A DNA stretch of 64,000 bases, taken from the NCBI RefSeq assembly GCF_021729075.1, contig NZ_JAJSAQ010000005.1, positions 62,001-126,000 of the forward strand, read 5' to 3'. Below are positions 1 through 64,000 of this stretch, piece by piece (the stretch's first letter is position 1; each line of letters begins with the position of its first letter). A program made the position numbers and the translations under genes. Source of the DNA: Microbulbifer guangxiensis (GTDB taxonomy: Bacteria > Pseudomonadota > Gammaproteobacteria > Pseudomonadales > Cellvibrionaceae). The notes beneath the pieces were generated by a model that did no database searches, was not told the DNA's origin, and saw only the letters and a program-made list of their open reading frames with translations.

Positions 1-549
1 GCGCCAAGAGGCGATCTCGATCTTCATGCCCAGGTCCGCCAGAATCCTGGTCATGTTGGCGATGGTCTGCTCCAGCGGCAGGTCCTTGCCCTCGATAAAG
101 GTCCGGTGCTCAGCATCCGGCTCCACCATCAGCAGGGCCTGGGCATCCTCGGCCAGGTTTTCCACCACTTCGATCTGGAAGTCCGGCCCGGTCTGGATCA
201 CCTTCTTGACCGTGCAGCGGTCAATGGAGCGCAGGATGCCCTGGCGATCCTTCTCCGAGATATCCTCCGGCAGCTCCACCTGGATCTTGAAGATCTGGTT
301 GTAGCGGTTCTCCGGGTCGACAATATTGTTCTGCGACAGGCGGATGTTGTGCGTGGGGATATCCCGCGCCAGGCAGTACACACGCACGAAGTAGGCCGCA
401 CACAGCGCAGAAGACGCCAGGAAATAATCGAACGGACTCGGCGCCGAGCCATCGCCCTTATAGCGGATCGGCTGGTCGGTGATGACGGTGAAGTCATCGA
501 ACTTAGCTTCCAGGCGGAGGTTGTCGAGGAAGTTGACGTTGATTTCCAT
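1..549 (-). CDS. OsmC/YcaO double-domain protein, N-terminal part (runs off the window)
   Basis: An open frame of 183 codons begins at the ATG at 549-547 and is still open at base 1, so only the N-terminal part is visible. Residues about 20-140 form an OsmC-like fold (conserved stretch FDYFLASSALCAAYFVRVYC near residues 38-57). From about residue 155 (GKDLPLEQTIANM) the sequence matches the start of a YcaO domain, whose ATP-binding body must lie outside the window. OsmC/YcaO fusions are a known gammaproteobacterial architecture; YcaO proteins use ATP to activate backbone amides, and E. coli YcaO is linked to RimO-dependent S12 methylthiolation, but the role of the fusion is not settled. No operon partner is visible. 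Confidence 0.88.
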   Translation of the reverse strand, partial: MEINVNFLDNLRLEAKFDDFTVITDQPIRYKGDGSAPSPFDYFLASSALCAAYFVRVYCLARDIPTHNIRLSQNNIVDPENRYNQIFKIQVELPEDISEKDRQGILRSIDRCTVKKVIQTGPDFQIEVVENLAEDAQALLMVEPDAEHRTFIEGKDLPLEQTIANMTRILADLGMKIEIASWR

Positions 550-722
550 GCGGGGACTACCGGAATTAGAGGATTTGGCGGCGAGCGGGTTAAGCCGCGG
601 CATTATCCAGTTTTTAAGGTAGTTCGTCTTGGTGTTTCAGGAGGAAGCAGCCGCGATTGGCTCAAGCAGAGCCCGGTCATGCCATCCAAGCCCAGCCAGG
701 CGGCATGCCTTCCCTGGTCCCG

Positions 723-1535
723 CTACGCCCAACTGCTATGCACTGAATTTCGGAATATCTCGTTGAGCGCTTCTCGGACTCTTTTCCCCTCGAGGATATC
801 CGGCCGACCCTGCCCCTTAAACTGCTCGTTGTGACTTTCGAACTCTGACGTCACAAACCTCTCTATTCCCTCCACCCTATCCCCCAGACCGAACTCTGGC
901 GTCCTGCGCTTCTGCTCCAGCAATGCTTCGATATCCCCCTTGATCTCGGTGGGTACGACCGCATCCATGAGCTTCTCAAACTCGACCGGAGGAATTCCCC
1001 GCCCCGCCTGAATATATCGGATTGCTAGCAAGGGCCTGAGAACGTAGAAGTATTTCTTCATCTTGACCTTGGCTTTACCCAAATGTTCTCTAGCGTTGTT
1101 TCTCGCCATATGACTGTAGTGGTAGCAGAGCGCCACATCATTAATGGCCTGCGGCGCCAGACTCCTTAACCGAGCTGCCAGATCTCCCCTCTCCATGTAC
1201 CGGATGGGACTATTTAACCATTCGAGCAGTGCACCATTTGTCCTGGTAAAAAGGTAGAGCGCCTTGCGCAGATCCCACCCGCTGCAATCAATTTCATCGA
1301 CTATTGGGTATTCAATAACATCTTTCCTTGTTTCAACGTCAAAGGAAAGATACCAATCTTGAGGCCGGACATAGATAAAGCGGACGTCGTAGTCAGAGTC
1401 AGGCGAAGCAAATCCCCAAGCTCTACTTCCTGACTCACAACAAAATAGAATCTTAACGCCATGCTCCTGCTCTACCGCAGCTAATCGTCGCTTTACTTCC
1501 TCTTGCACGGAGGAGCTTATTAAGGGTATGTCCAT
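723..1535 (-). CDS. RlaP/YcgL-like predicted nucleotidyltransferase
   Basis: 270 residues. Residues 36-52 carry the nucleotidyltransferase signature GSRAWGFASPDSDYDVR: the GS motif and the DxD-type acidic pair that binds the metal and NTP. This places it in the DNA-polymerase-beta superfamily, RlaP type (Pfam10127 by motif), predicted to transfer a nucleotide to an unknown, possibly RNA, acceptor. The rest is mostly helical with YxHY and KKYFYVLRPLLA stretches typical of the family. Base composition is clearly lower in GC than the flanking genes, and it follows an ATP-grasp gene in the same direction by 80 bases, so the pair looks like an acquired accessory islet. Substrate unknown. Confidence 0.8.
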   Translation of the reverse strand: MDIPLISSSVQEEVKRRLAAVEQEHGVKILFCCESGSRAWGFASPDSDYDVRFIYVRPQDWYLSFDVETRKDVIEYPIVDEIDCSGWDLRKALYLFTRTNGALLEWLNSPIRYMERGDLAARLRSLAPQAINDVALCYHYSHMARNNAREHLGKAKVKMKKYFYVLRPLLAIRYIQAGRGIPPVEFEKLMDAVVPTEIKGDIEALLEQKRRTPEFGLGDRVEGIERFVTSEFESHNEQFKGQGRPDILEGKRVREALNEIFRNSVHSSWA

Positions 1536-1615
1536 ATATTTTTCCGTTAAGCTAGCAGCCTCTTTTCAAGGCAATAAAATTGAGGCGCAAATCACCAACC
1601 TCTCAGAATCATATT

Positions 1616-2371
1616 TTATCCGTAGGCAACCTCAATCGCCTCAACATACTTCGGTACATCCACCGCATAAAAGCCTGAACTGTTAATGTTGTTAAATTCG
1701 ATTACTTTCAGACCCTCTCCTGTCAGCGCAATATCGATTACGCACGATTCGAATGGAAGCCATATCTCCATGATTTTTTGTACATACTCTATTACGTCAT
1801 CGTTCAGTAGGCTGGATAGATGTGGCTTTCCACCGACTTTATATACCGAGCCCGTTACGATTTCTCCTTTTACTATAAAAACCCGACTTTCTTGATAAAT
1901 CTCTTTGCACTGGGCAACGACGACAGTCATATCTCGCACATGGGTGCCAGCGCTTGCTTTCAGAAAAGTATTCAGACCTGCCCGATTGTATACACGCCCA
2001 TCAAATGCCTTGCTATCTTCCAGAGGACGAATAAAGCAACTACCCCTTTCCGTCAAACTGACGTCTTTCAGTTTGCAGACCTGCGCGCCATGATTGAGAA
2101 GTTCATTCCCCAGACGCTCCTCCCACTTATCAAAGCGAAATTGTCCGTTGAAAAAATGGCCGGGAGACCAACCCCGAGCCCGTGAAATTTCTGCGAGCTT
2201 CAGCGCTCCACACACATAGACCTTACCTTTCGGGTTTATCTCCGGCTCAAGTCCTCGTGCTCCTGGTGGAATCGATATGGCTGTGTGAGGAACAGACATC
2301 CGCACCAGTGCATCGATAAGCAAGTTGTAATTTACGGTTCTGAATATCTCTTTCTGTATTACCCAGTGCAT
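1616..2371 (-). CDS. ATP-grasp domain protein (DUF4343-like)
   Basis: 251 residues with a strong GGAGGAGG ribosome-binding site directly before the ATG at 2371. The middle (FIRPLEDSKAFDGRV, about residues 113-127) and the C-terminal end (VIDIALTGEGLKVIEFNNIN, with the acidic/Asn metal-binding pair) look like the catalytic half of an ATP-grasp ligase of the DUF4343 type. Such enzymes couple a carboxylate to an amine or other nucleophile through an acyl phosphate; the substrate cannot be read here. It lies upstream of the RlaP-like gene on the same strand, so the two may be co-transcribed. The stretch is low in GC, consistent with transfer. Confidence 0.72.
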   Translation of the reverse strand: MHWVIQKEIFRTVNYNLLIDALVRMSVPHTAISIPPGARGLEPEINPKGKVYVCGALKLAEISRARGWSPGHFFNGQFRFDKWEERLGNELLNHGAQVCKLKDVSLTERGSCFIRPLEDSKAFDGRVYNRAGLNTFLKASAGTHVRDMTVVVAQCKEIYQESRVFIVKGEIVTGSVYKVGGKPHLSSLLNDDVIEYVQKIMEIWLPFESCVIDIALTGEGLKVIEFNNINSSGFYAVDVPKYVEAIEVAYG

Positions 2372-2545
2372 CCTCCTCCCCCGACTATGTCACTCATATC
2401 CTTGACGGACGCGCAGGCGCCAGAAATTTTTCCCGACCTGACACCCCTACCTATCGCTGCCCTCTCGATAAATCTTTCTTATCGACGGTTTGTTACCGTC
2501 TGGGGTTATCCGTAAATGGCCTGAACGCTCACAGCTGTCGCTCCT

Positions 2546-3622
2546 TCAGTTTCCGTAGCCTGTCATCTCCAGGTAACCTTCCCCGTTGAGGCTGCCTCTG
2601 ACGGTCACCGGTCCCTCCCAGTAGCGCAGCGCGCCCGGGTTCCAGTAGTCACCGGGCCAGGATTCGACCTTCAGATCCAGCCCGGCCGAGGGCACCTGTA
2701 GCTGCCACACTACCGGTACCTCGCCATAGTGACTGTCGCGGGTTTCCAGTGGCTTCAGGGTAAAGTCTTTGGCGGTGAGCGTTCGCGCGCTGCCGTCGGC
2801 TGCTACCAGCGTACCCGAATAAAAGTCCTCGGCCCCGCGCACGCGGAAAGCCATCAGGTGGCGGCCGTCGTCCAGGTGCAGCGCCATCCAGTCCCAGCCC
2901 TGCTGATCCGGCTTCAGGTACTTGCTGCTCCACTCGCGGTCGAACCAGCCCTGCCCCCTGACCACAAAGCGCTCACCCTCAATTTTCACTTCACCTTCAA
3001 TCGCCAGCTGCGGATAGCTGAAATACATCGACCCGCCGCCACCTGGAGATTTGGCGCTGAAGCCTTTTTCGCCGTTCAGTATCGGCGGCAAGAGTGGCTG
3101 CAATTCCAGCTGATAACTGAAGTCCTCGGCCTCCACCGCCAGTGTCCATTTTCCCTGCGCCGAGCTGGCCAGCTGCCAGTGATCGATCCAGGCATTGAAC
3201 GGCTGCGCAGTGACGCCGGCCTGACCGGTGCCTCCGCGGGCGGCGCGATCGGCGAAATGGTGCTCGCCGGGACGGCTCAGCGCCGCGTGGGCCAGCCAGA
3301 CCTCATCCAGCTGCCAGCCGGGTTTCTCCCCCTCAAACGGCCCCGGCCGCAGGCCGTTGCGGAACAGCGTCCACTGCACGCCGAAGCGCTCGCCGTTGGC
3401 ACTGCGCAAGTTGGCAGTGAGATACCACCATTCCAGACGGTATTCCGGGTGCGCGCCCAGATCCGCCGGCAGGCTGACGGTCATGCCCGGTGCGGCCTGG
3501 CGGAATCCCTCGGGCGGTTCGCTGAGCGCACTCATGGACGTGCCCGCGTCATCCCGCTCCCCGCAGGCGGCCAGCAACAGCAGCGGTAACATCAACAGCA
3601 GTAACCGGCACACACTATTCAT
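2546..3622 (-). CDS. AttH-like lipocalin-domain lipoprotein (carotenoid 1,2-hydratase/CrtC fold)
   Basis: 358 residues from the ATG at 3622, chosen because it opens with a lipoprotein signal (LLLLAAC, lipobox Cys20) and overlaps the end of the upstream permease gene by 8 bases. The body has features of the CrtC/AttH lipocalin-like family: YRLEWWYLTANL near residue 60, then VQWTLFRNGL, WLAHAALS and GQGWFDREWSSKYL. AttH is the substrate-facing component named for the AttEFGH ABC systems; its ligand is unknown. Last gene of a three-gene minus-strand operon with an FtsX-type permease and an ABC ATPase. The predicted protein is anchored in the periplasm. Confidence 0.85.
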   Translation of the reverse strand: MNSVCRLLLLMLPLLLLAACGERDDAGTSMSALSEPPEGFRQAAPGMTVSLPADLGAHPEYRLEWWYLTANLRSANGERFGVQWTLFRNGLRPGPFEGEKPGWQLDEVWLAHAALSRPGEHHFADRAARGGTGQAGVTAQPFNAWIDHWQLASSAQGKWTLAVEAEDFSYQLELQPLLPPILNGEKGFSAKSPGGGGSMYFSYPQLAIEGEVKIEGERFVVRGQGWFDREWSSKYLKPDQQGWDWMALHLDDGRHLMAFRVRGAEDFYSGTLVAADGSARTLTAKDFTLKPLETRDSHYGEVPVVWQLQVPSAGLDLKVESWPGDYWNPGALRYWEGPVTVRGSLNGEGYLEMTGYGN

Positions 3623-5975
3623 TCTTAAGCGTCTCCAGCCGTACCGGGTCGCCCACCAGTGCACCCACGAAAGCGCCGATGGCAAGGCAAGCCAGCCACA
3701 CCTGCAGCCAGAAGTCGGGGTAGAGTTTCAGCGGCAGTGCCCAGCCAAACGCGGCGGGGTTCACCTGAGCTACCAAAACCCAGCCGAGGAAAATGCCCAT
3801 TGGCGTTGCCAACAAGGCCAACAAACCGGTGACCAGCATGCTGTGCACAATCAACCGCCTGCGCAGGTTGTTGCGCGGCACACCGTACACATGCAGCAGG
3901 GTATAGCTGCCCTGCCGCAGGCGGAAAATCACCAGCCCCATCAGCGCCAGCGCGGTACCCGCCAGGGCCAGTGTCAGGGTGTTCAGCATGCGGGTCATCT
4001 GGAAGGTGCGGGCAAAGGCTGCGTTGGCGGCCTGTTTCAGGCCGGCCTGATCCCGCAGGCGGCTTTCCGCCAGCCAGGCGTATTGCTCGGGCCAGTCCTG
4101 CCAGCCGCTTTTGCTGAGGTCATCCACACCCAGCACAAACGTCGCGTAGCGGCCGGGCAATGCTTCCGGTACTGCGGCAATCGGCAACAACAGCTCCCCT
4201 TCTGGCCGGCCGTAGTCGGCATAGATGCCAATCACCTCCCGCGCCTGCGCTTCGGTACCGAGGTGGAACCGGAGCCGGTCGCCCACAGCGAGGGATTGGC
4301 GTCGGGCCAGCTGCTCATTGATCAGCACACCGCCGCTTGCCAACTTTTGCCATTGGTCGGGTACTGCATCGAGGAAAGGCCAGTCCTGCAGCAGTGACGA
4401 CGTGGGGTCCACCGCGAAGATATCCACCGGCAGATCCCCGAGCACACCGCGGCCGCGCACCATCGGCAATACGCTGGTAACGTTGGGTAGTGCCTGTAAC
4501 TGACTTGCCCATTCCGGCGCGGAGACCGGCTGGCCCGGGTCGAGATAGAGATCTCCCTGCAGGCGCTGGTCCAGCCAGCGGCCAAAGGTGGATTCAAAGC
4601 CGGTGACCATCGCCTGCACGCCAATGGCGGTGGCGATGGCAAAGGCCAGTGCGGTCAGCGGCAACTGCAGCACCCGGCACAGGGCGCGCATTTCGGAGCA
4701 GGACCACTCCAGCAACGGTCGCCGTGCGCGATGTTCGGCATAGGCGAGCAGCCGGTTCAGCAATTCCGGCAACAGCAGGCCGGCGCCGATCAGGCAGCCG
4801 GTGGTGGAGAGGAAGATCAGCCACAGCCGGTCTGTGGATAACAGCAGCGCCAGTGAAACCGCCACCAGCGCCAGTGCCGCCAACCAGCGCCAGCCCTGCA
4901 TTCGCTCCGTGACCGGCGCACTCCGGTGGCGGAACATCAGCAGGTCCACACAGGCCCAGCCCACCACCAGCGCCAGGATCAGCACCATGCCGAGCCAGGT
5001 TCCCGCCGTGGGCCCGCCCTGCGCCAGAGTGTCGATATTGAACAGCCCGCTCAGCGTGCCCTGGAATCCCTGCGCCATCGCCGAGGCCAGCCAGTTGCCC
5101 AGCCACAGCCCCAGGCTGCCGCCAATCACCGCAATCACCAGCACCTCCGCCACCAGTGCCAACCGCAGCTTTACGGTTGGCACACCGCAGCGGACCAGGA
5201 TCTCCAGCGTGCGGCGGCGCTGTTCCAGCGCGAAGCGATACACACTGCGCACCAACAGCGCGGCCACCAGCAATGCCAGCGCCCCGAGGGCATCGAGGCT
5301 GAGCAGGAAGGCCTCCACCAGCGAATCCGGCTCCACGCCGTAATCCTCCACCCGGGCGCTATAACCATCGAGCAATGGGACACGCTCCACTTCTGCCGCC
5401 GGCAGCAGAATCTCCAACGTGCCGCGACCCGCCGCTGCCAGTGTGGCGGCGACGGAAATGTCGGTGAGCAGCTGCCCGTGCGGCAGGCCCTCCGTCTCTT
5501 CAATGGGGTAATCAGCTACACCCGGCAGCGACAACTGCTGCCAGCGCTTCAGATCGGCGGCACTGCCCAGCAGCGGTGGATTATCGAGTTCAGTAAACAG
5601 TGATTCGATCGCCGATGCGCCCCCGCTTTGCTGTTCACTGTACTGGCGCAGGCAACTGGCACTGAAAGGGTCGATACCGATTACCCCCGGGGCATCCTCT
5701 CCGGGCAAGCGCACCCGCAGGCGCGGCGACGCACACAGCCCGGCTCGGCGCAGCTGCGCATAATCTTCCCCCGTCACCGGGCGGCCATCCGCACGGACCA
5801 CGCTCAGCAGCGGTTCCAGCGCCGCCCGGGAGCGGCTGACGGCATCCTCGGCCGAACCGGTAAGTGAGCGCACACCACTCCAGAGCATGGCGGCACACAC
5901 CAGGATCAGCAGCAGGCCCGCCAGCTGCCCCGGGTGGCGGCGGTAATGGCTTAAAAAGACGCTGCCGAGTCCCAT
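3615..5975 (-). CDS. FtsX/MacB-type ABC transporter permease (AttFG-like, fused)
   Basis: 786 residues from the ATG at 5975, giving the usual N-terminal membrane segment (LAGLLLILVCAAMLW) within the first 30 residues. A long extracytoplasmic domain follows, then a block of membrane segments around residues 230-400, a second extracytoplasmic domain, and three final helices. This doubled FtsX layout corresponds to two permeases (AttF and AttG, or the LolC/E type) in one chain. These transporters do not import solutes; they usually pull lipids or lipoproteins from the membrane or act as mechanotransmitters. It overlaps the ATPase gene upstream by 25 bases and the lipoprotein gene downstream by 8, so the three are translated together. 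Confidence 0.87.
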   Translation of the reverse strand: MGLGSVFLSHYRRHPGQLAGLLLILVCAAMLWSGVRSLTGSAEDAVSRSRAALEPLLSVVRADGRPVTGEDYAQLRRAGLCASPRLRVRLPGEDAPGVIGIDPFSASCLRQYSEQQSGGASAIESLFTELDNPPLLGSAADLKRWQQLSLPGVADYPIEETEGLPHGQLLTDISVAATLAAAGRGTLEILLPAAEVERVPLLDGYSARVEDYGVEPDSLVEAFLLSLDALGALALLVAALLVRSVYRFALEQRRRTLEILVRCGVPTVKLRLALVAEVLVIAVIGGSLGLWLGNWLASAMAQGFQGTLSGLFNIDTLAQGGPTAGTWLGMVLILALVVGWACVDLLMFRHRSAPVTERMQGWRWLAALALVAVSLALLLSTDRLWLIFLSTTGCLIGAGLLLPELLNRLLAYAEHRARRPLLEWSCSEMRALCRVLQLPLTALAFAIATAIGVQAMVTGFESTFGRWLDQRLQGDLYLDPGQPVSAPEWASQLQALPNVTSVLPMVRGRGVLGDLPVDIFAVDPTSSLLQDWPFLDAVPDQWQKLASGGVLINEQLARRQSLAVGDRLRFHLGTEAQAREVIGIYADYGRPEGELLLPIAAVPEALPGRYATFVLGVDDLSKSGWQDWPEQYAWLAESRLRDQAGLKQAANAAFARTFQMTRMLNTLTLALAGTALALMGLVIFRLRQGSYTLLHVYGVPRNNLRRRLIVHSMLVTGLLALLATPMGIFLGWVLVAQVNPAAFGWALPLKLYPDFWLQVWLACLAIGAFVGALVGDPVRLETLKNE

Positions 5976-6637
5976 GGGTGCAGGGCTCCTTCCCGCAGCT
6001 CCAGAATCCGGTCGCAACTGCGGGCCAGCTCCGGGTTATGGGTAACGATCAGCGCGCCCACATTGCGCTCGCGGATTGCATCAAAGAACAGCGGGCTCAC
6101 CCGTTTGGCAGTGGCCTGGTCGAGGCTGCCGGTGGGTTCGTCGGCCAGTATCAGTTGCGGCTGCATGGCAAAGGCACACGCCAGCGCCGCCCGCTGCCGC
6201 TGGCCGCCGGAGATCTGGTCGGGATACCGGTGGGCGGTGTCGGCGATATCCAGCTGCTCGAGCAAGGCATCGCCTTCATGCTCCCGCAGGCCGGCAAGCC
6301 CGGCACGAAAAGCGATGTTGCGGGCCACGGTTAGGGTAGGAATCAGGTTGCCATCCTGGAACAGGGTGGCGATGCGGGTGCGGCGCAATTCGGCCCAGTC
6401 GGTTTCAGTTAGCTCGGACTGATGCCGGCCAAACACCTGCAGCTGGCCGCTATCGGGGCGCAGCAGGCCGTTGAGCAGGTTCAGCAGTGTGCTTTTGCCC
6501 GAGCCCGAGGGGCCGATGACCGCTACCGCCTCACCGCGGCGCAGCTCCAACGACAGACCGTCGAGTACGCGGATTTTCTCGTGACCGTTGCGATAGGACC
6601 TGCGGAGATCCTGAGCCTGTATCAGGGTGTCATCCAT
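5951..6637 (-). CDS. ABC transporter ATP-binding protein (LolD/MacB-type, AttE-like)
   Basis: 228 residues from the ATG at 6637; a TTG start 16 codons upstream is open but less likely. Visible motifs are Walker A GPSGSGKST, the signature SGGQRQR, Walker B LILADEPTGSLD and the switch histidine in IVTHNPEL. The compact length and the ADEPTGSLD Walker B are typical of the LolD/MacB/FtsE branch that pairs with FtsX-type permeases, which is the next gene. It would power the permease from the cytoplasmic side, with the AttH-like lipoprotein as the periplasmic partner. Confidence 0.93.
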   Translation of the reverse strand: MDDTLIQAQDLRRSYRNGHEKIRVLDGLSLELRRGEAVAVIGPSGSGKSTLLNLLNGLLRPDSGQLQVFGRHQSELTETDWAELRRTRIATLFQDGNLIPTLTVARNIAFRAGLAGLREHEGDALLEQLDIADTAHRYPDQISGGQRQRAALACAFAMQPQLILADEPTGSLDQATAKRVSPLFFDAIRERNVGALIVTHNPELARSCDRILELREGALHPWDSAASF

Positions 6638-6940
6638 TACTTCATCAATATGATAGGTTTCCAGCTCCAAACTGTATGCGACCAATTAATCGCACAAGTT
6701 ACGATCATTGTCTGGAAATGAAGTGCTCAGCGATGAGATTTTAGAATCAGACAAAAATCTATTTGTGTGCCAAGACAATACTTGACTATAGCAACTTCAG
6801 ACACGGAGTGGTTTTGGGTGTGCTCTCGAATATTTTGCGCTAGTCCGAGCAAGCCTAAACTCTCGCCATGCCTGCCACTAAAAACTGAGAACTAGGGGCC
6901 AGACAAGTAAATTCTTAGCTTCAATTACAGTAGAGCACCC
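6638..6940. other. Non-coding stretch, about 300 bases
   Basis: AT-richer sequence between the ABC ATPase start and the stop of an unrecognised gene. No convincing gene, RNA or terminator hairpin was found. It probably contains the promoter of the ABC operon, but no clear -35/-10 pair could be assigned. Confidence 0.5.
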
Positions 6941-7735
6941 TTAATGCTTAGTTGCTGAAGGTAATTGTAAGAATGCACAAAGGGCGTTCAATGTTGAGTT
7001 CATCAGCTCCCGCATCTTTGGATCATCAAAATAGGTAAGGCGCACTTTGACGAAGTATCGTCCTCTAACTGCAACTCCAAGCGTAGTTATATCACTACCA
7101 TCAATATAGAACTTTATTGCAAAAGGACCCTTTTCAACCACCGGCCATGGGTCCTTTAAATCAGCACACATCAGAACTTCGGAAGCCCGCTTTAGCTCAG
7201 CAGCTCTCGCAGCTCCTGCTTCTGCTTCTGCAGCTACGTCTGACCTTAGATATATGTAGATACTTGCCTTAGCTCCAAAGCCACTATAGAGAATGGTCTG
7301 ATCGAAACCCCCAACGCAAGATGTGTTATCGAGCACTTTGTCGAAGTGCAGCCAACCCAACTCATAGGGCAGAAAAGGAATGTCGACAGGACCACGCCAT
7401 GATATCAACGGATGCAGCATGCACGGATTGCCTACAACAGATCGTGTATCAAAATAAACGCCGCGGGTAAAAGTTTCTATTTGTGTTGGGGTGAAGCGCA
7501 AGGCATCGATAACCACTACCTCTGTGGCCAAACCACTCTGGCAAAAATTCCAATCCCTGATGCACCATAGCTCTCCGAGCCCCTTAGCAATACCTCTCAA
7601 AAGATAGACCTGTGTCAGTGCAGATTCATCCGCATTACAGTGTTCCACTACATATGGATCGCTCCTACTACCGTTCCCCCCAGTGATACGTACATCTATA
7701 CCATGGTCTCTCTGCAGCAGTTCTCGCACATTCAT
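6941..7735 (-). CDS. Hypothetical protein, unrecognised, lower-GC
   Basis: 264 residues with a GGGGGAA ribosome-binding site about 6 bases before the ATG at 7735. There is no signal peptide or membrane segment. The N-terminal half contains DPYVVEHCNADES and a WCIRDWNFCQSG stretch with two cysteines; the middle has an alanine/glutamate-rich helix (DVAAEAEAGAARAAELKRA) that could form a short coiled coil; the C-terminal third is beta-rich. No family was recognised. Codon use and GC are lower than in the ABC operon and the DUF885 gene on either side, so it looks like an isolated accessory gene. It appears complete: start, ribosome-binding site and stop are all present. Confidence 0.6.
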   Translation of the reverse strand: MNVRELLQRDHGIDVRITGGNGSRSDPYVVEHCNADESALTQVYLLRGIAKGLGELWCIRDWNFCQSGLATEVVVIDALRFTPTQIETFTRGVYFDTRSVVGNPCMLHPLISWRGPVDIPFLPYELGWLHFDKVLDNTSCVGGFDQTILYSGFGAKASIYIYLRSDVAAEAEAGAARAAELKRASEVLMCADLKDPWPVVEKGPFAIKFYIDGSDITTLGVAVRGRYFVKVRLTYFDDPKMRELMNSTLNALCAFLQLPSATKH

Positions 7736-7889
7736 TTTAAATTCCCCCGATCATCATTCCGTTCCTGAGGCAGATCCCAGCTCTCACATGCGTTTATATG
7801 TGCGGCTTACCCTCAGGCCACATAAGGGCATATAGCCGCGGACTAACGAGAGCGATTCCTAGCTTTGAGGCGCCTGTCCATTTAATCCG

Positions 7890-9662
7890 CTATTTTTTAT
7901 GCTTTTTACCCTCGATATAACCGCTTATATTTCGTATCAGCATCTCCATCGGCAAAGCCCCATTCGCCAACACCGCATCATGGAATGCGCGCAGATCAAA
8001 CTGATCCCCAAGCTCTTTCTCCGCTTTGGCGCGCAACTCCCGAATCTTGATCTCCCCCATCTTGTACGACAGCGCCTGGCCCGGCCAGGAGATGTAGCGA
8101 TCTACCTCGGCGCGCACGTTGGCGTCTGACAGGGAGGTGTTGTCGGAGAGGAAGTCCAGTGCCTGCTGGCGGGTCCAGCCTTGGGAGTGGATGCCGGTAT
8201 CGATCACCAGGCGGGCGGCGCGCCACATTTCGTAGCTGAGGCGGCCGAAGTGTTCGTAGGGGGTGGTGTAGATGCCGTCCATCTCTTTGCCCAGGCGTTC
8301 GGAGTACAGCGCCCAGCCTTCACCGAAGGCACTGAGGTAGAGATTACGGCGGAAGTCAGGGATGTTTTCCAGTTCCTGGCTGAGAGCAATCTGCAGATGA
8401 TGGCCGGGGACGGCTTCGTGCAGGGACAGAGCCGGCAGTTCGTATAGCGGGCGCTGATCCAGTGCATAGGTATTTACAAAGTAGCCTCCGCCGACTGAAC
8501 CACCGATAGCGGCGGGATTGTAGTAAGCGGTGGTATGGTTCGGAGCGATCTCATCCGGGATCGGTACCACGCCGTAGGGGAGCCGAGGCAGCTTGCCAAA
8601 GAATTCGGGCAGACGATAGTCAACCTTCTTGGCTACATAGGAGGCTTCCTTCAACAGTTCTTCCGGGGTTTTGGCGTAGAACTGGGGATCAGTGCGCAGG
8701 AATTCGGTGAATTCCTCGAAACTGCCATTAAAGCCAATTTCCTTTATTAGCTCGGCCATCTCGGCACGAATGCGTTTGACTTCAGAGAGGCCGATTTTGT
8801 GGATTTCCGCCGGATCCATATTCAGGGTGACATAGGTCTTGATGCTGTGGCGGTAGTACTTTTTGCCACCCGGTAGCTGCTCGGCGCCAAGTGTGTCCGT
8901 GGCCGCCGCCATGTAATCACCCTCGAGAAAGTCAGCGACACGCGCGAAAGCTGGGTTGGCGATTTCGCCTATGGCTTTCTCTCCCGCAGCCCGGAGGCGA
9001 TTCTGCTCTGCAGCAGGAATGCTAGCTGGCATGTCCTGGAATGGCTTATACAAGCGACTCTTCTTTGGATCGTCATACACCTGAGCGCGAACAACGGGGG
9101 CAACACCCTGCACAACAATTTTCGGCTGCACGAAGCCGTCTGCGATGCCTTTTCGCATATTGGTGATATTTTCATCAAAGAATCGACCGAAATCGCGGAT
9201 ACGGGCAATATAGTCCTCGTAGTCTTTGACGTTCGCCATTGCCAAGCCATTGCTGGCCTCCACGGCGTCGAAGAAGAAGCTTGCGTAGGAATTGAATGGC
9301 ATGCGTTCGAGGAAGAGCTCGCTGCTCTCGATCGAGTTTGTCAGTACCCAGCTGAGCAGATCGCGATTGATGCGCTCCGCGTCGGTCAGCTGGTCGGCAT
9401 CGATGGCCTGCAGGCGGGCGAGGAAGTCTTTTTCCGCTTTCAGGCGCCGCTGGCGATCTTCCGGCGCGACACCGGGCAACTGATCGTTGTAGTCCGCCAC
9501 CCCCATGCGGCCTGCCATGATCGGGTCTTCTTTCAGGCTGTATTGCCAGTGATCGTCAATGACCTGCTGCAGGGTTTCAGAGGCGCTGGCGGCCCAGGCC
9601 TGGGGAACCAGCAATAAAAGAATGACCGATAGAGCGGGCAGCAACTTCGCGAGCCTTGCCAT
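7890..9662 (-). CDS. DUF885 family exported protein (putative metallo-carboxypeptidase-like)
   Basis: 590 residues from the ATG at 9662, which has GGGAG 8 bases upstream; a GTG three codons earlier sits too close to that site. The N-terminus is a clear Sec signal (LLPALSVILLLLVPQAWA), so the protein is periplasmic. The DUF885 hallmark HEAVPGHHLQ lies near residue 410, followed by EGWALYSERLGKE, resembling the HExxH plus downstream Glu of zinc metallopeptidases; peptidase activity is expected by fold but rarely shown for this family. It is 104 bases downstream of an N-formylglutamate-amidohydrolase-like lipoprotein on the same strand, so the two may form a periplasmic amide/peptide-degrading pair. 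Confidence 0.88.
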   Translation of the reverse strand: MARLAKLLPALSVILLLLVPQAWAASASETLQQVIDDHWQYSLKEDPIMAGRMGVADYNDQLPGVAPEDRQRRLKAEKDFLARLQAIDADQLTDAERINRDLLSWVLTNSIESSELFLERMPFNSYASFFFDAVEASNGLAMANVKDYEDYIARIRDFGRFFDENITNMRKGIADGFVQPKIVVQGVAPVVRAQVYDDPKKSRLYKPFQDMPASIPAAEQNRLRAAGEKAIGEIANPAFARVADFLEGDYMAAATDTLGAEQLPGGKKYYRHSIKTYVTLNMDPAEIHKIGLSEVKRIRAEMAELIKEIGFNGSFEEFTEFLRTDPQFYAKTPEELLKEASYVAKKVDYRLPEFFGKLPRLPYGVVPIPDEIAPNHTTAYYNPAAIGGSVGGGYFVNTYALDQRPLYELPALSLHEAVPGHHLQIALSQELENIPDFRRNLYLSAFGEGWALYSERLGKEMDGIYTTPYEHFGRLSYEMWRAARLVIDTGIHSQGWTRQQALDFLSDNTSLSDANVRAEVDRYISWPGQALSYKMGEIKIRELRAKAEKELGDQFDLRAFHDAVLANGALPMEMLIRNISGYIEGKKHKK

Positions 9663-9766
9663 GGTATGCACTCCCTGCCGACAGGGCCGGAGCCGGGTCG
9701 GTTGTGACTAGTTATTCAGTTAACCGACCAACCATACCATGACCAGAGTCGCGATAGGCGTGGAGG

Positions 9767-10534
9767 TTATTTCACGGTGCCCGACTCTTCTTTCTCAACG
9801 TAGCGCACCAGGGCCTGAACCAGTTTGGAAAAGCGCTGCGCTTCCAGGTTGCCCTCGGAGGGCGAGAGGTAAGTGGTATTCACCTCCACCTGAATCGCCG
9901 GTACGCCGAGACCAGAAGCAAACTTGGTGATGGTCTGGTTTTTCGAAGCGCCGAAGTAGTTGTAGGAGAGGTTATCCAGCCCCTCGCCGCGCAGGCTGGC
10001 AATCAGTTCATGCAGCAATACGTCCTCCCCCAGCAGTGATCGGCCGCTCATGGTGCCCAGGTCGATATCGTAGGGGCGGTAGGGGTGACTGCCGTGGATA
10101 TCCAGCACGTAGCGGGGGCGGACTTCATTAATGAGGCGGGCCAGCTCTCGCTTGAAATCGTTGTCATCGTAGTAGTTGGGGTCCGAGGGGCCCTCCTCGG
10201 TGGTATAGATCACATGGGCACCGGTGAGCCCTGCTACAGACAGGGCCAGCGCCGCGGTGCCGCCGCCATCGGAGAATCGGCGGTTGCCATCGCGGAGCGG
10301 ACGCGTGGCATGCGGGGCAGTAATGATGACGGGGATATTGCCGGGTAGCACCTTGAACCAGGGCGCGCCCGCCTCTATGGCTTGCCCTTCACGGGCATCC
10401 AGGGCCTGCTCGACCTCGATAGCCTGATAGATCACAGAGGGCTCGACGATTGCCCTTGGCGGCAGCTCTGACTGTGTGGCGCAGCCAGCCAGTAAGAAAC
10501 CTGCAACCACTGCCAGCGTATACATCTTGTTCAT
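9767..10534 (-). CDS. N-formylglutamate amidohydrolase-like lipoprotein
   Basis: 255 residues from the ATG at 10534, chosen because it opens with a lipoprotein signal (VVAGFLLAGC, lipobox Cys18). The core resembles the N-formylglutamate amidohydrolase family: PVIITAPHATRPLRDGNR near residue 75, DIHGSHPYRP near residue 155 (His/Asp metal ligands), and a late IQVEVNTTYLSP stretch supplying the Glu. Cytoplasmic HutG2 enzymes deformylate N-formylglutamate; this one is exported and lipid-anchored, so its substrate is more likely an amide or modified amino acid taken from the medium. It is divergent from the sigma-factor gene, with 265 bases between them. Confidence 0.78.
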   Translation of the reverse strand: MNKMYTLAVVAGFLLAGCATQSELPPRAIVEPSVIYQAIEVEQALDAREGQAIEAGAPWFKVLPGNIPVIITAPHATRPLRDGNRRFSDGGGTAALALSVAGLTGAHVIYTTEEGPSDPNYYDDNDFKRELARLINEVRPRYVLDIHGSHPYRPYDIDLGTMSGRSLLGEDVLLHELIASLRGEGLDNLSYNYFGASKNQTITKFASGLGVPAIQVEVNTTYLSPSEGNLEAQRFSKLVQALVRYVEKEESGTVK

Positions 10535-10734
10535 TATTTTCGCGGTTCCGTCATTGTTAACACCGCTCAGGGTAACCAAGAGTTGGGCGCCAGCGGTAGG
10601 GCTGGCGAACATTTGGTCAACACCGGCGTGTGCGGGTATGGCGGCAGGCTTGAGTGGGCTGGCTGTTTTCTGCACAGCCCGAGTGACCGCTCCCCGCTGC
10701 TTCGACCAAACCTTGAGCTACAGCAGGCTGTGGC

Positions 10735-10744
10735 TAGCATGCTA
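10735..10744. promoter_or_regulatory. Palindrome in the divergent region before the sigma-factor gene
   Basis: TAGCATGCTA is a perfect 10-base palindrome 55 bases before the sigma-factor ATG, next to an imperfect ACAGC/GCTGT pair. It could be an operator for the divergent genes. No regulator can be named, and a short palindrome can occur by chance. Confidence 0.25.
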
Positions 10745-10799
10745 ATATCCCTCGCTCAGCGCTGATGCGCGCACCTAGAAAAATAATCAAAGGGCGCCC

Positions 10800-11432
10800 A
10801 TGTCGAACAGTATCTTCTCCAAATTCAGCTTTTCCCGCTTCACCGCGGCAGTATTCCGCCCCCCGCTCACTGTCGAGCAACAGGTCAACGCGCTCTATGG
10901 GGAAACCCACGAACAGTTGCTGGCGAGCCTGCGGCGTATGCTGGAACCAGCCCAGGCCGAGGAAGTACTGCAGGAGGCCTACCTGAAGCTGTTTATTGCC
11001 CTGCAGGAAGACCGGACCCTGGAGCCGCGCCCGTTCCTGTTCCGTGTAGCGCGCAACCTGGCCATCAGCGTGCTGCGCCACCAGAAGGTGGTGGAGCAGC
11101 ATGGCATCAGCGCCCAGCACGACCTCCAGGAGGCCACCCAGGTGGAAGCGGTGGAGAGCCAGATCACCCGGGAAGAGGAGCAGCGTGCACTGCTGGCGGC
11201 CATCAATGCACTGCCGCCCAAGTGCCGACAGGTCTTCGTGATGCGCAAAATTGACGGTCACTCCCACGAGGACATTGCGCGCATCCTCGGCATCTCCAAC
11301 AAGACCGTGGAAAACCATCTGGCCAAGGGCATGCGCCTGTGTCGAGAGCATCTTGTCGCTGCCAGGACGGCCCAGACCCCACCTGCAGCCGCGCGCGAGG
11401 AGCGCGAGGAGATCAGACTTGCAGCTGGATGA
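10800..11432 (+). CDS. ECF-family RNA polymerase sigma factor (FecI-like)
   Basis: 210 residues. Region 2 spans about residues 25-95 (AEEVLQEAYLKLFIALQ, PFLFRVARNLAISVLRHQ) and region 4 about 135-190, with the helix-turn-helix HEDIARILGISNKTVENHL. This two-domain form without region 3 is the ECF class, FecI branch. It would direct RNA polymerase to the promoter of the TonB-dependent receptor downstream and be controlled by the FecR-like protein encoded immediately after it, whose likely start lies inside its last codons. An AAAGGG ribosome-binding site precedes the ATG. The order sigma, anti-sigma, receptor is the classic cell-surface-signalling layout. Confidence 0.92.
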   Translation: MSNSIFSKFSFSRFTAAVFRPPLTVEQQVNALYGETHEQLLASLRRMLEPAQAEEVLQEAYLKLFIALQEDRTLEPRPFLFRVARNLAISVLRHQKVVEQHGISAQHDLQEATQVEAVESQITREEEQRALLAAINALPPKCRQVFVMRKIDGHSHEDIARILGISNKTVENHLAKGMRLCREHLVAARTAQTPPAAAREEREEIRLAAG

Positions 11433-11868
11433 ATGGCTCTGCATTGGCATTCCCGACGATGTGATGGAGCAGGCCTCGGCCTGGCTCGCTCGCCTGGATG
11501 CTGACCATGTGAGTCTCGATGAACGGCGGCAGCTGGCCGTGTGGCTGGATGATGATCCGCTGCACCGCTGGGCTTTCGAGGAGCTGTCGCAGCTCTATGC
11601 CCGTGCGGCCTCCCTGTCCCATGTCCGTGGCCAGATCCATGCGCCGCAGGTGATGATCTTCCCGCAGGTGGCCACACCCCGGCAGCAACCCGCCATCGAG
11701 GTGGGTCCCGCCCCGGCTCCCGGCAATCGCTGGCAGTCCGTCATCGCGCTTTTACTGATCGTCGCAGGCCTGGCCCTTGCTCTGCGGGGACCCGGTGGCA
11801 CTTCCGGCGAGACCATCCACTATCAGCCCAGCTGGGGGACCGAACGGTTCCTGATCAACGGCGAATAA
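11419..11868 (+). CDS. Truncated FecR-like membrane protein (DUF4880 domain plus one membrane segment)
   Basis: 149 residues if translation begins at the TTG at 11419, which has GAGGAG about 7 bases upstream and overlaps the sigma gene by 14 bases; the start is an inference because no ATG lies near. Residues about 10-60 match the FecR N-terminal DUF4880 domain that binds the sigma factor (ASAWLARLDAD, LDERRQLAVWLDDDPLHRWA). One membrane segment follows (VIALLLIVAGLALALRG), then only about 30 residues to the stop. Normal FecR proteins have about 200 further periplasmic residues that sense the receptor. So this is either a minimal anti-sigma or a decayed one. No frameshifted continuation was seen downstream. 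Confidence 0.7.
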   Translation: MQLDEWLCIGIPDDVMEQASAWLARLDADHVSLDERRQLAVWLDDDPLHRWAFEELSQLYARAASLSHVRGQIHAPQVMIFPQVATPRQQPAIEVGPAPAPGNRWQSVIALLLIVAGLALALRGPGGTSGETIHYQPSWGTERFLINGE

Positions 11869-11912
11869 TCTTTCCCTCCGAATAGGGGATTTCCCTCACT
11901 CATGCGTTGAGC

Positions 11913-11973
11913 TTGTTAGAAGTAATCCGATTAAGACCAACTCTAACAATAAATGTGCTCAAGAAATGAGCAC
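11913..11973 (+). promoter_or_regulatory. Two inverted repeats in the leader of the TonB-dependent receptor gene
   Basis: An 8-base inverted repeat (TTGTTAGA at 11913-11920, TCTAACAA at 11942-11949) is followed by a compact hairpin (GTGCTCA at 11955-11961, TGAGCAC at 11967-11973, 5-base loop). The hairpin ends 22 bases before the receptor start. No T-run follows, so it is not a standard terminator. A protein-binding site and an mRNA leader structure are the likely readings. Confidence 0.45.
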
Positions 11974-11995
11974 TTCCATGATGAGGGAGAACTCC

Positions 11996-14914
11996 ATGAA
12001 GCGATCCATGATGCTGCTTTCCGGCATGCTGTTGAGCCCGCTGGCACTGGCTATCCAGGAACAGGCCGCCGCCACGGCTACAGGTACCCCGGCGAAAGAC
12101 ACCAAGCAAGAATCCATCGAACAGGTGACCGTGGTCGGTACCCAGATCAAGGGGGCGCAGATCAATGAGGCACTGGCGGTTTCTGTCGTTGATGCCGAAG
12201 ATATCGCCAACATGGGTGTGGATTCCGGTGAGGAACTGCTGGCACTGATCCCGGAAAACGGCCAGAACTTCTTTAACGAAGCCGAGAACATCAGCGGCGG
12301 TGTGAACTCCGCCCGCGGTGATATCGGTGCCTTCAACCTGCGTAACCTGGGTACCGGTAACACTCTGGTACTGCTGAACGGTCGTCGGGTGGTGAACGCC
12401 GCTGCTTACCAGACCGAAGAAGTAGGTGGCAGCTTCGTACCCGTGGTAACCGCCAACTCCAACGTTCTGCCTACCGCCGGCCTCGAGCGTGTGGAAATCC
12501 TGCGCGACGGCGCCTCGGCGATCTACGGTGCCGACGCCGTGGCCGGCGTTGTGAACAACGTGCTGAAGAACGATTTCGACGGTTTCAGCGTTTCCGTCAA
12601 GCACACCGAGTACGACAACTTCGAGCGCGACACCCAGAAGCTGGCCATCGAGTGGGGCGAAACCTTCAATGGCGGCCGCACCAATGTGAGTGCCTTCTTC
12701 AGCCATTACCAGCGCGACCGCATCGCCGCTTCTGAAGACCCCCGCTGGGCAAACTCCGACCTGCGCGACCTGATCCCGGAGAATTCCCCCTGGTACGACG
12801 ACACCGCCTTCCGCAACAACAGCGCCAATTCCCTGTACCCGCAGCTGGATATGCCCTCCGGCAACCTGCAGGATGAGGGCCTGACGGACCGCAGCGGCGA
12901 GATGGAGATTTACCCGTTTGGTGACGAGCGCTGTACCTTTGCGATCAACCAATATGTCTGTGGTGCGCCCGACGGCCAGGGAACTGAGCGCTACAACCTG
13001 AACGAGTTCCGCGATGTAAGCTCGGAGCTGGAGCGCAACAACCTGTTCGTGTTCGTGAACCATGAGCTGGCCAACGGCATGGAGAGTTTCTCCGAAATCG
13101 GCCTGTACAGCTCCTCCACGACCATGAGCCGTCACCCGACCGCTTCCTTCTCGACCTCCGAGCTGATCTTCTCCGCAGACAACCCGTACAACCCGTTCGG
13201 CGTTGACTTCGTGCTGGACAACTACCGCTTCGCAGAGCTGCCGCGCATCGTCGAGAACGACGGCGACAACTTCCGCCTGCTGCAGGGCCTGCGCGGCACC
13301 TACGGCGACTGGGACTGGGAAACTGCTGTGCTGTGGAACAAGGACGAGAAGTCTGACGTGACCCGCAACCGGGTATCCAACACCCTGATGCAGGAAGCCC
13401 TCAACGACACCACCCTGGATGCCTACAACCCGCTGAGCGGTGGTGTGAACAGCAATATCGAGCGCGCGCTGATCGACGTGCGTCGTGACAGCGAGAGCGA
13501 GCTGAAGAGCTTCGACGTGAAGTTCTCCAACAATGCCCTGTTCTCTCTGCCGGCCGGCTCCGTCGCGGCCCTGGCGGGCTTCGAGTACCGCGAGGAATCC
13601 TTCGTCGATGACCGCGATGATCGCCTCGACGGCACCATCCAGTTCACCGACAAGGAAGGTGACACCTACCCGTTCGTCTCCGACGTGGTGAACTCCAGCC
13701 CGACTCCGGACAACCGCGGTGAGCGCTCTGTCACCTCCATCTTTGGTGAGGTACAGGTACCGGTGTTCGATAACTTCGACCTGCAGCTGGCCCTTCGTCA
13801 CGAAGACTTCTCCGATTTCGGCGATGCCACCGTTGGTAAAGTCGCATTCGGTTACCGTCCGGTTGAGCAGCTGCTGCTGCGCGGTTCCTGGTCCGAGGCC
13901 TTCCGTGCTCCGAACCTGGTCACCATCAATGAGGAAATCATTGCCCGGAACAGCACCACTACCGACTGGGCCTGTGTGTATGCAGCCGAGAACGGCGGCG
14001 ATCCGGACCAGGATGTACTGGACTGCACCTACTCCATCCAGCGTATCGCCGAGGGCAGTGACCAGCTCGAGGCCGAGCAGTCCACCAACACCTCACTGGG
14101 CCTGGCGTTCACTCCGCTGGACAGCCTGACCATGACCGTGGACTTCTGGACCATCGAGAAAGAGGACACCATCGGCCTGTTCGGTGAGGAAAACCATACC
14201 CTGCTGGACCTCTACTACCGCCTGCAGAACGGCACCGCCAACTGTGCCGGCGTCGGTAACTCCGCGGTCAATCGTGGCGAAATCGATCCGGACGAGGCGG
14301 GCTTCTATGAGGCAGCCGGCATCTGTGCCGCAGGCACCGTCGACTCTGTGAACGACCGCTATGCCAACCTGGATACCCGCACCCTGGCCGGTTACGACGT
14401 GGGCATCTACTACGACCTGTACACTGACTTTGGTGAGTTCGGTCTGAAGTACAACGGCTCCTTCACCACCCAGTTCGAACAGGATGCCGGTGGCGATGCC
14501 GCAGTGCTGGTTGAAGCACAGAAAAATGGCGATATCCCGGTCAACTTCCCGGTCGCCGGTTTTGCTGACCTGATCGGTAAAGATGGTAACCAGGAAGAAC
14601 GTCACTCCCTGCAGCTGAGCTGGCGCTACGACAAGTTCGGTGCTTCACTGAGCGGCTTCCAGATCGGTGAGTTCTACCAGGATTCCCTGACCCTTGCGGA
14701 CGGCACCCGTTACGTCATCCCGTCGATGACCACTTACGATGCCACCGTGGACTATCGCTTCGACTACGCGGGCGCAAGCAATCGTGTGCGCTTCGGCGTG
14801 AAGAACCTGACCGACGAGCGGGCTCCCCTGGCGGACGCCTACTTCGGTTACTTCTCCGACGCCCATAACGACTACGGCCGTTATTACTACCTGAGCCTCA
14901 AGTCCAGCTTCTAA
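11996..14914 (+). CDS. TonB-dependent outer-membrane receptor
   Basis: 972 residues from the ATG at 11996, which is followed by a signal peptide (MMLLSGMLLSPLALA); upstream ATGs at 11966 and 11981 would put it off the N-terminus. A TonB-box-like IEQVTVVGTQI lies near residue 47, then the plug (FNLRNLGTGNTLVLLNGRR, VERVEILRDGASAIYGADAV), then a long barrel ending in an aromatic residue (YYLSLKSSF), as outer-membrane barrels do. No N-terminal STN signalling domain is present, which is unexpected behind a FecI/FecR pair. The ligand cannot be read, but the transporter and exported lyase downstream suggest a compound that yields a C4-dicarboxylate. Confidence 0.95.
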   Translation: MKRSMMLLSGMLLSPLALAIQEQAAATATGTPAKDTKQESIEQVTVVGTQIKGAQINEALAVSVVDAEDIANMGVDSGEELLALIPENGQNFFNEAENISGGVNSARGDIGAFNLRNLGTGNTLVLLNGRRVVNAAAYQTEEVGGSFVPVVTANSNVLPTAGLERVEILRDGASAIYGADAVAGVVNNVLKNDFDGFSVSVKHTEYDNFERDTQKLAIEWGETFNGGRTNVSAFFSHYQRDRIAASEDPRWANSDLRDLIPENSPWYDDTAFRNNSANSLYPQLDMPSGNLQDEGLTDRSGEMEIYPFGDERCTFAINQYVCGAPDGQGTERYNLNEFRDVSSELERNNLFVFVNHELANGMESFSEIGLYSSSTTMSRHPTASFSTSELIFSADNPYNPFGVDFVLDNYRFAELPRIVENDGDNFRLLQGLRGTYGDWDWETAVLWNKDEKSDVTRNRVSNTLMQEALNDTTLDAYNPLSGGVNSNIERALIDVRRDSESELKSFDVKFSNNALFSLPAGSVAALAGFEYREESFVDDRDDRLDGTIQFTDKEGDTYPFVSDVVNSSPTPDNRGERSVTSIFGEVQVPVFDNFDLQLALRHEDFSDFGDATVGKVAFGYRPVEQLLLRGSWSEAFRAPNLVTINEEIIARNSTTTDWACVYAAENGGDPDQDVLDCTYSIQRIAEGSDQLEAEQSTNTSLGLAFTPLDSLTMTVDFWTIEKEDTIGLFGEENHTLLDLYYRLQNGTANCAGVGNSAVNRGEIDPDEAGFYEAAGICAAGTVDSVNDRYANLDTRTLAGYDVGIYYDLYTDFGEFGLKYNGSFTTQFEQDAGGDAAVLVEAQKNGDIPVNFPVAGFADLIGKDGNQEERHSLQLSWRYDKFGASLSGFQIGEFYQDSLTLADGTRYVIPSMTTYDATVDYRFDYAGASNRVRFGVKNLTDERAPLADAYFGYFSDAHNDYGRYYYLSLKSSF

Positions 14915-14931
14915 AGCCGGGTAGTCACCCA

Positions 14932-14966
14932 CCGGTATCCCGCAGTGCAAGGCTGCGGGACACCGG
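14932..14966 (+). other. Intercistronic hairpin between receptor and transporter genes
   Basis: CCGGT plus TCCCGCAG (14932-14945) pairs with CTGCGGGA plus ACCGG (14953-14966) across a 7-base loop with one mismatch. It lies in the 88-base gap after the receptor stop and has no T-run. It could stabilise the receptor mRNA end or lower read-through into the transporter gene. Confidence 0.55.
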
Positions 14967-15002
14967 CGGCACCCGTCCGCGAACTCTCCCGAGGTAAATT
15001 CC

Positions 15003-16508
15003 ATGAGTAATTCCCCAAGCGCCGCCCAGGCGTTGCCCAACGGTGACGGCACAGCGCAGATGGCGAGCTACCAGAGTATCGGGCTGATACTCGGGCCCGC
15101 TCTCTTCGTGCTGATGATGTTGCTAGCCGATTACCAGACCACCATGAACCCGGTGGCCTGGAAGGTCGCCGCCATCGGCCTGTGGATGGCAGCCTGGTGG
15201 GCGACTGAGGCCGTTCCGGTTCCAGTGACCGCACTGCTACCCATCGCCACTTTCGAGCTGGTGGGCATCACCGACATGAAAGAGGCCACCGCGCCTTACG
15301 CCAACCCCATCATCTACCTGTTCATGGGTGCCTTTGTCCTGGCACTGGCAGTAGAGCGCTGGAACCTGCACAAGCGCATTGCGCTGATGATCCTGAGCCG
15401 TACCGGTACCGACGGACGGCGCATGATCGGCGGGTTCATGCTGGTGGCTTCCCTGCTGTCCATGTGGATGACCAATACCTCGACCACCATGATGCTGTTC
15501 CCCATTGCCATCTCGGTAACAGCCATCATCGTGGAGAACGTCGAGGGGCTGTCTGAACGTGCCAAGTCCCACTTCCAGACCGCTATGCTGCTGGCCCTCG
15601 CCTACGCAGCGACTATCGGCGGCCTGGCCACGCTGGTGGGTACTCCGACCAATGCCCTGCTGGCAGCTTTCCTGGCAGAAAACTACGGGATCGAGATCGG
15701 CTTCGCGCGCTGGATGCTGATCGGCGTCCCCGTGGCGCTGCTACTGTTGCCGGTCGGCTGGCTGTTGCTCACCCGCTGGGTCTACCGGGTCGAGATTCCG
15801 GAAAGCGAGGAAGTCAAAACGCACCTGCAGGAGCTTAAGCACGACCTCGGCCCGATGAGCAAACCAGAGCGCCGCGTGGCGATGATCTTCGCACTGGTGG
15901 TACTCGCGTGGATGCTGCGCAGGCCGCTGTCGTCAGCGCTGGGGCTCGAGGGGCTGTCTGACGCCGGCATCGCCATGGCCGCTGCGCTCCTGCTGTTCCT
16001 GGTTCCCAGTGGTGACAGTAAGCAGGAGCAGCTGATGAGCTGGCATGATGTCGGTCGCCTCCCCTGGGGCGTACTCATCCTGTTCGGTGGCGGCCTCAGC
16101 CTGGCTGCGCAGGTCTCCGCCTCCGGCCTGGCCGACTGGCTCGGACAGAGCCTGTCCCTGCTGTCGGCGATCGGGGTGGTGGCGCTGGTCATTGCCGCAA
16201 CGGCGCTGGTGATTTTCCTCACCGAACTCACCAGTAACCTGGCCACCACGGCTACCTTCCTGCCGGCGGTCGCCGCAATCGCAGTGCAGTCGGATATTTC
16301 CCCGCTGCTGCTGTGTGTCCCGGTCGCGCTCGCCGCCAGCTGCGCCTTCATGCTGCCGGTGGCAACACCGCCCAATGCCATTGTCTATGCATCGGGCATG
16401 CTGACGATCCCGCAGATGGTCCGGGCCGGTGTGGCACTGAACCTGCTCAGCCTGATCATTCTGGCCGTTGTCGCTATCATCTGGGTACCGAAGGTTCTCG
16501 GCCAGTAG
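15003..16508 (+). CDS. DASS/SLC13-family sodium:dicarboxylate symporter
   Basis: 501 residues with about 12 membrane segments and a GAGGTAAATTCC ribosome-binding region before the ATG. The two family motifs that bind sodium and the carboxylate are visible as WMTNTSTTMM (about residue 155) and LTSNLATTATF (about residue 410), the counterparts of the SNT motifs in VcINDY. The family imports succinate, fumarate, malate or related diacids with sodium. It sits between an outer-membrane receptor and an exported fumarase/aspartase-superfamily lyase, so taking up the fumarate-like product released in the periplasm is a coherent role; citrate or sulfate cannot be excluded. Confidence 0.92.
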   Translation: MSNSPSAAQALPNGDGTAQMASYQSIGLILGPALFVLMMLLADYQTTMNPVAWKVAAIGLWMAAWWATEAVPVPVTALLPIATFELVGITDMKEATAPYANPIIYLFMGAFVLALAVERWNLHKRIALMILSRTGTDGRRMIGGFMLVASLLSMWMTNTSTTMMLFPIAISVTAIIVENVEGLSERAKSHFQTAMLLALAYAATIGGLATLVGTPTNALLAAFLAENYGIEIGFARWMLIGVPVALLLLPVGWLLLTRWVYRVEIPESEEVKTHLQELKHDLGPMSKPERRVAMIFALVVLAWMLRRPLSSALGLEGLSDAGIAMAAALLLFLVPSGDSKQEQLMSWHDVGRLPWGVLILFGGGLSLAAQVSASGLADWLGQSLSLLSAIGVVALVIAATALVIFLTELTSNLATTATFLPAVAAIAVQSDISPLLLCVPVALAASCAFMLPVATPPNAIVYASGMLTIPQMVRAGVALNLLSLIILAVVAIIWVPKVLGQ

Positions 16509-16598
16509 CAATCCCGGTAATTGCCGGCCCAGTACATCTTCTGGGTCGGCAAGCCGCAAGGTGTCCACGCTAACGAATTCTCTGAGAAGCTATTCACT

Positions 16599-18008
16599 AT
16601 GTCAGCCATCCGTAAACTCGTCGCCACCGGCCTGCTGGTCTGGCTTAGCAGCACCACAGCGCTCGCCAGCGCTGGCGATCGCGCACCGCAGGTGAGCGAT
16701 ATTTTCTCGCCGGAAAATCAGACCCAGAAAGTGCTGGATATCGAGGCCGCACTGGCATCGGCACAGGCCGACCTGGACATCATTCCCCAGTGGGCAGCCC
16801 GGGAAATAAAAGCGAAGGCCAGCACGGAGTATGTCTCCCAGGAGGATCTGGCCGCTGAGTACCGTGTGGTCCGCCACCGCATGGTGGCGCTGCTGAATGT
16901 ATGGCAGCGCTCGCTGAAGCCGGAGGCCGCCGAGTACATGCACTTCGGTGCCACGACCGTCGATATCTACGATACCGCGCTGGTGCTGCAACTGGAGGAA
17001 TCCACTCGCGCACTGATCATCCAGTTGCGCGCACTGGAAGAAATCCTGATGCGTCTGGCCGCTGAGCATAAAGGCACCGTCATGGTCGGCCGCACGCTCG
17101 GGCAGCATGCCTTGCCGATTACCTTTGGCAAGAAGGTCAGCACCTGGCTGGGAGAGAATCGCCGCAACATTGAGCGCCTCAAGGACGTGCACAAACGCCT
17201 GCTGCGCTCGGGCATTCTCAAAGGCGCCGTGGGCAGCTATGCGGGCCTCGGTGAGGATGGCATCGAAGTAGAACGCGCATTCGCCAAACACCTGGGCCTG
17301 AAGGAACCCTACCCCGACGACTGGCACGGGGCGCGTGATGTGCTGGCGGAATACGCCTTTACCCTGGCTCTGATCAGCAAGTCTTACGGGCGTATCGGCA
17401 ATGAGCTGTTCCTGCTGCAGATGACCGATATCGGTGAAACGGAAGAAGTCCGGCCTAAAACCGCGGTCGGCAGCAGCACCATGCCGCACAAGAAAAACCC
17501 GAGCAAATCCGAAGCGTTGATCTTTTATTCCCGCAGTATTCCGCGCACCGCGGAAATCATTGCCGATGACATGATCAATGCGTTCGAGCGCGACAACACC
17601 TCGCGCACCAACCGTTTGCTCGCCGATATCTCCATCGAGGCGGAGGAAATGCTCAATGCCGCCGCTGGTCTGCTCGGCAATCTCAAGGTCAACGAAGCTG
17701 TCATGGCCGAGAACCTGGAGAAAACCGGCGGCATGATCCTGTCCCAGCGGGTGACTTTCGCGCTTGCGGACAAGATCGGCAAGACCACCGCCAACAGCCG
17801 CCTGCACGAGCTGGCGGTGGAAGCCATGGCCGAGGGTATCAGCCTGCGGCAGGCCATCGAACAGGCCCCGGATATCGCACCGCACTTCACATCGCGGGAG
17901 CTGGACGAGCTGTTCGACAGCACCACCTATCTCGGACTGGCCGAAGAACAGGTCGAGGCCGTGATCGCGTACTGCCGTGAGGCGAGAAAGGGCGACTTCC
18001 CGGGCTGA
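16599..18008 (+). CDS. Exported fumarase/aspartase-superfamily lyase (PurB/PcaB branch)
   Basis: 469 residues from the ATG at 16599, chosen because it gives a Sec signal (LVATGLLVWLSSTTALASA, cleavage after about residue 25); the frame is open further upstream. Three superfamily regions are intact: HFGATTVDIYDTA (115-127), GRTLGQHALPITFG (164-177) and the mobile catalytic loop GSSTMPHKKNP (291-301) with its serine base. Such enzymes remove fumarate or a related acid from C-N or C-O substrates (adenylosuccinate, argininosuccinate, carboxymuconate, EDDS). A signal peptide is unusual for this normally cytoplasmic group. Placed after a receptor and a dicarboxylate symporter, it probably cleaves an imported substrate in the periplasm. 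Substrate unknown. Confidence 0.87.
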   Translation: MSAIRKLVATGLLVWLSSTTALASAGDRAPQVSDIFSPENQTQKVLDIEAALASAQADLDIIPQWAAREIKAKASTEYVSQEDLAAEYRVVRHRMVALLNVWQRSLKPEAAEYMHFGATTVDIYDTALVLQLEESTRALIIQLRALEEILMRLAAEHKGTVMVGRTLGQHALPITFGKKVSTWLGENRRNIERLKDVHKRLLRSGILKGAVGSYAGLGEDGIEVERAFAKHLGLKEPYPDDWHGARDVLAEYAFTLALISKSYGRIGNELFLLQMTDIGETEEVRPKTAVGSSTMPHKKNPSKSEALIFYSRSIPRTAEIIADDMINAFERDNTSRTNRLLADISIEAEEMLNAAAGLLGNLKVNEAVMAENLEKTGGMILSQRVTFALADKIGKTTANSRLHELAVEAMAEGISLRQAIEQAPDIAPHFTSRELDELFDSTTYLGLAEEQVEAVIAYCREARKGDFPG

Positions 18009-18029
18009 TCACTCTATTTCCGCCCCGAC

Positions 18030-18070
18030 AGCCCCGGTCCGGCCCACTCTGCCGGACCGGGGCTTCCCTT
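18030..18070 (+). terminator. Rho-independent-type terminator after the lyase gene
   Basis: A perfect 14-base stem, AGCCCCGGTCCGGC (18030-18043) with GCCGGACCGGGGCT (18051-18064), has a 7-base loop and is followed by TCCCTTCC, 22 bases after the lyase stop. The T-run is weak but the stem is very stable. Confidence 0.75.
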
Positions 18071-18170
18071 CCGCAGACGACATCCCGCCACTCCCCACCG
18101 TCGCGATCGGCACTAGAATTAATCGGGTGTTCCGATATACCCGACCAATGCCCTGCAATCAGGAGTGACG

Positions 18171-18752
18171 ATGAAAAATATCTGTGTCTACTGTGGCTCC
18201 AGCCCCGGACGCCGACCCGAGTTCCTGCAGGCGGCGAGAGCACTGGCGGCAGAGCTGGTAGCGCGGGATATTGGCCTTGTCTACGGCGGCGCCAGCATCG
18301 GCATTATGGGGGCGCTGGCGGACGCGGTGCTCGCGGAGGGAGGACGTGTCACCGGGGTGATTCCAGAGGCGCTGGCGGTTCGTGAGGTGCCGCACCCGAC
18401 CGTCACCGAGATGCGGGTAGTGGCGTCCATGCACGAGCGCAAGGCGATGATGGAGGCGCTGTCTGACGGCTTTATCGCCCTGCCCGGCGGGCTCGGCACG
18501 CTGGAGGAACTGTTCGAGATCCTCACCTGGGGACAACTGGGGTTTCACCGCAAACCCTGCGGCCTGCTGGATGTGGCTGGGTACTATCGACATCTCGCAA
18601 CATTTCTGGACCACTGTGTGGCCGAGCAGCTGTTACAACCGCAGTACCGGTCGATGCTGCTGGAGTCCGGTGACCCGGCGAGCCTGCTGGGAATGATGGA
18701 AGGTTACACGCCGCCAGCCATGGACCAGCGCATCTCCCGCGACGATCTCTGA
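18171..18752 (+). CDS. LOG-family protein (cytokinin riboside 5'-monophosphate phosphoribohydrolase-like)
   Basis: 193 residues from the ATG at 18171, which has AGGAG 5 bases upstream. The family motifs are plain: CVYCGSSPGRRPEF at the N-terminus, YGGASIGIMG near residue 40, HERKAMM near residue 88 and the nucleotide-binding PGGLGTLEELFE near residue 104. LOG proteins (often misnamed lysine decarboxylases) hydrolyse the N-glycosidic bond of nucleoside 5'-monophosphates to free base and ribose 5-phosphate. It is separated from the lyase by a strong terminator, so it is probably its own transcription unit. Confidence 0.92.
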   Translation: MKNICVYCGSSPGRRPEFLQAARALAAELVARDIGLVYGGASIGIMGALADAVLAEGGRVTGVIPEALAVREVPHPTVTEMRVVASMHERKAMMEALSDGFIALPGGLGTLEELFEILTWGQLGFHRKPCGLLDVAGYYRHLATFLDHCVAEQLLQPQYRSMLLESGDPASLLGMMEGYTPPAMDQRISRDDL

Positions 18753-19044
18753 GCCAAATCCCGCATTGGTACGTGAATACCAACAGTGCACCAGTATTGT
18801 GGATAGCCGGTTACTCACATATTCCTTGGATAGAGTTGTGAATAAGCTTTGAAAATCAACCATGACGCCCATGGTTGCTGGGATTGTGACAGTCGGGTGA
18901 AAAAGCGACGATCGTAGAGCAATGCTCAAGGCCGCTGAGCACGACGCCATCGCGACATAGAGCGATGATCTCGCCATCAGGTTTACAGACAATTCACTCC
19001 AATGAGCCGAGTATCAATTTTCCCGGGCAAAGCCATGGAAAATA
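18753..19044. other. Non-coding stretch between convergent genes
   Basis: About 290 bases after the LOG gene, moderately AT-rich. No gene, repeat or clear RNA structure was recognised other than the terminator at its right end. Confidence 0.5.
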
Positions 19045-19079
19045 AAAAACCGCAGCGGCCGGTCACCCACTGCGGTTTT
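19045..19079 (-). terminator. Terminator of the glycan-catabolic operon
   Basis: On the minus strand AAAACCGCAG (19079-19070) pairs with CTGCGGTTTT (19055-19046) across a 14-base loop, followed by a T-rich tail (TTTTTTATT), 24 bases after the stop of the isomerase gene. This is a standard rho-independent terminator for the 11-gene minus-strand operon. Confidence 0.85.
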
Positions 19080-19102
19080 CTCTCTGGTCGTTCGGTTGCT
19101 GG

Positions 19103-20299
19103 TCAGGTGCGCTTCAGCAGCTCGAGTACTTCCCAACACGCACCGAGGGTGTGGTAGTCGCACTTGCCACCGGCGATGCTTTTCTCGTTCGAATACTTGC
19201 GGTTCTGGCGATCGAGGATTCGGTACCAGGCCCCGTGCTGGTGGTCGATAAAGTGCGCCCAGCTGTACTGCCAGATGCGGTCGTACCACTGCCAGTAGAT
19301 CTCTTCGCCAGTGGCCTCGGCCAGTAGCGCGGCCGCGGCAAAACTCTCCGCCTGCACCCAGAAATACTTGTCGTCATCGCAGATACTGCCGTCCGGTGCA
19401 TGACCATAGAGAATACCGCCGTGCTCGCTGTCCCAGCAGATTTCCAGCGCGCGGTCGAACAGGCTGCGGGCACGCTCCAGCATCCAGGGCTTCGGGCGGT
19501 AGCGGTAAAGAGTAAGCAGTAACTTACTCCACTCGGTCTGGTGGCCGGGCTGGAAGCCCCAGGGGCGATAGAGGTTTTTGGGATCTTCGCGATTGTAGTC
19601 CCAGTCGATCTCAAGGGATTCGGTAAAGTGCTCCCAGATCAGGCCATCGGCCTTATCCGCCAGCGTCACGGCGACGGTCTGCGCCAGGGTAGTGGCGCGA
19701 TCGAGGAATTGTCCGTCACCGGTCGCCTTGTATGCGGCCAACAGTGCCTCGCAGCAGTGCATGTTCGCGTTCTGGCCGCGGTAAGCGCTTACCCGCTGCC
19801 AGTCCGGCGTGGCTTCGTCGGCATAGAGTCCGGCACCGGGCTGCCAGAAGTGCGCGTTCAGCAACTCCCAGGTCTGGTAGAGATCATCCCGTGCCCCCTG
19901 CATATCCAGCTCTACACAACTGGCCTGAGCCAGGATGACGAAGGCAAGGCCGTAGCAGTGGTTGGTCTGGTCGACCGGGGCATTGTTATTCAGCAGCCAG
20001 TGATAACCCTGCCGCTCACTATCCCAGTGCACATTGCGCAGGTAGTCGAGCCCCTGCTGTGCGCGCTGCAGGTCTGCCACATCGCCGCTGTGCCGGTAGG
20101 CGCCGCAGTAGTTGAAGATCATGCGGGTGGAGCTGACCAGATGCTTGAGACCGGGATCAAACACGGTGCCGTCATCGAGATAATTCTGGTGGAAACCACC
20201 CAGGCGCTGGTCGATCACATTCGGACGATAGAAGTCGAGAATGCTGTCGACGTGCTGCTGTAGAAACTCGGCGCTGCGAAAGTTGGGCTTGTCAGACAT
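19103..20299 (-). CDS. AGE-family sugar isomerase, YihS/mannose-isomerase type
   Basis: 398 residues from the ATG at 20299 (GGAG upstream; overlaps the kinase stop by 8 bases). It has the (alpha/alpha)6-barrel pattern of the N-acylglucosamine 2-epimerase superfamily. Within it, YRGQNANMHCCEA (about 195), WEHFTESLEIDWDYNREDP (about 240) and GFQPGHQTEWSKLL (about 268) align with E. coli YihS (YRGGNANMH, VNEHF, GGTPGHWIEW) better than with GlcNAc 2-epimerases. YihS-type enzymes interconvert mannose and fructose (or sulfoquinovose and its ketose). Behind a GH38 mannosidase and in front of a PfkB kinase, conversion of mannose to fructose is the best reading. Last gene of the operon. Confidence 0.85.
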   Translation of the reverse strand: MSDKPNFRSAEFLQQHVDSILDFYRPNVIDQRLGGFHQNYLDDGTVFDPGLKHLVSSTRMIFNYCGAYRHSGDVADLQRAQQGLDYLRNVHWDSERQGYHWLLNNNAPVDQTNHCYGLAFVILAQASCVELDMQGARDDLYQTWELLNAHFWQPGAGLYADEATPDWQRVSAYRGQNANMHCCEALLAAYKATGDGQFLDRATTLAQTVAVTLADKADGLIWEHFTESLEIDWDYNREDPKNLYRPWGFQPGHQTEWSKLLLTLYRYRPKPWMLERARSLFDRALEICWDSEHGGILYGHAPDGSICDDDKYFWVQAESFAAAALLAEATGEEIYWQWYDRIWQYSWAHFIDHQHGAWYRILDRQNRKYSNEKSIAGGKCDYHTLGACWEVLELLKRT

Positions 20300-21275
20300 G
20301 CTGGCTCCTTGCTTGGAGGAAGGCGTTGAGCGATTGCTGGCTGGGCAGCGAGGGAAAGGCACCGGGCAGCGAGGCGGCGTGGGCGCCGCAGGCACAGGCA
20401 AAGCTGAGAGCTTCGATCAGGGTCTCTGCGTTCAGCCATTCCCCGAGGTTCGCTGGTGTGACCTGTTGTCGCGCCAGCTGATAGATGAGCCCGCCAATAA
20501 AACCGTCACCGGCCGCCGTGGTATCCACAGCACGGGTCATTGGCGGCTGGATCTGGCCCTGGCCGGTGCTGGTAATCCAGTGCAGCGGTTGTGGTCCGTC
20601 CGTGATCAACAGCAGTTGCGGTCGCTGGGCGAGCAACTCGTCGTTGAAATTTTCCGACGCTGCCAGATAGTCCCGCTCCTCGCGGCTCATCTTGACGATA
20701 TCCGCGCGCTGCACCAACTCCAGCACCCGCGCGCTATCCGCAGCGCCGGCCAGCCACAGGTTGTGGCGCAGGTTCACATCCACACTCACCAGCCAGCCCC
20801 GCGCCTGTGCGAGCTCTGCGGCATGCATGGTGGTCTCCGCAATTTCGCTATCGGTCAGGCTGTTGGAACACAGGTGCAGGATGCCCTGGCCGGCAAAGGT
20901 CTGCTCGTGGAAATGGGCCGGGCGGAAACAGAGGTCTGCCGCCGGTGGGCGATAGAACTCAAAACTGCGCTCACCGTATTCATCCAGCGATACGAAAGCC
21001 AGTGCGGTTTTGGCCACATCGGTAAAGCGCACGTAGTCGGTCTTTACGCCCTGCGCTTTCAGTTCTTCAAGCAGGAAGCGGCCAAACAGGTCGTCTCCAA
21101 GCATGCCGGCAAAATAGGCCTCACCGCCCAGTTTGGCGACCGCCACGGCGGCATTGGCCGGCGCCCCGCCAGGGAATTTGCGAAACTGCTCCATCTCACC
21201 GGCGCCATCGTTGCCGCTGATCCTGTCGGACAGCAGATCGACCAGTGCCTCGCCAAAGCAGACGACTTTCAGCAT
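20292..21275 (-). CDS. PfkB-family carbohydrate kinase, probable fructokinase
   Basis: 327 residues. The N-terminal FGEALVDLL and substrate-binding region FPGGAPANAAVAVAKLGG (about 33-50) and the C-terminal catalytic motif DTTAAGDGFIGGL (about 245-257, catalytic Asp) are those of fructokinases of the PfkB/ribokinase superfamily. It would phosphorylate fructose to fructose 6-phosphate in the cytoplasm. The gene starts 2 bases after the GHL10 stop and overlaps the isomerase gene by 8, so isomerase and kinase are translationally coupled: mannose to fructose to fructose 6-phosphate. Other keto- or deoxysugars are possible substrates. Confidence 0.9.
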   Translation of the reverse strand: MLKVVCFGEALVDLLSDRISGNDGAGEMEQFRKFPGGAPANAAVAVAKLGGEAYFAGMLGDDLFGRFLLEELKAQGVKTDYVRFTDVAKTALAFVSLDEYGERSFEFYRPPAADLCFRPAHFHEQTFAGQGILHLCSNSLTDSEIAETTMHAAELAQARGWLVSVDVNLRHNLWLAGAADSARVLELVQRADIVKMSREERDYLAASENFNDELLAQRPQLLLITDGPQPLHWITSTGQGQIQPPMTRAVDTTAAGDGFIGGLIYQLARQQVTPANLGEWLNAETLIEALSFACACGAHAASLPGAFPSLPSQQSLNAFLQARSQHV

Positions 21276-21277
21276 GC

Positions 21278-22447
21278 TTACTCCTCCCCCACCAGGTGGT
21301 CGGGGAAACGCACCGGCTGTGCTTGATAGGAGGCGCGGATGGATTCGCGGAAGTGCGACAGGCCCTCGTAAAAGAAGAAGACTTCCCCCAGCAAGCCGGC
21401 GCGGCGGTTGGCAGCCAGCATGCCCTCGAATAGTTCACGGCTCGGCAGTTGTTCGCCCACCTTGATCAGCACGCCGGGGACAAATTTTTCCCGCTTGTTT
21501 GCCGGGATCTCCGCCATCGTCTGCTGCAGGGCGGACTCGTAATCGGCAAGCCTGTGCCGGTAGACCTGCGGTACCAGCAGGTCGACATTGCCCTCGCGCA
21601 GCCAGCTGGGCCAGTCCTGCAGGTACTCGCGCTTGGACCAGGGGTAGATGGACGGGGAGAAGGAAACGATCAGATCCGGGCGCACCGCCTTTACCTGCCG
21701 GTACAGGTCTTGTGCGTAGTCGTTGAGGATGGCCGCCCGCCAGTCGACCCAGGCCGGTTCCTGGCTGTCCAGCGGTGGCTTTTTGCCGTTGTGTTCGCGC
21801 TGGTAACGGGCAATCACCGCCGGGTTGTACCCCCCTTCGGATGGCATCGCCGGTAACCGGTCGTCGCCCTGGATACCGTCGACCTCATAGCGCTCCGCCA
21901 CTTCCAGCACCAGCGAGGTCATGAAGTCCTGCACTTCCGGATCCAGTGCGTTCAGCCAGTCGAAACCGTTCTTGGTCACCAGCTCTCCGGCGGCATTGAG
22001 GGATTTCCAGTGCGGTTTCAGCCGAGCGATCTCGCCGCCGTTGGCGCTGTGGGAGGAAGAAAAACCGAATTCGAACCATGCAATGACCCTGATGCCCCGC
22101 GGGTGCGCTGCGTCAATCACTTCCTGAAGCGGATCGCGGCCATCGCCGGTCGGGTCCAGCGCCGGGTCCATGGCAACACCGGTGAACGCTTCCATCACCC
22201 TGGATGGGTAGAGCGTCTGGCCCTTGTTCCAGGTGACGACAAAAATCGTATTGATCCCCAGTTCGTCACACAGCTTTACCGCCTCTTCGATGCCCTCGCG
22301 ACTGTAGAGTGCATCGCTGGCGACATTGGTGAGCCAGACCCCGCGCACCGCTTCCGGCAGTCTTGTCTTCCATTCTGTATTCGCCGTTGCTGCCCAGCCG
22401 GCCTGGGCCAACACAATCAGTAGAGCGAGCGCGATGATTCTGTGCAT
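21278..22447 (-). CDS. GHL10 (glycosyl-hydrolase-like family 10) exported protein
   Basis: 389 residues with a Sec signal (IIALALLIVLAQAGWAA). The TIM-barrel landmarks of GHL10/DUF187 proteins are visible: RGVWLTNVASDALYS near residue 35, INTIFVVTWNKGQTLYPS, GIRVIAWFEFGFSSSHSAN near 125, DGIQGDDRLPA near 195 (likely acid residues) and DLLVPQVYR near 290. Few members have a known substrate; some act on bacterial or fungal polysaccharides. The protein acts outside the cytoplasm while the GH38 enzyme of the same operon has no signal, so GHL10 probably trims an oligosaccharide before ABC import. It follows the ATPase gene by one base. Confidence 0.85.
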   Translation of the reverse strand: MHRIIALALLIVLAQAGWAATANTEWKTRLPEAVRGVWLTNVASDALYSREGIEEAVKLCDELGINTIFVVTWNKGQTLYPSRVMEAFTGVAMDPALDPTGDGRDPLQEVIDAAHPRGIRVIAWFEFGFSSSHSANGGEIARLKPHWKSLNAAGELVTKNGFDWLNALDPEVQDFMTSLVLEVAERYEVDGIQGDDRLPAMPSEGGYNPAVIARYQREHNGKKPPLDSQEPAWVDWRAAILNDYAQDLYRQVKAVRPDLIVSFSPSIYPWSKREYLQDWPSWLREGNVDLLVPQVYRHRLADYESALQQTMAEIPANKREKFVPGVLIKVGEQLPSRELFEGMLAANRRAGLLGEVFFFYEGLSHFRESIRASYQAQPVRFPDHLVGEE

Positions 22448-22448
22448 A

Positions 22449-23552
22449 TCAGTGGTCCGCTGTCGGTTTCAGTGTCGAAATGGTCTGTTCGTCGCTGTCG
22501 AACAGGTAGAGCTTATCCGGGGCAAACGTGAGACCCACTTCATATCCCGGACGTGGAAGCAATTGACCATGGCTCTGTACACAGAGTGATTGCCCGGCCA
22601 GGGTGCAGTAGAGGTAACTGATTGAACCCAGCTGTTCCACCGAACGCACCCGCGCGCGCAGTGCGCTGCTGTCGTCGATGGTGATGTGCTCCGGACGGAT
22701 GCCGAGGGTCAGTTCGTCGTCACTGGCAGGAATGGTATGGCAAGAAATGATCAGTTCTACCCGGCCGCCCTCGCCGTTTACGCCAACGCTGATCTCATCT
22801 TCGTCAGAACCATGCCTCAGCACGGGGAGGAAATTCATCTTCGGTGAACCGATAAAACCAGCCACGAACTGGTTGACCGGATTGCTATAGAGCGCCATCG
22901 GCTCACCCACCTGCTCTACGCGGCCATCCCGCAAGACGACGATGCGGTTAGCCAGCGTCATGGCCTCGGTCTGGTCGTGAGTGACGTAGATCATGGTGGC
23001 GCCGAGGCGCTGATGCAGGTCGGCGATCTCCGCGCGCATCTTCACGCGCAGCTCCGCGTCCAGGTTGGAAAGTGGCTCGTCGAACAGGAATACGTCCGGG
23101 TCCTGCACCAGGGCGCGGCCGATGGCGACCCTCTGGCACTGGCCGCCGGACAGCTCACCGGGCTTGCGCTTGAGGTAGGGCTCCAGCTGCAGGATTTCGC
23201 TGGCCCGCGCGACTTTCTCGCGGATAGTGTCCTTCGGTACCTTGCGCATGCGCATACCGAAGCTGAGGTTCTGCTCCGCGGTCATATGCGGGTAGAGAGC
23301 ATAGGACTGGAACACCATGGACACCCGGCGCTGGCTCGGTGCCAGGCTGGTGACATCGCGGCGGGCGATATGGATGCTGCCTTCGGTCACGGTTTCCAGT
23401 CCGGCGATCATCCGCAGCAGTGTGGACTTGCCACAACCGGACGGACCGACAAAAACGATGAACTCCCCCGGCTGTATCTGCAGGTCGACGCCGTGAATGG
23501 TCTGCATACTGCCGAAGCGTTTCTTGATCGACTGTAGTTGTAGTTCTGCCAT
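22449..23552 (-). CDS. Sugar ABC transporter ATP-binding protein (MalK/UgpC type)
   Basis: 367 residues. Walker A GPSGCGKST (about 38-46), signature LSGGQCQRVAIGRAL, Walker B VFLFDEPLSNLD and the H-loop VTHDQTEA are intact, and the C-terminal 130 residues form the MalK-type regulatory (TOBE) domain. This is the energising subunit for the CUT1 permeases at 29205-30895, although four enzyme genes separate them, an unusual gene order. UgpC/MsmK-type ATPases can serve several sugar importers. It starts 16 bases after the FAD-protein gene. Confidence 0.94.
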   Translation of the reverse strand: MAELQLQSIKKRFGSMQTIHGVDLQIQPGEFIVFVGPSGCGKSTLLRMIAGLETVTEGSIHIARRDVTSLAPSQRRVSMVFQSYALYPHMTAEQNLSFGMRMRKVPKDTIREKVARASEILQLEPYLKRKPGELSGGQCQRVAIGRALVQDPDVFLFDEPLSNLDAELRVKMRAEIADLHQRLGATMIYVTHDQTEAMTLANRIVVLRDGRVEQVGEPMALYSNPVNQFVAGFIGSPKMNFLPVLRHGSDEDEISVGVNGEGGRVELIISCHTIPASDDELTLGIRPEHITIDDSSALRARVRSVEQLGSISYLYCTLAGQSLCVQSHGQLLPRPGYEVGLTFAPDKLYLFDSDEQTISTLKPTADH

Positions 23553-23568
23553 CGATAACTCTCTCTAC

Positions 23569-25149
23569 TCAATCCGCAGCGGCAATCGCCGGGTTCTCTG
23601 GCCAGTGAAGGGGGATGCCGCGCTCAACCAGCTCACGCCGGAAATCCACCACGGTCTGCTTCTGCGCTGCAAGCGAAGCCGGCGCAATCTGCTCGCGAAT
23701 ACAGAATGCCGCCAACAGGCCGGACACTTCGCCCACCAGCCACTCGATCGGATGCACGCGGGTGGCCGCGTTGACCAGGTGGGTGACACTCAGGTTCTTG
23801 CAGGCAGGCAGCAGGTTGTCGGCGTCAGCGGGGATAAAGATCTCCAGCGGCAATTCGAACGGCCGTACCTTTGCATTCGAGCCCATACCGGATTCGCAGG
23901 TGGGGTGGATATCCATGTTGTACAGGCCGATGCCCACGCTGTGCTCGCAGCGGGCCGGATTCCAGCCCGCCGCCGGGTCCAGTTCGATCTCCGACTGGGT
24001 CAGGGTTTGCAGGCCGACGATACGGCGCGACTCGCGCACGTACACCTGCTGGGCGAAGCCGTCATCGGTACCGAGCACATCGGTGGCCAGCGACAGCTCC
24101 GGAAAACCGCTGCCCGCTTCGCCGATCCAGGAACGCGGTGCCTCCTGCTGCAGCCAGTAGGCCAGGCAGGCGGACAGCTCGCGGGCTTCCGTTACCACCT
24201 GCGCCTGGCTCCTGGGCCCGTCCAGTAATGGCGCCAGGGCGTAATCATTCTGGGCCCAGTTGATCAGGCTGATATCCGCGCGATGGTCACGCCAGTTGTG
24301 GCTGGCGACTATGCGGCGGTAGCGCCACAGGTCGAGGGTTTCACCGCTGCCGAACAGCGGCAGCTGCACGGACGAATAGCCCTCGTGCCCCGGCAGGTAG
24401 TCGCTGAACAGCGGGTAGCCGTAATGGGGTACCTGGTAGTTTTTCCAGAAGTCGTAGGCATCCGGCTTCGCGATGCGCGCCGAATGCGCGGGGTCGTTTT
24501 TCTGCAGCGCAAAGACGAAAGTCACCGGCTGCTGGTCAGCCATGCTGGCCTGCGCCGGCGCCTGGCGTTCGCCAAATTCCGGGTGTGACTCCTTGCCCAA
24601 CCGATAAGGCAGGTCCGCCTGCGCCAGCAGTTCGCCGGTATCGGTGGCGTCGAGGAAATACCTTGCCTGTACCCACAGCCGCTCACCGGTCCGGTTTTCC
24701 AGTTCCACCGAGGTGATGGTGCGTCCGTTGCGCCAGGTACGCAGCGGTCGGCTGTTTTCCTCCAGCACCAGCAGGCCACTGGCGATATGCGGCTGCAGTA
24801 ATTGGCGCAGGTAGCGTTCGGCCACGGTGGGTTCGAAACACAGGCGGCTCACCCAGCCATCACCGGGATTGCAGCCCTCGGTCATGGTGCCATGATCGCG
24901 AAAATTCTCATCGGCCAGGTAATGCGCGCGTATCGCTTCGCGGAAGCGGTAGTAGCTTTCACTGGCCCCAAAGGATTCGATATACGGGTGCTCGTCCGGT
25001 GGCACCCCCTGGCTGGTAAGCTGGCCGCCGATCCAGTCAAACTCACTGGCCAGCAGAGTGCGTATGCCCTGCTCGCACAACTGGTAAGCCGCCAACACGC
25101 CACCGAGGCTGGCACCGATCACGGCGGCATCCACTTTGCACTGGTTCAT
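23569..25149 (-). CDS. FAD-dependent oxidoreductase (FAD_oxidored family)
   Basis: 526 residues. The N-terminal dinucleotide fold is present but divergent (AAVIGASLGGVLAAYQ, about 9-24, with an acidic residue after the second strand), followed by WIGGQLTSQG and, near residue 165, RYFLDATDTGELLAQADLPY, the hallmark of the FAD-dependent oxidoreductase family often found in polysaccharide-use loci. The C-terminal part binds the flavin (AATRVHPIEWLVGE). There is no signal, so it is cytoplasmic. Its start overlaps the DUF4127 stop by 4 bases. The oxidation it performs is unknown; oxidising a sugar of the imported glycan is a reasonable inference. Confidence 0.82.
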   Translation of the reverse strand: MNQCKVDAAVIGASLGGVLAAYQLCEQGIRTLLASEFDWIGGQLTSQGVPPDEHPYIESFGASESYYRFREAIRAHYLADENFRDHGTMTEGCNPGDGWVSRLCFEPTVAERYLRQLLQPHIASGLLVLEENSRPLRTWRNGRTITSVELENRTGERLWVQARYFLDATDTGELLAQADLPYRLGKESHPEFGERQAPAQASMADQQPVTFVFALQKNDPAHSARIAKPDAYDFWKNYQVPHYGYPLFSDYLPGHEGYSSVQLPLFGSGETLDLWRYRRIVASHNWRDHRADISLINWAQNDYALAPLLDGPRSQAQVVTEARELSACLAYWLQQEAPRSWIGEAGSGFPELSLATDVLGTDDGFAQQVYVRESRRIVGLQTLTQSEIELDPAAGWNPARCEHSVGIGLYNMDIHPTCESGMGSNAKVRPFELPLEIFIPADADNLLPACKNLSVTHLVNAATRVHPIEWLVGEVSGLLAAFCIREQIAPASLAAQKQTVVDFRRELVERGIPLHWPENPAIAAAD

Positions 25150-26657
25150 GCAGGCTCCTCGACTTTACAGGCACTGATCACGCTGGTGCGCAGGCCGATC
25201 TCGAAACTGCGCTCCCAGGGCAGGTACAGGCCCTCAAGAGCCACGTCATCAAAGCCCTGTTGTTGCAGCCATTCCCGGGCCTCGGCCAGGTACAGTGTCT
25301 CGAGGGTGGCCAGCAGTCGTGCCGGATCGGCAGCGGCACCAGGGACCTGCCGCCGCAGGCGCTGGCGGAAATCCGCCTGGTAAAGAAAATCATCCAGTAA
25401 CCGAATCGCCAGCAGGTGGCGATTTTTTTCCACGGAACCCTTTGCCAGGGCCACGCAGACCTGCGCCACCAGACTGCCGATACTGTTGCTGGCAGTGTTC
25501 CAGCCGGCATAGGCGATCAGGGAGCGCAGTGGGAGCTTCAGTGCCGACAGCATCTGCGGGTCACCGCCGTTGGCATAGGCAAGATCCAGCAAGGCCAGGG
25601 GCTTCTCCGCTTGCTCCATGCATGAGAGCCAGTCCGGATCCAGAGCCATCGGCTCGGGCAGAGGCTGCTCCATGGCCCAGTCTCCCTGCTTCGGCCCGCA
25701 GGTATGCACGGCGATCACGGCGTCCGCAACAGAGTCATTCTGTACCAGCTCGGCCCCGGCCGCGTTAACCTGGCAGCGGATCGAGTCCAGCACCGGGCGG
25801 TCTTCATAGCGTGCCACCATCTGCTGGATCGCTGCCGGCTGGTGCAGGTTGAGTGCCAGCTTGATCCGCGGAATCACACCGAGAGACTGCAGCTGGTGTG
25901 CCAGCAGCGTATAGATCACCTCGTCCGCGCCGGGATAGATCAGTACGCGGTCTTCAAGTCCTCGCTGCTCCACCATCGACTGCAACCTGCGCCGTTCGGC
26001 GATGTTGAAGCCGAACTCGGCAGTATCGTCCTGGGGCAGGATCAGGCGGTCGATGATGCCTTCCTCCACCAGTTTGAGCACACGGCAGGTGACGGCAAAA
26101 TTGCGTGCTCGGGTAGCGAGATAATCCTGGCGGATTTGCTCTGGAATCATGGCCCGGGTCATCTCCGCCCAGTGCCGGTCCTCGGAGTCGCCTATGCAGT
26201 CAAAGCGGTCTCCGTGATAAGACCAGCGCCAGATCAATTCACCGTACTCCGCCCAGTAGAGCTTCTCTTCCTCATTCTCATTGTTGTTGGACAGGCGCAT
26301 GGTGGCGCAAAAGGCATACAGCGGCTTGTCCGGGAAATGCTGTTTGAGATGCTGCAACAATTCGAGATACCGCAGCAGCGCGGGTTCGCTATCGTCGATA
26401 AATCGTGACGGCACCAGGCCACCGTAAACCAGCATATCGATGGAAAAGATAAACCCATCGGCGGCTTCCGCCCGCTCCGTCACCCACTGCGCCAGGTGCG
26501 CACGGTCTGCGGGCTCGCGAAAATAGCCCAGCTCTTCCACGTCAGGGCAGGTCAGCTTGCAACCGGCGATCTCCGCCAGCAACTGCACCTGCTCGCGGGT
26601 CACCGGCCTGCCATCTACCGGCAGCGCCAGGATGTTTTTTCCGGCTACCTTACCCAT
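25146..26657 (-). CDS. DUF4127 family protein
   Basis: 503 residues from the ATG at 26657, preceded by GGAGGAG at 7 bases. The family hallmark ALPVDGRPVTREQVQLLA lies at the N-terminus, followed by FIFSIDMLVYGGLVPSR (about 90-106), LILPQDDTAEFGFN (about 215-228) and YPGADEVIYTLLAHQ (about 250-264). No biochemical function is established for DUF4127. Its invariant Asp, His and Arg residues suggest an enzyme acting on a small or sugar-like molecule. It has no signal and overlaps both neighbours (8 bases with the mannosidase, 4 with the FAD protein), which binds its role tightly to the catabolism of this operon's glycan. Confidence 0.82.
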   Translation of the reverse strand: MGKVAGKNILALPVDGRPVTREQVQLLAEIAGCKLTCPDVEELGYFREPADRAHLAQWVTERAEAADGFIFSIDMLVYGGLVPSRFIDDSEPALLRYLELLQHLKQHFPDKPLYAFCATMRLSNNNENEEEKLYWAEYGELIWRWSYHGDRFDCIGDSEDRHWAEMTRAMIPEQIRQDYLATRARNFAVTCRVLKLVEEGIIDRLILPQDDTAEFGFNIAERRRLQSMVEQRGLEDRVLIYPGADEVIYTLLAHQLQSLGVIPRIKLALNLHQPAAIQQMVARYEDRPVLDSIRCQVNAAGAELVQNDSVADAVIAVHTCGPKQGDWAMEQPLPEPMALDPDWLSCMEQAEKPLALLDLAYANGGDPQMLSALKLPLRSLIAYAGWNTASNSIGSLVAQVCVALAKGSVEKNRHLLAIRLLDDFLYQADFRQRLRRQVPGAAADPARLLATLETLYLAEAREWLQQQGFDDVALEGLYLPWERSFEIGLRTSVISACKVEEPA

Positions 26658-29208
26658 GCGCACCCTCCTCCGGGCTCTGTGTGGTCAAGGCGGCCACAAA
26701 AGTGGCGATCTGTTTCGGGCCGACTCGCAGTGAAGGCGCCACGGTGGCACCGGCCAGGTCGGTGCGGGTCACTGCGCAATCGAAGCGGGCCTCGACGCTG
26801 GTTTCTGTCGGGTTCCACAGCCGGATTTCCATGCCGGACGCGATACGGCGCACGCTGGAAACCTGCAGCTCCGGATTGTCCAGTTGCGCCCCTGACAGTA
26901 ACCGGTCGGCATGGCCGCGCAGTGCGGTGACGGGTTTGCGGAAATCCGCAGCGCGGTTCAGCAGGGTCACCGGGTCCGGGTTGCGCAGGGTAAGGGCGAA
27001 TTCAAAGCGATGGGCGCGCAGGCACTGGGCGCCCGGTGTTGCCAGGTCAGGACCGGCACCCAGGCCACGGGTTTTCAGGTCGCGACGGGACAGCCAGCCG
27101 ACGCTGCGTACCAGGGTGACACCGAGCAGGTCCTGGCTTTCTGCCTCCAGCACCTCGAACTCCTGCAGGCCGCGATGCACAAATCCGATTTGGCCCGCTT
27201 TGATGGCGCTGTGGCTCGGCATCACCGACACCGGCGCTTCCTGCTGACCCTGGGCCTGAATCGGGATGGCGTATTGCTTCGGACGCTCGACCCAGTCGAA
27301 CGCTGAATCGGCGGCGGTGTGCTCGATGGTTTCCAGCAACGGCAGCGTCAGCCGCAGGCGCTGATCGCAGGCCCGGTTGTGCCAGTGCAGGGTGCAATGC
27401 AGCAGGTCGTCATCGGGCAACAGGCGGATGCGCAGTGTTCCGCTGCTGCCGACTTGTTCTGCCGTCACTGCCCGGCGGTCGTCCGTAAGGCCTGAGGGCT
27501 GTTGCAGGGTCAGCTGCAGTTGCATTTCGCTGATGCCACCGGCCAGTTGGCGGCTCTGCACCTGGCCGATCTGCGCGCGGTAGCGGGTCGAATCCAGCGG
27601 GGAGAAGTTGTAGGTATCGCCGGCGTCAGTTTCGCTGACCAGTGCCAGCGTATCGACATAACGGCGGCCGCTGCTCTTGTCCTCGATGACCAGCACGCGA
27701 TCGTCGCCCACCGAAACCCGGTAGAACTCGTTCTCGATCATGTCGGCAGACAGGATATCAGTCGAGCGAACGCCACCCTGCTTTTCCACCACGCAGGGCA
27801 GCAATGCGATGCCGGCCAGTTCTGCCCTGATGGCCACAGTGTAGCGATGGCCGGGCACCATGTCCGGAAAGTCATCCAGCGGGGAGTGGAATTCCTGCGC
27901 GGGTTCGCTGTTCAGGATAACGGACTCGAGGGTGTTGCCCTGCGTATCGGCAATCGCCAGCGTATCCGCGCGTTCGCCCGCCAGAAACAGGATCTGGGTG
28001 ACCCAGCCATTGAAGAATTTCGGTGAGGGATTCAACAGACTGAAACGGCTGTCATCGGCGAACGGGCTGGGCAAACCGACATTACGGCTGGCAGCCAGGC
28101 GCTGATTGATCATGCCCGCTGAAGACTGTGCGCGCTGACACAGGGTGTTCAGCCGCTGCTGCAGCTGGTCGAAGCGGGTTTCCATCTCCCGGTGCACGGC
28201 GTCCACGCTGCAACCGCAGATGGAGTCGTGGGCATGTTGCTCGATGAGCAGTTGCCAGGTCTGTTCGAGGTAGCGACTCGGATAATTCTCCATGGGCACC
28301 ATCGCCAGCAGCGGCTCGATCAGCCCGGTGAGCGTATCCTCCAGCTGCTGGTTTTGCGCCTTCAGGTACTGGCGGGTGGAGAGCACATCCGGCAGCACGA
28401 AGGCCCGCTGGTTGCCGCGCAGCTCGCCCTCGATGGATTCGAGCTCAGGGGTGCTGCTCTGCAGGTGCTCGATATGTTCGGCGAGGGTCGACTGTGCCAG
28501 CCGGTAATCGTCCTGCCCCGCATTGAAGGTATCGATACGCTGCTGCAATTGCGGATCGCTGAGCAGGTGGTCGCCGCCCTGAGTCAGGAGCAGCTCTCGA
28601 CCCCGGCTGCGGCTGCCAATTTTTTCCAGATAGGCGGTGAGGTTCTGCTGCCAGTCGGCGGTATTGAACGGGTGCTGGTAATAACCCTCGGTGAGGAAGA
28701 CAGTGAATACGCTGCTGCCGTCCGGCGCCTGCCAGCTGAGCTCGGAGCACTCCGCATCGATACCGCGCCAGGCGACGGCATTGTCGATACCGAAGCCCCG
28801 CAGTAGTTGCGGCATCTGCGAGATATGGCCGAAAGTGTCCGGCAGGTAGCCCACCCGCTGGCAATGGCCGTGCTGGTTGGCGCGGCGGATCCCCAGTTCC
28901 AGGTTGCGCACCAGTGACTCGCCGCTGCAGAGAAACTCGTCGGCCATGATGTACCAGGGCCCGATGACGATACGGTTCGCGGCCACATGCACGCGCACCC
29001 GCTCCGCCAGGGCCGGCTCCGCCTCACGATAAAAGTCCTCGATCGCCGATACCTGGCCATCAAACAGGAAACAGGCCAGCTGGCCACTATCCAGCTGCTC
29101 GACGACCTGTTCCATGACCTGCAGCAGGCGACCAAGGAATGTCTGGTGCGGGTAATACCACTCACGGTCCCAGTGAGTCTGGACTACGATAGCGACGTTC
29201 TTCGTCAT
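26650..29208 (-). CDS. GH38 alpha-mannosidase (MngB-like)
   Basis: 852 residues, no signal peptide, so cytoplasmic. The GH38 catalytic domain is evident: HWDREW at residues 12-17 (zinc ligands His12 and Asp14), GYLPDTFGH at 120-128 with the predicted nucleophile Asp124, and HAHDSICGCSVD near 325 with the last zinc histidine. The C-terminal half is the beta-sandwich region of the family. The sequence resembles mannosylglycerate hydrolase MngB in its first 130 residues. It would release mannose from an imported short mannoside; an exact substrate is not readable. It overlaps the upstream permease gene by 4 bases. Confidence 0.92.
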   Translation of the reverse strand: MTKNVAIVVQTHWDREWYYPHQTFLGRLLQVMEQVVEQLDSGQLACFLFDGQVSAIEDFYREAEPALAERVRVHVAANRIVIGPWYIMADEFLCSGESLVRNLELGIRRANQHGHCQRVGYLPDTFGHISQMPQLLRGFGIDNAVAWRGIDAECSELSWQAPDGSSVFTVFLTEGYYQHPFNTADWQQNLTAYLEKIGSRSRGRELLLTQGGDHLLSDPQLQQRIDTFNAGQDDYRLAQSTLAEHIEHLQSSTPELESIEGELRGNQRAFVLPDVLSTRQYLKAQNQQLEDTLTGLIEPLLAMVPMENYPSRYLEQTWQLLIEQHAHDSICGCSVDAVHREMETRFDQLQQRLNTLCQRAQSSAGMINQRLAASRNVGLPSPFADDSRFSLLNPSPKFFNGWVTQILFLAGERADTLAIADTQGNTLESVILNSEPAQEFHSPLDDFPDMVPGHRYTVAIRAELAGIALLPCVVEKQGGVRSTDILSADMIENEFYRVSVGDDRVLVIEDKSSGRRYVDTLALVSETDAGDTYNFSPLDSTRYRAQIGQVQSRQLAGGISEMQLQLTLQQPSGLTDDRRAVTAEQVGSSGTLRIRLLPDDDLLHCTLHWHNRACDQRLRLTLPLLETIEHTAADSAFDWVERPKQYAIPIQAQGQQEAPVSVMPSHSAIKAGQIGFVHRGLQEFEVLEAESQDLLGVTLVRSVGWLSRRDLKTRGLGAGPDLATPGAQCLRAHRFEFALTLRNPDPVTLLNRAADFRKPVTALRGHADRLLSGAQLDNPELQVSSVRRIASGMEIRLWNPTETSVEARFDCAVTRTDLAGATVAPSLRVGPKQIATFVAALTTQSPEEGAHG

Positions 29209-30032
29209 CCTTTCACCGCGCCGCGCATGGCGCCCTCGATAAAGTACTTCTGGCTGAAAATGAACACGGCCAGGATCGGCAGGATGGAGAACACCGCGCC
29301 GGCTGCCACGAGCCGCCAGTCCATGGAAAATGTGTTCGCCAGCCGGTTTACGCCCAGCGGCAGAGTGTAATAACCAGGATCATCGAGGATGATCAGCGGC
29401 CACAGAAAATCTCCCCACACGCCGATAAAACTGAATACTGCCAGCGTCGCCAGCGATGGTTTGACCAGAGGCAGCAGCACATGCCACCAGATCTGCAGGC
29501 GCGACAGGCCCTCGATCATTGCGGATTCCTCCAGCGCACGCGGAATCCCGAGGAAAGCCTGACGCATCAGGAAGACGCCGAACGCCGTGCACGCATGGGG
29601 CAGTACCAGGCCGAGATAGGAATTCTGCAGGCCCAGGTTGATGGCGATGTTGTAGACCGGAATCATCAGCAGCTGGAACGGGATCATCATCGAGCTGAGC
29701 AGCAAGATGAAGATCAGGTTCTTGCCGCGAAACTCCATCCGCGCCAGCGGATAGGCGGCCAGCGAGGCGAAGATCAGGTTGGCCGCTACGGCCAGACCGG
29801 CGACCAGCACACTGTTTTTCAGATAGATCAGAAATGGCTGGGTTTCGATTACGCGCCAGAAATTCTCCAGTGTCGGCTGCGCAGGTAACAGGGACGGTGG
29901 ATACTGAAAAATATTCTCGCTACCGGACTTCAGTGCTGTGGACAGCAGCCACAGGAAGGGCCCCATGGTGAGCAGCGCTACGAGTGTCAGCGCCAGGTAA
30001 CGCGCGGCGATGGAAAGGTAGGAGCTTTTCAT
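29205..30032 (-). CDS. Sugar ABC transporter permease (MalG-type, CUT1)
   Basis: 275 residues with six membrane segments and the coupling EAA loop near residues 180-205 (EESAMIEGLSRLQIWWHVLL). This loop docks with the MalK-type ATPase encoded downstream. It forms the inner-membrane pore together with the product of the upstream gene; the two reading frames meet at a 1-base overlap. As in all CUT1 importers, the solute is delivered by the binding protein at the head of the operon. Confidence 0.94.
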   Translation of the reverse strand: MKSSYLSIAARYLALTLVALLTMGPFLWLLSTALKSGSENIFQYPPSLLPAQPTLENFWRVIETQPFLIYLKNSVLVAGLAVAANLIFASLAAYPLARMEFRGKNLIFILLLSSMMIPFQLLMIPVYNIAINLGLQNSYLGLVLPHACTAFGVFLMRQAFLGIPRALEESAMIEGLSRLQIWWHVLLPLVKPSLATLAVFSFIGVWGDFLWPLIILDDPGYYTLPLGVNRLANTFSMDWRLVAAGAVFSILPILAVFIFSQKYFIEGAMRGAVKG

Positions 30033-30895
30033 CAGCGCCTCCTCAGCACGAACAGGTTGATCAACGACAGTCCCAGGGTGAGCAGGAACAGCACTACGCC
30101 GGCTGCGGAAGCGTAGCCCATCTCAAACTCCTCGAAGGCACTCTGGTAGATGAAATACACCAGCGTTTTGGTGGCATCGAGTGGCCCGCCCTGGGTCATC
30201 ACATACACTTCCTCGAACACCTTCATGGCGGCAATGGAAGACATTACCGCGACGATGGCAATCGATGGCTTCAGCAGCGGGATGGTGATGTGAATGGTCT
30301 GCTGCCACTTCGAGATCCCCTCCACTTCCGCAGCTTCATACAGATGTTTGGGAATGGACTGCAGGCCTGCAAGATATATCACCATGTAATAACCGAGACC
30401 GGTCCAGATGGTGACCGCCATGACGGAGAACAGTGCATTGGCCGGATCGGTGAGAAATGCCACCGGGTTGTCGGTGATACCGGTGGAGATCAGGAAGTAA
30501 TTGAGGATGCCCTGCTCTTCATAGACCCATTTCCAGATCAGGCCGGTGACCACCAGTGAGGTGATCACCGGCAGATAGAAAATGGCCCGGAATACCTTGA
30601 TGCCCGCCAGGGACTTGTTGACCAGCAGCGCCAGAAAAATCGGCGCGATGACCAGAAATGGCACCACCACCAGCAGATACAGCAGGGTGTTGCCGAGGCT
30701 GTTCCAGAAGAACGGATCCTGCATCAGCTTGCGGTAATTGTCCGCACCCACAAAGCGCGACTCGGTAATCATGTTGTAGTCGGTGAGGCTCGCAGCAATA
30801 GCATGCAGCATCGGATACAGCACGAAACCGCCGATGATGGCGCAGGCGGGTATCAGGAACAGATAGGGGACCAGGCCCGGGCTTTTCTGCATCAC
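30032..30895 (-). CDS. Sugar ABC transporter permease (MalF/UgpA-type, CUT1)
   Basis: 287 residues, six membrane segments (first about 10-35, GLVPYLFLIPACAIIGGFVL). The EAA loop is at about 190-215 (YEAAEVEGISKWQQTIHITI). It pairs with the MalG-type permease. It overlaps the ROK kinase gene by 4 bases (ATGA type), so the two are translationally coupled. Specificity of the importer would come mainly from the binding protein. Confidence 0.94.
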   Translation of the reverse strand: MMQKSPGLVPYLFLIPACAIIGGFVLYPMLHAIAASLTDYNMITESRFVGADNYRKLMQDPFFWNSLGNTLLYLLVVVPFLVIAPIFLALLVNKSLAGIKVFRAIFYLPVITSLVVTGLIWKWVYEEQGILNYFLISTGITDNPVAFLTDPANALFSVMAVTIWTGLGYYMVIYLAGLQSIPKHLYEAAEVEGISKWQQTIHITIPLLKPSIAIVAVMSSIAAMKVFEEVYVMTQGGPLDATKTLVYFIYQSAFEEFEMGYASAAGVVLFLLTLGLSLINLFVLRRR

Positions 30896-31800
30896 GCCAC
30901 CTCGAGTTTTTGACGGGCCAGCGCGGCAGCGCCATAAATGCCGGCGTCATTACCGAGTGTTGCCGGCTGGATATCCAGTGACAGCTTTGCCTGCACCTGT
31001 TTTTCTTCCAGCAGTGGCCACCAGTCTTCCCAGGCAGCGACAAGACCGCCGCCGATCAGAATGCGATGTGGGTTCAGCGACCAGACAATATTTTCCAGCG
31101 TCAGCAGCAGGAAGTCGCAAAAGCGCTCGCAGGCCGCGCGGCCGGGCGCCTCGTCACGACGTAGCGCAGAGAGGACCTGGTGACCATTTTCGAATCGCTT
31201 CGCGCCCGACAGGTAATTGGCGATATTCGCCAGACCGGTACCGGATACCAGGGATTCCAGTGCGAGTGTCTTGCCACTCTGCCAGGGGCTCGGCAAACGC
31301 ATGCGGCCGAAATGCCCCGCCACCTGCGAAGCACCGGCCAGGATCTCACCGTCGACACTGATGGCACCGCCGAGGCCGGTGCCCAGGGTTAGCATTGCAG
31401 TGGTGCCCTCGCGGTATTGCGGTGAGCATGAAAGCTCACCCAGCAATGCAGCTTTCACATCATTTTCCACTGTCACCGGCAGCCCGAGCTGTTGTTCCAG
31501 CAGTGCGACCACCGGTGCGCCCTTCCAGCCGGGAATGGCATCAGTGGCATCGGCCACCACTCCCTTCTGCGGGTCGATCACACCGGCACAGGACACGCCC
31601 ACGGCTGCAGGTGACCAGCCCCGGGCCAATGCCTGCTCCCGACAATCGGCAATGGCAGCACCCAGTGCGGCCATGACGCTGTCACGGCCCTCCCCGCTAT
31701 CTGTCGGCCGGTCACTGACAAAATGGCATTCGCCGTTGGTGAAGGCCGCCGTGCGAATCTTGGTGCCGCCCAGATCTGCGGCGAGCACGCACTCATTCAT
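30892..31800 (-). CDS. ROK-family sugar kinase lacking the usual zinc motif
   Basis: 302 residues from the ATG at 31800, which overlaps the binding-protein stop by 8 bases. The ATP-binding ADLGGTKIRTA (about 8-18), catalytic-Asp region VENDVKAALLGE (about 130-141) and LTLGTGLGGAISVDGEIL (about 155) are typical ROK features. The Cys-rich zinc motif that normally follows the GHxxx helix is absent: the corresponding stretch AGHFGRMRLPSPWQSGKTLA has no cysteine. ROK kinases phosphorylate glucose, mannose, fructose, GlcNAc or ManNAc. With nanE divergently encoded, ManNAc kinase activity is one option; mannokinase or glucokinase are others. Confidence 0.88.
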   Translation of the reverse strand: MNECVLAADLGGTKIRTAAFTNGECHFVSDRPTDSGEGRDSVMAALGAAIADCREQALARGWSPAAVGVSCAGVIDPQKGVVADATDAIPGWKGAPVVALLEQQLGLPVTVENDVKAALLGELSCSPQYREGTTAMLTLGTGLGGAISVDGEILAGASQVAGHFGRMRLPSPWQSGKTLALESLVSGTGLANIANYLSGAKRFENGHQVLSALRRDEAPGRAACERFCDFLLLTLENIVWSLNPHRILIGGGLVAAWEDWWPLLEEKQVQAKLSLDIQPATLGNDAGIYGAAALARQKLEVA

Positions 31801-33055
31801 CGGAACCTCCCAGAAAAAGTGCCCAGGTCTCGACGGTTTCATCCAGTGCTTCATCCACCGTCAGCCTCCCCAGCATGGCGGACTGCAGGTTGTAGACAAA
31901 ACTGGTTTTCAGCTTGCTGTAGTTGGGCAGTGGCGGCACCAGCACACCGCCCTCCAGTATCTGCCGCGCCGACAGCAGACGGGCGCGATCGATGATGCCG
32001 GGCTCGGGGTCAAGCTCGCTGAAAAATGGATCGCGGTAGCTCTCTGCAGTAGACGGCATGAGCGGCACGCGATGGGCCAGCGCCATCTGGTTTTCATGGT
32101 TGGTGACAAAAGTGGCAAACCGGAATGCAGCTTCCTTGTTTTTGGAAAGCGCCGGCACTGCCAGATTCATCACCGCCACATTGAAGGGCGCCCCCGCCAC
32201 TTTAAGCTGCGGCGCTATGCCGATTTTTTCGAACAAGTCGGGAGAGTTGATGCGGATATTGTTCAGGAACTGCATGCCGGTGGTGATCATGGCCACCTCG
32301 CCGGACTGGAACAGATCGACGGCTTTACGATGTCCTTCCGTCAACACGTTGCGAGGGATCAGCCCCTGTTGATACAGGTCGCGATAGTAGCGAAAGAAGG
32401 CTTCGCCGGCCTCATTGTCGAAGCCCACCGCACTCTGCCCTGCATCCACCAGCGGCACGCCCATGGCCACCAGGCTTTCCATCGGATGACTACCGTCCAT
32501 GGCCGGGAAGTAAGCGTACTTGTCCAGCACCGTGCGAATGCGCTTGGCGGTGTCCAGCAGTTCGATATGGTCCGACGGCACCTTCGCACCGGCCGCCTCG
32601 AGCAGTTCGCGATTGAAAATGGTGACAGTGGTGGAGAGATACCAGGGGATGGCAAAGCTCTGGCCGCGGAACCTGTTCGCCTGCCAGATATTGGGAAGGT
32701 AGGCATCAATCTCTTCCGGGGCCAGGAATCGCTCCGGATCCGCCAGTGCGCCGTACTGGGCCAGCTTGGCGGCGAACTGGGGGTTGAGGTTGACCAGGTC
32801 CGGGGCGGTACGTGCCGCCACAGAGGCCAGCACTTTCTTTTCCATTTCCTTCCACGGTACATCCACCCATTTCACGCGCACGTCCGGATTCTGTCGCTCG
32901 AATTCTGCGATCAGCCCGTTCACGTATTCATCGTGAAACGGCGAGAGCTGCATGGTCCAGAACTGAATCTGGGTGGCGGCGCTGACACAGGCACTGAATA
33001 GTGCAGCGACGCCGACCGCGATCAGCCTGGTGACTGGGCCGAGGATCAATTGCAT
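31793..33055 (-). CDS. Extracellular sugar-binding protein of a CUT1 ABC importer
   Basis: 420 residues with a Sec signal (LIAVGVAALFSACVSAA). The mature protein begins TQIQFWTMQLSPFHDEYVN and continues with FERQNPDVRVKWVDVPW, APDLVNLNPQFAAKLAQ and IPWYLSTTVTIFNRELL, the standard pattern of family 1 solute-binding proteins for oligosaccharides. It captures the glycan fragment in the periplasm and is the first gene of the 11-gene minus-strand operon, whose promoter region (33056-33186) it shares with the divergent GntR regulator gene. Confidence 0.93.
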   Translation of the reverse strand: MQLILGPVTRLIAVGVAALFSACVSAATQIQFWTMQLSPFHDEYVNGLIAEFERQNPDVRVKWVDVPWKEMEKKVLASVAARTAPDLVNLNPQFAAKLAQYGALADPERFLAPEEIDAYLPNIWQANRFRGQSFAIPWYLSTTVTIFNRELLEAAGAKVPSDHIELLDTAKRIRTVLDKYAYFPAMDGSHPMESLVAMGVPLVDAGQSAVGFDNEAGEAFFRYYRDLYQQGLIPRNVLTEGHRKAVDLFQSGEVAMITTGMQFLNNIRINSPDLFEKIGIAPQLKVAGAPFNVAVMNLAVPALSKNKEAAFRFATFVTNHENQMALAHRVPLMPSTAESYRDPFFSELDPEPGIIDRARLLSARQILEGGVLVPPLPNYSKLKTSFVYNLQSAMLGRLTVDEALDETVETWALFLGGSDE

Positions 33056-33056
33056 T

Positions 33057-33129
33057 ATTGGTTTTATCCCTTCTTATCACCCCGACTGTAAACCAATCCG
33101 AATTTGAAAATCAAACCAATTGGTATAGT
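33057..33129. promoter_or_regulatory. Divergent regulatory region with repeated AAACCAAT sites and a palindromic operator
   Basis: AAACCAAT occurs at 33090-33097 and 33113-33120, and in reverse (ATTGGTTT) at 33057-33064. The second copy is half of the perfect palindrome ACCAATTGGT (33115-33124). TGGTATAGT at 33121-33129 looks like an extended -10 element for the regulator gene and overlaps this palindrome. The two forward copies lie 23 bases apart, about two helical turns. The arrangement fits a GntR/HutC-type repressor controlling both the operon and its own gene; the promoter for the minus strand could not be fixed. Confidence 0.6.
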
Positions 33130-33186
33130 ATTTTCGTCACTACCGGCCAATTAGCATGCCAATACTCCGGCATTCAGGACTTTCGG

Positions 33187-33924
33187 ATGGGGATGACCCG
33201 CAAACAACAGCAGCTGCACCGGCAACTGCTCGACATCATCGACCAGCAGGCACCCGATACCCGGCTGCCCGGCGAGCGCGAACTCAGTGAGCAGCTCTGC
33301 GTTTCCCGCGACACCCTGCGCCGGGCACTGAAGCATCTGGAAACCCTGCAACGGGTAGAGATCCGTCAGGGTGCAGGCATCTTCGTCAAGGCGCAGCCGC
33401 TGGCCAGCCAGCTGAAGCTGATGTCCTTCAGTGAAGAGATGCAGCAGCTGGGACTCACCCCCTCCAACCGGCTGCTGTTCAATGATGTGGTGCAGGCAGA
33501 TGTGAAGCTCGCCAGCAAGATGAATGTCGCCCCCGGTGCCGAACTGTTCCTGGTACGCCGGCTGCGTCTTGCCGACAGGGAGCCGGTAGCCATCGAGCGG
33601 GTCTACCTGCCTAGGGCAATATTCCCCGAGCTGGCGATCCAGCAGCTCAGCAGCGGCTCCCTCTACAACCTGCTGCACGACCAGTACGAGATCGTGGTGG
33701 ACCAGGCCAACCAGGAGATCAGTGCCACGGTGGTGGATGAGGAAGAAGCGGACCTGCTTCAGATTCCCCCGTTCAGCCCGGCACTGCTGGCGGAACGCAC
33801 CGTTTACGATGAGGACGGCCGTATCATCGAGCTGGCCAAGAGCCTGTACCGGGCCGACCGCTACCGTTTCAATGTGCTGGTGCAACGCAACGGCACCCGC
33901 CTGGCCACGGTGTATGAATCATGA
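33187..33924 (+). CDS. GntR-family transcriptional regulator, HutC subfamily (UTRA domain)
   Basis: 245 residues from the ATG at 33187 (AGGA about 8 bases upstream). The winged helix spans about residues 5-70 with RLPGERELSEQLCVSRDTLRRAL; the C-terminal UTRA ligand-binding domain (about 85-240) has the familiar LFLVRRLRLADREPVAIERV and LLAERTVYDEDGRIIELAKS stretches. HutC-type repressors bind a sugar phosphate or related metabolite and leave the DNA. It is divergent from the 11-gene operon and overlaps nanE by 4 bases, so it most likely represses both units. The upstream palindrome ACCAATTGGT is a candidate operator. Confidence 0.93.
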   Translation: MGMTRKQQQLHRQLLDIIDQQAPDTRLPGERELSEQLCVSRDTLRRALKHLETLQRVEIRQGAGIFVKAQPLASQLKLMSFSEEMQQLGLTPSNRLLFNDVVQADVKLASKMNVAPGAELFLVRRLRLADREPVAIERVYLPRAIFPELAIQQLSSGSLYNLLHDQYEIVVDQANQEISATVVDEEEADLLQIPPFSPALLAERTVYDEDGRIIELAKSLYRADRYRFNVLVQRNGTRLATVYES

Positions 33925-34652
33925 AAGCTGCCCTGACGCCATTAGAGACATTGGACCGGCGCCTGCGCAACGGCCTGATCGTCTCCTGCCAACCGGTAGA
34001 CAACGGGCCCATGGACGATGACGACACCGTGGTCCGCCTTGCCCGCGCCGCCATCGCCGGCGGGGCCGACGGATTGCGCATCGAAGGCGCTGTCCGGGTG
34101 GCCCGGGTGCGGGTGGCACTGCCCGAGGCGCTGATCATCGGCATTGTGAAGCGGGATCTGCCGGACAGTCCGGTGCGCATTACGCCCTTCTGCAGTGACG
34201 TGGAGGCGCTGGCGCAAGCCGGGGCAGACATCATTGCCGTTGACGCCACCGAGCGGGTGCGGCCGGAAGCCCTCGGCGCCCTGATCGAATCCATTCACCA
34301 GCTGGGCAAGGTCGCCATGGCGGACTGCAGTTGCCTGGGCGATGCCGCCAATGCCCACCGCCTCGGTGCCGATATCGTCGGTTCGACCCTGTCCGGTTAT
34401 ACCGGTGGGCCGGTGCCCAGCGAGCCCGATTACGAACTGCTCGAGCAACTCACGCAGCGCTATCCGCGGGTGATGGCCGAGGGTCGCTTCAATACCCCGC
34501 ACGAGTGCGCCCGCGCACGTCAACTCGGCGCCTGGGCCGTGACCGTGGGCACCGCCATTACCCGCACCGAGGTGGTGACCCAGTGGTTTGTCGAGGCCAC
34601 CTCCGCTCCCCGCCGGGAGGAAGCACCAACGGTTGCGAGCGAAGGATCCTAG
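33921..34652 (+). CDS. nanE: N-acylmannosamine-6-phosphate 2-epimerase
   Basis: 243 residues, TIM-barrel. LRNGLIVSCQPVDNGPMDD (about 15-33), GGADGLRIEG, IGIVKRDLPDSPVRITPF (about 73-90), DIIAVDATERVRP and AEGRFNTPHEC (about 190-200) with the catalytic Lys and Glu region match NanE. It converts ManNAc 6-phosphate to GlcNAc 6-phosphate. The start overlaps the GntR gene (ATGA). No sialic-acid aldolase, nagA or nagB is in view, so here it more likely serves ManNAc-containing glycan units, together with the ROK kinase of the divergent operon. The last 20 residues are poorly conserved. Confidence 0.9.
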   Translation: MKAALTPLETLDRRLRNGLIVSCQPVDNGPMDDDDTVVRLARAAIAGGADGLRIEGAVRVARVRVALPEALIIGIVKRDLPDSPVRITPFCSDVEALAQAGADIIAVDATERVRPEALGALIESIHQLGKVAMADCSCLGDAANAHRLGADIVGSTLSGYTGGPVPSEPDYELLEQLTQRYPRVMAEGRFNTPHECARARQLGAWAVTVGTAITRTEVVTQWFVEATSAPRREEAPTVASEGS

Positions 34653-34681
34653 CTGTTGTGGCGACGGGTTATCGGCGGCGT

Positions 34682-35548
34682 TCAGGGACAGCGGATGCGA
34701 TAGCCGTTTTCAGAAACCTCGCCGGGCTGCAATGTGATAAAGCCGGGCTTTTCCGCCAGCTCGGAGGGTGCGGAAGGGGTATCGTCAGTACTGAGCCACG
34801 GCTCGATGCAGACGTAGGGTGCATTCGGCTTTGCCCATATACCGACATGAGGCGCACCGCCGGTATCAAATTCCAGCAGACACTCACCGCCGGCGAACAA
34901 ACCGATTTTGCGTGAGCGGATATTTTTCAGGATCAATGCATCCCTGGCGAAGGTATCCTCTCCCAGCTGCAAACGCCGCCCCGCCATCGTCAGGGGCTCG
35001 GGGTTTTCTCCCAGCAGATCACCCTCCAGGTGATAACACTCGCCCTGCTCGTGGCATTCGAATTCCAGATAACTGTCCGAGGCTGCCATGGTTTCGCCCG
35101 GCAGGGCGAAGGCGGGATGCGAGCCAAGGGAAAACGGCATCCCCCCTTCCCCATGATTTTCCACCCGGTAGAGCACCGACAGGGTGTCCCGCTCCAGCCG
35201 GAATGTCACCTGCAGTCGAAAATCAAAGGGATAAAGCTGACGGGTGTCCTCATCAGCCTGGAGGGTCAGAGTCAGGGACTCGTCATCCGCATTGAGCAGT
35301 GAAAACTGCCGCTTGCTGGCAAAACCGTGTTTACGCATGGCATACCAGTGACCGTCGTGATGATAGCCCGCATTCTTCAAACGACCCACCACCGGAAAGA
35401 GGATTGGCGCCGTACCGGCCCAGACATCGGGGTCACCCCGCCACATCAGTTCCCGCTGTCGCGCGTGATCCACCAGGCTGAACAACTCCGCTCCTTTCTC
35501 GCGCACTGCGACGGTGAGACGGTTATTTTTCAGCATCAGACTTGCCAT
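34682..35548 (-). CDS. Aldose 1-epimerase family protein (LacX-like)
   Basis: 288 residues from the ATG at 35548 (AGGTGA upstream). The galactose-mutarotase fold is indicated by GAELFSLVDHARQRELMW (about 19-36), ILFPVVGRLKNAGY near 50, RKHGFASKRQF near 70 with the catalytic-type His, and FSLGSHPAFALP near 140. It matches the LacX-like branch, whose natural sugar is unclear. It would speed the anomer interconversion of a sugar released by the neighbouring glycan pathway. It is convergent with nanE, with a 29-base gap and no clear terminator. Confidence 0.88.
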   Translation of the reverse strand: MASLMLKNNRLTVAVREKGAELFSLVDHARQRELMWRGDPDVWAGTAPILFPVVGRLKNAGYHHDGHWYAMRKHGFASKRQFSLLNADDESLTLTLQADEDTRQLYPFDFRLQVTFRLERDTLSVLYRVENHGEGGMPFSLGSHPAFALPGETMAASDSYLEFECHEQGECYHLEGDLLGENPEPLTMAGRRLQLGEDTFARDALILKNIRSRKIGLFAGGECLLEFDTGGAPHVGIWAKPNAPYVCIEPWLSTDDTPSAPSELAEKPGFITLQPGEVSENGYRIRCP

Positions 35549-35765
35549 CACTCACCTATCTTTCTTCTGTAAATCGTTAGCCAGCAGCTCTCCGTCACGA
35601 TTGGCGGGGCAAACAAATCAATCAGGAAGTGCCGCATCGGGATATTCAAATGGTCTGCCATCATTTCAGACAAACCCTCTTTTTGCGACTATTGTGGGAA
35701 ATGCCCATGACGGGTACAACAAGATAAAAATGCCATAACCGTGATCAGGCTGAAGGAAGCCAACC

Positions 35766-36617
35766 ATGAAAGATGTCTGCGTCGCTGCGATCCAGATGGT
35801 AAGCAGCGAATCGGTCAGCGATAACCTGGCAAGCGCTCACTCATTACTTGTTGAGGCTGCCAGCCGCGGGACAAAAATCGCCCTGCTGCCTGAAAACTTT
35901 GCCCACATGTCAGACAAGGGCAGCTTCAGCGTCGCCGAGCCCTTTGCCGCTGAGGGCGAAGCCAGCCCCGGGGATCATCCCATCCAGCATGCGCTGCAGA
36001 CCTGGGCCGCTGAACTGGGGATCTGGCTGGTGGCAGGTTCGGTGCCCCTCTGTGAGCGTTGGGATGGTACCAGGACCGAGGGCCGACGGAGCCGTTCCGC
36101 CTGCCTGGTTTACGACGATCGCGGCAAATTGCGCGGACGCTATGACAAGATCCACCTGTTTGATGTGGAGGTGGAAGATGCGGCGGGGAGCTACCGGGAA
36201 TCTGCCAGCATCGAGCCGGGCGAGGAGCCCCTGATAACCACTACACCGTGGGGGGAGCTCGGACTCAGCGTCTGCTTCGACCTGCGCTTTCCCGAGCTCT
36301 ACCGACAGCTGGCGATCGCCGGTGCGGAGATGCTCGTGGTGCCGTCGGCATTCACCTACACCACGGGCCAGGCCCACTGGCTCACGCTGCTGCGCGCCCG
36401 CGCGATTGAGAACGGTTGCTTCGTCATCGGCGCTAACCAGGGGGGGCAGCATTCCGAGAAAAGGCGCACCTGGGGACACTCGGTCATCATTGATCCCTGG
36501 GGAGAGGTGCTCGCCGAGGCCGGGGAAGGCGAAGCGGTGATTACCGCAAACCTGCAAGTGGAAAAACTGGAAAAAGTGCGACGGCAGATGCCGCTGCTGT
36601 CGATGCGGCGACTGTAA
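35766..36617 (+). CDS. Carbon-nitrogen hydrolase, Nit1/deaminated glutathione amidase type
   Basis: 283 residues. The nitrilase-superfamily triad is visible: Glu in ALLPENFAHM (about 42-51), Lys in GRYDKIHLFDV (about 125-135) and Cys in GLSVCFDLRFPELYR (about 164-178). The LRFPE motif and IHLFDV stretch are characteristic of Nit1/Nit2-type enzymes that hydrolyse deaminated glutathione, a repair reaction, in the cytoplasm. An aliphatic omega-amidase is the alternative. It starts after AAGGAAGCC and appears to be a single-gene unit; an inverted-repeat element lies downstream. Confidence 0.9.
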   Translation: MKDVCVAAIQMVSSESVSDNLASAHSLLVEAASRGTKIALLPENFAHMSDKGSFSVAEPFAAEGEASPGDHPIQHALQTWAAELGIWLVAGSVPLCERWDGTRTEGRRSRSACLVYDDRGKLRGRYDKIHLFDVEVEDAAGSYRESASIEPGEEPLITTTPWGELGLSVCFDLRFPELYRQLAIAGAEMLVVPSAFTYTTGQAHWLTLLRARAIENGCFVIGANQGGQHSEKRRTWGHSVIIDPWGEVLAEAGEGEAVITANLQVEKLEKVRRQMPLLSMRRL

Positions 36618-36671
36618 GTAAGGGGCGGGTGGCCTGCGGCTGATGACAAAGCCGTGCGGTCTGAAATTAAG

Positions 36672-36780
36672 ACAGAGTGCCAGGGCCCGGATTTCGAAAC
36701 CGTCGGGTACAGGACGTACCCGACGGAGCTACACGGACGTATTCATGCGTTTTCGAAATCCGGGGCCTGGTGCTCTGTCG
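36672..36780. repeat. Miniature inverted-repeat element with an internal perfect hairpin
   Basis: Arms at 36672-36700 and 36751-36780 are reverse complements over 29 bases with 3 mismatches (outer end GACAGAG, inner end GGATTTCGAAA). Between them CCGTCGGGTAC (36701-36711) and GTACCCGACGG (36717-36727) form a perfect 11-base hairpin with a 5-base loop; about 23 bases separate this from the right arm. There is no coding capacity. The architecture is that of a REP/MITE-like dispersed element or a branched structured RNA. No second copy was seen in this window. Confidence 0.75.
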
Positions 36781-36863
36781 CCACCAACTCTTCTTAGAGG
36801 AAGGGTGGGGCGATCGACACTACGGGCCAACCTTGGTGGCCAGCCCTTTCTATCTAGCAAACT

Positions 36864-37871
36864 CTAGGATTTTTCCACGACCTGCTCGATGCGACCGAAG
36901 ATCGACTGGCCTTCGTCATCGAACATTTCGATGGCGATGCGATCACCGAATTCCATAAAGGACGTGCTCGGCTTGCCATTCTGGATGGTCTCGATCATGC
37001 GGATCTCGGCGATACAGCTGTAACCGACACCGCCCTCTTCCACCGGCTTGCCCGGGCCACCGTCCAGCTTGTTGGACACAGTACCGGAGCCGATGATGGT
37101 GCCCGCACCCAGGGGACGGGTTTTGGCCGCGTGGGCCACCAGCTGGCCGAAGTGGAACGTCATATCGATGCCGGCATTCGGCTTGCCGAAGATCTTGCCG
37201 TTCAGCTCGGAGGTCAACGGCAGGTGCAGCTTGCCTTCCTGCCACTTGTCACCCAGCTGCTCCGGCGTCACGCACACCGGCGAGAAGGCACTGGACGGTT
37301 TGGACTGGTAGAAGCCGAAGCCCTTGGCCAGCTCGCCGGGAATCAGACCGCGCAGGGAAACATCGTTCACCAGCATGATCAGCTTGATGTGTTTGAGGGC
37401 CTCCTCCGGGGACACCCCCATGGGCACATCGTCGGTGATGACGGCGATCTCGGCCTCGAAGTCGATACCGAAACCTTCGCTCTGCGGCATCTTGACCGGC
37501 TCACGCGGCGCCAGGAAAGTATCGGAGCCACCCTGGTACATCAGCGGGTCGCTCCAGAAAGTTTCCGGCATTTCGGCGTTGCGTGCTTTGCGCACCAGCT
37601 CCACGTGATTCACATAAGCACTGCCATCGGCCCAGTGGTAGGCACGGGGCAACGGACTGTGACACTTGGCCTGGTCGAAGGCTTCGCCTTGGATTTCGCC
37701 GCTCTGCAGTTTTGCGTGCAGGGCTTCCAGCTTGCTGGAAACTTCTGCCCAGTTATCCAGTGCGCTTTGCAGGGTCGGGGCAATGTCAGCTGCGGACGCC
37801 ATACGGGTGAGGTCGTCGCTGACCACCACCAGTTGGCCATCGCGGCCGGATTTAAGGCTGGCTAACTTCAC
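36864..37871 (-). CDS. fahA: Fumarylacetoacetate hydrolase
   Basis: 335 residues. The FAH fold is clear: GIDFEAEIAVITDDVPMGV (about 130-148) with the metal-binding Asp/Glu set, LIMLVNDVSLRGLIPGE, KGFGFYQSKPSSAFSPVCV (about 185-203), and LGAGTIIGSGTVSN near 265. It splits fumarylacetoacetate to fumarate and acetoacetate, the last step of tyrosine and homogentisate breakdown. The 31-base gap to the VOC gene and HPPD upstream on the same strand indicates one operon. The 335-residue length is that of the short bacterial form. Confidence 0.9.
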   Translation of the reverse strand: MKLASLKSGRDGQLVVVSDDLTRMASAADIAPTLQSALDNWAEVSSKLEALHAKLQSGEIQGEAFDQAKCHSPLPRAYHWADGSAYVNHVELVRKARNAEMPETFWSDPLMYQGGSDTFLAPREPVKMPQSEGFGIDFEAEIAVITDDVPMGVSPEEALKHIKLIMLVNDVSLRGLIPGELAKGFGFYQSKPSSAFSPVCVTPEQLGDKWQEGKLHLPLTSELNGKIFGKPNAGIDMTFHFGQLVAHAAKTRPLGAGTIIGSGTVSNKLDGGPGKPVEEGGVGYSCIAEIRMIETIQNGKPSTSFMEFGDRIAIEMFDDEGQSIFGRIEQVVEKS

Positions 37872-37902
37872 TGTGCCTTCCTCTCGCTTTCAATCTTTGG
37901 GT

Positions 37903-38451
37903 TTAGGGATCTAACGCTTTGAACTCTTCTTCACCGTGCATCCACGCCGCGTGGCGCGGTGCTTTCTTGGTGCGGGACCACTCTTCCAGCATGTCTTCCG
38001 CCACGCGCTTCAACTCCTTGTGCATACCGGGCTCGGCGGTATTGGCCGCCAGCTCGATACGGTGCCCGTTGGGATCGAAGAAGTAGATGGACTTGAAGAT
38101 CGTGTGGTTGGTGGGACCGAGCACATCGATACCCGCATCCTCGAGCTTCTGCTTCATGGCCAGCAGCTCGTCCATGCTCTCCACTTCCAGGGCGATGTGC
38201 TGCACCCACTGCGGGGTGTTCTCATCGCGGCCCATGTCCGGGGAGTTGGGCAGCTCGAAGAAGGCGAGCACGTTGCCCTGGCCCGCATCGAGGAATACAT
38301 GCATGTACGGGTCCGGTGCCCCGGTGGAGGGCACCTTGTCTTCGGCAATGGCCAGCTGGAAGTCCATGCCGAGGAGATCGCGGTAAAACTCCACGGTTTC
38401 CTTGGCGTCGCGGCAGCGGTAGGCCACGTGGTGAATGCGCTTGATGCCCAT
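37903..38451 (-). CDS. VOC-family metalloprotein (possible extradiol dioxygenase) in the tyrosine operon
   Basis: 182 residues from the ATG at 38451, 1 base after the HPPD stop. Two beta-alpha-beta-beta-beta units supply a likely metal triad: His in RIHHVAYRCRDA (about 5-8), His in WVQHIALEVES (about 92) and Glu in FFDPNGHRIELAAN (about 145). Such proteins are glyoxalases, epimerases or type I extradiol dioxygenases. It lies between HPPD, which makes homogentisate, and fumarylacetoacetase. The window shows no cupin-type homogentisate dioxygenase, so a ring-opening role is possible, but an accessory function is equally open. Confidence 0.85.
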   Translation of the reverse strand: MGIKRIHHVAYRCRDAKETVEFYRDLLGMDFQLAIAEDKVPSTGAPDPYMHVFLDAGQGNVLAFFELPNSPDMGRDENTPQWVQHIALEVESMDELLAMKQKLEDAGIDVLGPTNHTIFKSIYFFDPNGHRIELAANTAEPGMHKELKRVAEDMLEEWSRTKKAPRHAAWMHGEEEFKALDP

Positions 38452-38452
38452 A

Positions 38453-39553
38453 TCAGGCCTCCGGCTTCTCTTCTTTGCCCTTGTCACCGATCACGCCGCG
38501 CTTCAGCTGGTCGCGCTCGATGGATTCGAACAGCGCCTTGAAGTTGCCCTCACCGAAGCCTTCGTCTTCCTTGCGCTGGATGAACTCGAAGAACACCGGG
38601 CCGAGCATGTTGGCGGAGAAGATCTGCAGCAGCAGGCGTGGCTGGCCGCCCTCGGTGGTGCCGTCCAGGAGGATACCGCGGGACTTCAGCTCCTCGGTGG
38701 GCTCACCGTGGCCCGGCAGACGCTCTTCCAGCATCTCGTAGTAGGTTTCCGGCGGAGCGGTCATGAACTCCATGCCGCGCTCTTTCAGACGATCCCAGCA
38801 CTTGAGCAGGTCGTCACAGGCAAAGGCGATGTGCTGGATGCCCTCGCCGTTGTACTTCATCAGGAACTCTTCGATCTGGCCGCCGCCACCAGCTGCCTCT
38901 TCGTTCAGCGGAATGCGGATCTTGCCATCCGGTGCGGTCATGGCCTTGGACAGCAGGCCGGTGTACTCGCCCTTGATGTCGAAGTAGCGGATCTCGCGGA
39001 AGTTGAACAGATCTTCGTAGTACTTGGCCCAGTAGTCCATGCGGCCGCGATAGACGTTGTGGGTCAGGTGGTCCAGGGTATGGAAACCACAACCTTCCGG
39101 ATGACGGTCGACGCCCTCGATCCACTCGAAGTCGATGTCGTAGATGGAGCTGCCGTCTTCGTAACGGTCGATCAGGTACAGGGTGGCGCCGCCGATGCCC
39201 TTGATGGCGGGCAGGCGCAATTCCATCGGCCCGGTGTAAACGTTGACCGGCTGGGCGCCTTTCTTCAGCGCCTCTTCGTAGGCGAACTTGGCGTCTTTCA
39301 CACGGAAGGCCAGGCCACAGGCGGAGGGGCCGTGCTCCTGGGCATAGTAGTAGGCGTGACTCTTGGGCTCGTAGTTGGTGATGAAGTTGATATCACCCTG
39401 GCGCCACAGCTCGACGTCCTTGGAGCGGTGGCGGGCCACCTTGGTGAAGCCCATGGCGTCGAATACGTGTTCCAGGATGCCCTTTTCCGGCGCGGTGAAC
39501 TCTACGAACTCGAAGCCGTTCAGGCCCATCGGATTCTCAAACAGGTCGGCCAT
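38453..39553 (-). CDS. hpd: 4-hydroxyphenylpyruvate dioxygenase
   Basis: 366 residues from the ATG at 39553 (GAGGATT upstream). Two VOC domains are present. The iron ligands are His in [12 protein letters not shown] (about 163), His in [11 protein letters not shown] (about 241) and Glu in [11 protein letters not shown] (about 322). The enzyme turns 4-hydroxyphenylpyruvate into homogentisate with O2 and loss of CO2. It is the first gene of the operon hpd, VOC, fahA. Its promoter region carries a 14-base inverted repeat (39612-39646), the likely site of a tyrosine-pathway repressor. Confidence 0.96.
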
Positions 39554-39611
39554 ACAATCCTCACTATTCCGTTGGTTGGCGACACACCGCGACTGGCGGG
39601 TGCGAATATTG

Positions 39612-39646
39612 GTTGCAATTGTAACCATGTTAGTTACAACTGCAAC
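39612..39646. promoter_or_regulatory. Inverted-repeat operator upstream of hpd
   Basis: GTTGCAATTGTAAC (39612-39625) and GTTACAACTGCAAC (39633-39646) are inverted copies matching at 13 of 14 positions with a 7-base spacer. It lies 59 bases before the hpd start. The TGTAAC/GTTACA core recalls TyrR/PhhR-type or other tyrosine-pathway operators, but the regulator itself is not in the window. Confidence 0.75.
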
Positions 39647-39798
39647 TAATGAGCGGGACCACCGCGCCCGAATCCGTCAGCGGTTCCCATGGCTCAAAGT
39701 GACCAGTTTTACACCGCGGGCGCCGCTAGAATGCTAGGCTGCGCCGCCCCCGGACACACCCGCGTCGCTGCGGCTAACGACAGGATCCCGAGGCCAAA

Positions 39799-41184
39799 AT
39801 GAAAAAAATAGTCACCATTCCCCTGCTCGCGCTCGCCCTGGCGGGGACTGCCAGCGCCATCCTGGCACCGCGCCTGCTGGGCTTCTCCATGACCGAACTG
39901 GGCAGCGCTGTGCGTGTTGCCACCGGTATGGGGGCCAAGCTGGCCTGTTCCGGGCGCTATGTCTCCGGCTTCGATCGAGCACAGATCCTTGAGGACCTGG
40001 CCTCCTACTCACCGGCAAACCGACTGCTGGACCTGGAATATGACGCGGACGGCCGCCGTGTCACCGCGGACCTGCTGGGACTCGGCAAAGTGAGCGCCCG
40101 CTATCGGGAGGGGCTCGGCTGCGCGCTGGAGATCGGTGACACCACTCCCCTGGACCAGGTGACTGTGCAGACGGTCGCAACCACGGACGCCCCCTGGCCG
40201 GAGGGCAGCGCTGTGCCTGCCATCAACGCGGACCTGCAGCAGCGCCTGGATGCCCTGCTGGCCAGTGACAACGCCGCCGGACTGGAGACCCGCGCCTTGC
40301 TGGTGGTGCAGGATGGCGAGCTGGTGGCCGAGTCCTATGCCGAGGGCATTACCCCGCAGACACCCCTGCTGGGCTGGTCCATGGGCAAGAGCCTGACCGC
40401 GATGCTGCAGGGCCGCCTGGAAGCCCTGGGCCAGGGCGACCGCCAGGCCAGGGCCCTCTTCCCCGAGTGGCAGGAAGACGCGCGCCGTGAGATCACCCTG
40501 GAGCAACTGCTGCAGATGTCGTCGGGCCTCGATTTCGACGAGACCTACGCGCCGGGTAGTGATGCCACCCACATGCTATTCAGCGCCCACAGCGCCTCCG
40601 ATGTGGCGCTGCAGAGCCCGGCCGCCTTCGACCCCGGCAGTCATTTCTCTTATTCCTCCGGCACCACCAACCTGATTGCCCGCTGGCTGCACGAGCAGTT
40701 GGGTGGCACGCCGCAGGCCAGCATCGACTTCTTCCAGCAGCAGCTGTTGCAACCGCTGGGCATGGCCGACACCGTATTCGAAATGGACCCGAGTGGCGTA
40801 TTCGTGGGCAGCTCCTACATCTATGCATCCGCGCGGGACTGGGCGCGCCTGGGCCAGCTGATGCTCAATGGTGGCGAGCTGAACGGACAGCAGCTGCTGA
40901 GCGAGGAGTGGGTCCAGCGGGCAGCGATGCCGAACGACAGCGAAAACGAGCCCCGCTACGGTTACCAGTTCTGGCTCAATGACGGCGGGGATACACTGCG
41001 CTATCCCGAACTGCCCGCCGATGCCTATTTCATGCAGGGCAACCGCAAGCAGGTGGTGATGATCTCCCCCTCCACCAACACGGTCGTCGTGCGGCTGGGC
41101 TGGTCCGCGGGGGGCTACCCGGTGGGTGAGAATTTCGCCGAGTTGTTGCCGGTTCCCGGGCGGGAGACGTTGAGCGGTCGTTAA
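39799..41184 (+). CDS. Exported beta-lactamase-fold serine hydrolase (NylB/class C type)
   Basis: 461 residues with an N-terminal signal or anchor (IPLLALALAGTASAILA). The catalytic SxxK motif is SMGK at 194-197 (context GWSMGKSLTAML) and the Tyr-containing second motif lies in HFSYSSGTTNL (about 280). The C-terminal stretch YFMQGNRKQVVMISPS takes the place of the KTG strand. This pattern is that of penicillin-binding-protein-like esterases and 6-aminohexanoate-oligomer hydrolases rather than true beta-lactamases. The first 130 residues are an extra N-terminal region. Substrate unknown. It is convergent with the EPS phosphatase gene, only 6 bases apart. Confidence 0.87.
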   Translation: MKKIVTIPLLALALAGTASAILAPRLLGFSMTELGSAVRVATGMGAKLACSGRYVSGFDRAQILEDLASYSPANRLLDLEYDADGRRVTADLLGLGKVSARYREGLGCALEIGDTTPLDQVTVQTVATTDAPWPEGSAVPAINADLQQRLDALLASDNAAGLETRALLVVQDGELVAESYAEGITPQTPLLGWSMGKSLTAMLQGRLEALGQGDRQARALFPEWQEDARREITLEQLLQMSSGLDFDETYAPGSDATHMLFSAHSASDVALQSPAAFDPGSHFSYSSGTTNLIARWLHEQLGGTPQASIDFFQQQLLQPLGMADTVFEMDPSGVFVGSSYIYASARDWARLGQLMLNGGELNGQQLLSEEWVQRAAMPNDSENEPRYGYQFWLNDGGDTLRYPELPADAYFMQGNRKQVVMISPSTNTVVVRLGWSAGGYPVGENFAELLPVPGRETLSGR

Positions 41185-41190
41185 ATCAGT

Positions 41191-41952
41191 TCAGGCCGGG
41201 TGTTCGACAGGGTTCTCGGCAAACTGGCAGGCGGACAACCGACGCGGGTTATCCAGCACCAGCTCCTGCGCCCGGCTCTCGCCGATGATGGCCGCGGCAG
41301 CATCGCGGCCGCGGGACATGGCCGGTGGCCGCCGCTCCAGATGGTGGGCATCGCTGGCCAGCACAGTGACCAGATCCTTCTCCAGCAATTGCCGCGCGCG
41401 GGTTTCTGCCCCCGGGCCGAAGTCGCCCGCCACTGCGCCGGCGGTGACCTGGAACAGGCAGTCGGCTTCTACCAGTGGCCGCAGCCGGGCCAGGTTGCGC
41501 AGGACATCGCGGTTGCGTTCGGGATGGGCGATCAGTGGGCGGATGCCCTGTTTCGCCAGCCATTGGATCAGCTGGTCGGTTCCGGGCGGGATGTGACTGT
41601 GGGGCAACTCCAGCAGCAGGATACGATCCCCCTGCCATTCCCCGACAAAGGGAATCTCGCCACGCTCCAGCAATGCCGGCAAATCATCGGTCAGACGCAC
41701 TTCGGCTGCGAGGGCAACCTGCAGTGACGGCTCTTCAGCGCAGAATTCCGTTTCCAGCGCACGCTGGAACTGTTCGAAGGCGGGCCGCAGACTGGACGCC
41801 GTATTCTCGTAGCGGCCCGGGTGGATATGGGGCGTCAGCACGGCGTGGGTAATGCCGTCGGCGACGGCAGCCCGCGCCAGTGCGAGCGCCGTCGCCAGAT
41901 TGTCTGCACCGTCGTCGACGCCCGGCAGCAGATGGCTGTGCAGGTCAAACAC
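41191..41952 (-). CDS. CpsB/YwqE-type tyrosine-protein phosphatase (PHP family)
   Basis: 253 residues. The PHP metal-binding motifs are in order: DLHSHLLPGVDDG (3-15), VLTPHIHPGRY (about 37-47), PLIAHPERNRD (about 137-147) and LASDAHHLERR (about 193-203). This is the manganese-dependent phosphatase that removes phosphate from the tyrosine cluster of Wzc-type autokinases, resetting the polymerisation and export cycle. The gene lies 2 bases after the autokinase gene and is the last of that minus-strand operon. Confidence 0.93.
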   Translation of the reverse strand: MFDLHSHLLPGVDDGADNLATALALARAAVADGITHAVLTPHIHPGRYENTASSLRPAFEQFQRALETEFCAEEPSLQVALAAEVRLTDDLPALLERGEIPFVGEWQGDRILLLELPHSHIPPGTDQLIQWLAKQGIRPLIAHPERNRDVLRNLARLRPLVEADCLFQVTAGAVAGDFGPGAETRARQLLEKDLVTVLASDAHHLERRPPAMSRGRDAAAAIIGESRAQELVLDNPRRLSACQFAENPVEHPA

Positions 41953-41954
41953 TC

Positions 41955-44216
41955 CTAGGCTTTCTCCTCAGTGGATTCGCTCGCCTCAGCCAGCTCCACA
42001 CTGGGCACCTGCCGCTCTTCTTTCCGACCCGGCTCTCGCCCGTAGTCGTAGCCGTAGTATTCCTCGGAGTAAACAGCGCTCTTGGTGGTATCAACATGGT
42101 TCAGCACCACACCGGCCACCGCTGCACCGCTCTGTTGCAAGCGCGTCAGGCCCTTGATCACCACCCGCTTGTTGACGTCGTCGTGCTTGACTACGAAGAG
42201 CACTGAATTGGCGGAACGGGCGATGATGAGGGCATCGCTCACCGCCTGCACCGGCGGTGTGTCAATGATCACGCGGTCGTAGCTGCGGGCGAGTACCTTG
42301 ATCATTTCATCGAAGCGTGGGGAGACCAGCAACTTCTGCGGGTCATCGCACAGGCGCCCGGCAGGGATGACATCAATGCCGCCGTGCTCATCATGATGAA
42401 TGCAGTCATCGATGGGGGCTGTGCCCTCGATCATGTCGGTAAGGCCGGGTTTTTCCCGGTCAACTCCGAAGTCGATACCGACCACCGGCTTGCGCAGATC
42501 CGCATCCACCAGCAGGACTTTTTCCACCTGGCCGAGGGCGAAGGCAAGGTTTTCTGCCACCGTGGTTTTTCCCTCACCCGGGACTGAAGAGGTCACTGCG
42601 AGCACCTGGCCCTGGGCTTCCTTGCCCTCCTTGACACCGAAATGGGACAGCACAATGCCGGTGCGCAGCGTGCGCACTGACTCGGCAAACGTATACTGGT
42701 CCGAATCGAAGAAGGCGCGCAGGTCGAGCCGCTGGCCACTGACTTTCTGCACATCCGGCAACAGGCCCATCAACCGCTGGTGCAGATAAACCTCCACGTC
42801 TTCCGGATTGCGTACACCGACGCGCAGGAAATCCAGCACGAAAGCCAGGCCAACCGACAACATCAGGGCAAGAGCCAGCACCGCAGAGAGGATCACCCGC
42901 TTGTTGGGTTCAGAGGGCTGGGTAGGGGCTATGGCGGGGTCTGCCAGGCGTGCCGGCGCGATATCAAAGCCGGAAGCCTCGCGGGTCTCGTTCACGCGGG
43001 TGAGGAAAGTATTGAACAGCTGGCGGTTGATCTGCGCCTGCTGTTGCAACTCGCCATGGCGCACAGCCTTGCGGGAAACCTGCTGATAATTTTCCTTGGC
43101 CCGCGCCACCTCCTGCTCCTGGGCGCGGACTCGCGCCTGGGCGGTCTGGTAGCGACTGTCGATGGCATCGGCCAGATTGCGCACTTCACTGCGCAGCTGG
43201 TCGCGTACCATGGTCAGCTCATTGTTGGCCGCGATCATCATCGGGTGCTTGGGACCGTAGCGCCGCGACAGTTCTGCCACATTACGGCTGGCCTGTGCCT
43301 CGTTGCGCTTGATCTCCTGGATCATCGGGTTGTTCAGCACCTCAGGCAGGTTGGCCAGGGCGAGTTCATTGCCCTCCAGCGCCTGCACCTGTTCATGAAT
43401 GCTGCCGACCTGGCGCAGTTCACGGCGCATTTCCTGCAGCTGTGTGGTGGCCTCATTGAGATCCTGCTCGGCGAGACTCAGCACCCCGCTCATGTCCACC
43501 AGGTCTTCCTGTTCACGAAATGCCAGCAACTCGGCTTCGGACTGTTCCAGCTTCACCCGCAGTGTATCCAGCCGCTCGTTGAGCCAGGAGCTGGCCCGGT
43601 TGGTGAACTGTGCCCGTGCCTCGGACTGACTGGCAATATATTCCGCCCCGATCGCATTGGCGACATCGGCCGCCAGTTCGGGTGAGCGCGCGGTGAAGGT
43701 GATATCTACCAGGTGGGTATTACGCTTCGCCGAGACACTCAGGCGCTTCAGGAATGCGGAGGTCACCTGCTCCATACGGCTGCGGGCGACGCTATCAGCG
43801 CTCTGATTATTGCCGACAAAGGGCAACCAGCCCAGGAGACCGCCACTTGCCTCCCGCAGCGTCGGGTCGAACTCCTCGTGGTTGAGCAAATCCAGCTTGC
43901 GGATCACCCGCTCCGCCAGATCCCGTGACTGCAGCAGTTCGGTCTGTGTGAGGATATATTCTCGCCGCTGGGTGCCCATATCGTAGAGCTCCTCCACCGA
44001 CACCAGGTTGCCCTGGTCCAGCTCGAACATCAGCGTCGCGGTCGCCTGGTAGCGGGAGGGCATACCTGCCACCACCAGAAAGGCGACAGCCGTGATCGCC
44101 GCAGTGAGTCCCGCGATCATCCATTTACGGGACAGTATTGCCTGCCAGTAACGGCGCAAATCCGGCCCACTCTCGTCTACCAGATCCTCACCTTCGAATG
44201 GGTTTTTCTTGTTCAT
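41955..44216 (-). CDS. Polysaccharide co-polymerase with tyrosine autokinase (Wzc-type)
   Basis: 753 residues from the ATG at 44216 (GAGGG 7 bases upstream; overlapping TTG upstream is less likely). Two membrane segments (about 32-50, 450-470) flank a long periplasmic coiled-coil-rich region (the RAQEQEVARAKENYQ stretch). The cytoplasmic kinase has Walker A SVPGEGKTT, Walker A' LLVDADLRKP, and Walker B RVIIDTPPV. The tail AVYSEEYYGYDYGRE carries a tyrosine cluster, the autophosphorylation site. It controls chain length and export together with the OPX protein (overlap region 44227) and the CpsB phosphatase next door. Confidence 0.95.
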   Translation of the reverse strand: MNKKNPFEGEDLVDESGPDLRRYWQAILSRKWMIAGLTAAITAVAFLVVAGMPSRYQATATLMFELDQGNLVSVEELYDMGTQRREYILTQTELLQSRDLAERVIRKLDLLNHEEFDPTLREASGGLLGWLPFVGNNQSADSVARSRMEQVTSAFLKRLSVSAKRNTHLVDITFTARSPELAADVANAIGAEYIASQSEARAQFTNRASSWLNERLDTLRVKLEQSEAELLAFREQEDLVDMSGVLSLAEQDLNEATTQLQEMRRELRQVGSIHEQVQALEGNELALANLPEVLNNPMIQEIKRNEAQASRNVAELSRRYGPKHPMMIAANNELTMVRDQLRSEVRNLADAIDSRYQTAQARVRAQEQEVARAKENYQQVSRKAVRHGELQQQAQINRQLFNTFLTRVNETREASGFDIAPARLADPAIAPTQPSEPNKRVILSAVLALALMLSVGLAFVLDFLRVGVRNPEDVEVYLHQRLMGLLPDVQKVSGQRLDLRAFFDSDQYTFAESVRTLRTGIVLSHFGVKEGKEAQGQVLAVTSSVPGEGKTTVAENLAFALGQVEKVLLVDADLRKPVVGIDFGVDREKPGLTDMIEGTAPIDDCIHHDEHGGIDVIPAGRLCDDPQKLLVSPRFDEMIKVLARSYDRVIIDTPPVQAVSDALIIARSANSVLFVVKHDDVNKRVVIKGLTRLQQSGAAVAGVVLNHVDTTKSAVYSEEYYGYDYGREPGRKEERQVPSVELAEASESTEEKA

Positions 44217-44226
44217 CCTTGCGCCC

Positions 44227-44802
44227 TCAGAAAATTCCTTGTTCAACAGTCACGATGTCGCCGGGGAGCAGTCGCGTATCCAGCTCTGCCTTGAATTTAC
44301 GTTTTTTCTCACCGAGACCCCGCTCAACGGTGATCTTTCCTTCCGAGGCGCGGGGCGTGAATCCACTCGCCATGGCCACAGCCTTGTTGATGGTGAGTCC
44401 CGGATGGAACGTATAACTTCCCGGGGTGGTCACCTCGCCGTTGATAAAGAAGGGCCGGTATTCGACCACGGTGACCTCGACACTGGGGTTGATCAGGTAA
44501 TCCCCCTTGAGGCCGGCCACAATTTTCCGCTCCAGCTCGGAAGTGTTGAGTCCACTGACACCGATCTCGCCGATAAACGGGTAGTTGATGACTCCGCTGT
44601 CGCCGAGATACATCTCCATGGTGAGATCTTCTTCACCGAACACGCGGATGGCGATGCGATCCCCCGAGTCCAGCTGATAGTTGGCAATTTCCAGTGGTGC
44701 CTTTGCTTTGCTGTCAGCCAGTGAAGGCAGAGGGGCCAGGGTCAATGCCGCCGCAATGAGCAGGAGGCGGGGGGTGGGTAGCTGCAACTTAGATTCCTTC
44801 AT
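44227..44802 (-). CDS. Polysaccharide export outer-membrane protein (OPX/Wza-like, short form)
   Basis: 191 residues from the ATG at 44802. A signal peptide (LLLIAAALTLAPLPSLA) is followed by the polysaccharide export domain (NYQLDSGDRIAIRVFGEED, about 45-63) and a SLBB domain (FFINGEVTTPGSYTF, about 123-137). There is no lipobox cysteine, so unlike Wza it is not acylated. It is about half the length of Wza and lacks the C-terminal membrane helix, the common short OPX type. The channel through the outer membrane is then probably the beta-barrel encoded by the next gene upstream (44837-46042). Confidence 0.93.
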   Translation of the reverse strand: MKESKLQLPTPRLLLIAAALTLAPLPSLADSKAKAPLEIANYQLDSGDRIAIRVFGEEDLTMEMYLGDSGVINYPFIGEIGVSGLNTSELERKIVAGLKGDYLINPSVEVTVVEYRPFFINGEVTTPGSYTFHPGLTINKAVAMASGFTPRASEGKITVERGLGEKKRKFKAELDTRLLPGDIVTVEQGIF

Positions 44803-44836
44803 CGGGGTAACACTCCAATAGGTAGTACGCGGCCTA

Positions 44837-46042
44837 CTACAGGGAAGCCTCAAATCCAATAAATGCCTGATTGCGGTCATAGGCGAACACCGGCTGGGTG
44901 GCATCCTGGTTCAGTGCGGAAACACCGGCACGCAATGTCAGCCACTCGAGAAAGCGGTAATCCACCGAGCCGAATGTGCGGCGGATATTTTCGGTCAGGT
45001 CCGTGCCCTCGAAGTCCGCATCGGTATAGCGGAAAGACAGCTGGGTGGAGATTGTCTCCGTCCACTCGTGCCGCCATGCGACCGATGCGCTGCGGGCATC
45101 GATGAGCCGGGCCAGGCCGCGGGATTCCAGCGCCACGCGGTCACTGGTCAACGTCAACTCGGTAATCTCCAGCGGGCGCCAGGCAGCCAGGAATTCCCAG
45201 CGCGGGCGCGTGAAATCGTCCTCGGCGGGATCATCAAACATACGGGTGCCGAGGCCGGCCAGCAGGCTGAGGGTGAGCACTGGCGTCTCCCGCTCGGCAC
45301 CGACCAGATAATTGACTTCGCGGCTGTCGAGAATTGGCAACCCCGGCAGACGGCGGTAGTCGATATCGCGGGCATCCAGTCTCGCCAGCAGGTTTGTCTC
45401 CCCGGCAATATTGAAACGGAACAAGCCCGACCCGTAGGCACCGCGGCGATCCTGGGCGCGCAGCTCTTCGATGTAGTTGCGATCATTGTGGCCGATGGTA
45501 AATTCCAGCCGGCCACGGGCACCATCTGCACCAAAGCGGTAAGTGGTGCTGAAGTCCTTCTCTATATAGCGATCCCGCTCGAAGATCAGGCTCTCCAGGT
45601 CTGGTGCAACACGATCATTGAATTCCTGCTGGATATCCCGGAACACCAGGTTAACCTCGACGCCATGGCGCGGATGCAGATCCCAGTTGGCACCTGCCAG
45701 CAGCTCCTGGTCTGTATAGGAGTCGCGATCTGCGTTCAGGTAATCGCCGTGGGACAGGCTGTATTGGAGGCTGTACTGGGAGATGCCGGTATCTGCCTCG
45801 AGCAGCAGACGCGGTGTAGCGACCATCAACCAGCTTTCCACCTCGTTGAATGGCGCATTGTCGATATTGTCGTCGTAACGCAAGTCGACGCCGACGGAAG
45901 GCGTGAAGGTAACGCCGGCCGGCAGGGCGATCGGCTCGGCACTGACGAATGGTGATATCGCCAGCCCGGCCGTCAGGGCAAACAGCAGAGGCAAAGAATT
46001 TACTGGTCGTTTGACCGGAGACGAAACAATCAGACTACCCAT
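44837..46042 (-). CDS. Outer-membrane beta-barrel protein of the EPS export apparatus
   Basis: 401 residues with a signal peptide (SLPLLFALTAGLAISPFVSA). The mature part is a series of alternating amphipathic strands beginning FTPSVGVDLRYDDNIDNAP, the characteristic opening of the outer membrane beta-barrel family found next to short OPX proteins, and ends in the aromatic-rich FIGFEASL. It probably provides the exit pore for the exopolysaccharide. The gene lies 34 bases upstream of the OPX gene and 127 bases downstream of the initiating transferase, all on the minus strand. Confidence 0.85.
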   Translation of the reverse strand: MGSLIVSSPVKRPVNSLPLLFALTAGLAISPFVSAEPIALPAGVTFTPSVGVDLRYDDNIDNAPFNEVESWLMVATPRLLLEADTGISQYSLQYSLSHGDYLNADRDSYTDQELLAGANWDLHPRHGVEVNLVFRDIQQEFNDRVAPDLESLIFERDRYIEKDFSTTYRFGADGARGRLEFTIGHNDRNYIEELRAQDRRGAYGSGLFRFNIAGETNLLARLDARDIDYRRLPGLPILDSREVNYLVGAERETPVLTLSLLAGLGTRMFDDPAEDDFTRPRWEFLAAWRPLEITELTLTSDRVALESRGLARLIDARSASVAWRHEWTETISTQLSFRYTDADFEGTDLTENIRRTFGSVDYRFLEWLTLRAGVSALNQDATQPVFAYDRNQAFIGFEASL

Positions 46043-46169
46043 GACCGAGTACCGAATTTCTCGACGGACTTAAACATCCGTACCATTTTTCTGGGAGCCC
46101 TAAGTCTAGGTGGCCACTGAATTCCTGCTGTTGGATTTAGTGAAAAATTTGCATTTTTTGGCGGCTAAC

Positions 46170-47585
46170 TCAGTAGGCATTCTTCGAGGTAAAGCCTTTG
46201 AAGACGGTCATCAGAACGATGTAGCAATCGAAGAACAGGGACCAGCGGCGGATATAGTCCAGATCATATTCGACTCGCTTGCTCATTTTTTCCAGGGTAT
46301 CGGTTTCCCCGCGCCAGCCATTCACCTGCGCCCAACCGGTGATACCCGGCTTCACCTTGTGCCTCAGCATGTATCCGCTGACGAGGCTGCGGTATTGCTC
46401 ATTGTGGGCAACTGCATGGGGCCGCGGGCCCACGATGGACATTTCACCCCGCAGGACATTGATGAATTGCGGCAGTTCGTCGAGGGAGGTGCGGCGCAGG
46501 AAACTGCCGAAGCGAGTCACCCGTGGATCATTGCGCGTGGCCTGAACCACACTGTCGCCGTTTTCCTGGGTGGTCATGGAGCGGAATTTCCATACTTCGA
46601 TGGTATTGCCGCAATATCCGTAGCGCCGCTGGCGGAAAATCACCGGGCCCTTCGAGGAGAGTTTTACGCCGATGGCAATCAGCAGCATCAACGGTGACAG
46701 CAATGTCAGTGCAATGGAGGCGATCACTACATCCTCCAGCCGCTTGAGCCAGCCATTGATGCCCTGGATCGGCGTGTCATAGATACTCAGAACTGCGCTG
46801 CTACCGATGCGGTGCCAGCGGGACTGCAGCAGATTGGCCCCGAAAATATCCGGTAACAGGTGGACCGTGGCCGTGGTGTCACCAAAGGCCGCCAGCAATT
46901 CACCGATGCGTTTGGCTTCGCTGATGGGCAGGGCAATATAGACCAGGTCCAGCTCGCCGGAGTGGGCGGCGGCCAGGGCGTCTTCCAGTTCACCCGCGGG
47001 ACCGGTCATCAAGCTCGCAGCGCCGGCGAGGGATGTCTCCGCTGACTCGATACCGGGGATCCGGTAAAAGCCCTGCAGGCGGATACCGAGCTCCGGGTGC
47101 TGCTGCAGGTCGCGGGCCAGCTGCAGGCCCGTGGGGCTGATACCGAGAATGGCTGCCGAACGGGTATTGCGGTCGTGCACCCGCAGGAACTGCAGTAGCC
47201 GTCGCAGGGCAAAGCGCCAGCTGCCCAGGATCACCAGTGTCAGCAGGAACCAGGAACCCACGACCAACCGTGAGAATTCATGGCCCAGCCTGGAAAAGTA
47301 TCCCACCAATAACAACAGCAGGCAGACCGATATCCAGGCAATCGCCATGGTGGTGAGCATCGTGCGGAAACTGTCAGTCCGCCACGACCGGTACAGTTCC
47401 ACCGGCTCCGCCATGACGACGAATGCCATTACAGCCAGCAGGCCCGCTGCCACCCAGTCGCCGGTGATCGGCTCCCCTGCCACTGCGAGGCAACTGCCCA
47501 GTACTGCGAGAATCAAGAGCCCGTCAATCAGACGGTAAATCGCGGCCAGATCGCTCTGGTGCGCACGTATCCATCCCTGTTGCAA
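46170..47585 (-). CDS. Undecaprenyl-phosphate sugar-1-phosphate transferase (WcaJ-type initiating enzyme)
   Basis: 471 residues. Four N-terminal membrane segments and a Rossmann-like CoA_binding_3 region precede the phosphoglycosyl-transferase domain: the reentrant helix ([20 protein letters not shown]), then [43 protein letters not shown] and [13 protein letters not shown], with the catalytic DE of LDELPQF. It loads the first sugar phosphate, usually glucose or galactose, on undecaprenyl phosphate at the inner membrane. It heads the minus-strand export operon. Confidence 0.94.
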
Positions 47586-47707
47586 CGCCCTGACCTCCCT
47601 GGGCTACATCCTACCTCTACTGCTGATGCATCAGAGTCGCCCGCGCTCAAAGAACAATCAGGCTGCACATCTTTTGCGCAGAGAGAATGGCACAGGGACC
47701 GGGGATC

Positions 47708-48076
47708 TCAAGTTCTTTTTGTTAACTCTGTCACATTTCTATTCCGGTTCTTTGCCCGTGACAGGAGGCTCCACAGAAGCAGCAAGAAGCAGGCAAACAA
47801 GACTCCCGCAGCGCCCGCAATAAAGTCGTGAAAGGAAGGTGTACGACGCGGCAGCCATAGCGCCTGCGCCCACTCGATCAGCGCTGCAAAGAGCACCAGT
47901 AAAAAAATGATGAGAAACACCCTGACAGATGTACGCCGCCTGAGCACGACAAACGAGAGGAAAGCCAGGACAAAAAAAGCGGCAAAGTGTAATAGCAGGT
48001 CAAAGTGCGGAAATAACATCGGCAGTGGTCGGCCGCGAAGGGCATAACCGACACTGACGGCAAAGGCCAGCAACAA
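47708..48076 (-). CDS. VanZ-family small membrane protein
   Basis: 122 residues as drawn, from a TTG at 48076. Four membrane segments; the VanZ signature is FDLLLHFAAFFVLAFLSF (about 25-42) and IEWAQALWLPRRTPSFHDFI (about 68-87) with its conserved Glu and Asp. The start is uncertain: there is no ATG or GTG upstream, and the frame is open for about 40 further codons, which would add the hydrophobic RLWFWRLLLLL stretch to the first helix. VanZ-like proteins are common in EPS loci but their role there is unknown. It is 122 bases upstream of the initiating transferase. Confidence 0.75.
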   Translation of the reverse strand: MLLAFAVSVGYALRGRPLPMLFPHFDLLLHFAAFFVLAFLSFVVLRRRTSVRVFLIIFLLVLFAALIEWAQALWLPRRTPSFHDFIAGAAGVLFACFLLLLWSLLSRAKNRNRNVTELTKRT

Positions 48077-48299
48077 TAGCAGGCGCCAGAACCACAGTCG
48101 TTGAAGCTGAATGGAACACCCCCGTAAACCAGGACAGCACTCGGCGGGATATCCCCCGTATTCCTCAGTGTAGTTCCACTATTGCGGTCTATCCTTGCTC
48201 CCAGTCCCTGTTTCCGGCGCAGCCGTTCTGGCACCGGTCACCCTTTTCAGCATTGCAAAACCCGGCCCGGTTGCCCGGCGCCATTCTGCGGAGGTTCCC

Positions 48300-49085
48300 A
48301 TGGATAGCCCTGCATTGCTGCGTCCGCGCGCAGCGTCGAACCTGCCGGTGCAGCCGGCGACGGTGGTTGAGGATGCGCTGAACCGCCCTGTGCGGCTGTT
48401 CTGCTTTCATCTTGACGACGACTCCGACATCAGCCTGACCGAGGCGCGGCGCTATCTGGACCGGGATGAACGTCAGCGGGCACGGGCTTTTGTCAGCAAC
48501 CGGGATGGAGAACGCTTCATAAGGGCCCATGGTTGCCTGCGCCGGATATTGGCATTGCAACTGAACCGCGAACCCGCGGCACTGGAATTCCGCTTGGGTC
48601 CTTACGGCCGACCTTACCTACCCGGCAGTGGTCTTTCCTTTAATATGTCCCATTCCGAGGGGTATGCCGTCTGTGCCCTGTCGCGATCTCGCTCAGTGGG
48701 CATCGACCTGGAAATCCACCAGCCCGCATTCTGCTTTGGCCCACTGCTTTCGATGGTGTTCACAGAGACAGAGCGGAACCACCTGAATGAAAAGTCCGGG
48801 GCGGAGCGGCGCAAACTGTTCTACGAATTCTGGACAGCAAAAGAGGCCCTGATGAAGCTGACCGGACTCGGGCTCAACCTGGCACCGGACACCATCGAGT
48901 TACTGTTAGCGGGTGACCGGCCATGTGGTTTCACCCGCCCGCTGATCGACGGGATGACGCTCCAGCACATCGACTGCGCGCCGTTCGCCGATACAACCCT
49001 GAGCTGTTATCTCGTGACTGCGCCGAGGCAACGGAACCGGAATATTGTCGGCATCACTGCAGGTAGTAATCAAGCGCCCCAATAA
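48300..49085 (+). CDS. 4'-phosphopantetheinyl transferase, Sfp type
   Basis: 261 residues from the ATG at 48300, with GGAGG 5 bases upstream. The family motifs are present: GPYGRPYL (about 100), FNMSHSEGYAVCA (about 116), SVGIDLEIHQ (about 133-142, magnesium-binding Asp and Glu) and FWTAKEALMKLTGLG (about 180-194). These enzymes attach the phosphopantetheine arm to the serine of carrier proteins of NRPS or polyketide synthases. The NRPS at the right end of the window needs such activation, so this gene ties the NRPS to the EPS locus. It is convergent with the asparagine-synthetase-like gene. Confidence 0.93.
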   Translation: MDSPALLRPRAASNLPVQPATVVEDALNRPVRLFCFHLDDDSDISLTEARRYLDRDERQRARAFVSNRDGERFIRAHGCLRRILALQLNREPAALEFRLGPYGRPYLPGSGLSFNMSHSEGYAVCALSRSRSVGIDLEIHQPAFCFGPLLSMVFTETERNHLNEKSGAERRKLFYEFWTAKEALMKLTGLGLNLAPDTIELLLAGDRPCGFTRPLIDGMTLQHIDCAPFADTTLSCYLVTAPRQRNRNIVGITAGSNQAPQ

Positions 49086-49110
49086 AAAACCGGGCCTTTC
49101 GATAGCAACA

Positions 49111-49132
49111 AGAAGCAATTAATTTTGCTTCT
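49111..49132. terminator. Possible bidirectional hairpin between convergent genes
   Basis: AGAAGCAA (49111-49118) pairs with TTGCTTCT (49125-49132) across a 6-base loop, between the PPTase and the asparagine-synthetase-like gene. The stem is only 8 bases and the following T-run is poor. Confidence 0.4.
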
Positions 49133-49221
49133 TCGCCTGTCGCAGCGTCGGCATCGAACCGGCAATACACTCCATTACGCCCGCAACCGTTTTGCAAAAA
49201 AAATCTGAGAGTCTGTAACGA

Positions 49222-50718
49222 TCAGGTGAGATATCGGCGCAGCGGATTCTTGTACAGACCCAGTGGCTGGATCAGGTACTTGATCCTGTCACGCATCTTG
49301 ATGGAGAGGGCAAGGCGTATTTCCTGGCGCAGAAAAAACAGCTTGCCAAGCCCCTGGGCGCGGTTGAAGGGTATTCGTCCCAGCTCAGGCCACAGATAAT
49401 CCATCAGGGCCGGAATGACCTTCTTGGCCCCGCGATACTCCTCGGGTAGTGCCAGGATTTCCCGATAGTAATCGCCGCAGTTGAAGGGACTGATCGATGG
49501 CAGGGACAGCTCGTGCCCATAGAGTGTCGGCCCCGCCCACCCTGCAGCGCGAATTTCGGTATAGGCGAGCCCGAGTACATTGGCCACACTCATACCCTCC
49601 GGCAATCCTGCCAGCCATTTCTCCGCCAGAGCCAGCGTGTAAGGGTTCCTGACGATGCCCATACGCATCAGTAACCCCGCTGAGGACAGCCTGGTTAGTC
49701 TGGCATCGTCGGTATACCAGTAGGGTGCGCGCAGAGCCTCGCCACAGGTGCCGTTGATTTCATGGCTGTGGCTGTCGTGCACGCGGGCCGTCTTGCCCAT
49801 TGAAGCCACGGTATCTTCGACACAGTAGCCCACTCGGTGCAACCATCCCGCCAATTCCTCTTTCGATGGTTCGAGAAAGGGCAACTGGCGATAGTTCAGG
49901 TCAAACCGCCTGGCAATGTCAGCAGCTATATGGCAGTCCAGGCGACAACAGTAGCGATCCAGCACAACCGTCTGAAACTGCATCTGCTGGTGCCACTCGC
50001 GACTGGCCGCCAGCACAATACGGGAATCCCGGCCACCGGTCAGCTGTGCAATACGATGGCCATCATCCACCAGCGCCTTTACATTGCTGCGGATAAGTTC
50101 GCCGATGCGGGCAATGGCCTGCCTCGGCTCGACGTCCGGGTTGCCACAGCGACCTTCCCCACCGGGCAACGGAAACACCCGCTTTGCCTGCCAGCTGTTG
50201 AGACCCAGCGTATGATTGGGTAACAGCCGCTTGACGCCCAGGTAGGGCGTCAGCCCCAGTGGAAACCACACTTCCCCCTTACCGCCAGACAGGGCCCGGC
50301 GTACTTCCGGGTCTGGTTGCTGTTCCTCTAATAAAGAGAGCATGGTGGGAGTCGAGGCAAGTATCTGCTGCCCCGGGTTGTATACCACGCCCATCATGGC
50401 GGCCGGATCCGGGCGCACCAACACTTCCTCGCCCTCGACGCTGAAGCAGACGAAACGCCCGCACAGCTCGTCAAAGACGTCCGGCGCACCGTGCTCGATG
50501 CGGTGGGCAGTGATGGAATCACCGTCGTGCAGCAGCCGTCCGCGAAAAATCACCCAGCCAATCAGCAGGCTCAGCAGCCCGCCCCGCTCATCAAAGACCT
50601 TCAGGACCGGCACATCGCGGGCCACGGAAAGCCACCAGTCCTGCAACTGACAGTGCTTCCAGCCCGACAACTGGTTCAGCGGCCGCGCGGCCAGGGCAAA
50701 TTGCTTTGGGAACTCCAT
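49222..50718 (-). CDS. Asparagine-synthetase-like protein, glutaminase site missing
   Basis: 498 residues from the ATG at 50718 (AGAGA 6 bases upstream; a second ATG two codons earlier is possible). The synthetase domain has the ATP-pyrophosphatase motif as QLTGGRDSRIVLAA (about 225-238), the variant of SGGxDS seen in family members from polysaccharide loci. The N-terminus lacks the Cys2 nucleophile of glutamine-dependent enzymes, so ammonia is not taken from glutamine there. Enzymes of this kind form amide bonds on carboxylates. In an EPS locus a uronic acid is a possible acceptor and an amino compound a possible donor. Precise function unknown. Confidence 0.82.
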   Translation of the reverse strand: MEFPKQFALAARPLNQLSGWKHCQLQDWWLSVARDVPVLKVFDERGGLLSLLIGWVIFRGRLLHDGDSITAHRIEHGAPDVFDELCGRFVCFSVEGEEVLVRPDPAAMMGVVYNPGQQILASTPTMLSLLEEQQPDPEVRRALSGGKGEVWFPLGLTPYLGVKRLLPNHTLGLNSWQAKRVFPLPGGEGRCGNPDVEPRQAIARIGELIRSNVKALVDDGHRIAQLTGGRDSRIVLAASREWHQQMQFQTVVLDRYCCRLDCHIAADIARRFDLNYRQLPFLEPSKEELAGWLHRVGYCVEDTVASMGKTARVHDSHSHEINGTCGEALRAPYWYTDDARLTRLSSAGLLMRMGIVRNPYTLALAEKWLAGLPEGMSVANVLGLAYTEIRAAGWAGPTLYGHELSLPSISPFNCGDYYREILALPEEYRGAKKVIPALMDYLWPELGRIPFNRAQGLGKLFFLRQEIRLALSIKMRDRIKYLIQPLGLYKNPLRRYLT

Positions 50719-50767
50719 GCACATTCTCTGTTTCTTCGCTCGACCCCCAAACCGCTGAGTCCTGTCC

Positions 50768-52252
50768 TCACTGACCGAAGTTACCGGCCAGGCGTTCTGT
50801 CTCCCTGCGTCGCCGCAGGAAAGTCTTCAGCTCGCTGCGAACCGGCGCCTGTGCGAGCGCCAGCAACGCCGCAGCGAACACGGCAGCGATACCGGCCACC
50901 GCCAACTGTAATAGCCCAAAAGTCAGAGATGTGTCTGGTCGGGGCAGCAAATGTGGCACACCTGTGACAAAGACATAGCACAGTGCGCCACCCAGCAGCA
51001 GCTGACGCAGCAGGCTCCATACGAACCGGGCTTTGCCGCGCGCCATCTTCATCAGAGAGACAGAGACGGAGAGGGCAAGCAGCTCGCCACCGACACCAGT
51101 CGCGGCAATCCATGTCACCGGCGCCCCCTTCAGGGCGAGCAGGATGGCTGCAGCGAGGCTGATGCAGCGGAAGATATTGGCGATCATCGCGTTCTTGGTA
51201 TGGGCCTGGCTGTTGGCGATGACCGATGGCGCGATGCGGATGACCCGAACCGCCTGCATAGCCGCAAGCCAGGTGATGACGCCCACTGCGAGCAGGTACT
51301 GTTCACCAAAACTGAGGCGGATCAGGCCGTGGCCACCGATGCCAAAGAAAACCACCATCAGCACGGCAAAACCACAGCAGGCAATGAGAGCAAACTCGCC
51401 GCAGCGATAGAAGAGCGCCGGATTGTCGCGGCTGCGCGACAGTACCGGCATCAGCAGGTAAGCGCTCAACTTGGCAAAGATCAGTGTGGGTAACATGCAC
51501 AGTGAGAACGCGACGCTGTACCAGGCCAGTGTCTCTTTCGCGTAGAGGCTGGCGATAATGACCCGATCCCCCTGGAAGATACCGAACATCAGGAAGCCAT
51601 TCACCAGCAGCGGCCAACCAAATGCCAACTTGCGCTTCGCCAGCGGCCAGCACAGTGCCCAGCGGTAGGGCCGTTTTGCCAGCAGGTGGGAGAGCAGCAC
51701 ATGCATCATTGCCTGCAGCAGGATGACGGCCAGCATCACCCGGTAGTCTTCGAAAAATAATGAGGCACCGAAGGCCACGCCCAGTATCAATACCTGCGGT
51801 ATGGCATCGAACAGCGCAGTAGGCAGGAAATCCAGATTCCGCTGCCGCACGACAAAATCAAAGTTCATCAGGCCATGCAGAAGCGCCACAACCGCCAGCA
51901 ACTGGAATGCCCAGACTTTGTCGGCGAGATCAAACAACTGTGCCACCGGGGAGGCAATGGCAAACAGTATCGCGGCGATCAGCAATCCCTTCAGGAACTG
52001 CAGAAAATGCGCAGAACCGAGCATGTCATCGCTGTCGCCTTCCCGATCCTGGACCAGCACCCTGTCCAGGGCAAGGTTGCTGGTCATTTCCACCAGCGAG
52101 ATGGTCAGCACGAAGGTAGTGGCAATACCGAAATTCTCAAGACCGATATGCCTGGCAATGATTACATTGCGAAGAAAGGTACAGGCGGCCACCAGAGCCT
52201 GACTCACCGTCAGTACCGAGGCACCCTTTAATAAACTGAACCGCAGAGACAA
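50768..52252 (-). CDS. Wzx-type flippase (polysaccharide biosynthesis protein, MOP superfamily)
   Basis: 494 residues with 12-14 membrane segments. The N-terminus (LLKGASVLTVSQALVAA, then RHIGLENFGIATTFVLT) matches the oligosaccharide flippases that move lipid-linked repeat units to the periplasmic face. The middle FGWPLLVNGFLMFGIFQGD is the usual second-half landmark. It is divergent from pssD with 257 bases between them, and 49 bases upstream of the asparagine-synthetase-like gene on the same strand, so those two are probably co-transcribed. Confidence 0.92.
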   Translation of the reverse strand: MSLRFSLLKGASVLTVSQALVAACTFLRNVIIARHIGLENFGIATTFVLTISLVEMTSNLALDRVLVQDREGDSDDMLGSAHFLQFLKGLLIAAILFAIASPVAQLFDLADKVWAFQLLAVVALLHGLMNFDFVVRQRNLDFLPTALFDAIPQVLILGVAFGASLFFEDYRVMLAVILLQAMMHVLLSHLLAKRPYRWALCWPLAKRKLAFGWPLLVNGFLMFGIFQGDRVIIASLYAKETLAWYSVAFSLCMLPTLIFAKLSAYLLMPVLSRSRDNPALFYRCGEFALIACCGFAVLMVVFFGIGGHGLIRLSFGEQYLLAVGVITWLAAMQAVRVIRIAPSVIANSQAHTKNAMIANIFRCISLAAAILLALKGAPVTWIAATGVGGELLALSVSVSLMKMARGKARFVWSLLRQLLLGGALCYVFVTGVPHLLPRPDTSLTFGLLQLAVAGIAAVFAAALLALAQAPVRSELKTFLRRRRETERLAGNFGQ

Positions 52253-52509
52253 AAGTCACTCCCTGATCCGGGTCGTAGAGCACGCCGATCACACTCTGGT
52301 TCACGGCGAACATTGCCACACTATCGCTATGCAGAGGGGATGGCATTTTTGCCATCTCTGATCCATGAAATAGGCAACGATGCTTTGCCTGACAGACTTC
52401 CCGCCCGGCAGAGAGAGTTTAGCTATAGTTTCGTGGCCCGGCAGCCGGAGCGGCCTGCTGGCGCAAGAGAGAAAGAAAATCCACGGTTTACTCTCGGGGC
52501 GGGAAAGAG

Positions 52510-52959
52510 ATGGATACCAAAGTCTTGGCAGTGGCATCCCGTGGCGGGCACTGGAAGCAACTGATGAAGCTGGAGCCTGCATTTCGCGGCTGTGATATTC
52601 GCTTTGCCTCCACCAGTCATGACAACCCTGGCGTTGGAAAAACATCACACTACTTCTACCTGCCGGACGCGAACCGTCACACCCCGCTGAATGCGCTCTG
52701 GCTCCTGTGCACTTCTGCCTGGCTGGTCTTGAGGCTGCGCCCGGATGTGATCATTTCCACCGGCGCGCTGCCCGGTCTGAGCTGCATCCTGTGGGGGCGA
52801 CTGTTTGGCGCCCGCACGCTGTGGATTGACAGCATCGCCCATGCCGACCAGATGTCGCTGAGCGGGCGGGTGGCGCGCTATGTCGCAACCACTACTCTGT
52901 CGCAGTGGCCCGATCTCAGTCGTATGACAGGGGTGGAATACCGGGGTGCGGTTCTGTGA
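52510..52959 (+). CDS. pssD: PssD/Alg14-like glycosyltransferase membrane subunit
   Basis: 149 residues. The N-terminal VLAVASRGGHWKQLMKLEPA and RPDVIISTGALPGLSCILWG (about 78-97) are characteristic of Alg14-type subunits, which anchor the catalytic Alg13-type partner at the membrane and bind the acceptor lipid. In rhizobial PssD/PssE and pneumococcal Cps14F/G the pair adds the second sugar, glucuronic acid or galactose. The stop overlaps the next gene by 4 bases (GTGA), so both subunits are made in equal amounts. Confidence 0.92.
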   Translation: MDTKVLAVASRGGHWKQLMKLEPAFRGCDIRFASTSHDNPGVGKTSHYFYLPDANRHTPLNALWLLCTSAWLVLRLRPDVIISTGALPGLSCILWGRLFGARTLWIDSIAHADQMSLSGRVARYVATTTLSQWPDLSRMTGVEYRGAVL

Positions 52960-53468
52960 GCCTGATCCTCCTGACCACTGGCACACAGGCACCCTTCGAT
53001 CGCCTGGTCCGGGTCGTTGATCGCTGGGCGGCAAAAAATCCCGACGTCCACATCGTCGGCCAGATTGGCCGAGGAAATTACCGCCCCCGTCATATCGAGA
53101 CAAAACCTTTTCTCAACAATCGTGAATTTCGGTCCCTGGCCCACGACTGCACACTGATGCTGGCGCACGCCGGCATGGGCAGCGTGTTGTCGGCACTCGA
53201 ATACCGCAAACCACTGGTGATGATGCCCCGCGATCCCCAGCAGGGTGAATGCAACAGCGATCACCAGTTCGGCACGGCAAGACGGATGGCCACATTGCCA
53301 GGCGTTTACTGTGCCTACAATGCCGCCCAGCTGATTCACCGGCTTGACCATCATCGGCAACTCAACGCCCCGGAAGCCCTGCAACAGAGCCAACGGCAAC
53401 AAGAGCTGTCCCAGTTCATCGCCGGCTTCATAGGACGGCAAACACAACAAACTGCACCGGGAGGCTGA
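52956..53468 (+). CDS. pssE: PssE/Alg13-like glycosyltransferase catalytic subunit
   Basis: 170 residues from a GTG at 52956 that overlaps the pssD stop; a longer in-frame ATG start at 52905 would lie inside pssD and is less likely. It begins LILLTTGTQAPFDRLVR, and the GT28 C-terminal nucleotide-sugar binding region is visible as LMLAHAGMGSVLSALEYRKP (about 65-84) and VMMPRDPQQGECNSDHQ. It works with PssD as a two-subunit transferase on the lipid-linked intermediate after the initiating enzyme. Confidence 0.91.
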   Translation: MSLILLTTGTQAPFDRLVRVVDRWAAKNPDVHIVGQIGRGNYRPRHIETKPFLNNREFRSLAHDCTLMLAHAGMGSVLSALEYRKPLVMMPRDPQQGECNSDHQFGTARRMATLPGVYCAYNAAQLIHRLDHHRQLNAPEALQQSQRQQELSQFIAGFIGRQTQQTAPGG

Positions 53469-53509
53469 GCGGTATCCCGCCCGCATCGGCAATCCCGGTA
53501 GCAACCGGA

Positions 53510-54799
53510 ATGACAACCGTGAGTCTGCACACCATGACCAGAATTTCCCTGCTTGGGGCTGCCCCGGATACCGGCAATCTTGGGGTCAACGCCCTTTCCC
53601 GTTCCACCATGCTGGGCATTGCCAGGCGGATCCCTGAGGCAGAAATCTGCATCTTCGACAACGGTCGCGGCCTGCGCCAGGGTGTGTATCAAGCAGGGCG
53701 CGACACAGTGGCCTACAGGCTCTGTGGGCTGAGCAACAGTCGTCGTTTCTACCGCCCGGAAAGCCTGGCCCATATGCGCCTGTCGACGCTGTTGCCCGGT
53801 CTTTCCAATCCCGGCATGGACCTGCTCAGCTCCTCCCAGGCAGTGCTGGATATCAGTGGTGGAGACAGCTTCACCGACCTTTATGGCCCCAAGCGTTTTT
53901 CGCTCATCACGGCACCCAAGCAACTAGTGCTGGAGAAAAAGCGCCGCCTGATTCTGCTTCCACAAACCTACGGCCCGTTTCGCTCACCGGCCCGGCGCAA
54001 AATTGCAGAGGATATCCTGCGACGCAGCCACCGCGCCTGGGCGCGGGATCGTGACAGTTTCGAACGCATGGCAGAACTGCTCGGCAGCGATCTCGATCCA
54101 ACCCGGCACAAGTGCGGGGTGGATGTCGCTTTCCTGTTGCCTACCACCCAACCGGCGGGGATGGATGCGGGACTGATCAGTTGGCTGAACGACTCACCCC
54201 ACGACCTGATCGGGCTCAATATCAGTGGGCTGATTTACAACAGCCCCCACGAAGCCATCCAGCGCTATGGCCTTAAGGCCGACTATCGCGCGACGGTGCA
54301 AACCCTGTTGAAGCGTTTCCTGCGCGAAACCGATGCCCGGATCCTGCTCGTGCCACACGTTCACGCACCCAGCGGCCACCCGGAGTCAGACCGTGATGCC
54401 TGCCGGCACCTGCTGCAGACCCTCGCCCCGACTGACCGGGAGCGGGTTTACCTGCTCGAGGATCGCCTCGATGAATCCGGTATCAAGTGGGTAATAGCCC
54501 AGGTGGACTGGTTCTGTGGCACTCGTATGCACGCCACCATCGCGGCGCTCTCCAGCGGGGTACCCACGACCACGATTTCCTACAGCGACAAGGCCGTCGG
54601 TGTATTCGACAGCTGCGGCCAGCGCAGTGAGGTTTTCGATCCGCGCCAGCTCGATACGGTGACATTGTCAGAAAATGTGTTCGACGCATTCCAACGGCGC
54701 GACAGGATTAAACAGTCACTGCAGCAGAAATTACCGGATGTGCTGGCACAGGCCACGAGGCAGATGGATGAAATTGCCGAGAGTTGTGTATCAGCCTGA
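53510..54799 (+). CDS. Polysaccharide pyruvyl transferase family protein
   Basis: 429 residues; start at 53510 is uncertain because no good ribosome-binding site is seen, and ATG 53534 is an alternative. RISLLGAAPDTGNLGVNALS at the N-terminus, DISGGDSFTDLYG near 105, LILLPQTYGPF near 145 and WFCGTRMHATIAALSSGVP (about 335-353) are the family landmarks. Members add pyruvate from phosphoenolpyruvate as a ketal to a sugar, giving the polymer negative charge. Its neighbour is an FrhB-like protein, a frequent partner of this family in polysaccharide loci. Confidence 0.88.
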   Translation: MTTVSLHTMTRISLLGAAPDTGNLGVNALSRSTMLGIARRIPEAEICIFDNGRGLRQGVYQAGRDTVAYRLCGLSNSRRFYRPESLAHMRLSTLLPGLSNPGMDLLSSSQAVLDISGGDSFTDLYGPKRFSLITAPKQLVLEKKRRLILLPQTYGPFRSPARRKIAEDILRRSHRAWARDRDSFERMAELLGSDLDPTRHKCGVDVAFLLPTTQPAGMDAGLISWLNDSPHDLIGLNISGLIYNSPHEAIQRYGLKADYRATVQTLLKRFLRETDARILLVPHVHAPSGHPESDRDACRHLLQTLAPTDRERVYLLEDRLDESGIKWVIAQVDWFCGTRMHATIAALSSGVPTTTISYSDKAVGVFDSCGQRSEVFDPRQLDTVTLSENVFDAFQRRDRIKQSLQQKLPDVLAQATRQMDEIAESCVSA

Positions 54800-54942
54800 T
54801 TTATTTGCTCCGGATATCCGGAAAAAAATTTTGGCGCTTGTTCGCCCGCTCTCTTCACCTTATCGGTCATCTTTTTTTACAGGCGCTCTAAAATTTTTTG
54901 CACATTTTTTAGCACTATCGAAAGTGTCTCTGCCGGAGTGAA

Positions 54943-56292
54943 TTGCAGTCGATGCAAAAAATAAAGACCATCGAGGAAGTGCGGCGCAGTCATCTCTGCA
55001 CCGGCTGTGGCGCCTGCGCCTCCCTGGAGCCACAACGGTACGCCATGGTGGATGTTGTGGAGGAGGGCCGCCGGCCTGTGGTGCGCAAGGATGCGCCAGC
55101 CGAGACCGGGGTTGCCCTGGCGGCCTGCCCGGGTACCGGCCTGCAGCATGACTACGATGTCTCCGACAGTGGACTTCTGCCGGAGCTGGGTCCCGCCTGG
55201 GGACCGGTGTACCGGGTCATCGAAGGCCACGCGGCAGACTCCGATATCCGCTTCGCCGGATCCAGCGGCGGCGCCGCAACGGCACTTGCGCTGTTCTGCC
55301 TGGAACAGCGCGGCATGCACGGAGTGCTCCACACGGCCGCCGACCCGGAGCGGCCCTACCTCAACCGTACGGTATTCAGCCGCGATCGTGACGCCCTCCT
55401 TGCCACCACCGGTTCCCGCTATGCCCCATCCAGCCCCTGCGAGGGACTGGACCAGATTGCTGCTGCCGATGGTCCCTGCGTATTTGTCGGCAAGCCCTGC
55501 GACGTGGCGGCACTGAGGCGGGCAGAGAAACACTCGCCAGCCCTGCGTGAACACACTGGTCTGACGATCGCTTTTTTCTGTGCCGGGGTACCCAGCACCT
55601 CGGCAACGCTGGCACTGGCGGAGCGTGAGGGCGCGGCAGCTGCCGGCGATATCAACGCACTGCGCTATCGGGGTAACGGCTGGCCGGGCCACTGGACCCT
55701 CGACTATCAGGACCGGGAGGACAACCGGCAGTCGAGCCAGATGACCTACGCCGAATCCTGGCACTTCCTGCAAAAGCACCGCCAGTGGCGCTGTTATGTA
55801 TGCGCGGATCACACCGGTGAGTTCGCGGATATCGCCGTTGGCGATCCCTGGCACCGGGACATCGAGCCCGACGAGATGGGCAGCTCGCTGATCGTGGCGC
55901 GCACCCGACGCGGGCTGGCACTGCTGCAGGCCGCACTGGATGCCGGTTACCTGGAAGAGGTCGCCGACGATCCCAGCCTCTTGCCCCGCTCCCAGCCCAA
56001 CCTGATCGGCGCCCGGGGAAATCTCTGGGCACGCCTGAGTGTACTGCGGCTTCTCGGTGCCGCCACACCCAACTATTCGGGCTTCGCCCTGTTTCCCTTC
56101 TGGCTGAGCGAGCTGGGGATCGTAGACAAGGTGCGGTCCCTGCTCGGCACTGTCCGGCGAATCTTCCGCAAGCGGCTGCTGCATCCGGTCCCGGACAGCG
56201 GGGATACCGTTCCTGCCGCATCGCCGGTACCCAGGCACTCCCGGCTGAATGCGGCCGACCAATCGACACAGGAGGTCGATATCCATGTTTGA
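54943..56292 (+). CDS. FrhB-like iron-sulfur protein (coenzyme F420 hydrogenase/dehydrogenase beta-subunit family)
   Basis: 449 residues from the TTG at 54943, with GGAG 4 bases upstream; an ATG 3 codons later (54952) is the alternative. Cysteine motifs occur in HLCTGCGACAS (about 20-30) and RCYVCADHTGEFADIAVGDPW (about 285, shown here only in part: CYVCADHTGEFADI). The family binds FAD and Fe-S clusters. F420 is not expected in this bacterium, and homologues in EPS loci beside pyruvyl transferases probably carry out an unassigned redox step on a sugar. The C-terminal 45 residues are low in conservation and rich in Pro/Ser. Confidence 0.85.
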   Translation: MQSMQKIKTIEEVRRSHLCTGCGACASLEPQRYAMVDVVEEGRRPVVRKDAPAETGVALAACPGTGLQHDYDVSDSGLLPELGPAWGPVYRVIEGHAADSDIRFAGSSGGAATALALFCLEQRGMHGVLHTAADPERPYLNRTVFSRDRDALLATTGSRYAPSSPCEGLDQIAAADGPCVFVGKPCDVAALRRAEKHSPALREHTGLTIAFFCAGVPSTSATLALAEREGAAAAGDINALRYRGNGWPGHWTLDYQDREDNRQSSQMTYAESWHFLQKHRQWRCYVCADHTGEFADIAVGDPWHRDIEPDEMGSSLIVARTRRGLALLQAALDAGYLEEVADDPSLLPRSQPNLIGARGNLWARLSVLRLLGAATPNYSGFALFPFWLSELGIVDKVRSLLGTVRRIFRKRLLHPVPDSGDTVPAASPVPRHSRLNAADQSTQEVDIHV

Positions 56293-57640
56293 ACGCCAGA
56301 TGCCGGATCATTTCGGTGGTGCCCTCTGGGCCGACCAGACACTGGCACACCCCGTGGGTATTGCCGCCCTCATTGCCGCACTGGTCGCACTCGTGGTCCT
56401 GCCACGGCGCTATGCCATGCTGCCGCTGATATTGATTGCGGTGGCACTGCCCGGAGCCCAGCGCATCGCCGTGCTGACCCTCGATTTCACTTTTATCCGC
56501 ATCGTGATCCTCGCCACACTGGCCCTGGCTGCCGCCCGCGGCCATACCCGTGGCCTCAGGCTGGGCCTGCCGGACCTGCTGATCGGGCTCTGGGTTTCCT
56601 GGGGAATGATTGCCGGCGGCATCCTGAGCGGCGGATTCAGTGGGGTGATCAGTGGCGCCGGTGGTGCCATTGACACCTTTGGTGCCTATCTCGTCGGGCG
56701 AATCTATATCCGCTCGCTGGCAGACCTGCGACACCTGTTGCTGTGGCTGTCACTGATTGCCATCCCGATGCTGGCTTTCTTCCTGGTGGAACAGTTCACG
56801 GGCCGCAACCTGTTCGGTTTTTTCGGCGGGGTACCCGAAGAAACCATGGTGCGCAATGGCCGGCTGCGCGCGCAGGGTCCCTTCTCTCACCCCTTGATGG
56901 CGGGCGTTTTCTGGGCCAGCCTGCTGCCCTGCATCGCGGCCCTGTGGATGGCCCGCGCCGGCAGCCGCCCGGGTCTGGTACTGGCCATGGCCTGCATGGT
57001 TCTGATCGTGGCCAATACCGCTTCCAGCACCCCGATCGTGGCGGTGCTGCTGGGTATCGGCGGCATGGGGGTCTATCTGTTGCGCCGCTACCTGCGCCTG
57101 ATGGTGGCTGGCGGGTTGGCCTGCCTGGTTGGCCTGCACATGGTGATGGACAAGCCGGTCTGGCACCTCATATCGAGAATTGACCTTTCCAACGGCTCCA
57201 CTGGCTGGCATCGCTATAACCTGATCCAACAGTCCATCAATCACTTCAACGAATGGTGGGCCTTTGGAACCAAGTCGACCGGCCACTGGGGCTGGGGGCT
57301 GCAGGACATCACCAACCAGTATGTCCTCGAAGGCGTCAGTGGCGGCCTGCTGCAGTTACTGCTGTTCGTCGCCCTGCTCACCTGTGTCTTCCTCCGTCTC
57401 GGGCGCACCTTGCGGCGCACCCGCAACCGCGCCGCTTACTGGCTGCTCTGGGGTGTGGGGGTCAGCCTGTTCGTGCACTGCATGAGTTTCCTCGCGGTGT
57501 CATATTTCGGCCAGCTGGTCTGCCTGTTCTTCATCTTTCTTGGCAGTGCGGTGGCCGTCTCCGAGCGCAGCCCCTCCACAGTGCGCAGACGGGAGCACGC
57601 CATGGCGCATCCGGGTACGGCCATCGGGAGTCCCGGTTGA
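56285..57640 (+). CDS. Wzy-type polymerase / O-antigen ligase-like membrane protein
   Basis: 451 residues from the ATG at 56285 (CAGGAGG upstream), overlapping the FrhB-like gene by 8 bases. About 10-11 membrane segments are predicted; the periplasmic loop after residue 190 contains RLRAQGPFSHPLMAGVF, the Wzy_C/WaaL hallmark with its conserved Arg and His, and a later loop has GTKSTGHWGWGLQDITNQYV. It would polymerise the flipped repeat units in the periplasm. There is no other polymerase candidate in the locus. Confidence 0.88.
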   Translation: MFERQMPDHFGGALWADQTLAHPVGIAALIAALVALVVLPRRYAMLPLILIAVALPGAQRIAVLTLDFTFIRIVILATLALAAARGHTRGLRLGLPDLLIGLWVSWGMIAGGILSGGFSGVISGAGGAIDTFGAYLVGRIYIRSLADLRHLLLWLSLIAIPMLAFFLVEQFTGRNLFGFFGGVPEETMVRNGRLRAQGPFSHPLMAGVFWASLLPCIAALWMARAGSRPGLVLAMACMVLIVANTASSTPIVAVLLGIGGMGVYLLRRYLRLMVAGGLACLVGLHMVMDKPVWHLISRIDLSNGSTGWHRYNLIQQSINHFNEWWAFGTKSTGHWGWGLQDITNQYVLEGVSGGLLQLLLFVALLTCVFLRLGRTLRRTRNRAAYWLLWGVGVSLFVHCMSFLAVSYFGQLVCLFFIFLGSAVAVSERSPSTVRRREHAMAHPGTAIGSPG

Positions 57641-58593
57641 TGTCTGCAGACGACATGGAGGTCCTGCCACCGATCAATATCGTGATCGTCTGCTACAACT
57701 GCGGCCGCGATATCCTCAAGCTGGTGGGCGATCTTCGCAGCGGTGACTATCCCACCGACAGGTTGTCGCTGACCATTGTCGACAATGCTTCCGCCGACGA
57801 TTCGGTGGAGCTGCTGCGTCGTATCGAGGGCATACCTTCGGTCCTGATCGAGGCCGGGCGCAACCTGGGCTTCGGTGCCGGTTGCAATCTGGCGGTGCGC
57901 CATATTGCCGGTGATGGGCTCATCCTGTTCCTGAATCCGGATGTGCGCCTCCGTCGCGACAGCCTCACCGCATTGATCCGCGGCTTTTACCAGTATCCTC
58001 TCAGCGGGATCTGGGGAGGCCTCACCTGCAATGCGGATGGCGAGCCCGATGGCAAGAGCGCCTGGCGGGAACCATCCCTGTTGGGACTGGCCGCCTGGAG
58101 CTTTTTCCTCGATGCCGCGCTGCGACCGTTTGGGTTCCCCGGAGTCGAAGCATACTCGCCCCGCGCGTTGCTGCAGGGCCCCCGGGTAGATGCAGTCTCC
58201 GGCTGTTTTTTCCTGATCGACAATGATCTGTTTCATCGGCTCGGCGGGTTCGATGAACGTTTTTTCCTGTATTCCGAGGAAATCGACCTGTGCCGGCGGG
58301 CGCGACTGCTCGGGGCGCAACCACAGATTATTCCGGCGGCCCAGGTGATGCACACCGGCAGTGTCACGCTCACCAGCGAGAACAAGCTCAGACACCTGTA
58401 TTACTCGAAGCTGCTCTACTTTCGCAAGCACTGGTCACCGGTCCCCTTCCGGATCGCCCGCATGGTGTTGAACGTGGGCACGCTTCTGCGGCTCACGGCA
58501 CTCTCTGTCCTGTCACCCCTACGGCGTGACTTCAATCACCGGCGCAAAGCCTGGTGGAATTTTTTCAAGCAACAGCTCAGCTGGAAATTCTGA
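57640..58593 (+). CDS. Family 2 glycosyltransferase (rhamnosyltransferase-like)
   Basis: 317 residues from the ATG at 57640, sharing one base with the preceding stop. The GT-A fold shows INIVIVCYNCGRDILKLVGD (about 12-31), LTIVDNASADDSVELL (about 42), NLGFGAGCNLAV and LFLNPDVRL (about 100, the DxD-equivalent), then DAVSGCFFLIDNDLFHRLGG and DERFFLYSEEIDLCRRA (about 205-221). The last match is typical of dTDP-rhamnosyltransferases, but the sugar is not certain. It acts on the lipid-linked repeat unit at the cytoplasmic face. Tightly coupled to wzy and to the next transferase. Confidence 0.92.
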   Translation: MSADDMEVLPPINIVIVCYNCGRDILKLVGDLRSGDYPTDRLSLTIVDNASADDSVELLRRIEGIPSVLIEAGRNLGFGAGCNLAVRHIAGDGLILFLNPDVRLRRDSLTALIRGFYQYPLSGIWGGLTCNADGEPDGKSAWREPSLLGLAAWSFFLDAALRPFGFPGVEAYSPRALLQGPRVDAVSGCFFLIDNDLFHRLGGFDERFFLYSEEIDLCRRARLLGAQPQIIPAAQVMHTGSVTLTSENKLRHLYYSKLLYFRKHWSPVPFRIARMVLNVGTLLRLTALSVLSPLRRDFNHRRKAWWNFFKQQLSWKF

Positions 58594-58594
58594 T

Positions 58595-59437
58595 ATGTCG
58601 GAGTATCTTCCTGCGGTGATCATTCCCGCGCACAATGAAGAATTATCGATTGCGACACTACTCCGTGCCCTGATGCCGGGTGTGCAGAAGGAACTCTACA
58701 CCATCACTGTGGCATGCAACGGTTGCTCCGACCGCACTGCGGAGATCGTCCGCTATCATTTTCCCCAGGTGTGCTGCATTGAGCAGGAGCAGGCCTCGAA
58801 GGTGGCCGCACTCAACGCCGCCGAGAATGCCGACCTGGGTTTCCCCCGTGTTTACATCGATGCCGATGTCGTTATCAGCAGCAGCGCCGTGGAAACGCTG
58901 ATTGATACCTGTCGGGAGTCCAGGGAACCGACGGTGGTGGCACCGCGGGCCGTACCAAAGAATGAAGGCTGCGAATGGCTGGTGCGGACCTACTATCTGG
59001 CATGGCAAAAGACCATCTTTTTCCAGCAGCACGGCTTCGGTTCCGGTGTCTACGCCCTGAATCGGCCCGCACGGGAAAAGTTTGAGCGCTTCCCGAACCT
59101 GATTTCCGATGACGGCTTCGTGCGCCAGATCCTGAACTACGACAATATCCGTGTTGTGGAGTCCGCCAAGAGCCTGGTCAAATCGCCCCGTGATCTCGCC
59201 GGACTGATCCGCATCAAGACCCGTAGCAAGCTCGGCAGCCTGGAAATCAGCAACAGTGAAGTCAAGATGGGCAGCGGACCGCAGGTCAACCAGCGGTTCC
59301 TGCAGCGCCCCACGATCCTGGAGCGGCTGGTTTATGGTGGCGTGAACCTGCTGGCGCTGCTGAATGCGCGTCGCCTGATCCGCAAGCGCGGCCGTGCCTA
59401 CTGGCTGCGCGATGAGACTTCCCGCCATTCGGCCTGA
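58595..59437 (+). CDS. Family 2 glycosyltransferase
   Basis: 280 residues from the ATG at 58595, one base after the previous stop. AVIIPAHNEELSIATLLRAL (about 7-26), VACNGCSDRTAEIV (about 39), VYIDADVVISSSAVE (about 87-101, DAD metal motif), and GFGSGVYALNR with LISDDGFVRQIL (about 150-182, the ED-type base region) are standard for GT2 enzymes. No membrane segment was seen. It adds one of the sugars of the repeat unit. It is the last plus-strand gene before the convergent NRPS. Confidence 0.9.
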   Translation: MSEYLPAVIIPAHNEELSIATLLRALMPGVQKELYTITVACNGCSDRTAEIVRYHFPQVCCIEQEQASKVAALNAAENADLGFPRVYIDADVVISSSAVETLIDTCRESREPTVVAPRAVPKNEGCEWLVRTYYLAWQKTIFFQQHGFGSGVYALNRPAREKFERFPNLISDDGFVRQILNYDNIRVVESAKSLVKSPRDLAGLIRIKTRSKLGSLEISNSEVKMGSGPQVNQRFLQRPTILERLVYGGVNLLALLNARRLIRKRGRAYWLRDETSRHSA

Positions 59438-59443
59438 AAATTT

Positions 59444-59564
59444 ACCGCCGGAAGTAAGAACAAACCGACTTTGCAGAGCAGAGTCGCCTTCCGGCGGTCC
59501 GCATGAACGTTGGCCTGAGAGAATATTGCCCTGGCAGAGGGAAGAGAAGCTCAGGGCTTGCGGA
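59444..59564. other. Intergenic region with nested inverted repeats
   Basis: ACCGCCGGAAG (59444-59454) pairs with CTTCCGGCGGT (59488-59498), an 11-base perfect stem enclosing CGACT/AGTCG. Next to it, TCCGCA (59498-59503) pairs with TGCGGA (59559-59564), enclosing GCCCTG/CAGGGC (59528-59533, 59552-59557). No reading frame is present. It could be a structured RNA, an mRNA-end protector or a repeat element. Confidence 0.45.
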
Positions 59565-59619
59565 GCCAACCAGCGACACTTCACGGCATTGAAGCCACAG
59601 CCCAGGCAGTGAAAATACG

Positions 59620-59656
59620 ATACCGGCGCCCTCAGGGGGCGCCGGTATTTTCTTCA
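59620..59656. terminator. Bidirectional rho-independent terminator
   Basis: ATACCGGCGCC (59620-59630) pairs with GGCGCCGGTAT (59638-59648), loop about 7 bases, followed by TTTTCTTC on the plus strand; on the minus strand the stem is followed by CGTATTTTC. It ends both the plus-strand glycosyltransferase transcript and the minus-strand NRPS transcript. The stem begins 6 bases after the NRPS stop. Confidence 0.85.
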
Positions 59657-62600
59657 GTGTACCCGGTCTCCCTCCAAAGGACGCGTGAACTCCCCGCGGG
59701 CATGGAACAGATTGCGGTCGGACATCTCCCACCATTGCAGCGATTCCAGCTTGGCGATGGTTTCCCGTGAGAAACGATAGCGCACCACCTGCGCCGGGTA
59801 GCCGGCAACAATCGCATAGGGCGGCACGTCCTCCACCACCACGGCACCGGCGGCGATGACCGCACCGTTGCCGATCTTGCGTGTGGGATACAGGATCTTG
59901 GCACCATCACCTATCCACACGTCATTTCCCACTTCGATGGTCACCCGGTCCAACTCGTAGCCGGTACTGAAGCCAAGTCCCTTGAAATAGAACAGGCCGT
60001 GGGTCGAGAGTGTATTGCGCGGGTGGTCCGCATTCTGGAAATTCACCGTGCGGTAAATGGTGCAGTACTTACCGATCCGGGTGCTGTTTTTCAGCCGCAC
60101 CGAATCGAATGGCACACTGGAGAAATCCGCCACGTGAATATCATGGTGTTTGCGGAAGAGCTTGCGCATGGTGACGCTGAACGTCGAGCCACCCTCCAGT
60201 TTCAGGATCAGACGCTGCAGCAGGCTGCGGAACCAGCCACGGCGAATACCATACAGGGGGGCGAGCCATTTCTTCGCGAACGCGGACTCTCGCATTTTCA
60301 TGCCGTGGGGAAAGTCCGGCAGGTCGACCGCTTCTTTCTTCTCACGCACTGCGTCCAGAATCGCGTCCACCTGTCGACTGGCTTTTTCATCCAGGGCGGC
60401 CCGTTCCATGACCTGCTGTTCGGACTCTCCATCACGGAACGCAGCAATGGCACCGCTCAGCTGTCGGATACTGGCAAAATCAAACAGTAAGGTCGGTGGC
60501 AGGCTCAGACCGAGGTTTTGGTTGAGCCGCGCGATGGCATGGATGGCCGCCAGCGAGTGGCCACCGAGATCAAAGAAACTGGCTTCATCTGATTCCACCG
60601 CGGTTTTCAGCACATCGCGGAATACGCCGCGCACGACCTGCTCGATATCGGCGGGAGCGCGGCTGCTGGGAAGCTCCGCCTCCGACTCGGCTGCGCTGTC
60701 TGCAGCCTGCAGGGGAGCATCCTGCTGCTCCTGTGCGGACCCTTGTGACCGAGCCGGTTGTTCCTCTCTCGTCACTGCCTGTTCCGGTTCCGGTGCCCGG
60801 ACCACGGGCGGTGTTTCTGTGATTGCCGCCGTGTCTGTCAGCGGCGTTTTCACCGCCACGGGTATTTTGGGCCTGGCTTTCGTCACTTTTTTCTCTGGTT
60901 CTGCAACTGGTTGTTCCCGGCGGCTCTCGACCGATTCGCAAGCCGGTTCTTCTGGGCTTGTTGCCGTCGGGGTCGTCGTCGCAGCTCCTGCCTGTGCTGC
61001 CGATTCGTCGCCGGTCGGTGCGGGAAAAGCCTTGCGATCCACTTTGCCGTTGGCCGTCATCGGGAAGGCATCAAGGGTAACGAAATAGGCCGGCACCATA
61101 TATTCCGGTAGCGTCTTCCGCAGCCGCGCCCGCAATGCGGGAATGTCCACGGCCTGATTCGCCGCCGGGATCAGGTAGGCGGCCAGGTACTGGCTGCCGT
61201 AATCATCCCGATGGGCGATCACCACAGCGCGGCGGATATCATCACCGGCGAGCGCCTTCTCGATCTCACCGAGCTCGACCCGGAAGCCGCGGATCTTCAC
61301 CTGGTGGTCAATGCGGCCGAGGAACTCCAGCCGCCCATCCGCCCGCTCTGCCACCAGGTCGCCAGTGCGATAGAGGCGACCATCCGGGTCCTGGTTACTG
61401 GCAAAGAATTTTTCGGCAGTGAGCTGCTCCCGGTTGCGATAACCCCGCGCCAGGCCGGCGCCGCCAATACACAGCTCTCCCGGCACTCCAGCAGGCTGCG
61501 GTACGCCAGCGGCATTGGTGACATAAAAGCGCGTGTTGGCTATCGGCGCACCGACGAAGCGCGCATCTTCCGGGGCCCGTATGCGCCCGGCCGCCGACCA
61601 GATGGTGGTTTCCGTTGGACCGTACAGATTCCAGACTTCAAGACCGTGTTCCAGCAGTCGTGTTGCGAGATCCTCACCCATCGCCTCACCGCCGCAGAAT
61701 ACCCGTACACCCGGCTGGCCCTGCCAGCCGAAGTCGAGCAGCATCCGCCAGGTGGCCGGAGTGGCCTGCATGACGGTGACATTGTGTTTTTCAATCGCGT
61801 CGCGGATTCTCTGCGGATCCATACAGCCGCGCCGGTCCTGAACGACCACACTGCCACCACTCACCAGTGGCACAAAAATCTCCAGCATGGCGATGTCGAA
61901 GCACAGGGTTGTCACTGCCAGCAGGCGGTCCTCGGCGGTAAAGCCCGGTTCCTGCTGCATGGCGCAAAGGAAATTGACCAGACTGCGATGGGTGATCTCC
62001 ACGCCTTTCGGCCGGCCGGTGGAACCCGAGGTATAGATGACATAAGCCAGGTCATCCCCGCTCGCCAGCGGCTGCAGGTTGCGGCAACGATCCCGGGCGA
62101 GGATTTCATCCGGCTCGGGCGGCAGCAGTATTTCACCGCTGAAATCTGCGAAGCGCTCTTTCAGCTCCTGCGAGGTAATCAGGAACCCTGCACCGGAATC
62201 CTCCAGCATGTAGTCCAGGCGCTCCGGTGGGAAATGTGGATCCAGTGGCACATAGGCGCCACCGGCTTTCCACACCGCCAGCAGAGCGGTGACCATGGCG
62301 ATATCCCGATCGATACAGACCGCCACCAGCTCCCCGGGGTTCAGCCCCTGGTCGATCAGGTCGCGCGCCAGGGTATTGGCCAACCGGTTGAGCGCGCTGT
62401 AGGTGAGCTGCTCCGCACCGGCGATCACGGCGATGTCTTCCGGCTGGTGGGTCGCCATGCGCTCGAACAGCTGCGCAGTGGTTTCCTGCACCGGCAGCGT
62501 GCGAGCGGTCCGTTGCGCCTGTTCGCGCAACCGGCCACGTTCGGTGATGCCAATCAGCGGCAGCTCGGCCACGGGTTGGTCGGGCATCCCGACCGCCCCC

Positions 62601-64000
62601 TCGAGCAGGCGGATGAAGTGCTGTGACATCCGCTCGATGGTGTCCCGCTCGAACCGGGCCCGGCGGTATTCAATGCTGCACGCCACTTCATCGGATTTTT
62701 CCAACACAGACAGCGTCAGGTCGAATTTGGATCCGCCGCTATGAATCTCCAGAGGCTTGACCCTCAGCCCGGGGATCGACCAGGGGTCCCCATCCATCTG
62801 CCGGTGAATGAACAGGTGCTGGAACAGTGGCGCTGTCCCGCCGCGACGATCCGGGTTCAGGTCGGCCACCACCCGTTCGAAGGGCACCTGGTCATTGGAG
62901 AAAGCATCAATGGTGGTTCCACGCACACGTGACAGCAGGTCGCGGAAGCTCGGGGTATCGGCAAAGTCGGTGCGTAACACCAGGGTGTTGATGAACAGCC
63001 CGATCATGCCCTCGGTCTGGGTCAACGGGCGGCGCCCGGTTGGGGTACCGACGAGGATATCGTCCTGGCCGGAGTAGCGGTGTAGCAGCAATTGCCAGAC
63101 CGCCAGCAAGACCATGAAACCGGTCACCGACTCCTGTTTTGCCAGTGTTTTTGCCGCCGCCCACAGGGCAACTGGCACCTTGAAGCGCACCAGTCCGCCG
63201 CTAAAATCCGGCTTGTCAGTGGGTGGGTGGTCAGCCGGCAGGTCGAGGGTTTCCGGCGCGCCGGACAGCTGGTCGCGCCAGAATGCCAGCTGCTGCTCTA
63301 CCTGCGGGCTTTGAGCCAGGTGCTGCTCCCACTGGGCGTAATCGGCGAACTGGAAGTCCAGCGGCGGCATGGTCAGTGCGCGCCCTTCGCTGAATGCCGC
63401 ATAGCTTTTCGCCAGCTCGTGGAAAAAGATCGCGGACGACCAGATGTTATCGTAAATGATGTGGTTGAAGACCAGCGCCAACACCGCTGCCCGGTCCCCG
63501 ACACGTACCAGGGTACTGCGGAACAGGGGTCCACTGGCGAGGTCCTGGCGCTCTTCCAGCAGGCCGCGGCAGATCTGCATGGCCCGCTTGGCACGCTCGG
63601 TTTTTGCCAGCGCGCGCAGGTCGATCACATTCAGCCGGTACTCCGCGGCGGGCAGGATTTCCTGACGCGGCCCCTCGTCGTCACTGGGGAAACGGCTGCG
63701 CAGGATCGCATGGCGCCCGACCGCCTGGCCGATTGCCTGCTCCAGGGCCGCCAGGTTCAGCTCCCCCTCCAGGTACACCGTGTTGGAGATGTTGTAGGCG
63801 GCACCGCCACCGTAGAGCTGGTCGGCCAGCCACATTCTCATCTGCGCCGATGACAGCGGCAGGCGGACGTCTTCCGCGACATGACTGAGCTGGGGGAGGG
63901 CGTCCTCTTCTTCCAGTGTCGGTGCCGCTTCGATGGCAGCCGCCAGCTCCTTGAGATCCCGCGCTTCAAAAATCGCCCGCACGGAGAGATCCGCGGAGAA
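59654..64000 (-). CDS. NRPS: [PCP end]-C-A-linker-PCP fused to a left-handed beta-helix acyltransferase (N-terminus outside the window)
   Basis: 1448 visible residues, open to the right edge; the first residues (FSADLSVRAIFEARDL) are the end of an upstream carrier domain. Condensation domain about 45-495, with NHIIYDN replacing the canonical HHxxxDG (second His and Asp kept). Adenylation domain about 510-990 (YTSGSTGRPKG, YGPTETT, YRTGDLV, NGKVDRK). Specificity residues read by eye are D I L T F G L I W K, 8 of 10 as in the glycine code DILQLGLIWK. A Pro/Ala/Glu-rich linker of about 120 residues follows, then a PCP (FFDLGGHSLAAIH, Ser about 1149). The C-terminus (about 1240-1448) is a hexapeptide-repeat acyltransferase with His in NADHPRNTLSTHG and no thioesterase. 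Lies in an EPS locus with a PPTase. Confidence 0.93.
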   Translation of the reverse strand, partial: FSADLSVRAIFEARDLKELAAAIEAAPTLEEEDALPQLSHVAEDVRLPLSSAQMRMWLADQLYGGGAAYNISNTVYLEGELNLAALEQAIGQAVGRHAILRSRFPSDDEGPRQEILPAAEYRLNVIDLRALAKTERAKRAMQICRGLLEERQDLASGPLFRSTLVRVGDRAAVLALVFNHIIYDNIWSSAIFFHELAKSYAAFSEGRALTMPPLDFQFADYAQWEQHLAQSPQVEQQLAFWRDQLSGAPETLDLPADHPPTDKPDFSGGLVRFKVPVALWAAAKTLAKQESVTGFMVLLAVWQLLLHRYSGQDDILVGTPTGRRPLTQTEGMIGLFINTLVLRTDFADTPSFRDLLSRVRGTTIDAFSNDQVPFERVVADLNPDRRGGTAPLFQHLFIHRQMDGDPWSIPGLRVKPLEIHSGGSKFDLTLSVLEKSDEVACSIEYRRARFERDTIERMSQHFIRLLEGAVGMPDQPVAELPLIGITERGRLREQAQRTARTLPVQETTAQLFERMATHQPEDIAVIAGAEQLTYSALNRLANTLARDLIDQGLNPGELVAVCIDRDIAMVTALLAVWKAGGAYVPLDPHFPPERLDYMLEDSGAGFLITSQELKERFADFSGEILLPPEPDEILARDRCRNLQPLASGDDLAYVIYTSGSTGRPKGVEITHRSLVNFLCAMQQEPGFTAEDRLLAVTTLCFDIAMLEIFVPLVSGGSVVVQDRRGCMDPQRIRDAIEKHNVTVMQATPATWRMLLDFGWQGQPGVRVFCGGEAMGEDLATRLLEHGLEVWNLYGPTETTIWSAAGRIRAPEDARFVGAPIANTRFYVTNAAGVPQPAGVPGELCIGGAGLARGYRNREQLTAEKFFASNQDPDGRLYRTGDLVAERADGRLEFLGRIDHQVKIRGFRVELGEIEKALAGDDIRRAVVIAHRDDYGSQYLAAYLIPAANQAVDIPALRARLRKTLPEYMVPAYFVTLDAFPMTANGKVDRKAFPAPTGDESAAQAGAATTTPTATSPEEPACESVESRREQPVAEPEKKVTKARPKIPVAVKTPLTDTAAITETPPVVRAPEPEQAVTREEQPARSQGSAQEQQDAPLQAADSAAESEAELPSSRAPADIEQVVRGVFRDVLKTAVESDEASFFDLGGHSLAAIHAIARLNQNLGLSLPPTLLFDFASIRQLSGAIAAFRDGESEQQVMERAALDEKASRQVDAILDAVREKKEAVDLPDFPHGMKMRESAFAKKWLAPLYGIRRGWFRSLLQRLILKLEGGSTFSVTMRKLFRKHHDIHVADFSSVPFDSVRLKNSTRIGKYCTIYRTVNFQNADHPRNTLSTHGLFYFKGLGFSTGYELDRVTIEVGNDVWIGDGAKILYPTRKIGNGAVIAAGAVVVEDVPPYAIVAGYPAQVVRYRFSRETIAKLESLQWWEMSDRNLFHARGEFTRPLEGDRVH

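Follow-up and report, generated by a model that had tools for sequence, protein, structure and literature searches.

LpxA and LpxD are left-handed beta-helix (LbH) enzymes that accept acyl carriers and take an acyl chain from the carrier to a UDP-sugar without being fused to that carrier, and LbH acyltransferases bind CoA through the pantetheine arm. Vat, CatB and ApmA use acetyl-CoA as the donor and antibiotics as the acceptors. Mycobacterial Pap acyltransferases, which have another fold, are not fused and give lipid products, move polyketide chains to trehalose. In the Dlt system, an adenylating enzyme and a carrier deliver an amino acid to teichoic acid. AlmG belongs to an acyltransferase type other than LbH. 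AlmEFG of Vibrio cholerae puts glycine and diglycine on lipid A via a carrier (PMC4790380), and an ACP and a PglD-like transferase (WfpD/WfpG) encoded in an O-antigen locus of Flavobacterium psychrophilum are predicted to add 3,5-dihydroxyhexanoate to a sugar (PMC6519341).

The locus considered here lies in a 64,000-nucleotide stretch of Microbulbifer guangxiensis DNA (the window). The proposed system is a form of carrier-based glycan acylation that uses a modular assembly line in fused form; carrier-based acylation itself is known. It resembles AlmEFG, in which an adenylating enzyme and a carrier deliver an amino acid to a surface glycolipid (PMC4790380), but AlmEFG consists of discrete small proteins acting on lipid A, whereas the adenylating enzyme, carrier and acyltransferase are not discrete proteins here: a single modular NRPS with condensation and a fused terminal LbH, all in one polypeptide, is encoded in an exopolysaccharide (EPS) locus. 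It is like WfpD/WfpG in the predicted movement of a carrier-bound acyl chain, specific to the locus, to a repeat-unit sugar nucleotide (PMC6519341), although that system uses discrete type-II fatty-acid-like proteins and a PglD homologue, without an NRPS or a fusion. The LbH shares its fold and a conserved His with Vat, CatB and ApmA, but those enzymes are freestanding and their curated cut-offs are missed here. It differs from LpxA in being carrier-fused and in matching the LpxA models weakly (28.5 vs 226 bits and 26.7 vs 231 bits, both missed), and the likeness to Pap is that an assembly-line product would be offloaded onto a sugar. The explanation that we consider likely is that the NRPS hangs a small peptide on a sugar of the EPS repeat unit through release by the LbH, before export.

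The window holds a single open frame at 59654-64000 on the minus strand, which is cut by the window end. The initial annotation had described a final module with C, A and PCP domains in which a hexapeptide-repeat LbH replaces the thioesterase, and had proposed that the contig be extended to the right; Pfam and structure bore out the former, and reading the contig past the window showed that the frame belongs to an intact NRPS gene of 2,029 codons with its stop, of which it forms the 3' portion; in this gene an initiating A-PCP module, outside the first view, precedes the C-A-PCP module. The longest NRPS frame on the contig has 2,059 residues, and its Met 32, an ATG at window-equivalent 65740 that is kept in 14/14 aligned homologues, is the likely translation start. 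The relevant features are as follows.

59654 to 64000, minus strand: NRPS, 3' part (A1-PCP1-C-A2-linker-PCP2-LbH); the gene extends to window-equivalent 65740
59657 to 60316, minus strand: predicted LbH acyltransferase domain, last 220 residues, Vat/CatB-type fold, invariant His in ADHPRNTLSTH
60446 to 60640, minus strand: PCP2, terminal PP-binding domain with FDLGGHSL (contig 122446-122640)
60650 to 61030, minus strand: low-complexity A2-PCP2 linker of variable length, boundaries approximate

The domain order is A1-PCP1-C-A2-linker-PCP2-LbH, and the Pfam scan of the protein gave two AMP-binding domains, one Condensation domain, two PP-binding domains, one sub-threshold Hexapep stretch and no thioesterase. 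The core motifs YTSGSTGxPKG and FDLGGHSL are intact, the adenylation, condensation and carrier domains stand in module order, and the condensation motif is NHIIYDN here and HHIIYDN in several homologues. Chance or mis-framing is ruled out by a 2,000-residue frame with ordered domains that is conserved in 15 genomes. This NRPS carries the only condensation domain in the whole genome. Upstream of it, likewise outside the first view, lies a gene for a CheR-like methyltransferase (65737-66546, 269 residues), whose stop codon overlaps the NRPS ATG by ATGA, and the two are therefore probably co-translated.

An LbH was found at the end of a long frame in 13 of 144 family genomes, and carriers of the NRPS-LbH comprise 12 of the 48 genus (Microbulbifer) genomes, the window's own included, and one genome of another genus (G007), whose version of 4,582 residues has four A, four C and five PCP domains. 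When 390 genomes of the order were sampled, two genomes of one further genus (Ketobacter-type) were added, and among 369 genomes sampled from the class and 398 from the phylum, searched with E limits of 1e-30 and 1e-18, the matches listed contained no further fusion; the fusion is thus rare. As for possible distant fusions, the carrier domain was absent by Pfam from the long frames at G1113 and G1002 (960 and 966 residues from the start codon), G1214 and G214. The first three gave Hexapep-type matches alone and G214 gave a sulfotransferase with Hexapep, and all four were rejected. Frames G962 and G1166 were read by eye alone, and G968 and others of 400-500 residues were left out.

The terminal domain of ~220 residues matches the acetyltransferases Vat, CatB and ApmA when a profile of 13 domains is compared with the PDB (best E 3e-27). 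A structure model built on 38 relatives had a pLDDT of 92.9, and Foldseek ranked the same three enzymes first (E 2e-11, TM 0.64). The His of ADHPRNTLSTH, which had been pointed out at the outset, is invariant in all 38 aligned relatives, of which 10 are fused and 28 freestanding. However, the domain missed the cut-offs of the curated models for Vat (91 bits, cut-off 300), CatB (77.5 bits, cut-off 350) and ApmA (67 bits, cut-off 550), as well as that of TIGR03570 (NeuD/PglB/VioB; 41 bits, cut-off 160.8) and that of its best NCBIfam match, TIGR03308, a phosphonate-associated hexapeptide transferase family (114 bits, cut-off 201.65). By sequence and structure model, it is an LbH acyltransferase of Vat/CatB type that is related to the Vat/CatB resistance enzymes without belonging to them. 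The nearest solved relatives, Vat, CatB and ApmA, use acetyl-CoA, and the LbH could acetylate instead of offloading. A structure prediction of PCP2-LbH from 13 sequences was poor (pLDDT 63.4) and was set aside.

In 15/15 NRPSs (14 tabulated and that of G007), 118-119 residues separate the PCP2 serine from the LEGG motif that marks the start of the LbH, and LEGG lies 181 residues from the C-terminus in all 15. Across 14 NRPSs the spacing varies by 4 residues for A1-PCP1, 13 for PCP1-C, 14 for C-A2 and 133 for A2-PCP2, the last ranging from 386 to 519 residues. Because the spacing is fixed while the A2-PCP2 linker varies, PCP2 and the LbH appear to be constructed as a single unit that hangs on a free tether. 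Furthermore, both Ketobacter-type genomes encode a KS-AT-ACP-LbH polyketide synthase, in which the carrier serine lies 291 residues from the end, compared with 299 to 300 in the NRPSs. The synthase of G368 (1,233 residues) is on the same contig as the NRPS, where a C-A-PCP protein, a hydrolase and the synthase follow ~20 to 24 kb further, with asparagine-synthase, acyltransferase and alginate-lyase family genes nearby; the synthase of G310 (1,228 residues), for which a Pfam scan was made, is on a different contig from its NRPS. The LbH therefore ends both an NRPS and a PKS, which fits a release domain.

These observations bear on the least improbable of the alternatives, namely that the LbH is an ordinary acetyl-CoA O- or N-acetyltransferase acting on the PCP-bound chain or on a sugar and fused for convenience, with release by hydrolysis or another enzyme and a product that may or may not reach the polysaccharide. 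The top sequence and fold matches are indeed CoA-dependent antibiotic acetyltransferases, and freestanding LbH relatives that occur in the Ketobacter-type loci are, by family, probably acetyl transferases. However, we consider this unlikely, since neither a thioesterase, a reductase nor a second terminal C was detected by Pfam in the 14 of 15 NRPSs scanned (the G310 protein, which spans two loci, was left out), and the LbH stands at its fixed distance from the terminal carrier in 15/15 and recurs in two polyketide synthases with a slightly shorter connector. Elsewhere in the window's genome PF00975 gave five matches, two of them over the cut-off and none on the NRPS contig. The simplest interpretation is that the chain is moved to a sugar, because an LbH fold stands behind the carrier in a sugar-polymer locus and there is no other release domain.

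With regard to the units of the chain, the A2 code, read by alignment, is DILQ[L/F]G[L/M]IW in 15/15 NRPSs, which we take to be a glycine code, and A2 would thus load glycine. The A1 code is IAYH[I/T]GGT[M/I] in 12/15, and the other three have Met-Gly at the first two positions, so that position 235 is Ile or Met and not Asp in all 15. Asp at this position of A domains binds the alpha-amino group, and another residue argues against an alpha-amino acid; the first unit is therefore probably something other than an alpha-amino acid. Our guess for the side chain is glycine in ester or amide linkage, with a methylated acid as its cap. Nothing was found in support of a lipid part, as implied by the lipopeptide in the first suggestion of an amino-acid- or lipopeptide-decorated polysaccharide.

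The surrounding genes are listed below, together with the two genes that flank the block.

39799 to 41184: beta-lactamase-family gene, flank of the block
41191 to 41952, minus strand: CpsB/CapC family protein, the block's last gene before the beta-lactamase-family gene
41955 to 44246, minus strand: Wzc-like chain-length/kinase protein
44227 to 44904, minus strand: OPX polysaccharide export protein
44837 to 46042, minus strand: outer-membrane beta-barrel (BBP2)
46170 to 47585, minus strand: initiating sugar-phosphate transferase
48195 to 49085, plus strand: Sfp-like phosphopantetheinyl transferase (PPTase), by length and domain match
49222 to 50724, minus strand: protein without a known family, with homologues in 11/13 family loci
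50768 to 52252, minus strand: Wzx flippase
52510 to 52959, plus strand: PssD-like glycosyltransferase subunit (Alg14)
52830 to 53468, plus strand: PssE-like glycosyltransferase subunit (Glyco_tran_28_C), coordinates of the open frame and not of the gene start
53510 to 54799, plus strand: polysaccharide pyruvyl transferase family protein
54943 to 56292, plus strand: FrhB_FdhB_C family protein
56249 to 57640, plus strand: Wzy-like polymerase, weak Wzy_C match
57637 to 58593, plus strand: GT2 glycosyltransferase
58595 to 59437, plus strand: GT2 glycosyltransferase
66798 to 67772: DUF533 gene, other flank of the block

The full Wzx/Wzy EPS locus that had been described next to the NRPS is present: the initiating transferase, glycosyltransferases (the PssD/PssE-like pair and the GT2s), Wzx, Wzc and OPX occur together with a Wzy-like protein whose Wzy_C match is weak (E 0.0058). 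Among the scanned genes around the NRPS, none could be recognised as an amino-sugar gene. Besides PCP1 and PCP2, one further PP-binding domain, on an AcpP-like frame of 79 residues, was detected in the genome at E 0.001, which makes three in all. Of the two PPTase genes in the genome, one is AcpS-like by length and the other is the Sfp-like one in the EPS locus, the only one of its type found. The closest relatives, G075 and G067, likewise have two PPTases each, one of them inside the locus. PPTase relatives occur in 6/13 family loci; none was detected in the examined region of the other seven family genomes, all of the genus, which have PPTase candidates elsewhere.

When the 13 family loci were compared by tblastn within 35-39 kb (the whole window for the window's own genome), all 13 carriers had the NRPS-LbH among homologous EPS genes, with protein identities of ~32 to 92 percent. 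Relatives of both GT2s, the Wzy-like protein, the pyruvyl transferase and Wzx were found in 13/13 loci, those of the initiating transferase, OPX, Wzc and the methyltransferase in 12/13 each, that of the FrhB-like protein in 11/13, and those of PssD and PssE in 5/13. The 12 genus genomes share one gene order, which is rearranged in G007; the 38.7 kb examined there held no relatives of the initiating transferase, OPX, Wzc and the methyltransferase. In the Ketobacter-type genome G368 the methyltransferase and NRPS genes again form a pair, surrounded by PssD/E-like, GT, Wzy_C, Wzz, Wzc-like, pyruvyl transferase, FrhB-like and Wzx genes, and G310 has nearly the same gene set by similarity, with two initiating transferases in addition. 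Thus, with regard to whether the homologues occur mainly outside polysaccharide loci, the initial annotation's own counter-case, 15/15 NRPS-LbH genes sit among polysaccharide genes (13/13 in the family and 2/2 Ketobacter-type), and the methyltransferase is present in 14/15 of these loci. Wzy belongs to the components of such a locus that are most repeat-unit-specific, and the 13 of 144 genomes with a match to the Wzy-like protein at E 1e-10 or better are exactly those that carry the NRPS-LbH. The chance of this co-occurrence would be ~1e-18 if the genomes were independent, which they are not: the 13 genomes share ancestry, and the co-occurrence does not amount to 13 independent events.

The beta-lactamase-family and DUF533 genes enclose the block in the window's genome, 25.6 kb apart, and a gene of the sodium/calcium exchanger family lies beyond the block. 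The flank was examined, over up to 20 kb each, in 12 hand-chosen genomes of the 36 in the genus without the NRPS. In five of them the DUF533 and beta-lactamase-family genes are adjacent, with ~40 to 500 bases between the matches, in three the next gene out comes after the exchanger-family gene, and in four the far side was unrecognised or a contig end; block genes were found at this site in none of the 12 in the stretch examined. Seven Microbulbifer carriers (G064, G065, G066, G068, G069, G084 and G100) have the NRPS and EPS genes without these flanks, and in the single-contig carriers G064, G069 and G084 the exchanger-family gene is more than 700 kb from the block. Since the flanks are joined in genomes lacking the block and the block occurs without the flanks in other carriers, the NRPS and EPS genes were gained, lost and moved together. 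The link to EPS goes beyond adjacency, and in the explanation that we prefer the NRPS is likely to belong to the EPS block as a dedicated component. The GC content is 0.603 in the block against 0.602 and 0.612 in the flanks, and a foreign base composition of the block was not seen.

This linkage also makes it improbable that the NRPS makes a free small molecule, such as a signal, a siderophore-like compound or an antimicrobial, with the EPS genes kept alongside for co-regulation or co-inheritance. Marine Microbulbifer do make the NRPS products bulbiferamides and pseudobulbiferamides, according to a review (PMC11285056), and the NRPS is transcribed against the facing glycosyltransferase genes. 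In contrast, the exact co-occurrence with the Wzy-like protein, the absence of the block as a whole, its presence at more than one chromosomal site and the same linkage in a second genus speak against a free product. Neither a thioesterase nor a typical exporter of NRPS products was recognised among the scanned neighbour genes, and the exchanger-family gene beyond the block occurs in each of the 48 genus genomes, whether or not the genome carries the NRPS. A role like that of AlmEFG, by which V. cholerae moves carrier-bound glycine to lipid A (PMC4790380), with lipid A, a different lipid or a protein as the surface acceptor, is very improbable, since the NRPS gene tracks the Wzy-like EPS locus and the terminal domain here is an LbH.

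The decoration of EPS proposed by the initial annotation is thus supported, and we infer that the transfer is to a sugar of the repeat unit. In the mechanism that we envisage, the PPTase of the block would convert PCP1 and PCP2 to the holo form, A1 would load a carboxylic acid other than an alpha-amino acid, the CheR-like enzyme may methylate this first unit or the product, and C would join the first unit to the glycine loaded by A2. The LbH would then act as the release domain, taking the two-unit chain from PCP2 at a fixed distance and transferring it, on the cytoplasmic side, to a hydroxyl (or an amine) of either a sugar precursor or the repeat unit linked to undecaprenyl, after which Wzx and Wzy would export and polymerise the decorated unit. 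The steps that we infer are the PCP targets of the PPTase, glycine and the kind of first unit, the role of the methyltransferase, the LbH as a transferase from the PCP, and the acceptor. Because NRPSs are cytoplasmic, the acceptor would be a sugar nucleotide or a lipid-linked repeat unit before Wzx. In a broader sense, it is on balance plausible that the LbH represents a new class of release domain, which passes both NRPS and PKS products from the carrier to a lipid-linked sugar and thereby decorates a Wzx/Wzy polysaccharide, with the four-A version of G007 adding a longer peptide.

If this is right, modular assembly lines and Wzx/Wzy polysaccharides would be joined, and peptide or polyketide side chains on exopolysaccharides could be predicted, and perhaps programmed, in a genetically simple way. 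The carrier-LbH would be a further candidate among the few NRPS/PKS termination types. It would also explain NRPS genes that are filed as orphan secondary-metabolite clusters, whose product would be polymer-bound and missed by small-molecule extraction. The bulbiferamides and pseudobulbiferamides were the only isolated Microbulbifer peptidic products at the date of the review of Microbulbifer chemistry, in the text of which the word 'exopolysaccharide' is absent (PMC11285056), and no biochemical or structural data on any Microbulbifer polysaccharide were found. A literature search of partial coverage returned no report of an NRPS or a carrier-LbH fusion used for polysaccharide decoration, and a peptide assembly line that decorates a polysaccharide appears to be a new use of NRPS. 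In a pattern scan of genome contigs, which is not a census and in which one of the two patterns is a general PCP motif, at least three loci among the 80 matches listed match most of the query, in Microbulbifer flavimaris, M. hainanensis and Ketobacter sp. BinB_TS13_700.

The gene immediately upstream of the NRPS encodes a CheR-like methyltransferase, which adjoins the NRPS in 14 of the 15 loci compared, with relatives 60 to 91 percent identical; no relative was found in G007, the carrier from another genus of the family. Within the NRPS, a low-complexity linker separates A2 from PCP2, and the distance between these two domains varies across species by up to 133 residues, while that from PCP2 to the LbH domain is constant.

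Window-equivalent 65737-66546 (L002:6737-7546), CheR-like methyltransferase
Window 60650-61030 (approximate), low-complexity linker, A2 to PCP2

The NRPS of G007 is a larger version that ends in LbH as in the window's NRPS, and one of its A-domain codes, DAMFLGVVI, is not glycine-like.

L048:4907-18655, G007 NRPS, 4,582 residues, four A, four C and five PCP domains, LbH end
L048:22-1638, additional NRPS-like stretch, G007

Each of the two Ketobacter-type genomes has a polyketide synthase that ends in LbH. Ahead of it come genes for a hydrolase-family protein and for a C-A-PCP protein, which were scanned in G368. The NRPS, the polysaccharide genes and this synthase lie on one contig in G368.

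L151:16995-20000 continued in L152:1-696, KS-AT-ACP-LbH synthase, G368
L155:5436-9122, KS-AT-ACP-LbH synthase, G310

In G214, from the wider sample, a sulfotransferase is fused to a Hexapep domain, again of this LbH type (L156:9826-11967).

Two further proteins were noted in the polysaccharide loci.

L033:9-1277, GNAT-type Acetyltransf_6 protein downstream of the NRPS, G068 (Pfam, tested in this genome only)
Window 49222-50724, 500-residue protein, relatives in 11 of the 13 family loci

In two other Microbulbifer genomes (G100 and G064), frames similar to the Acetyltransf_6 gene separate the NRPS from the GT2 gene, and none was seen at the corresponding place in the window's genome. The product of this gene may perhaps provide a second acyl modification. 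The 500-residue protein was without a Pfam family match, and its TGGRDSR motif is reminiscent of asparagine-synthetase-like enzymes.

Beyond the block, three consecutive genes (L002:12842-17683) resemble, by eye, those of TldD/PmbA-type proteins, a candidate identity, and two of the three are near-duplicates.
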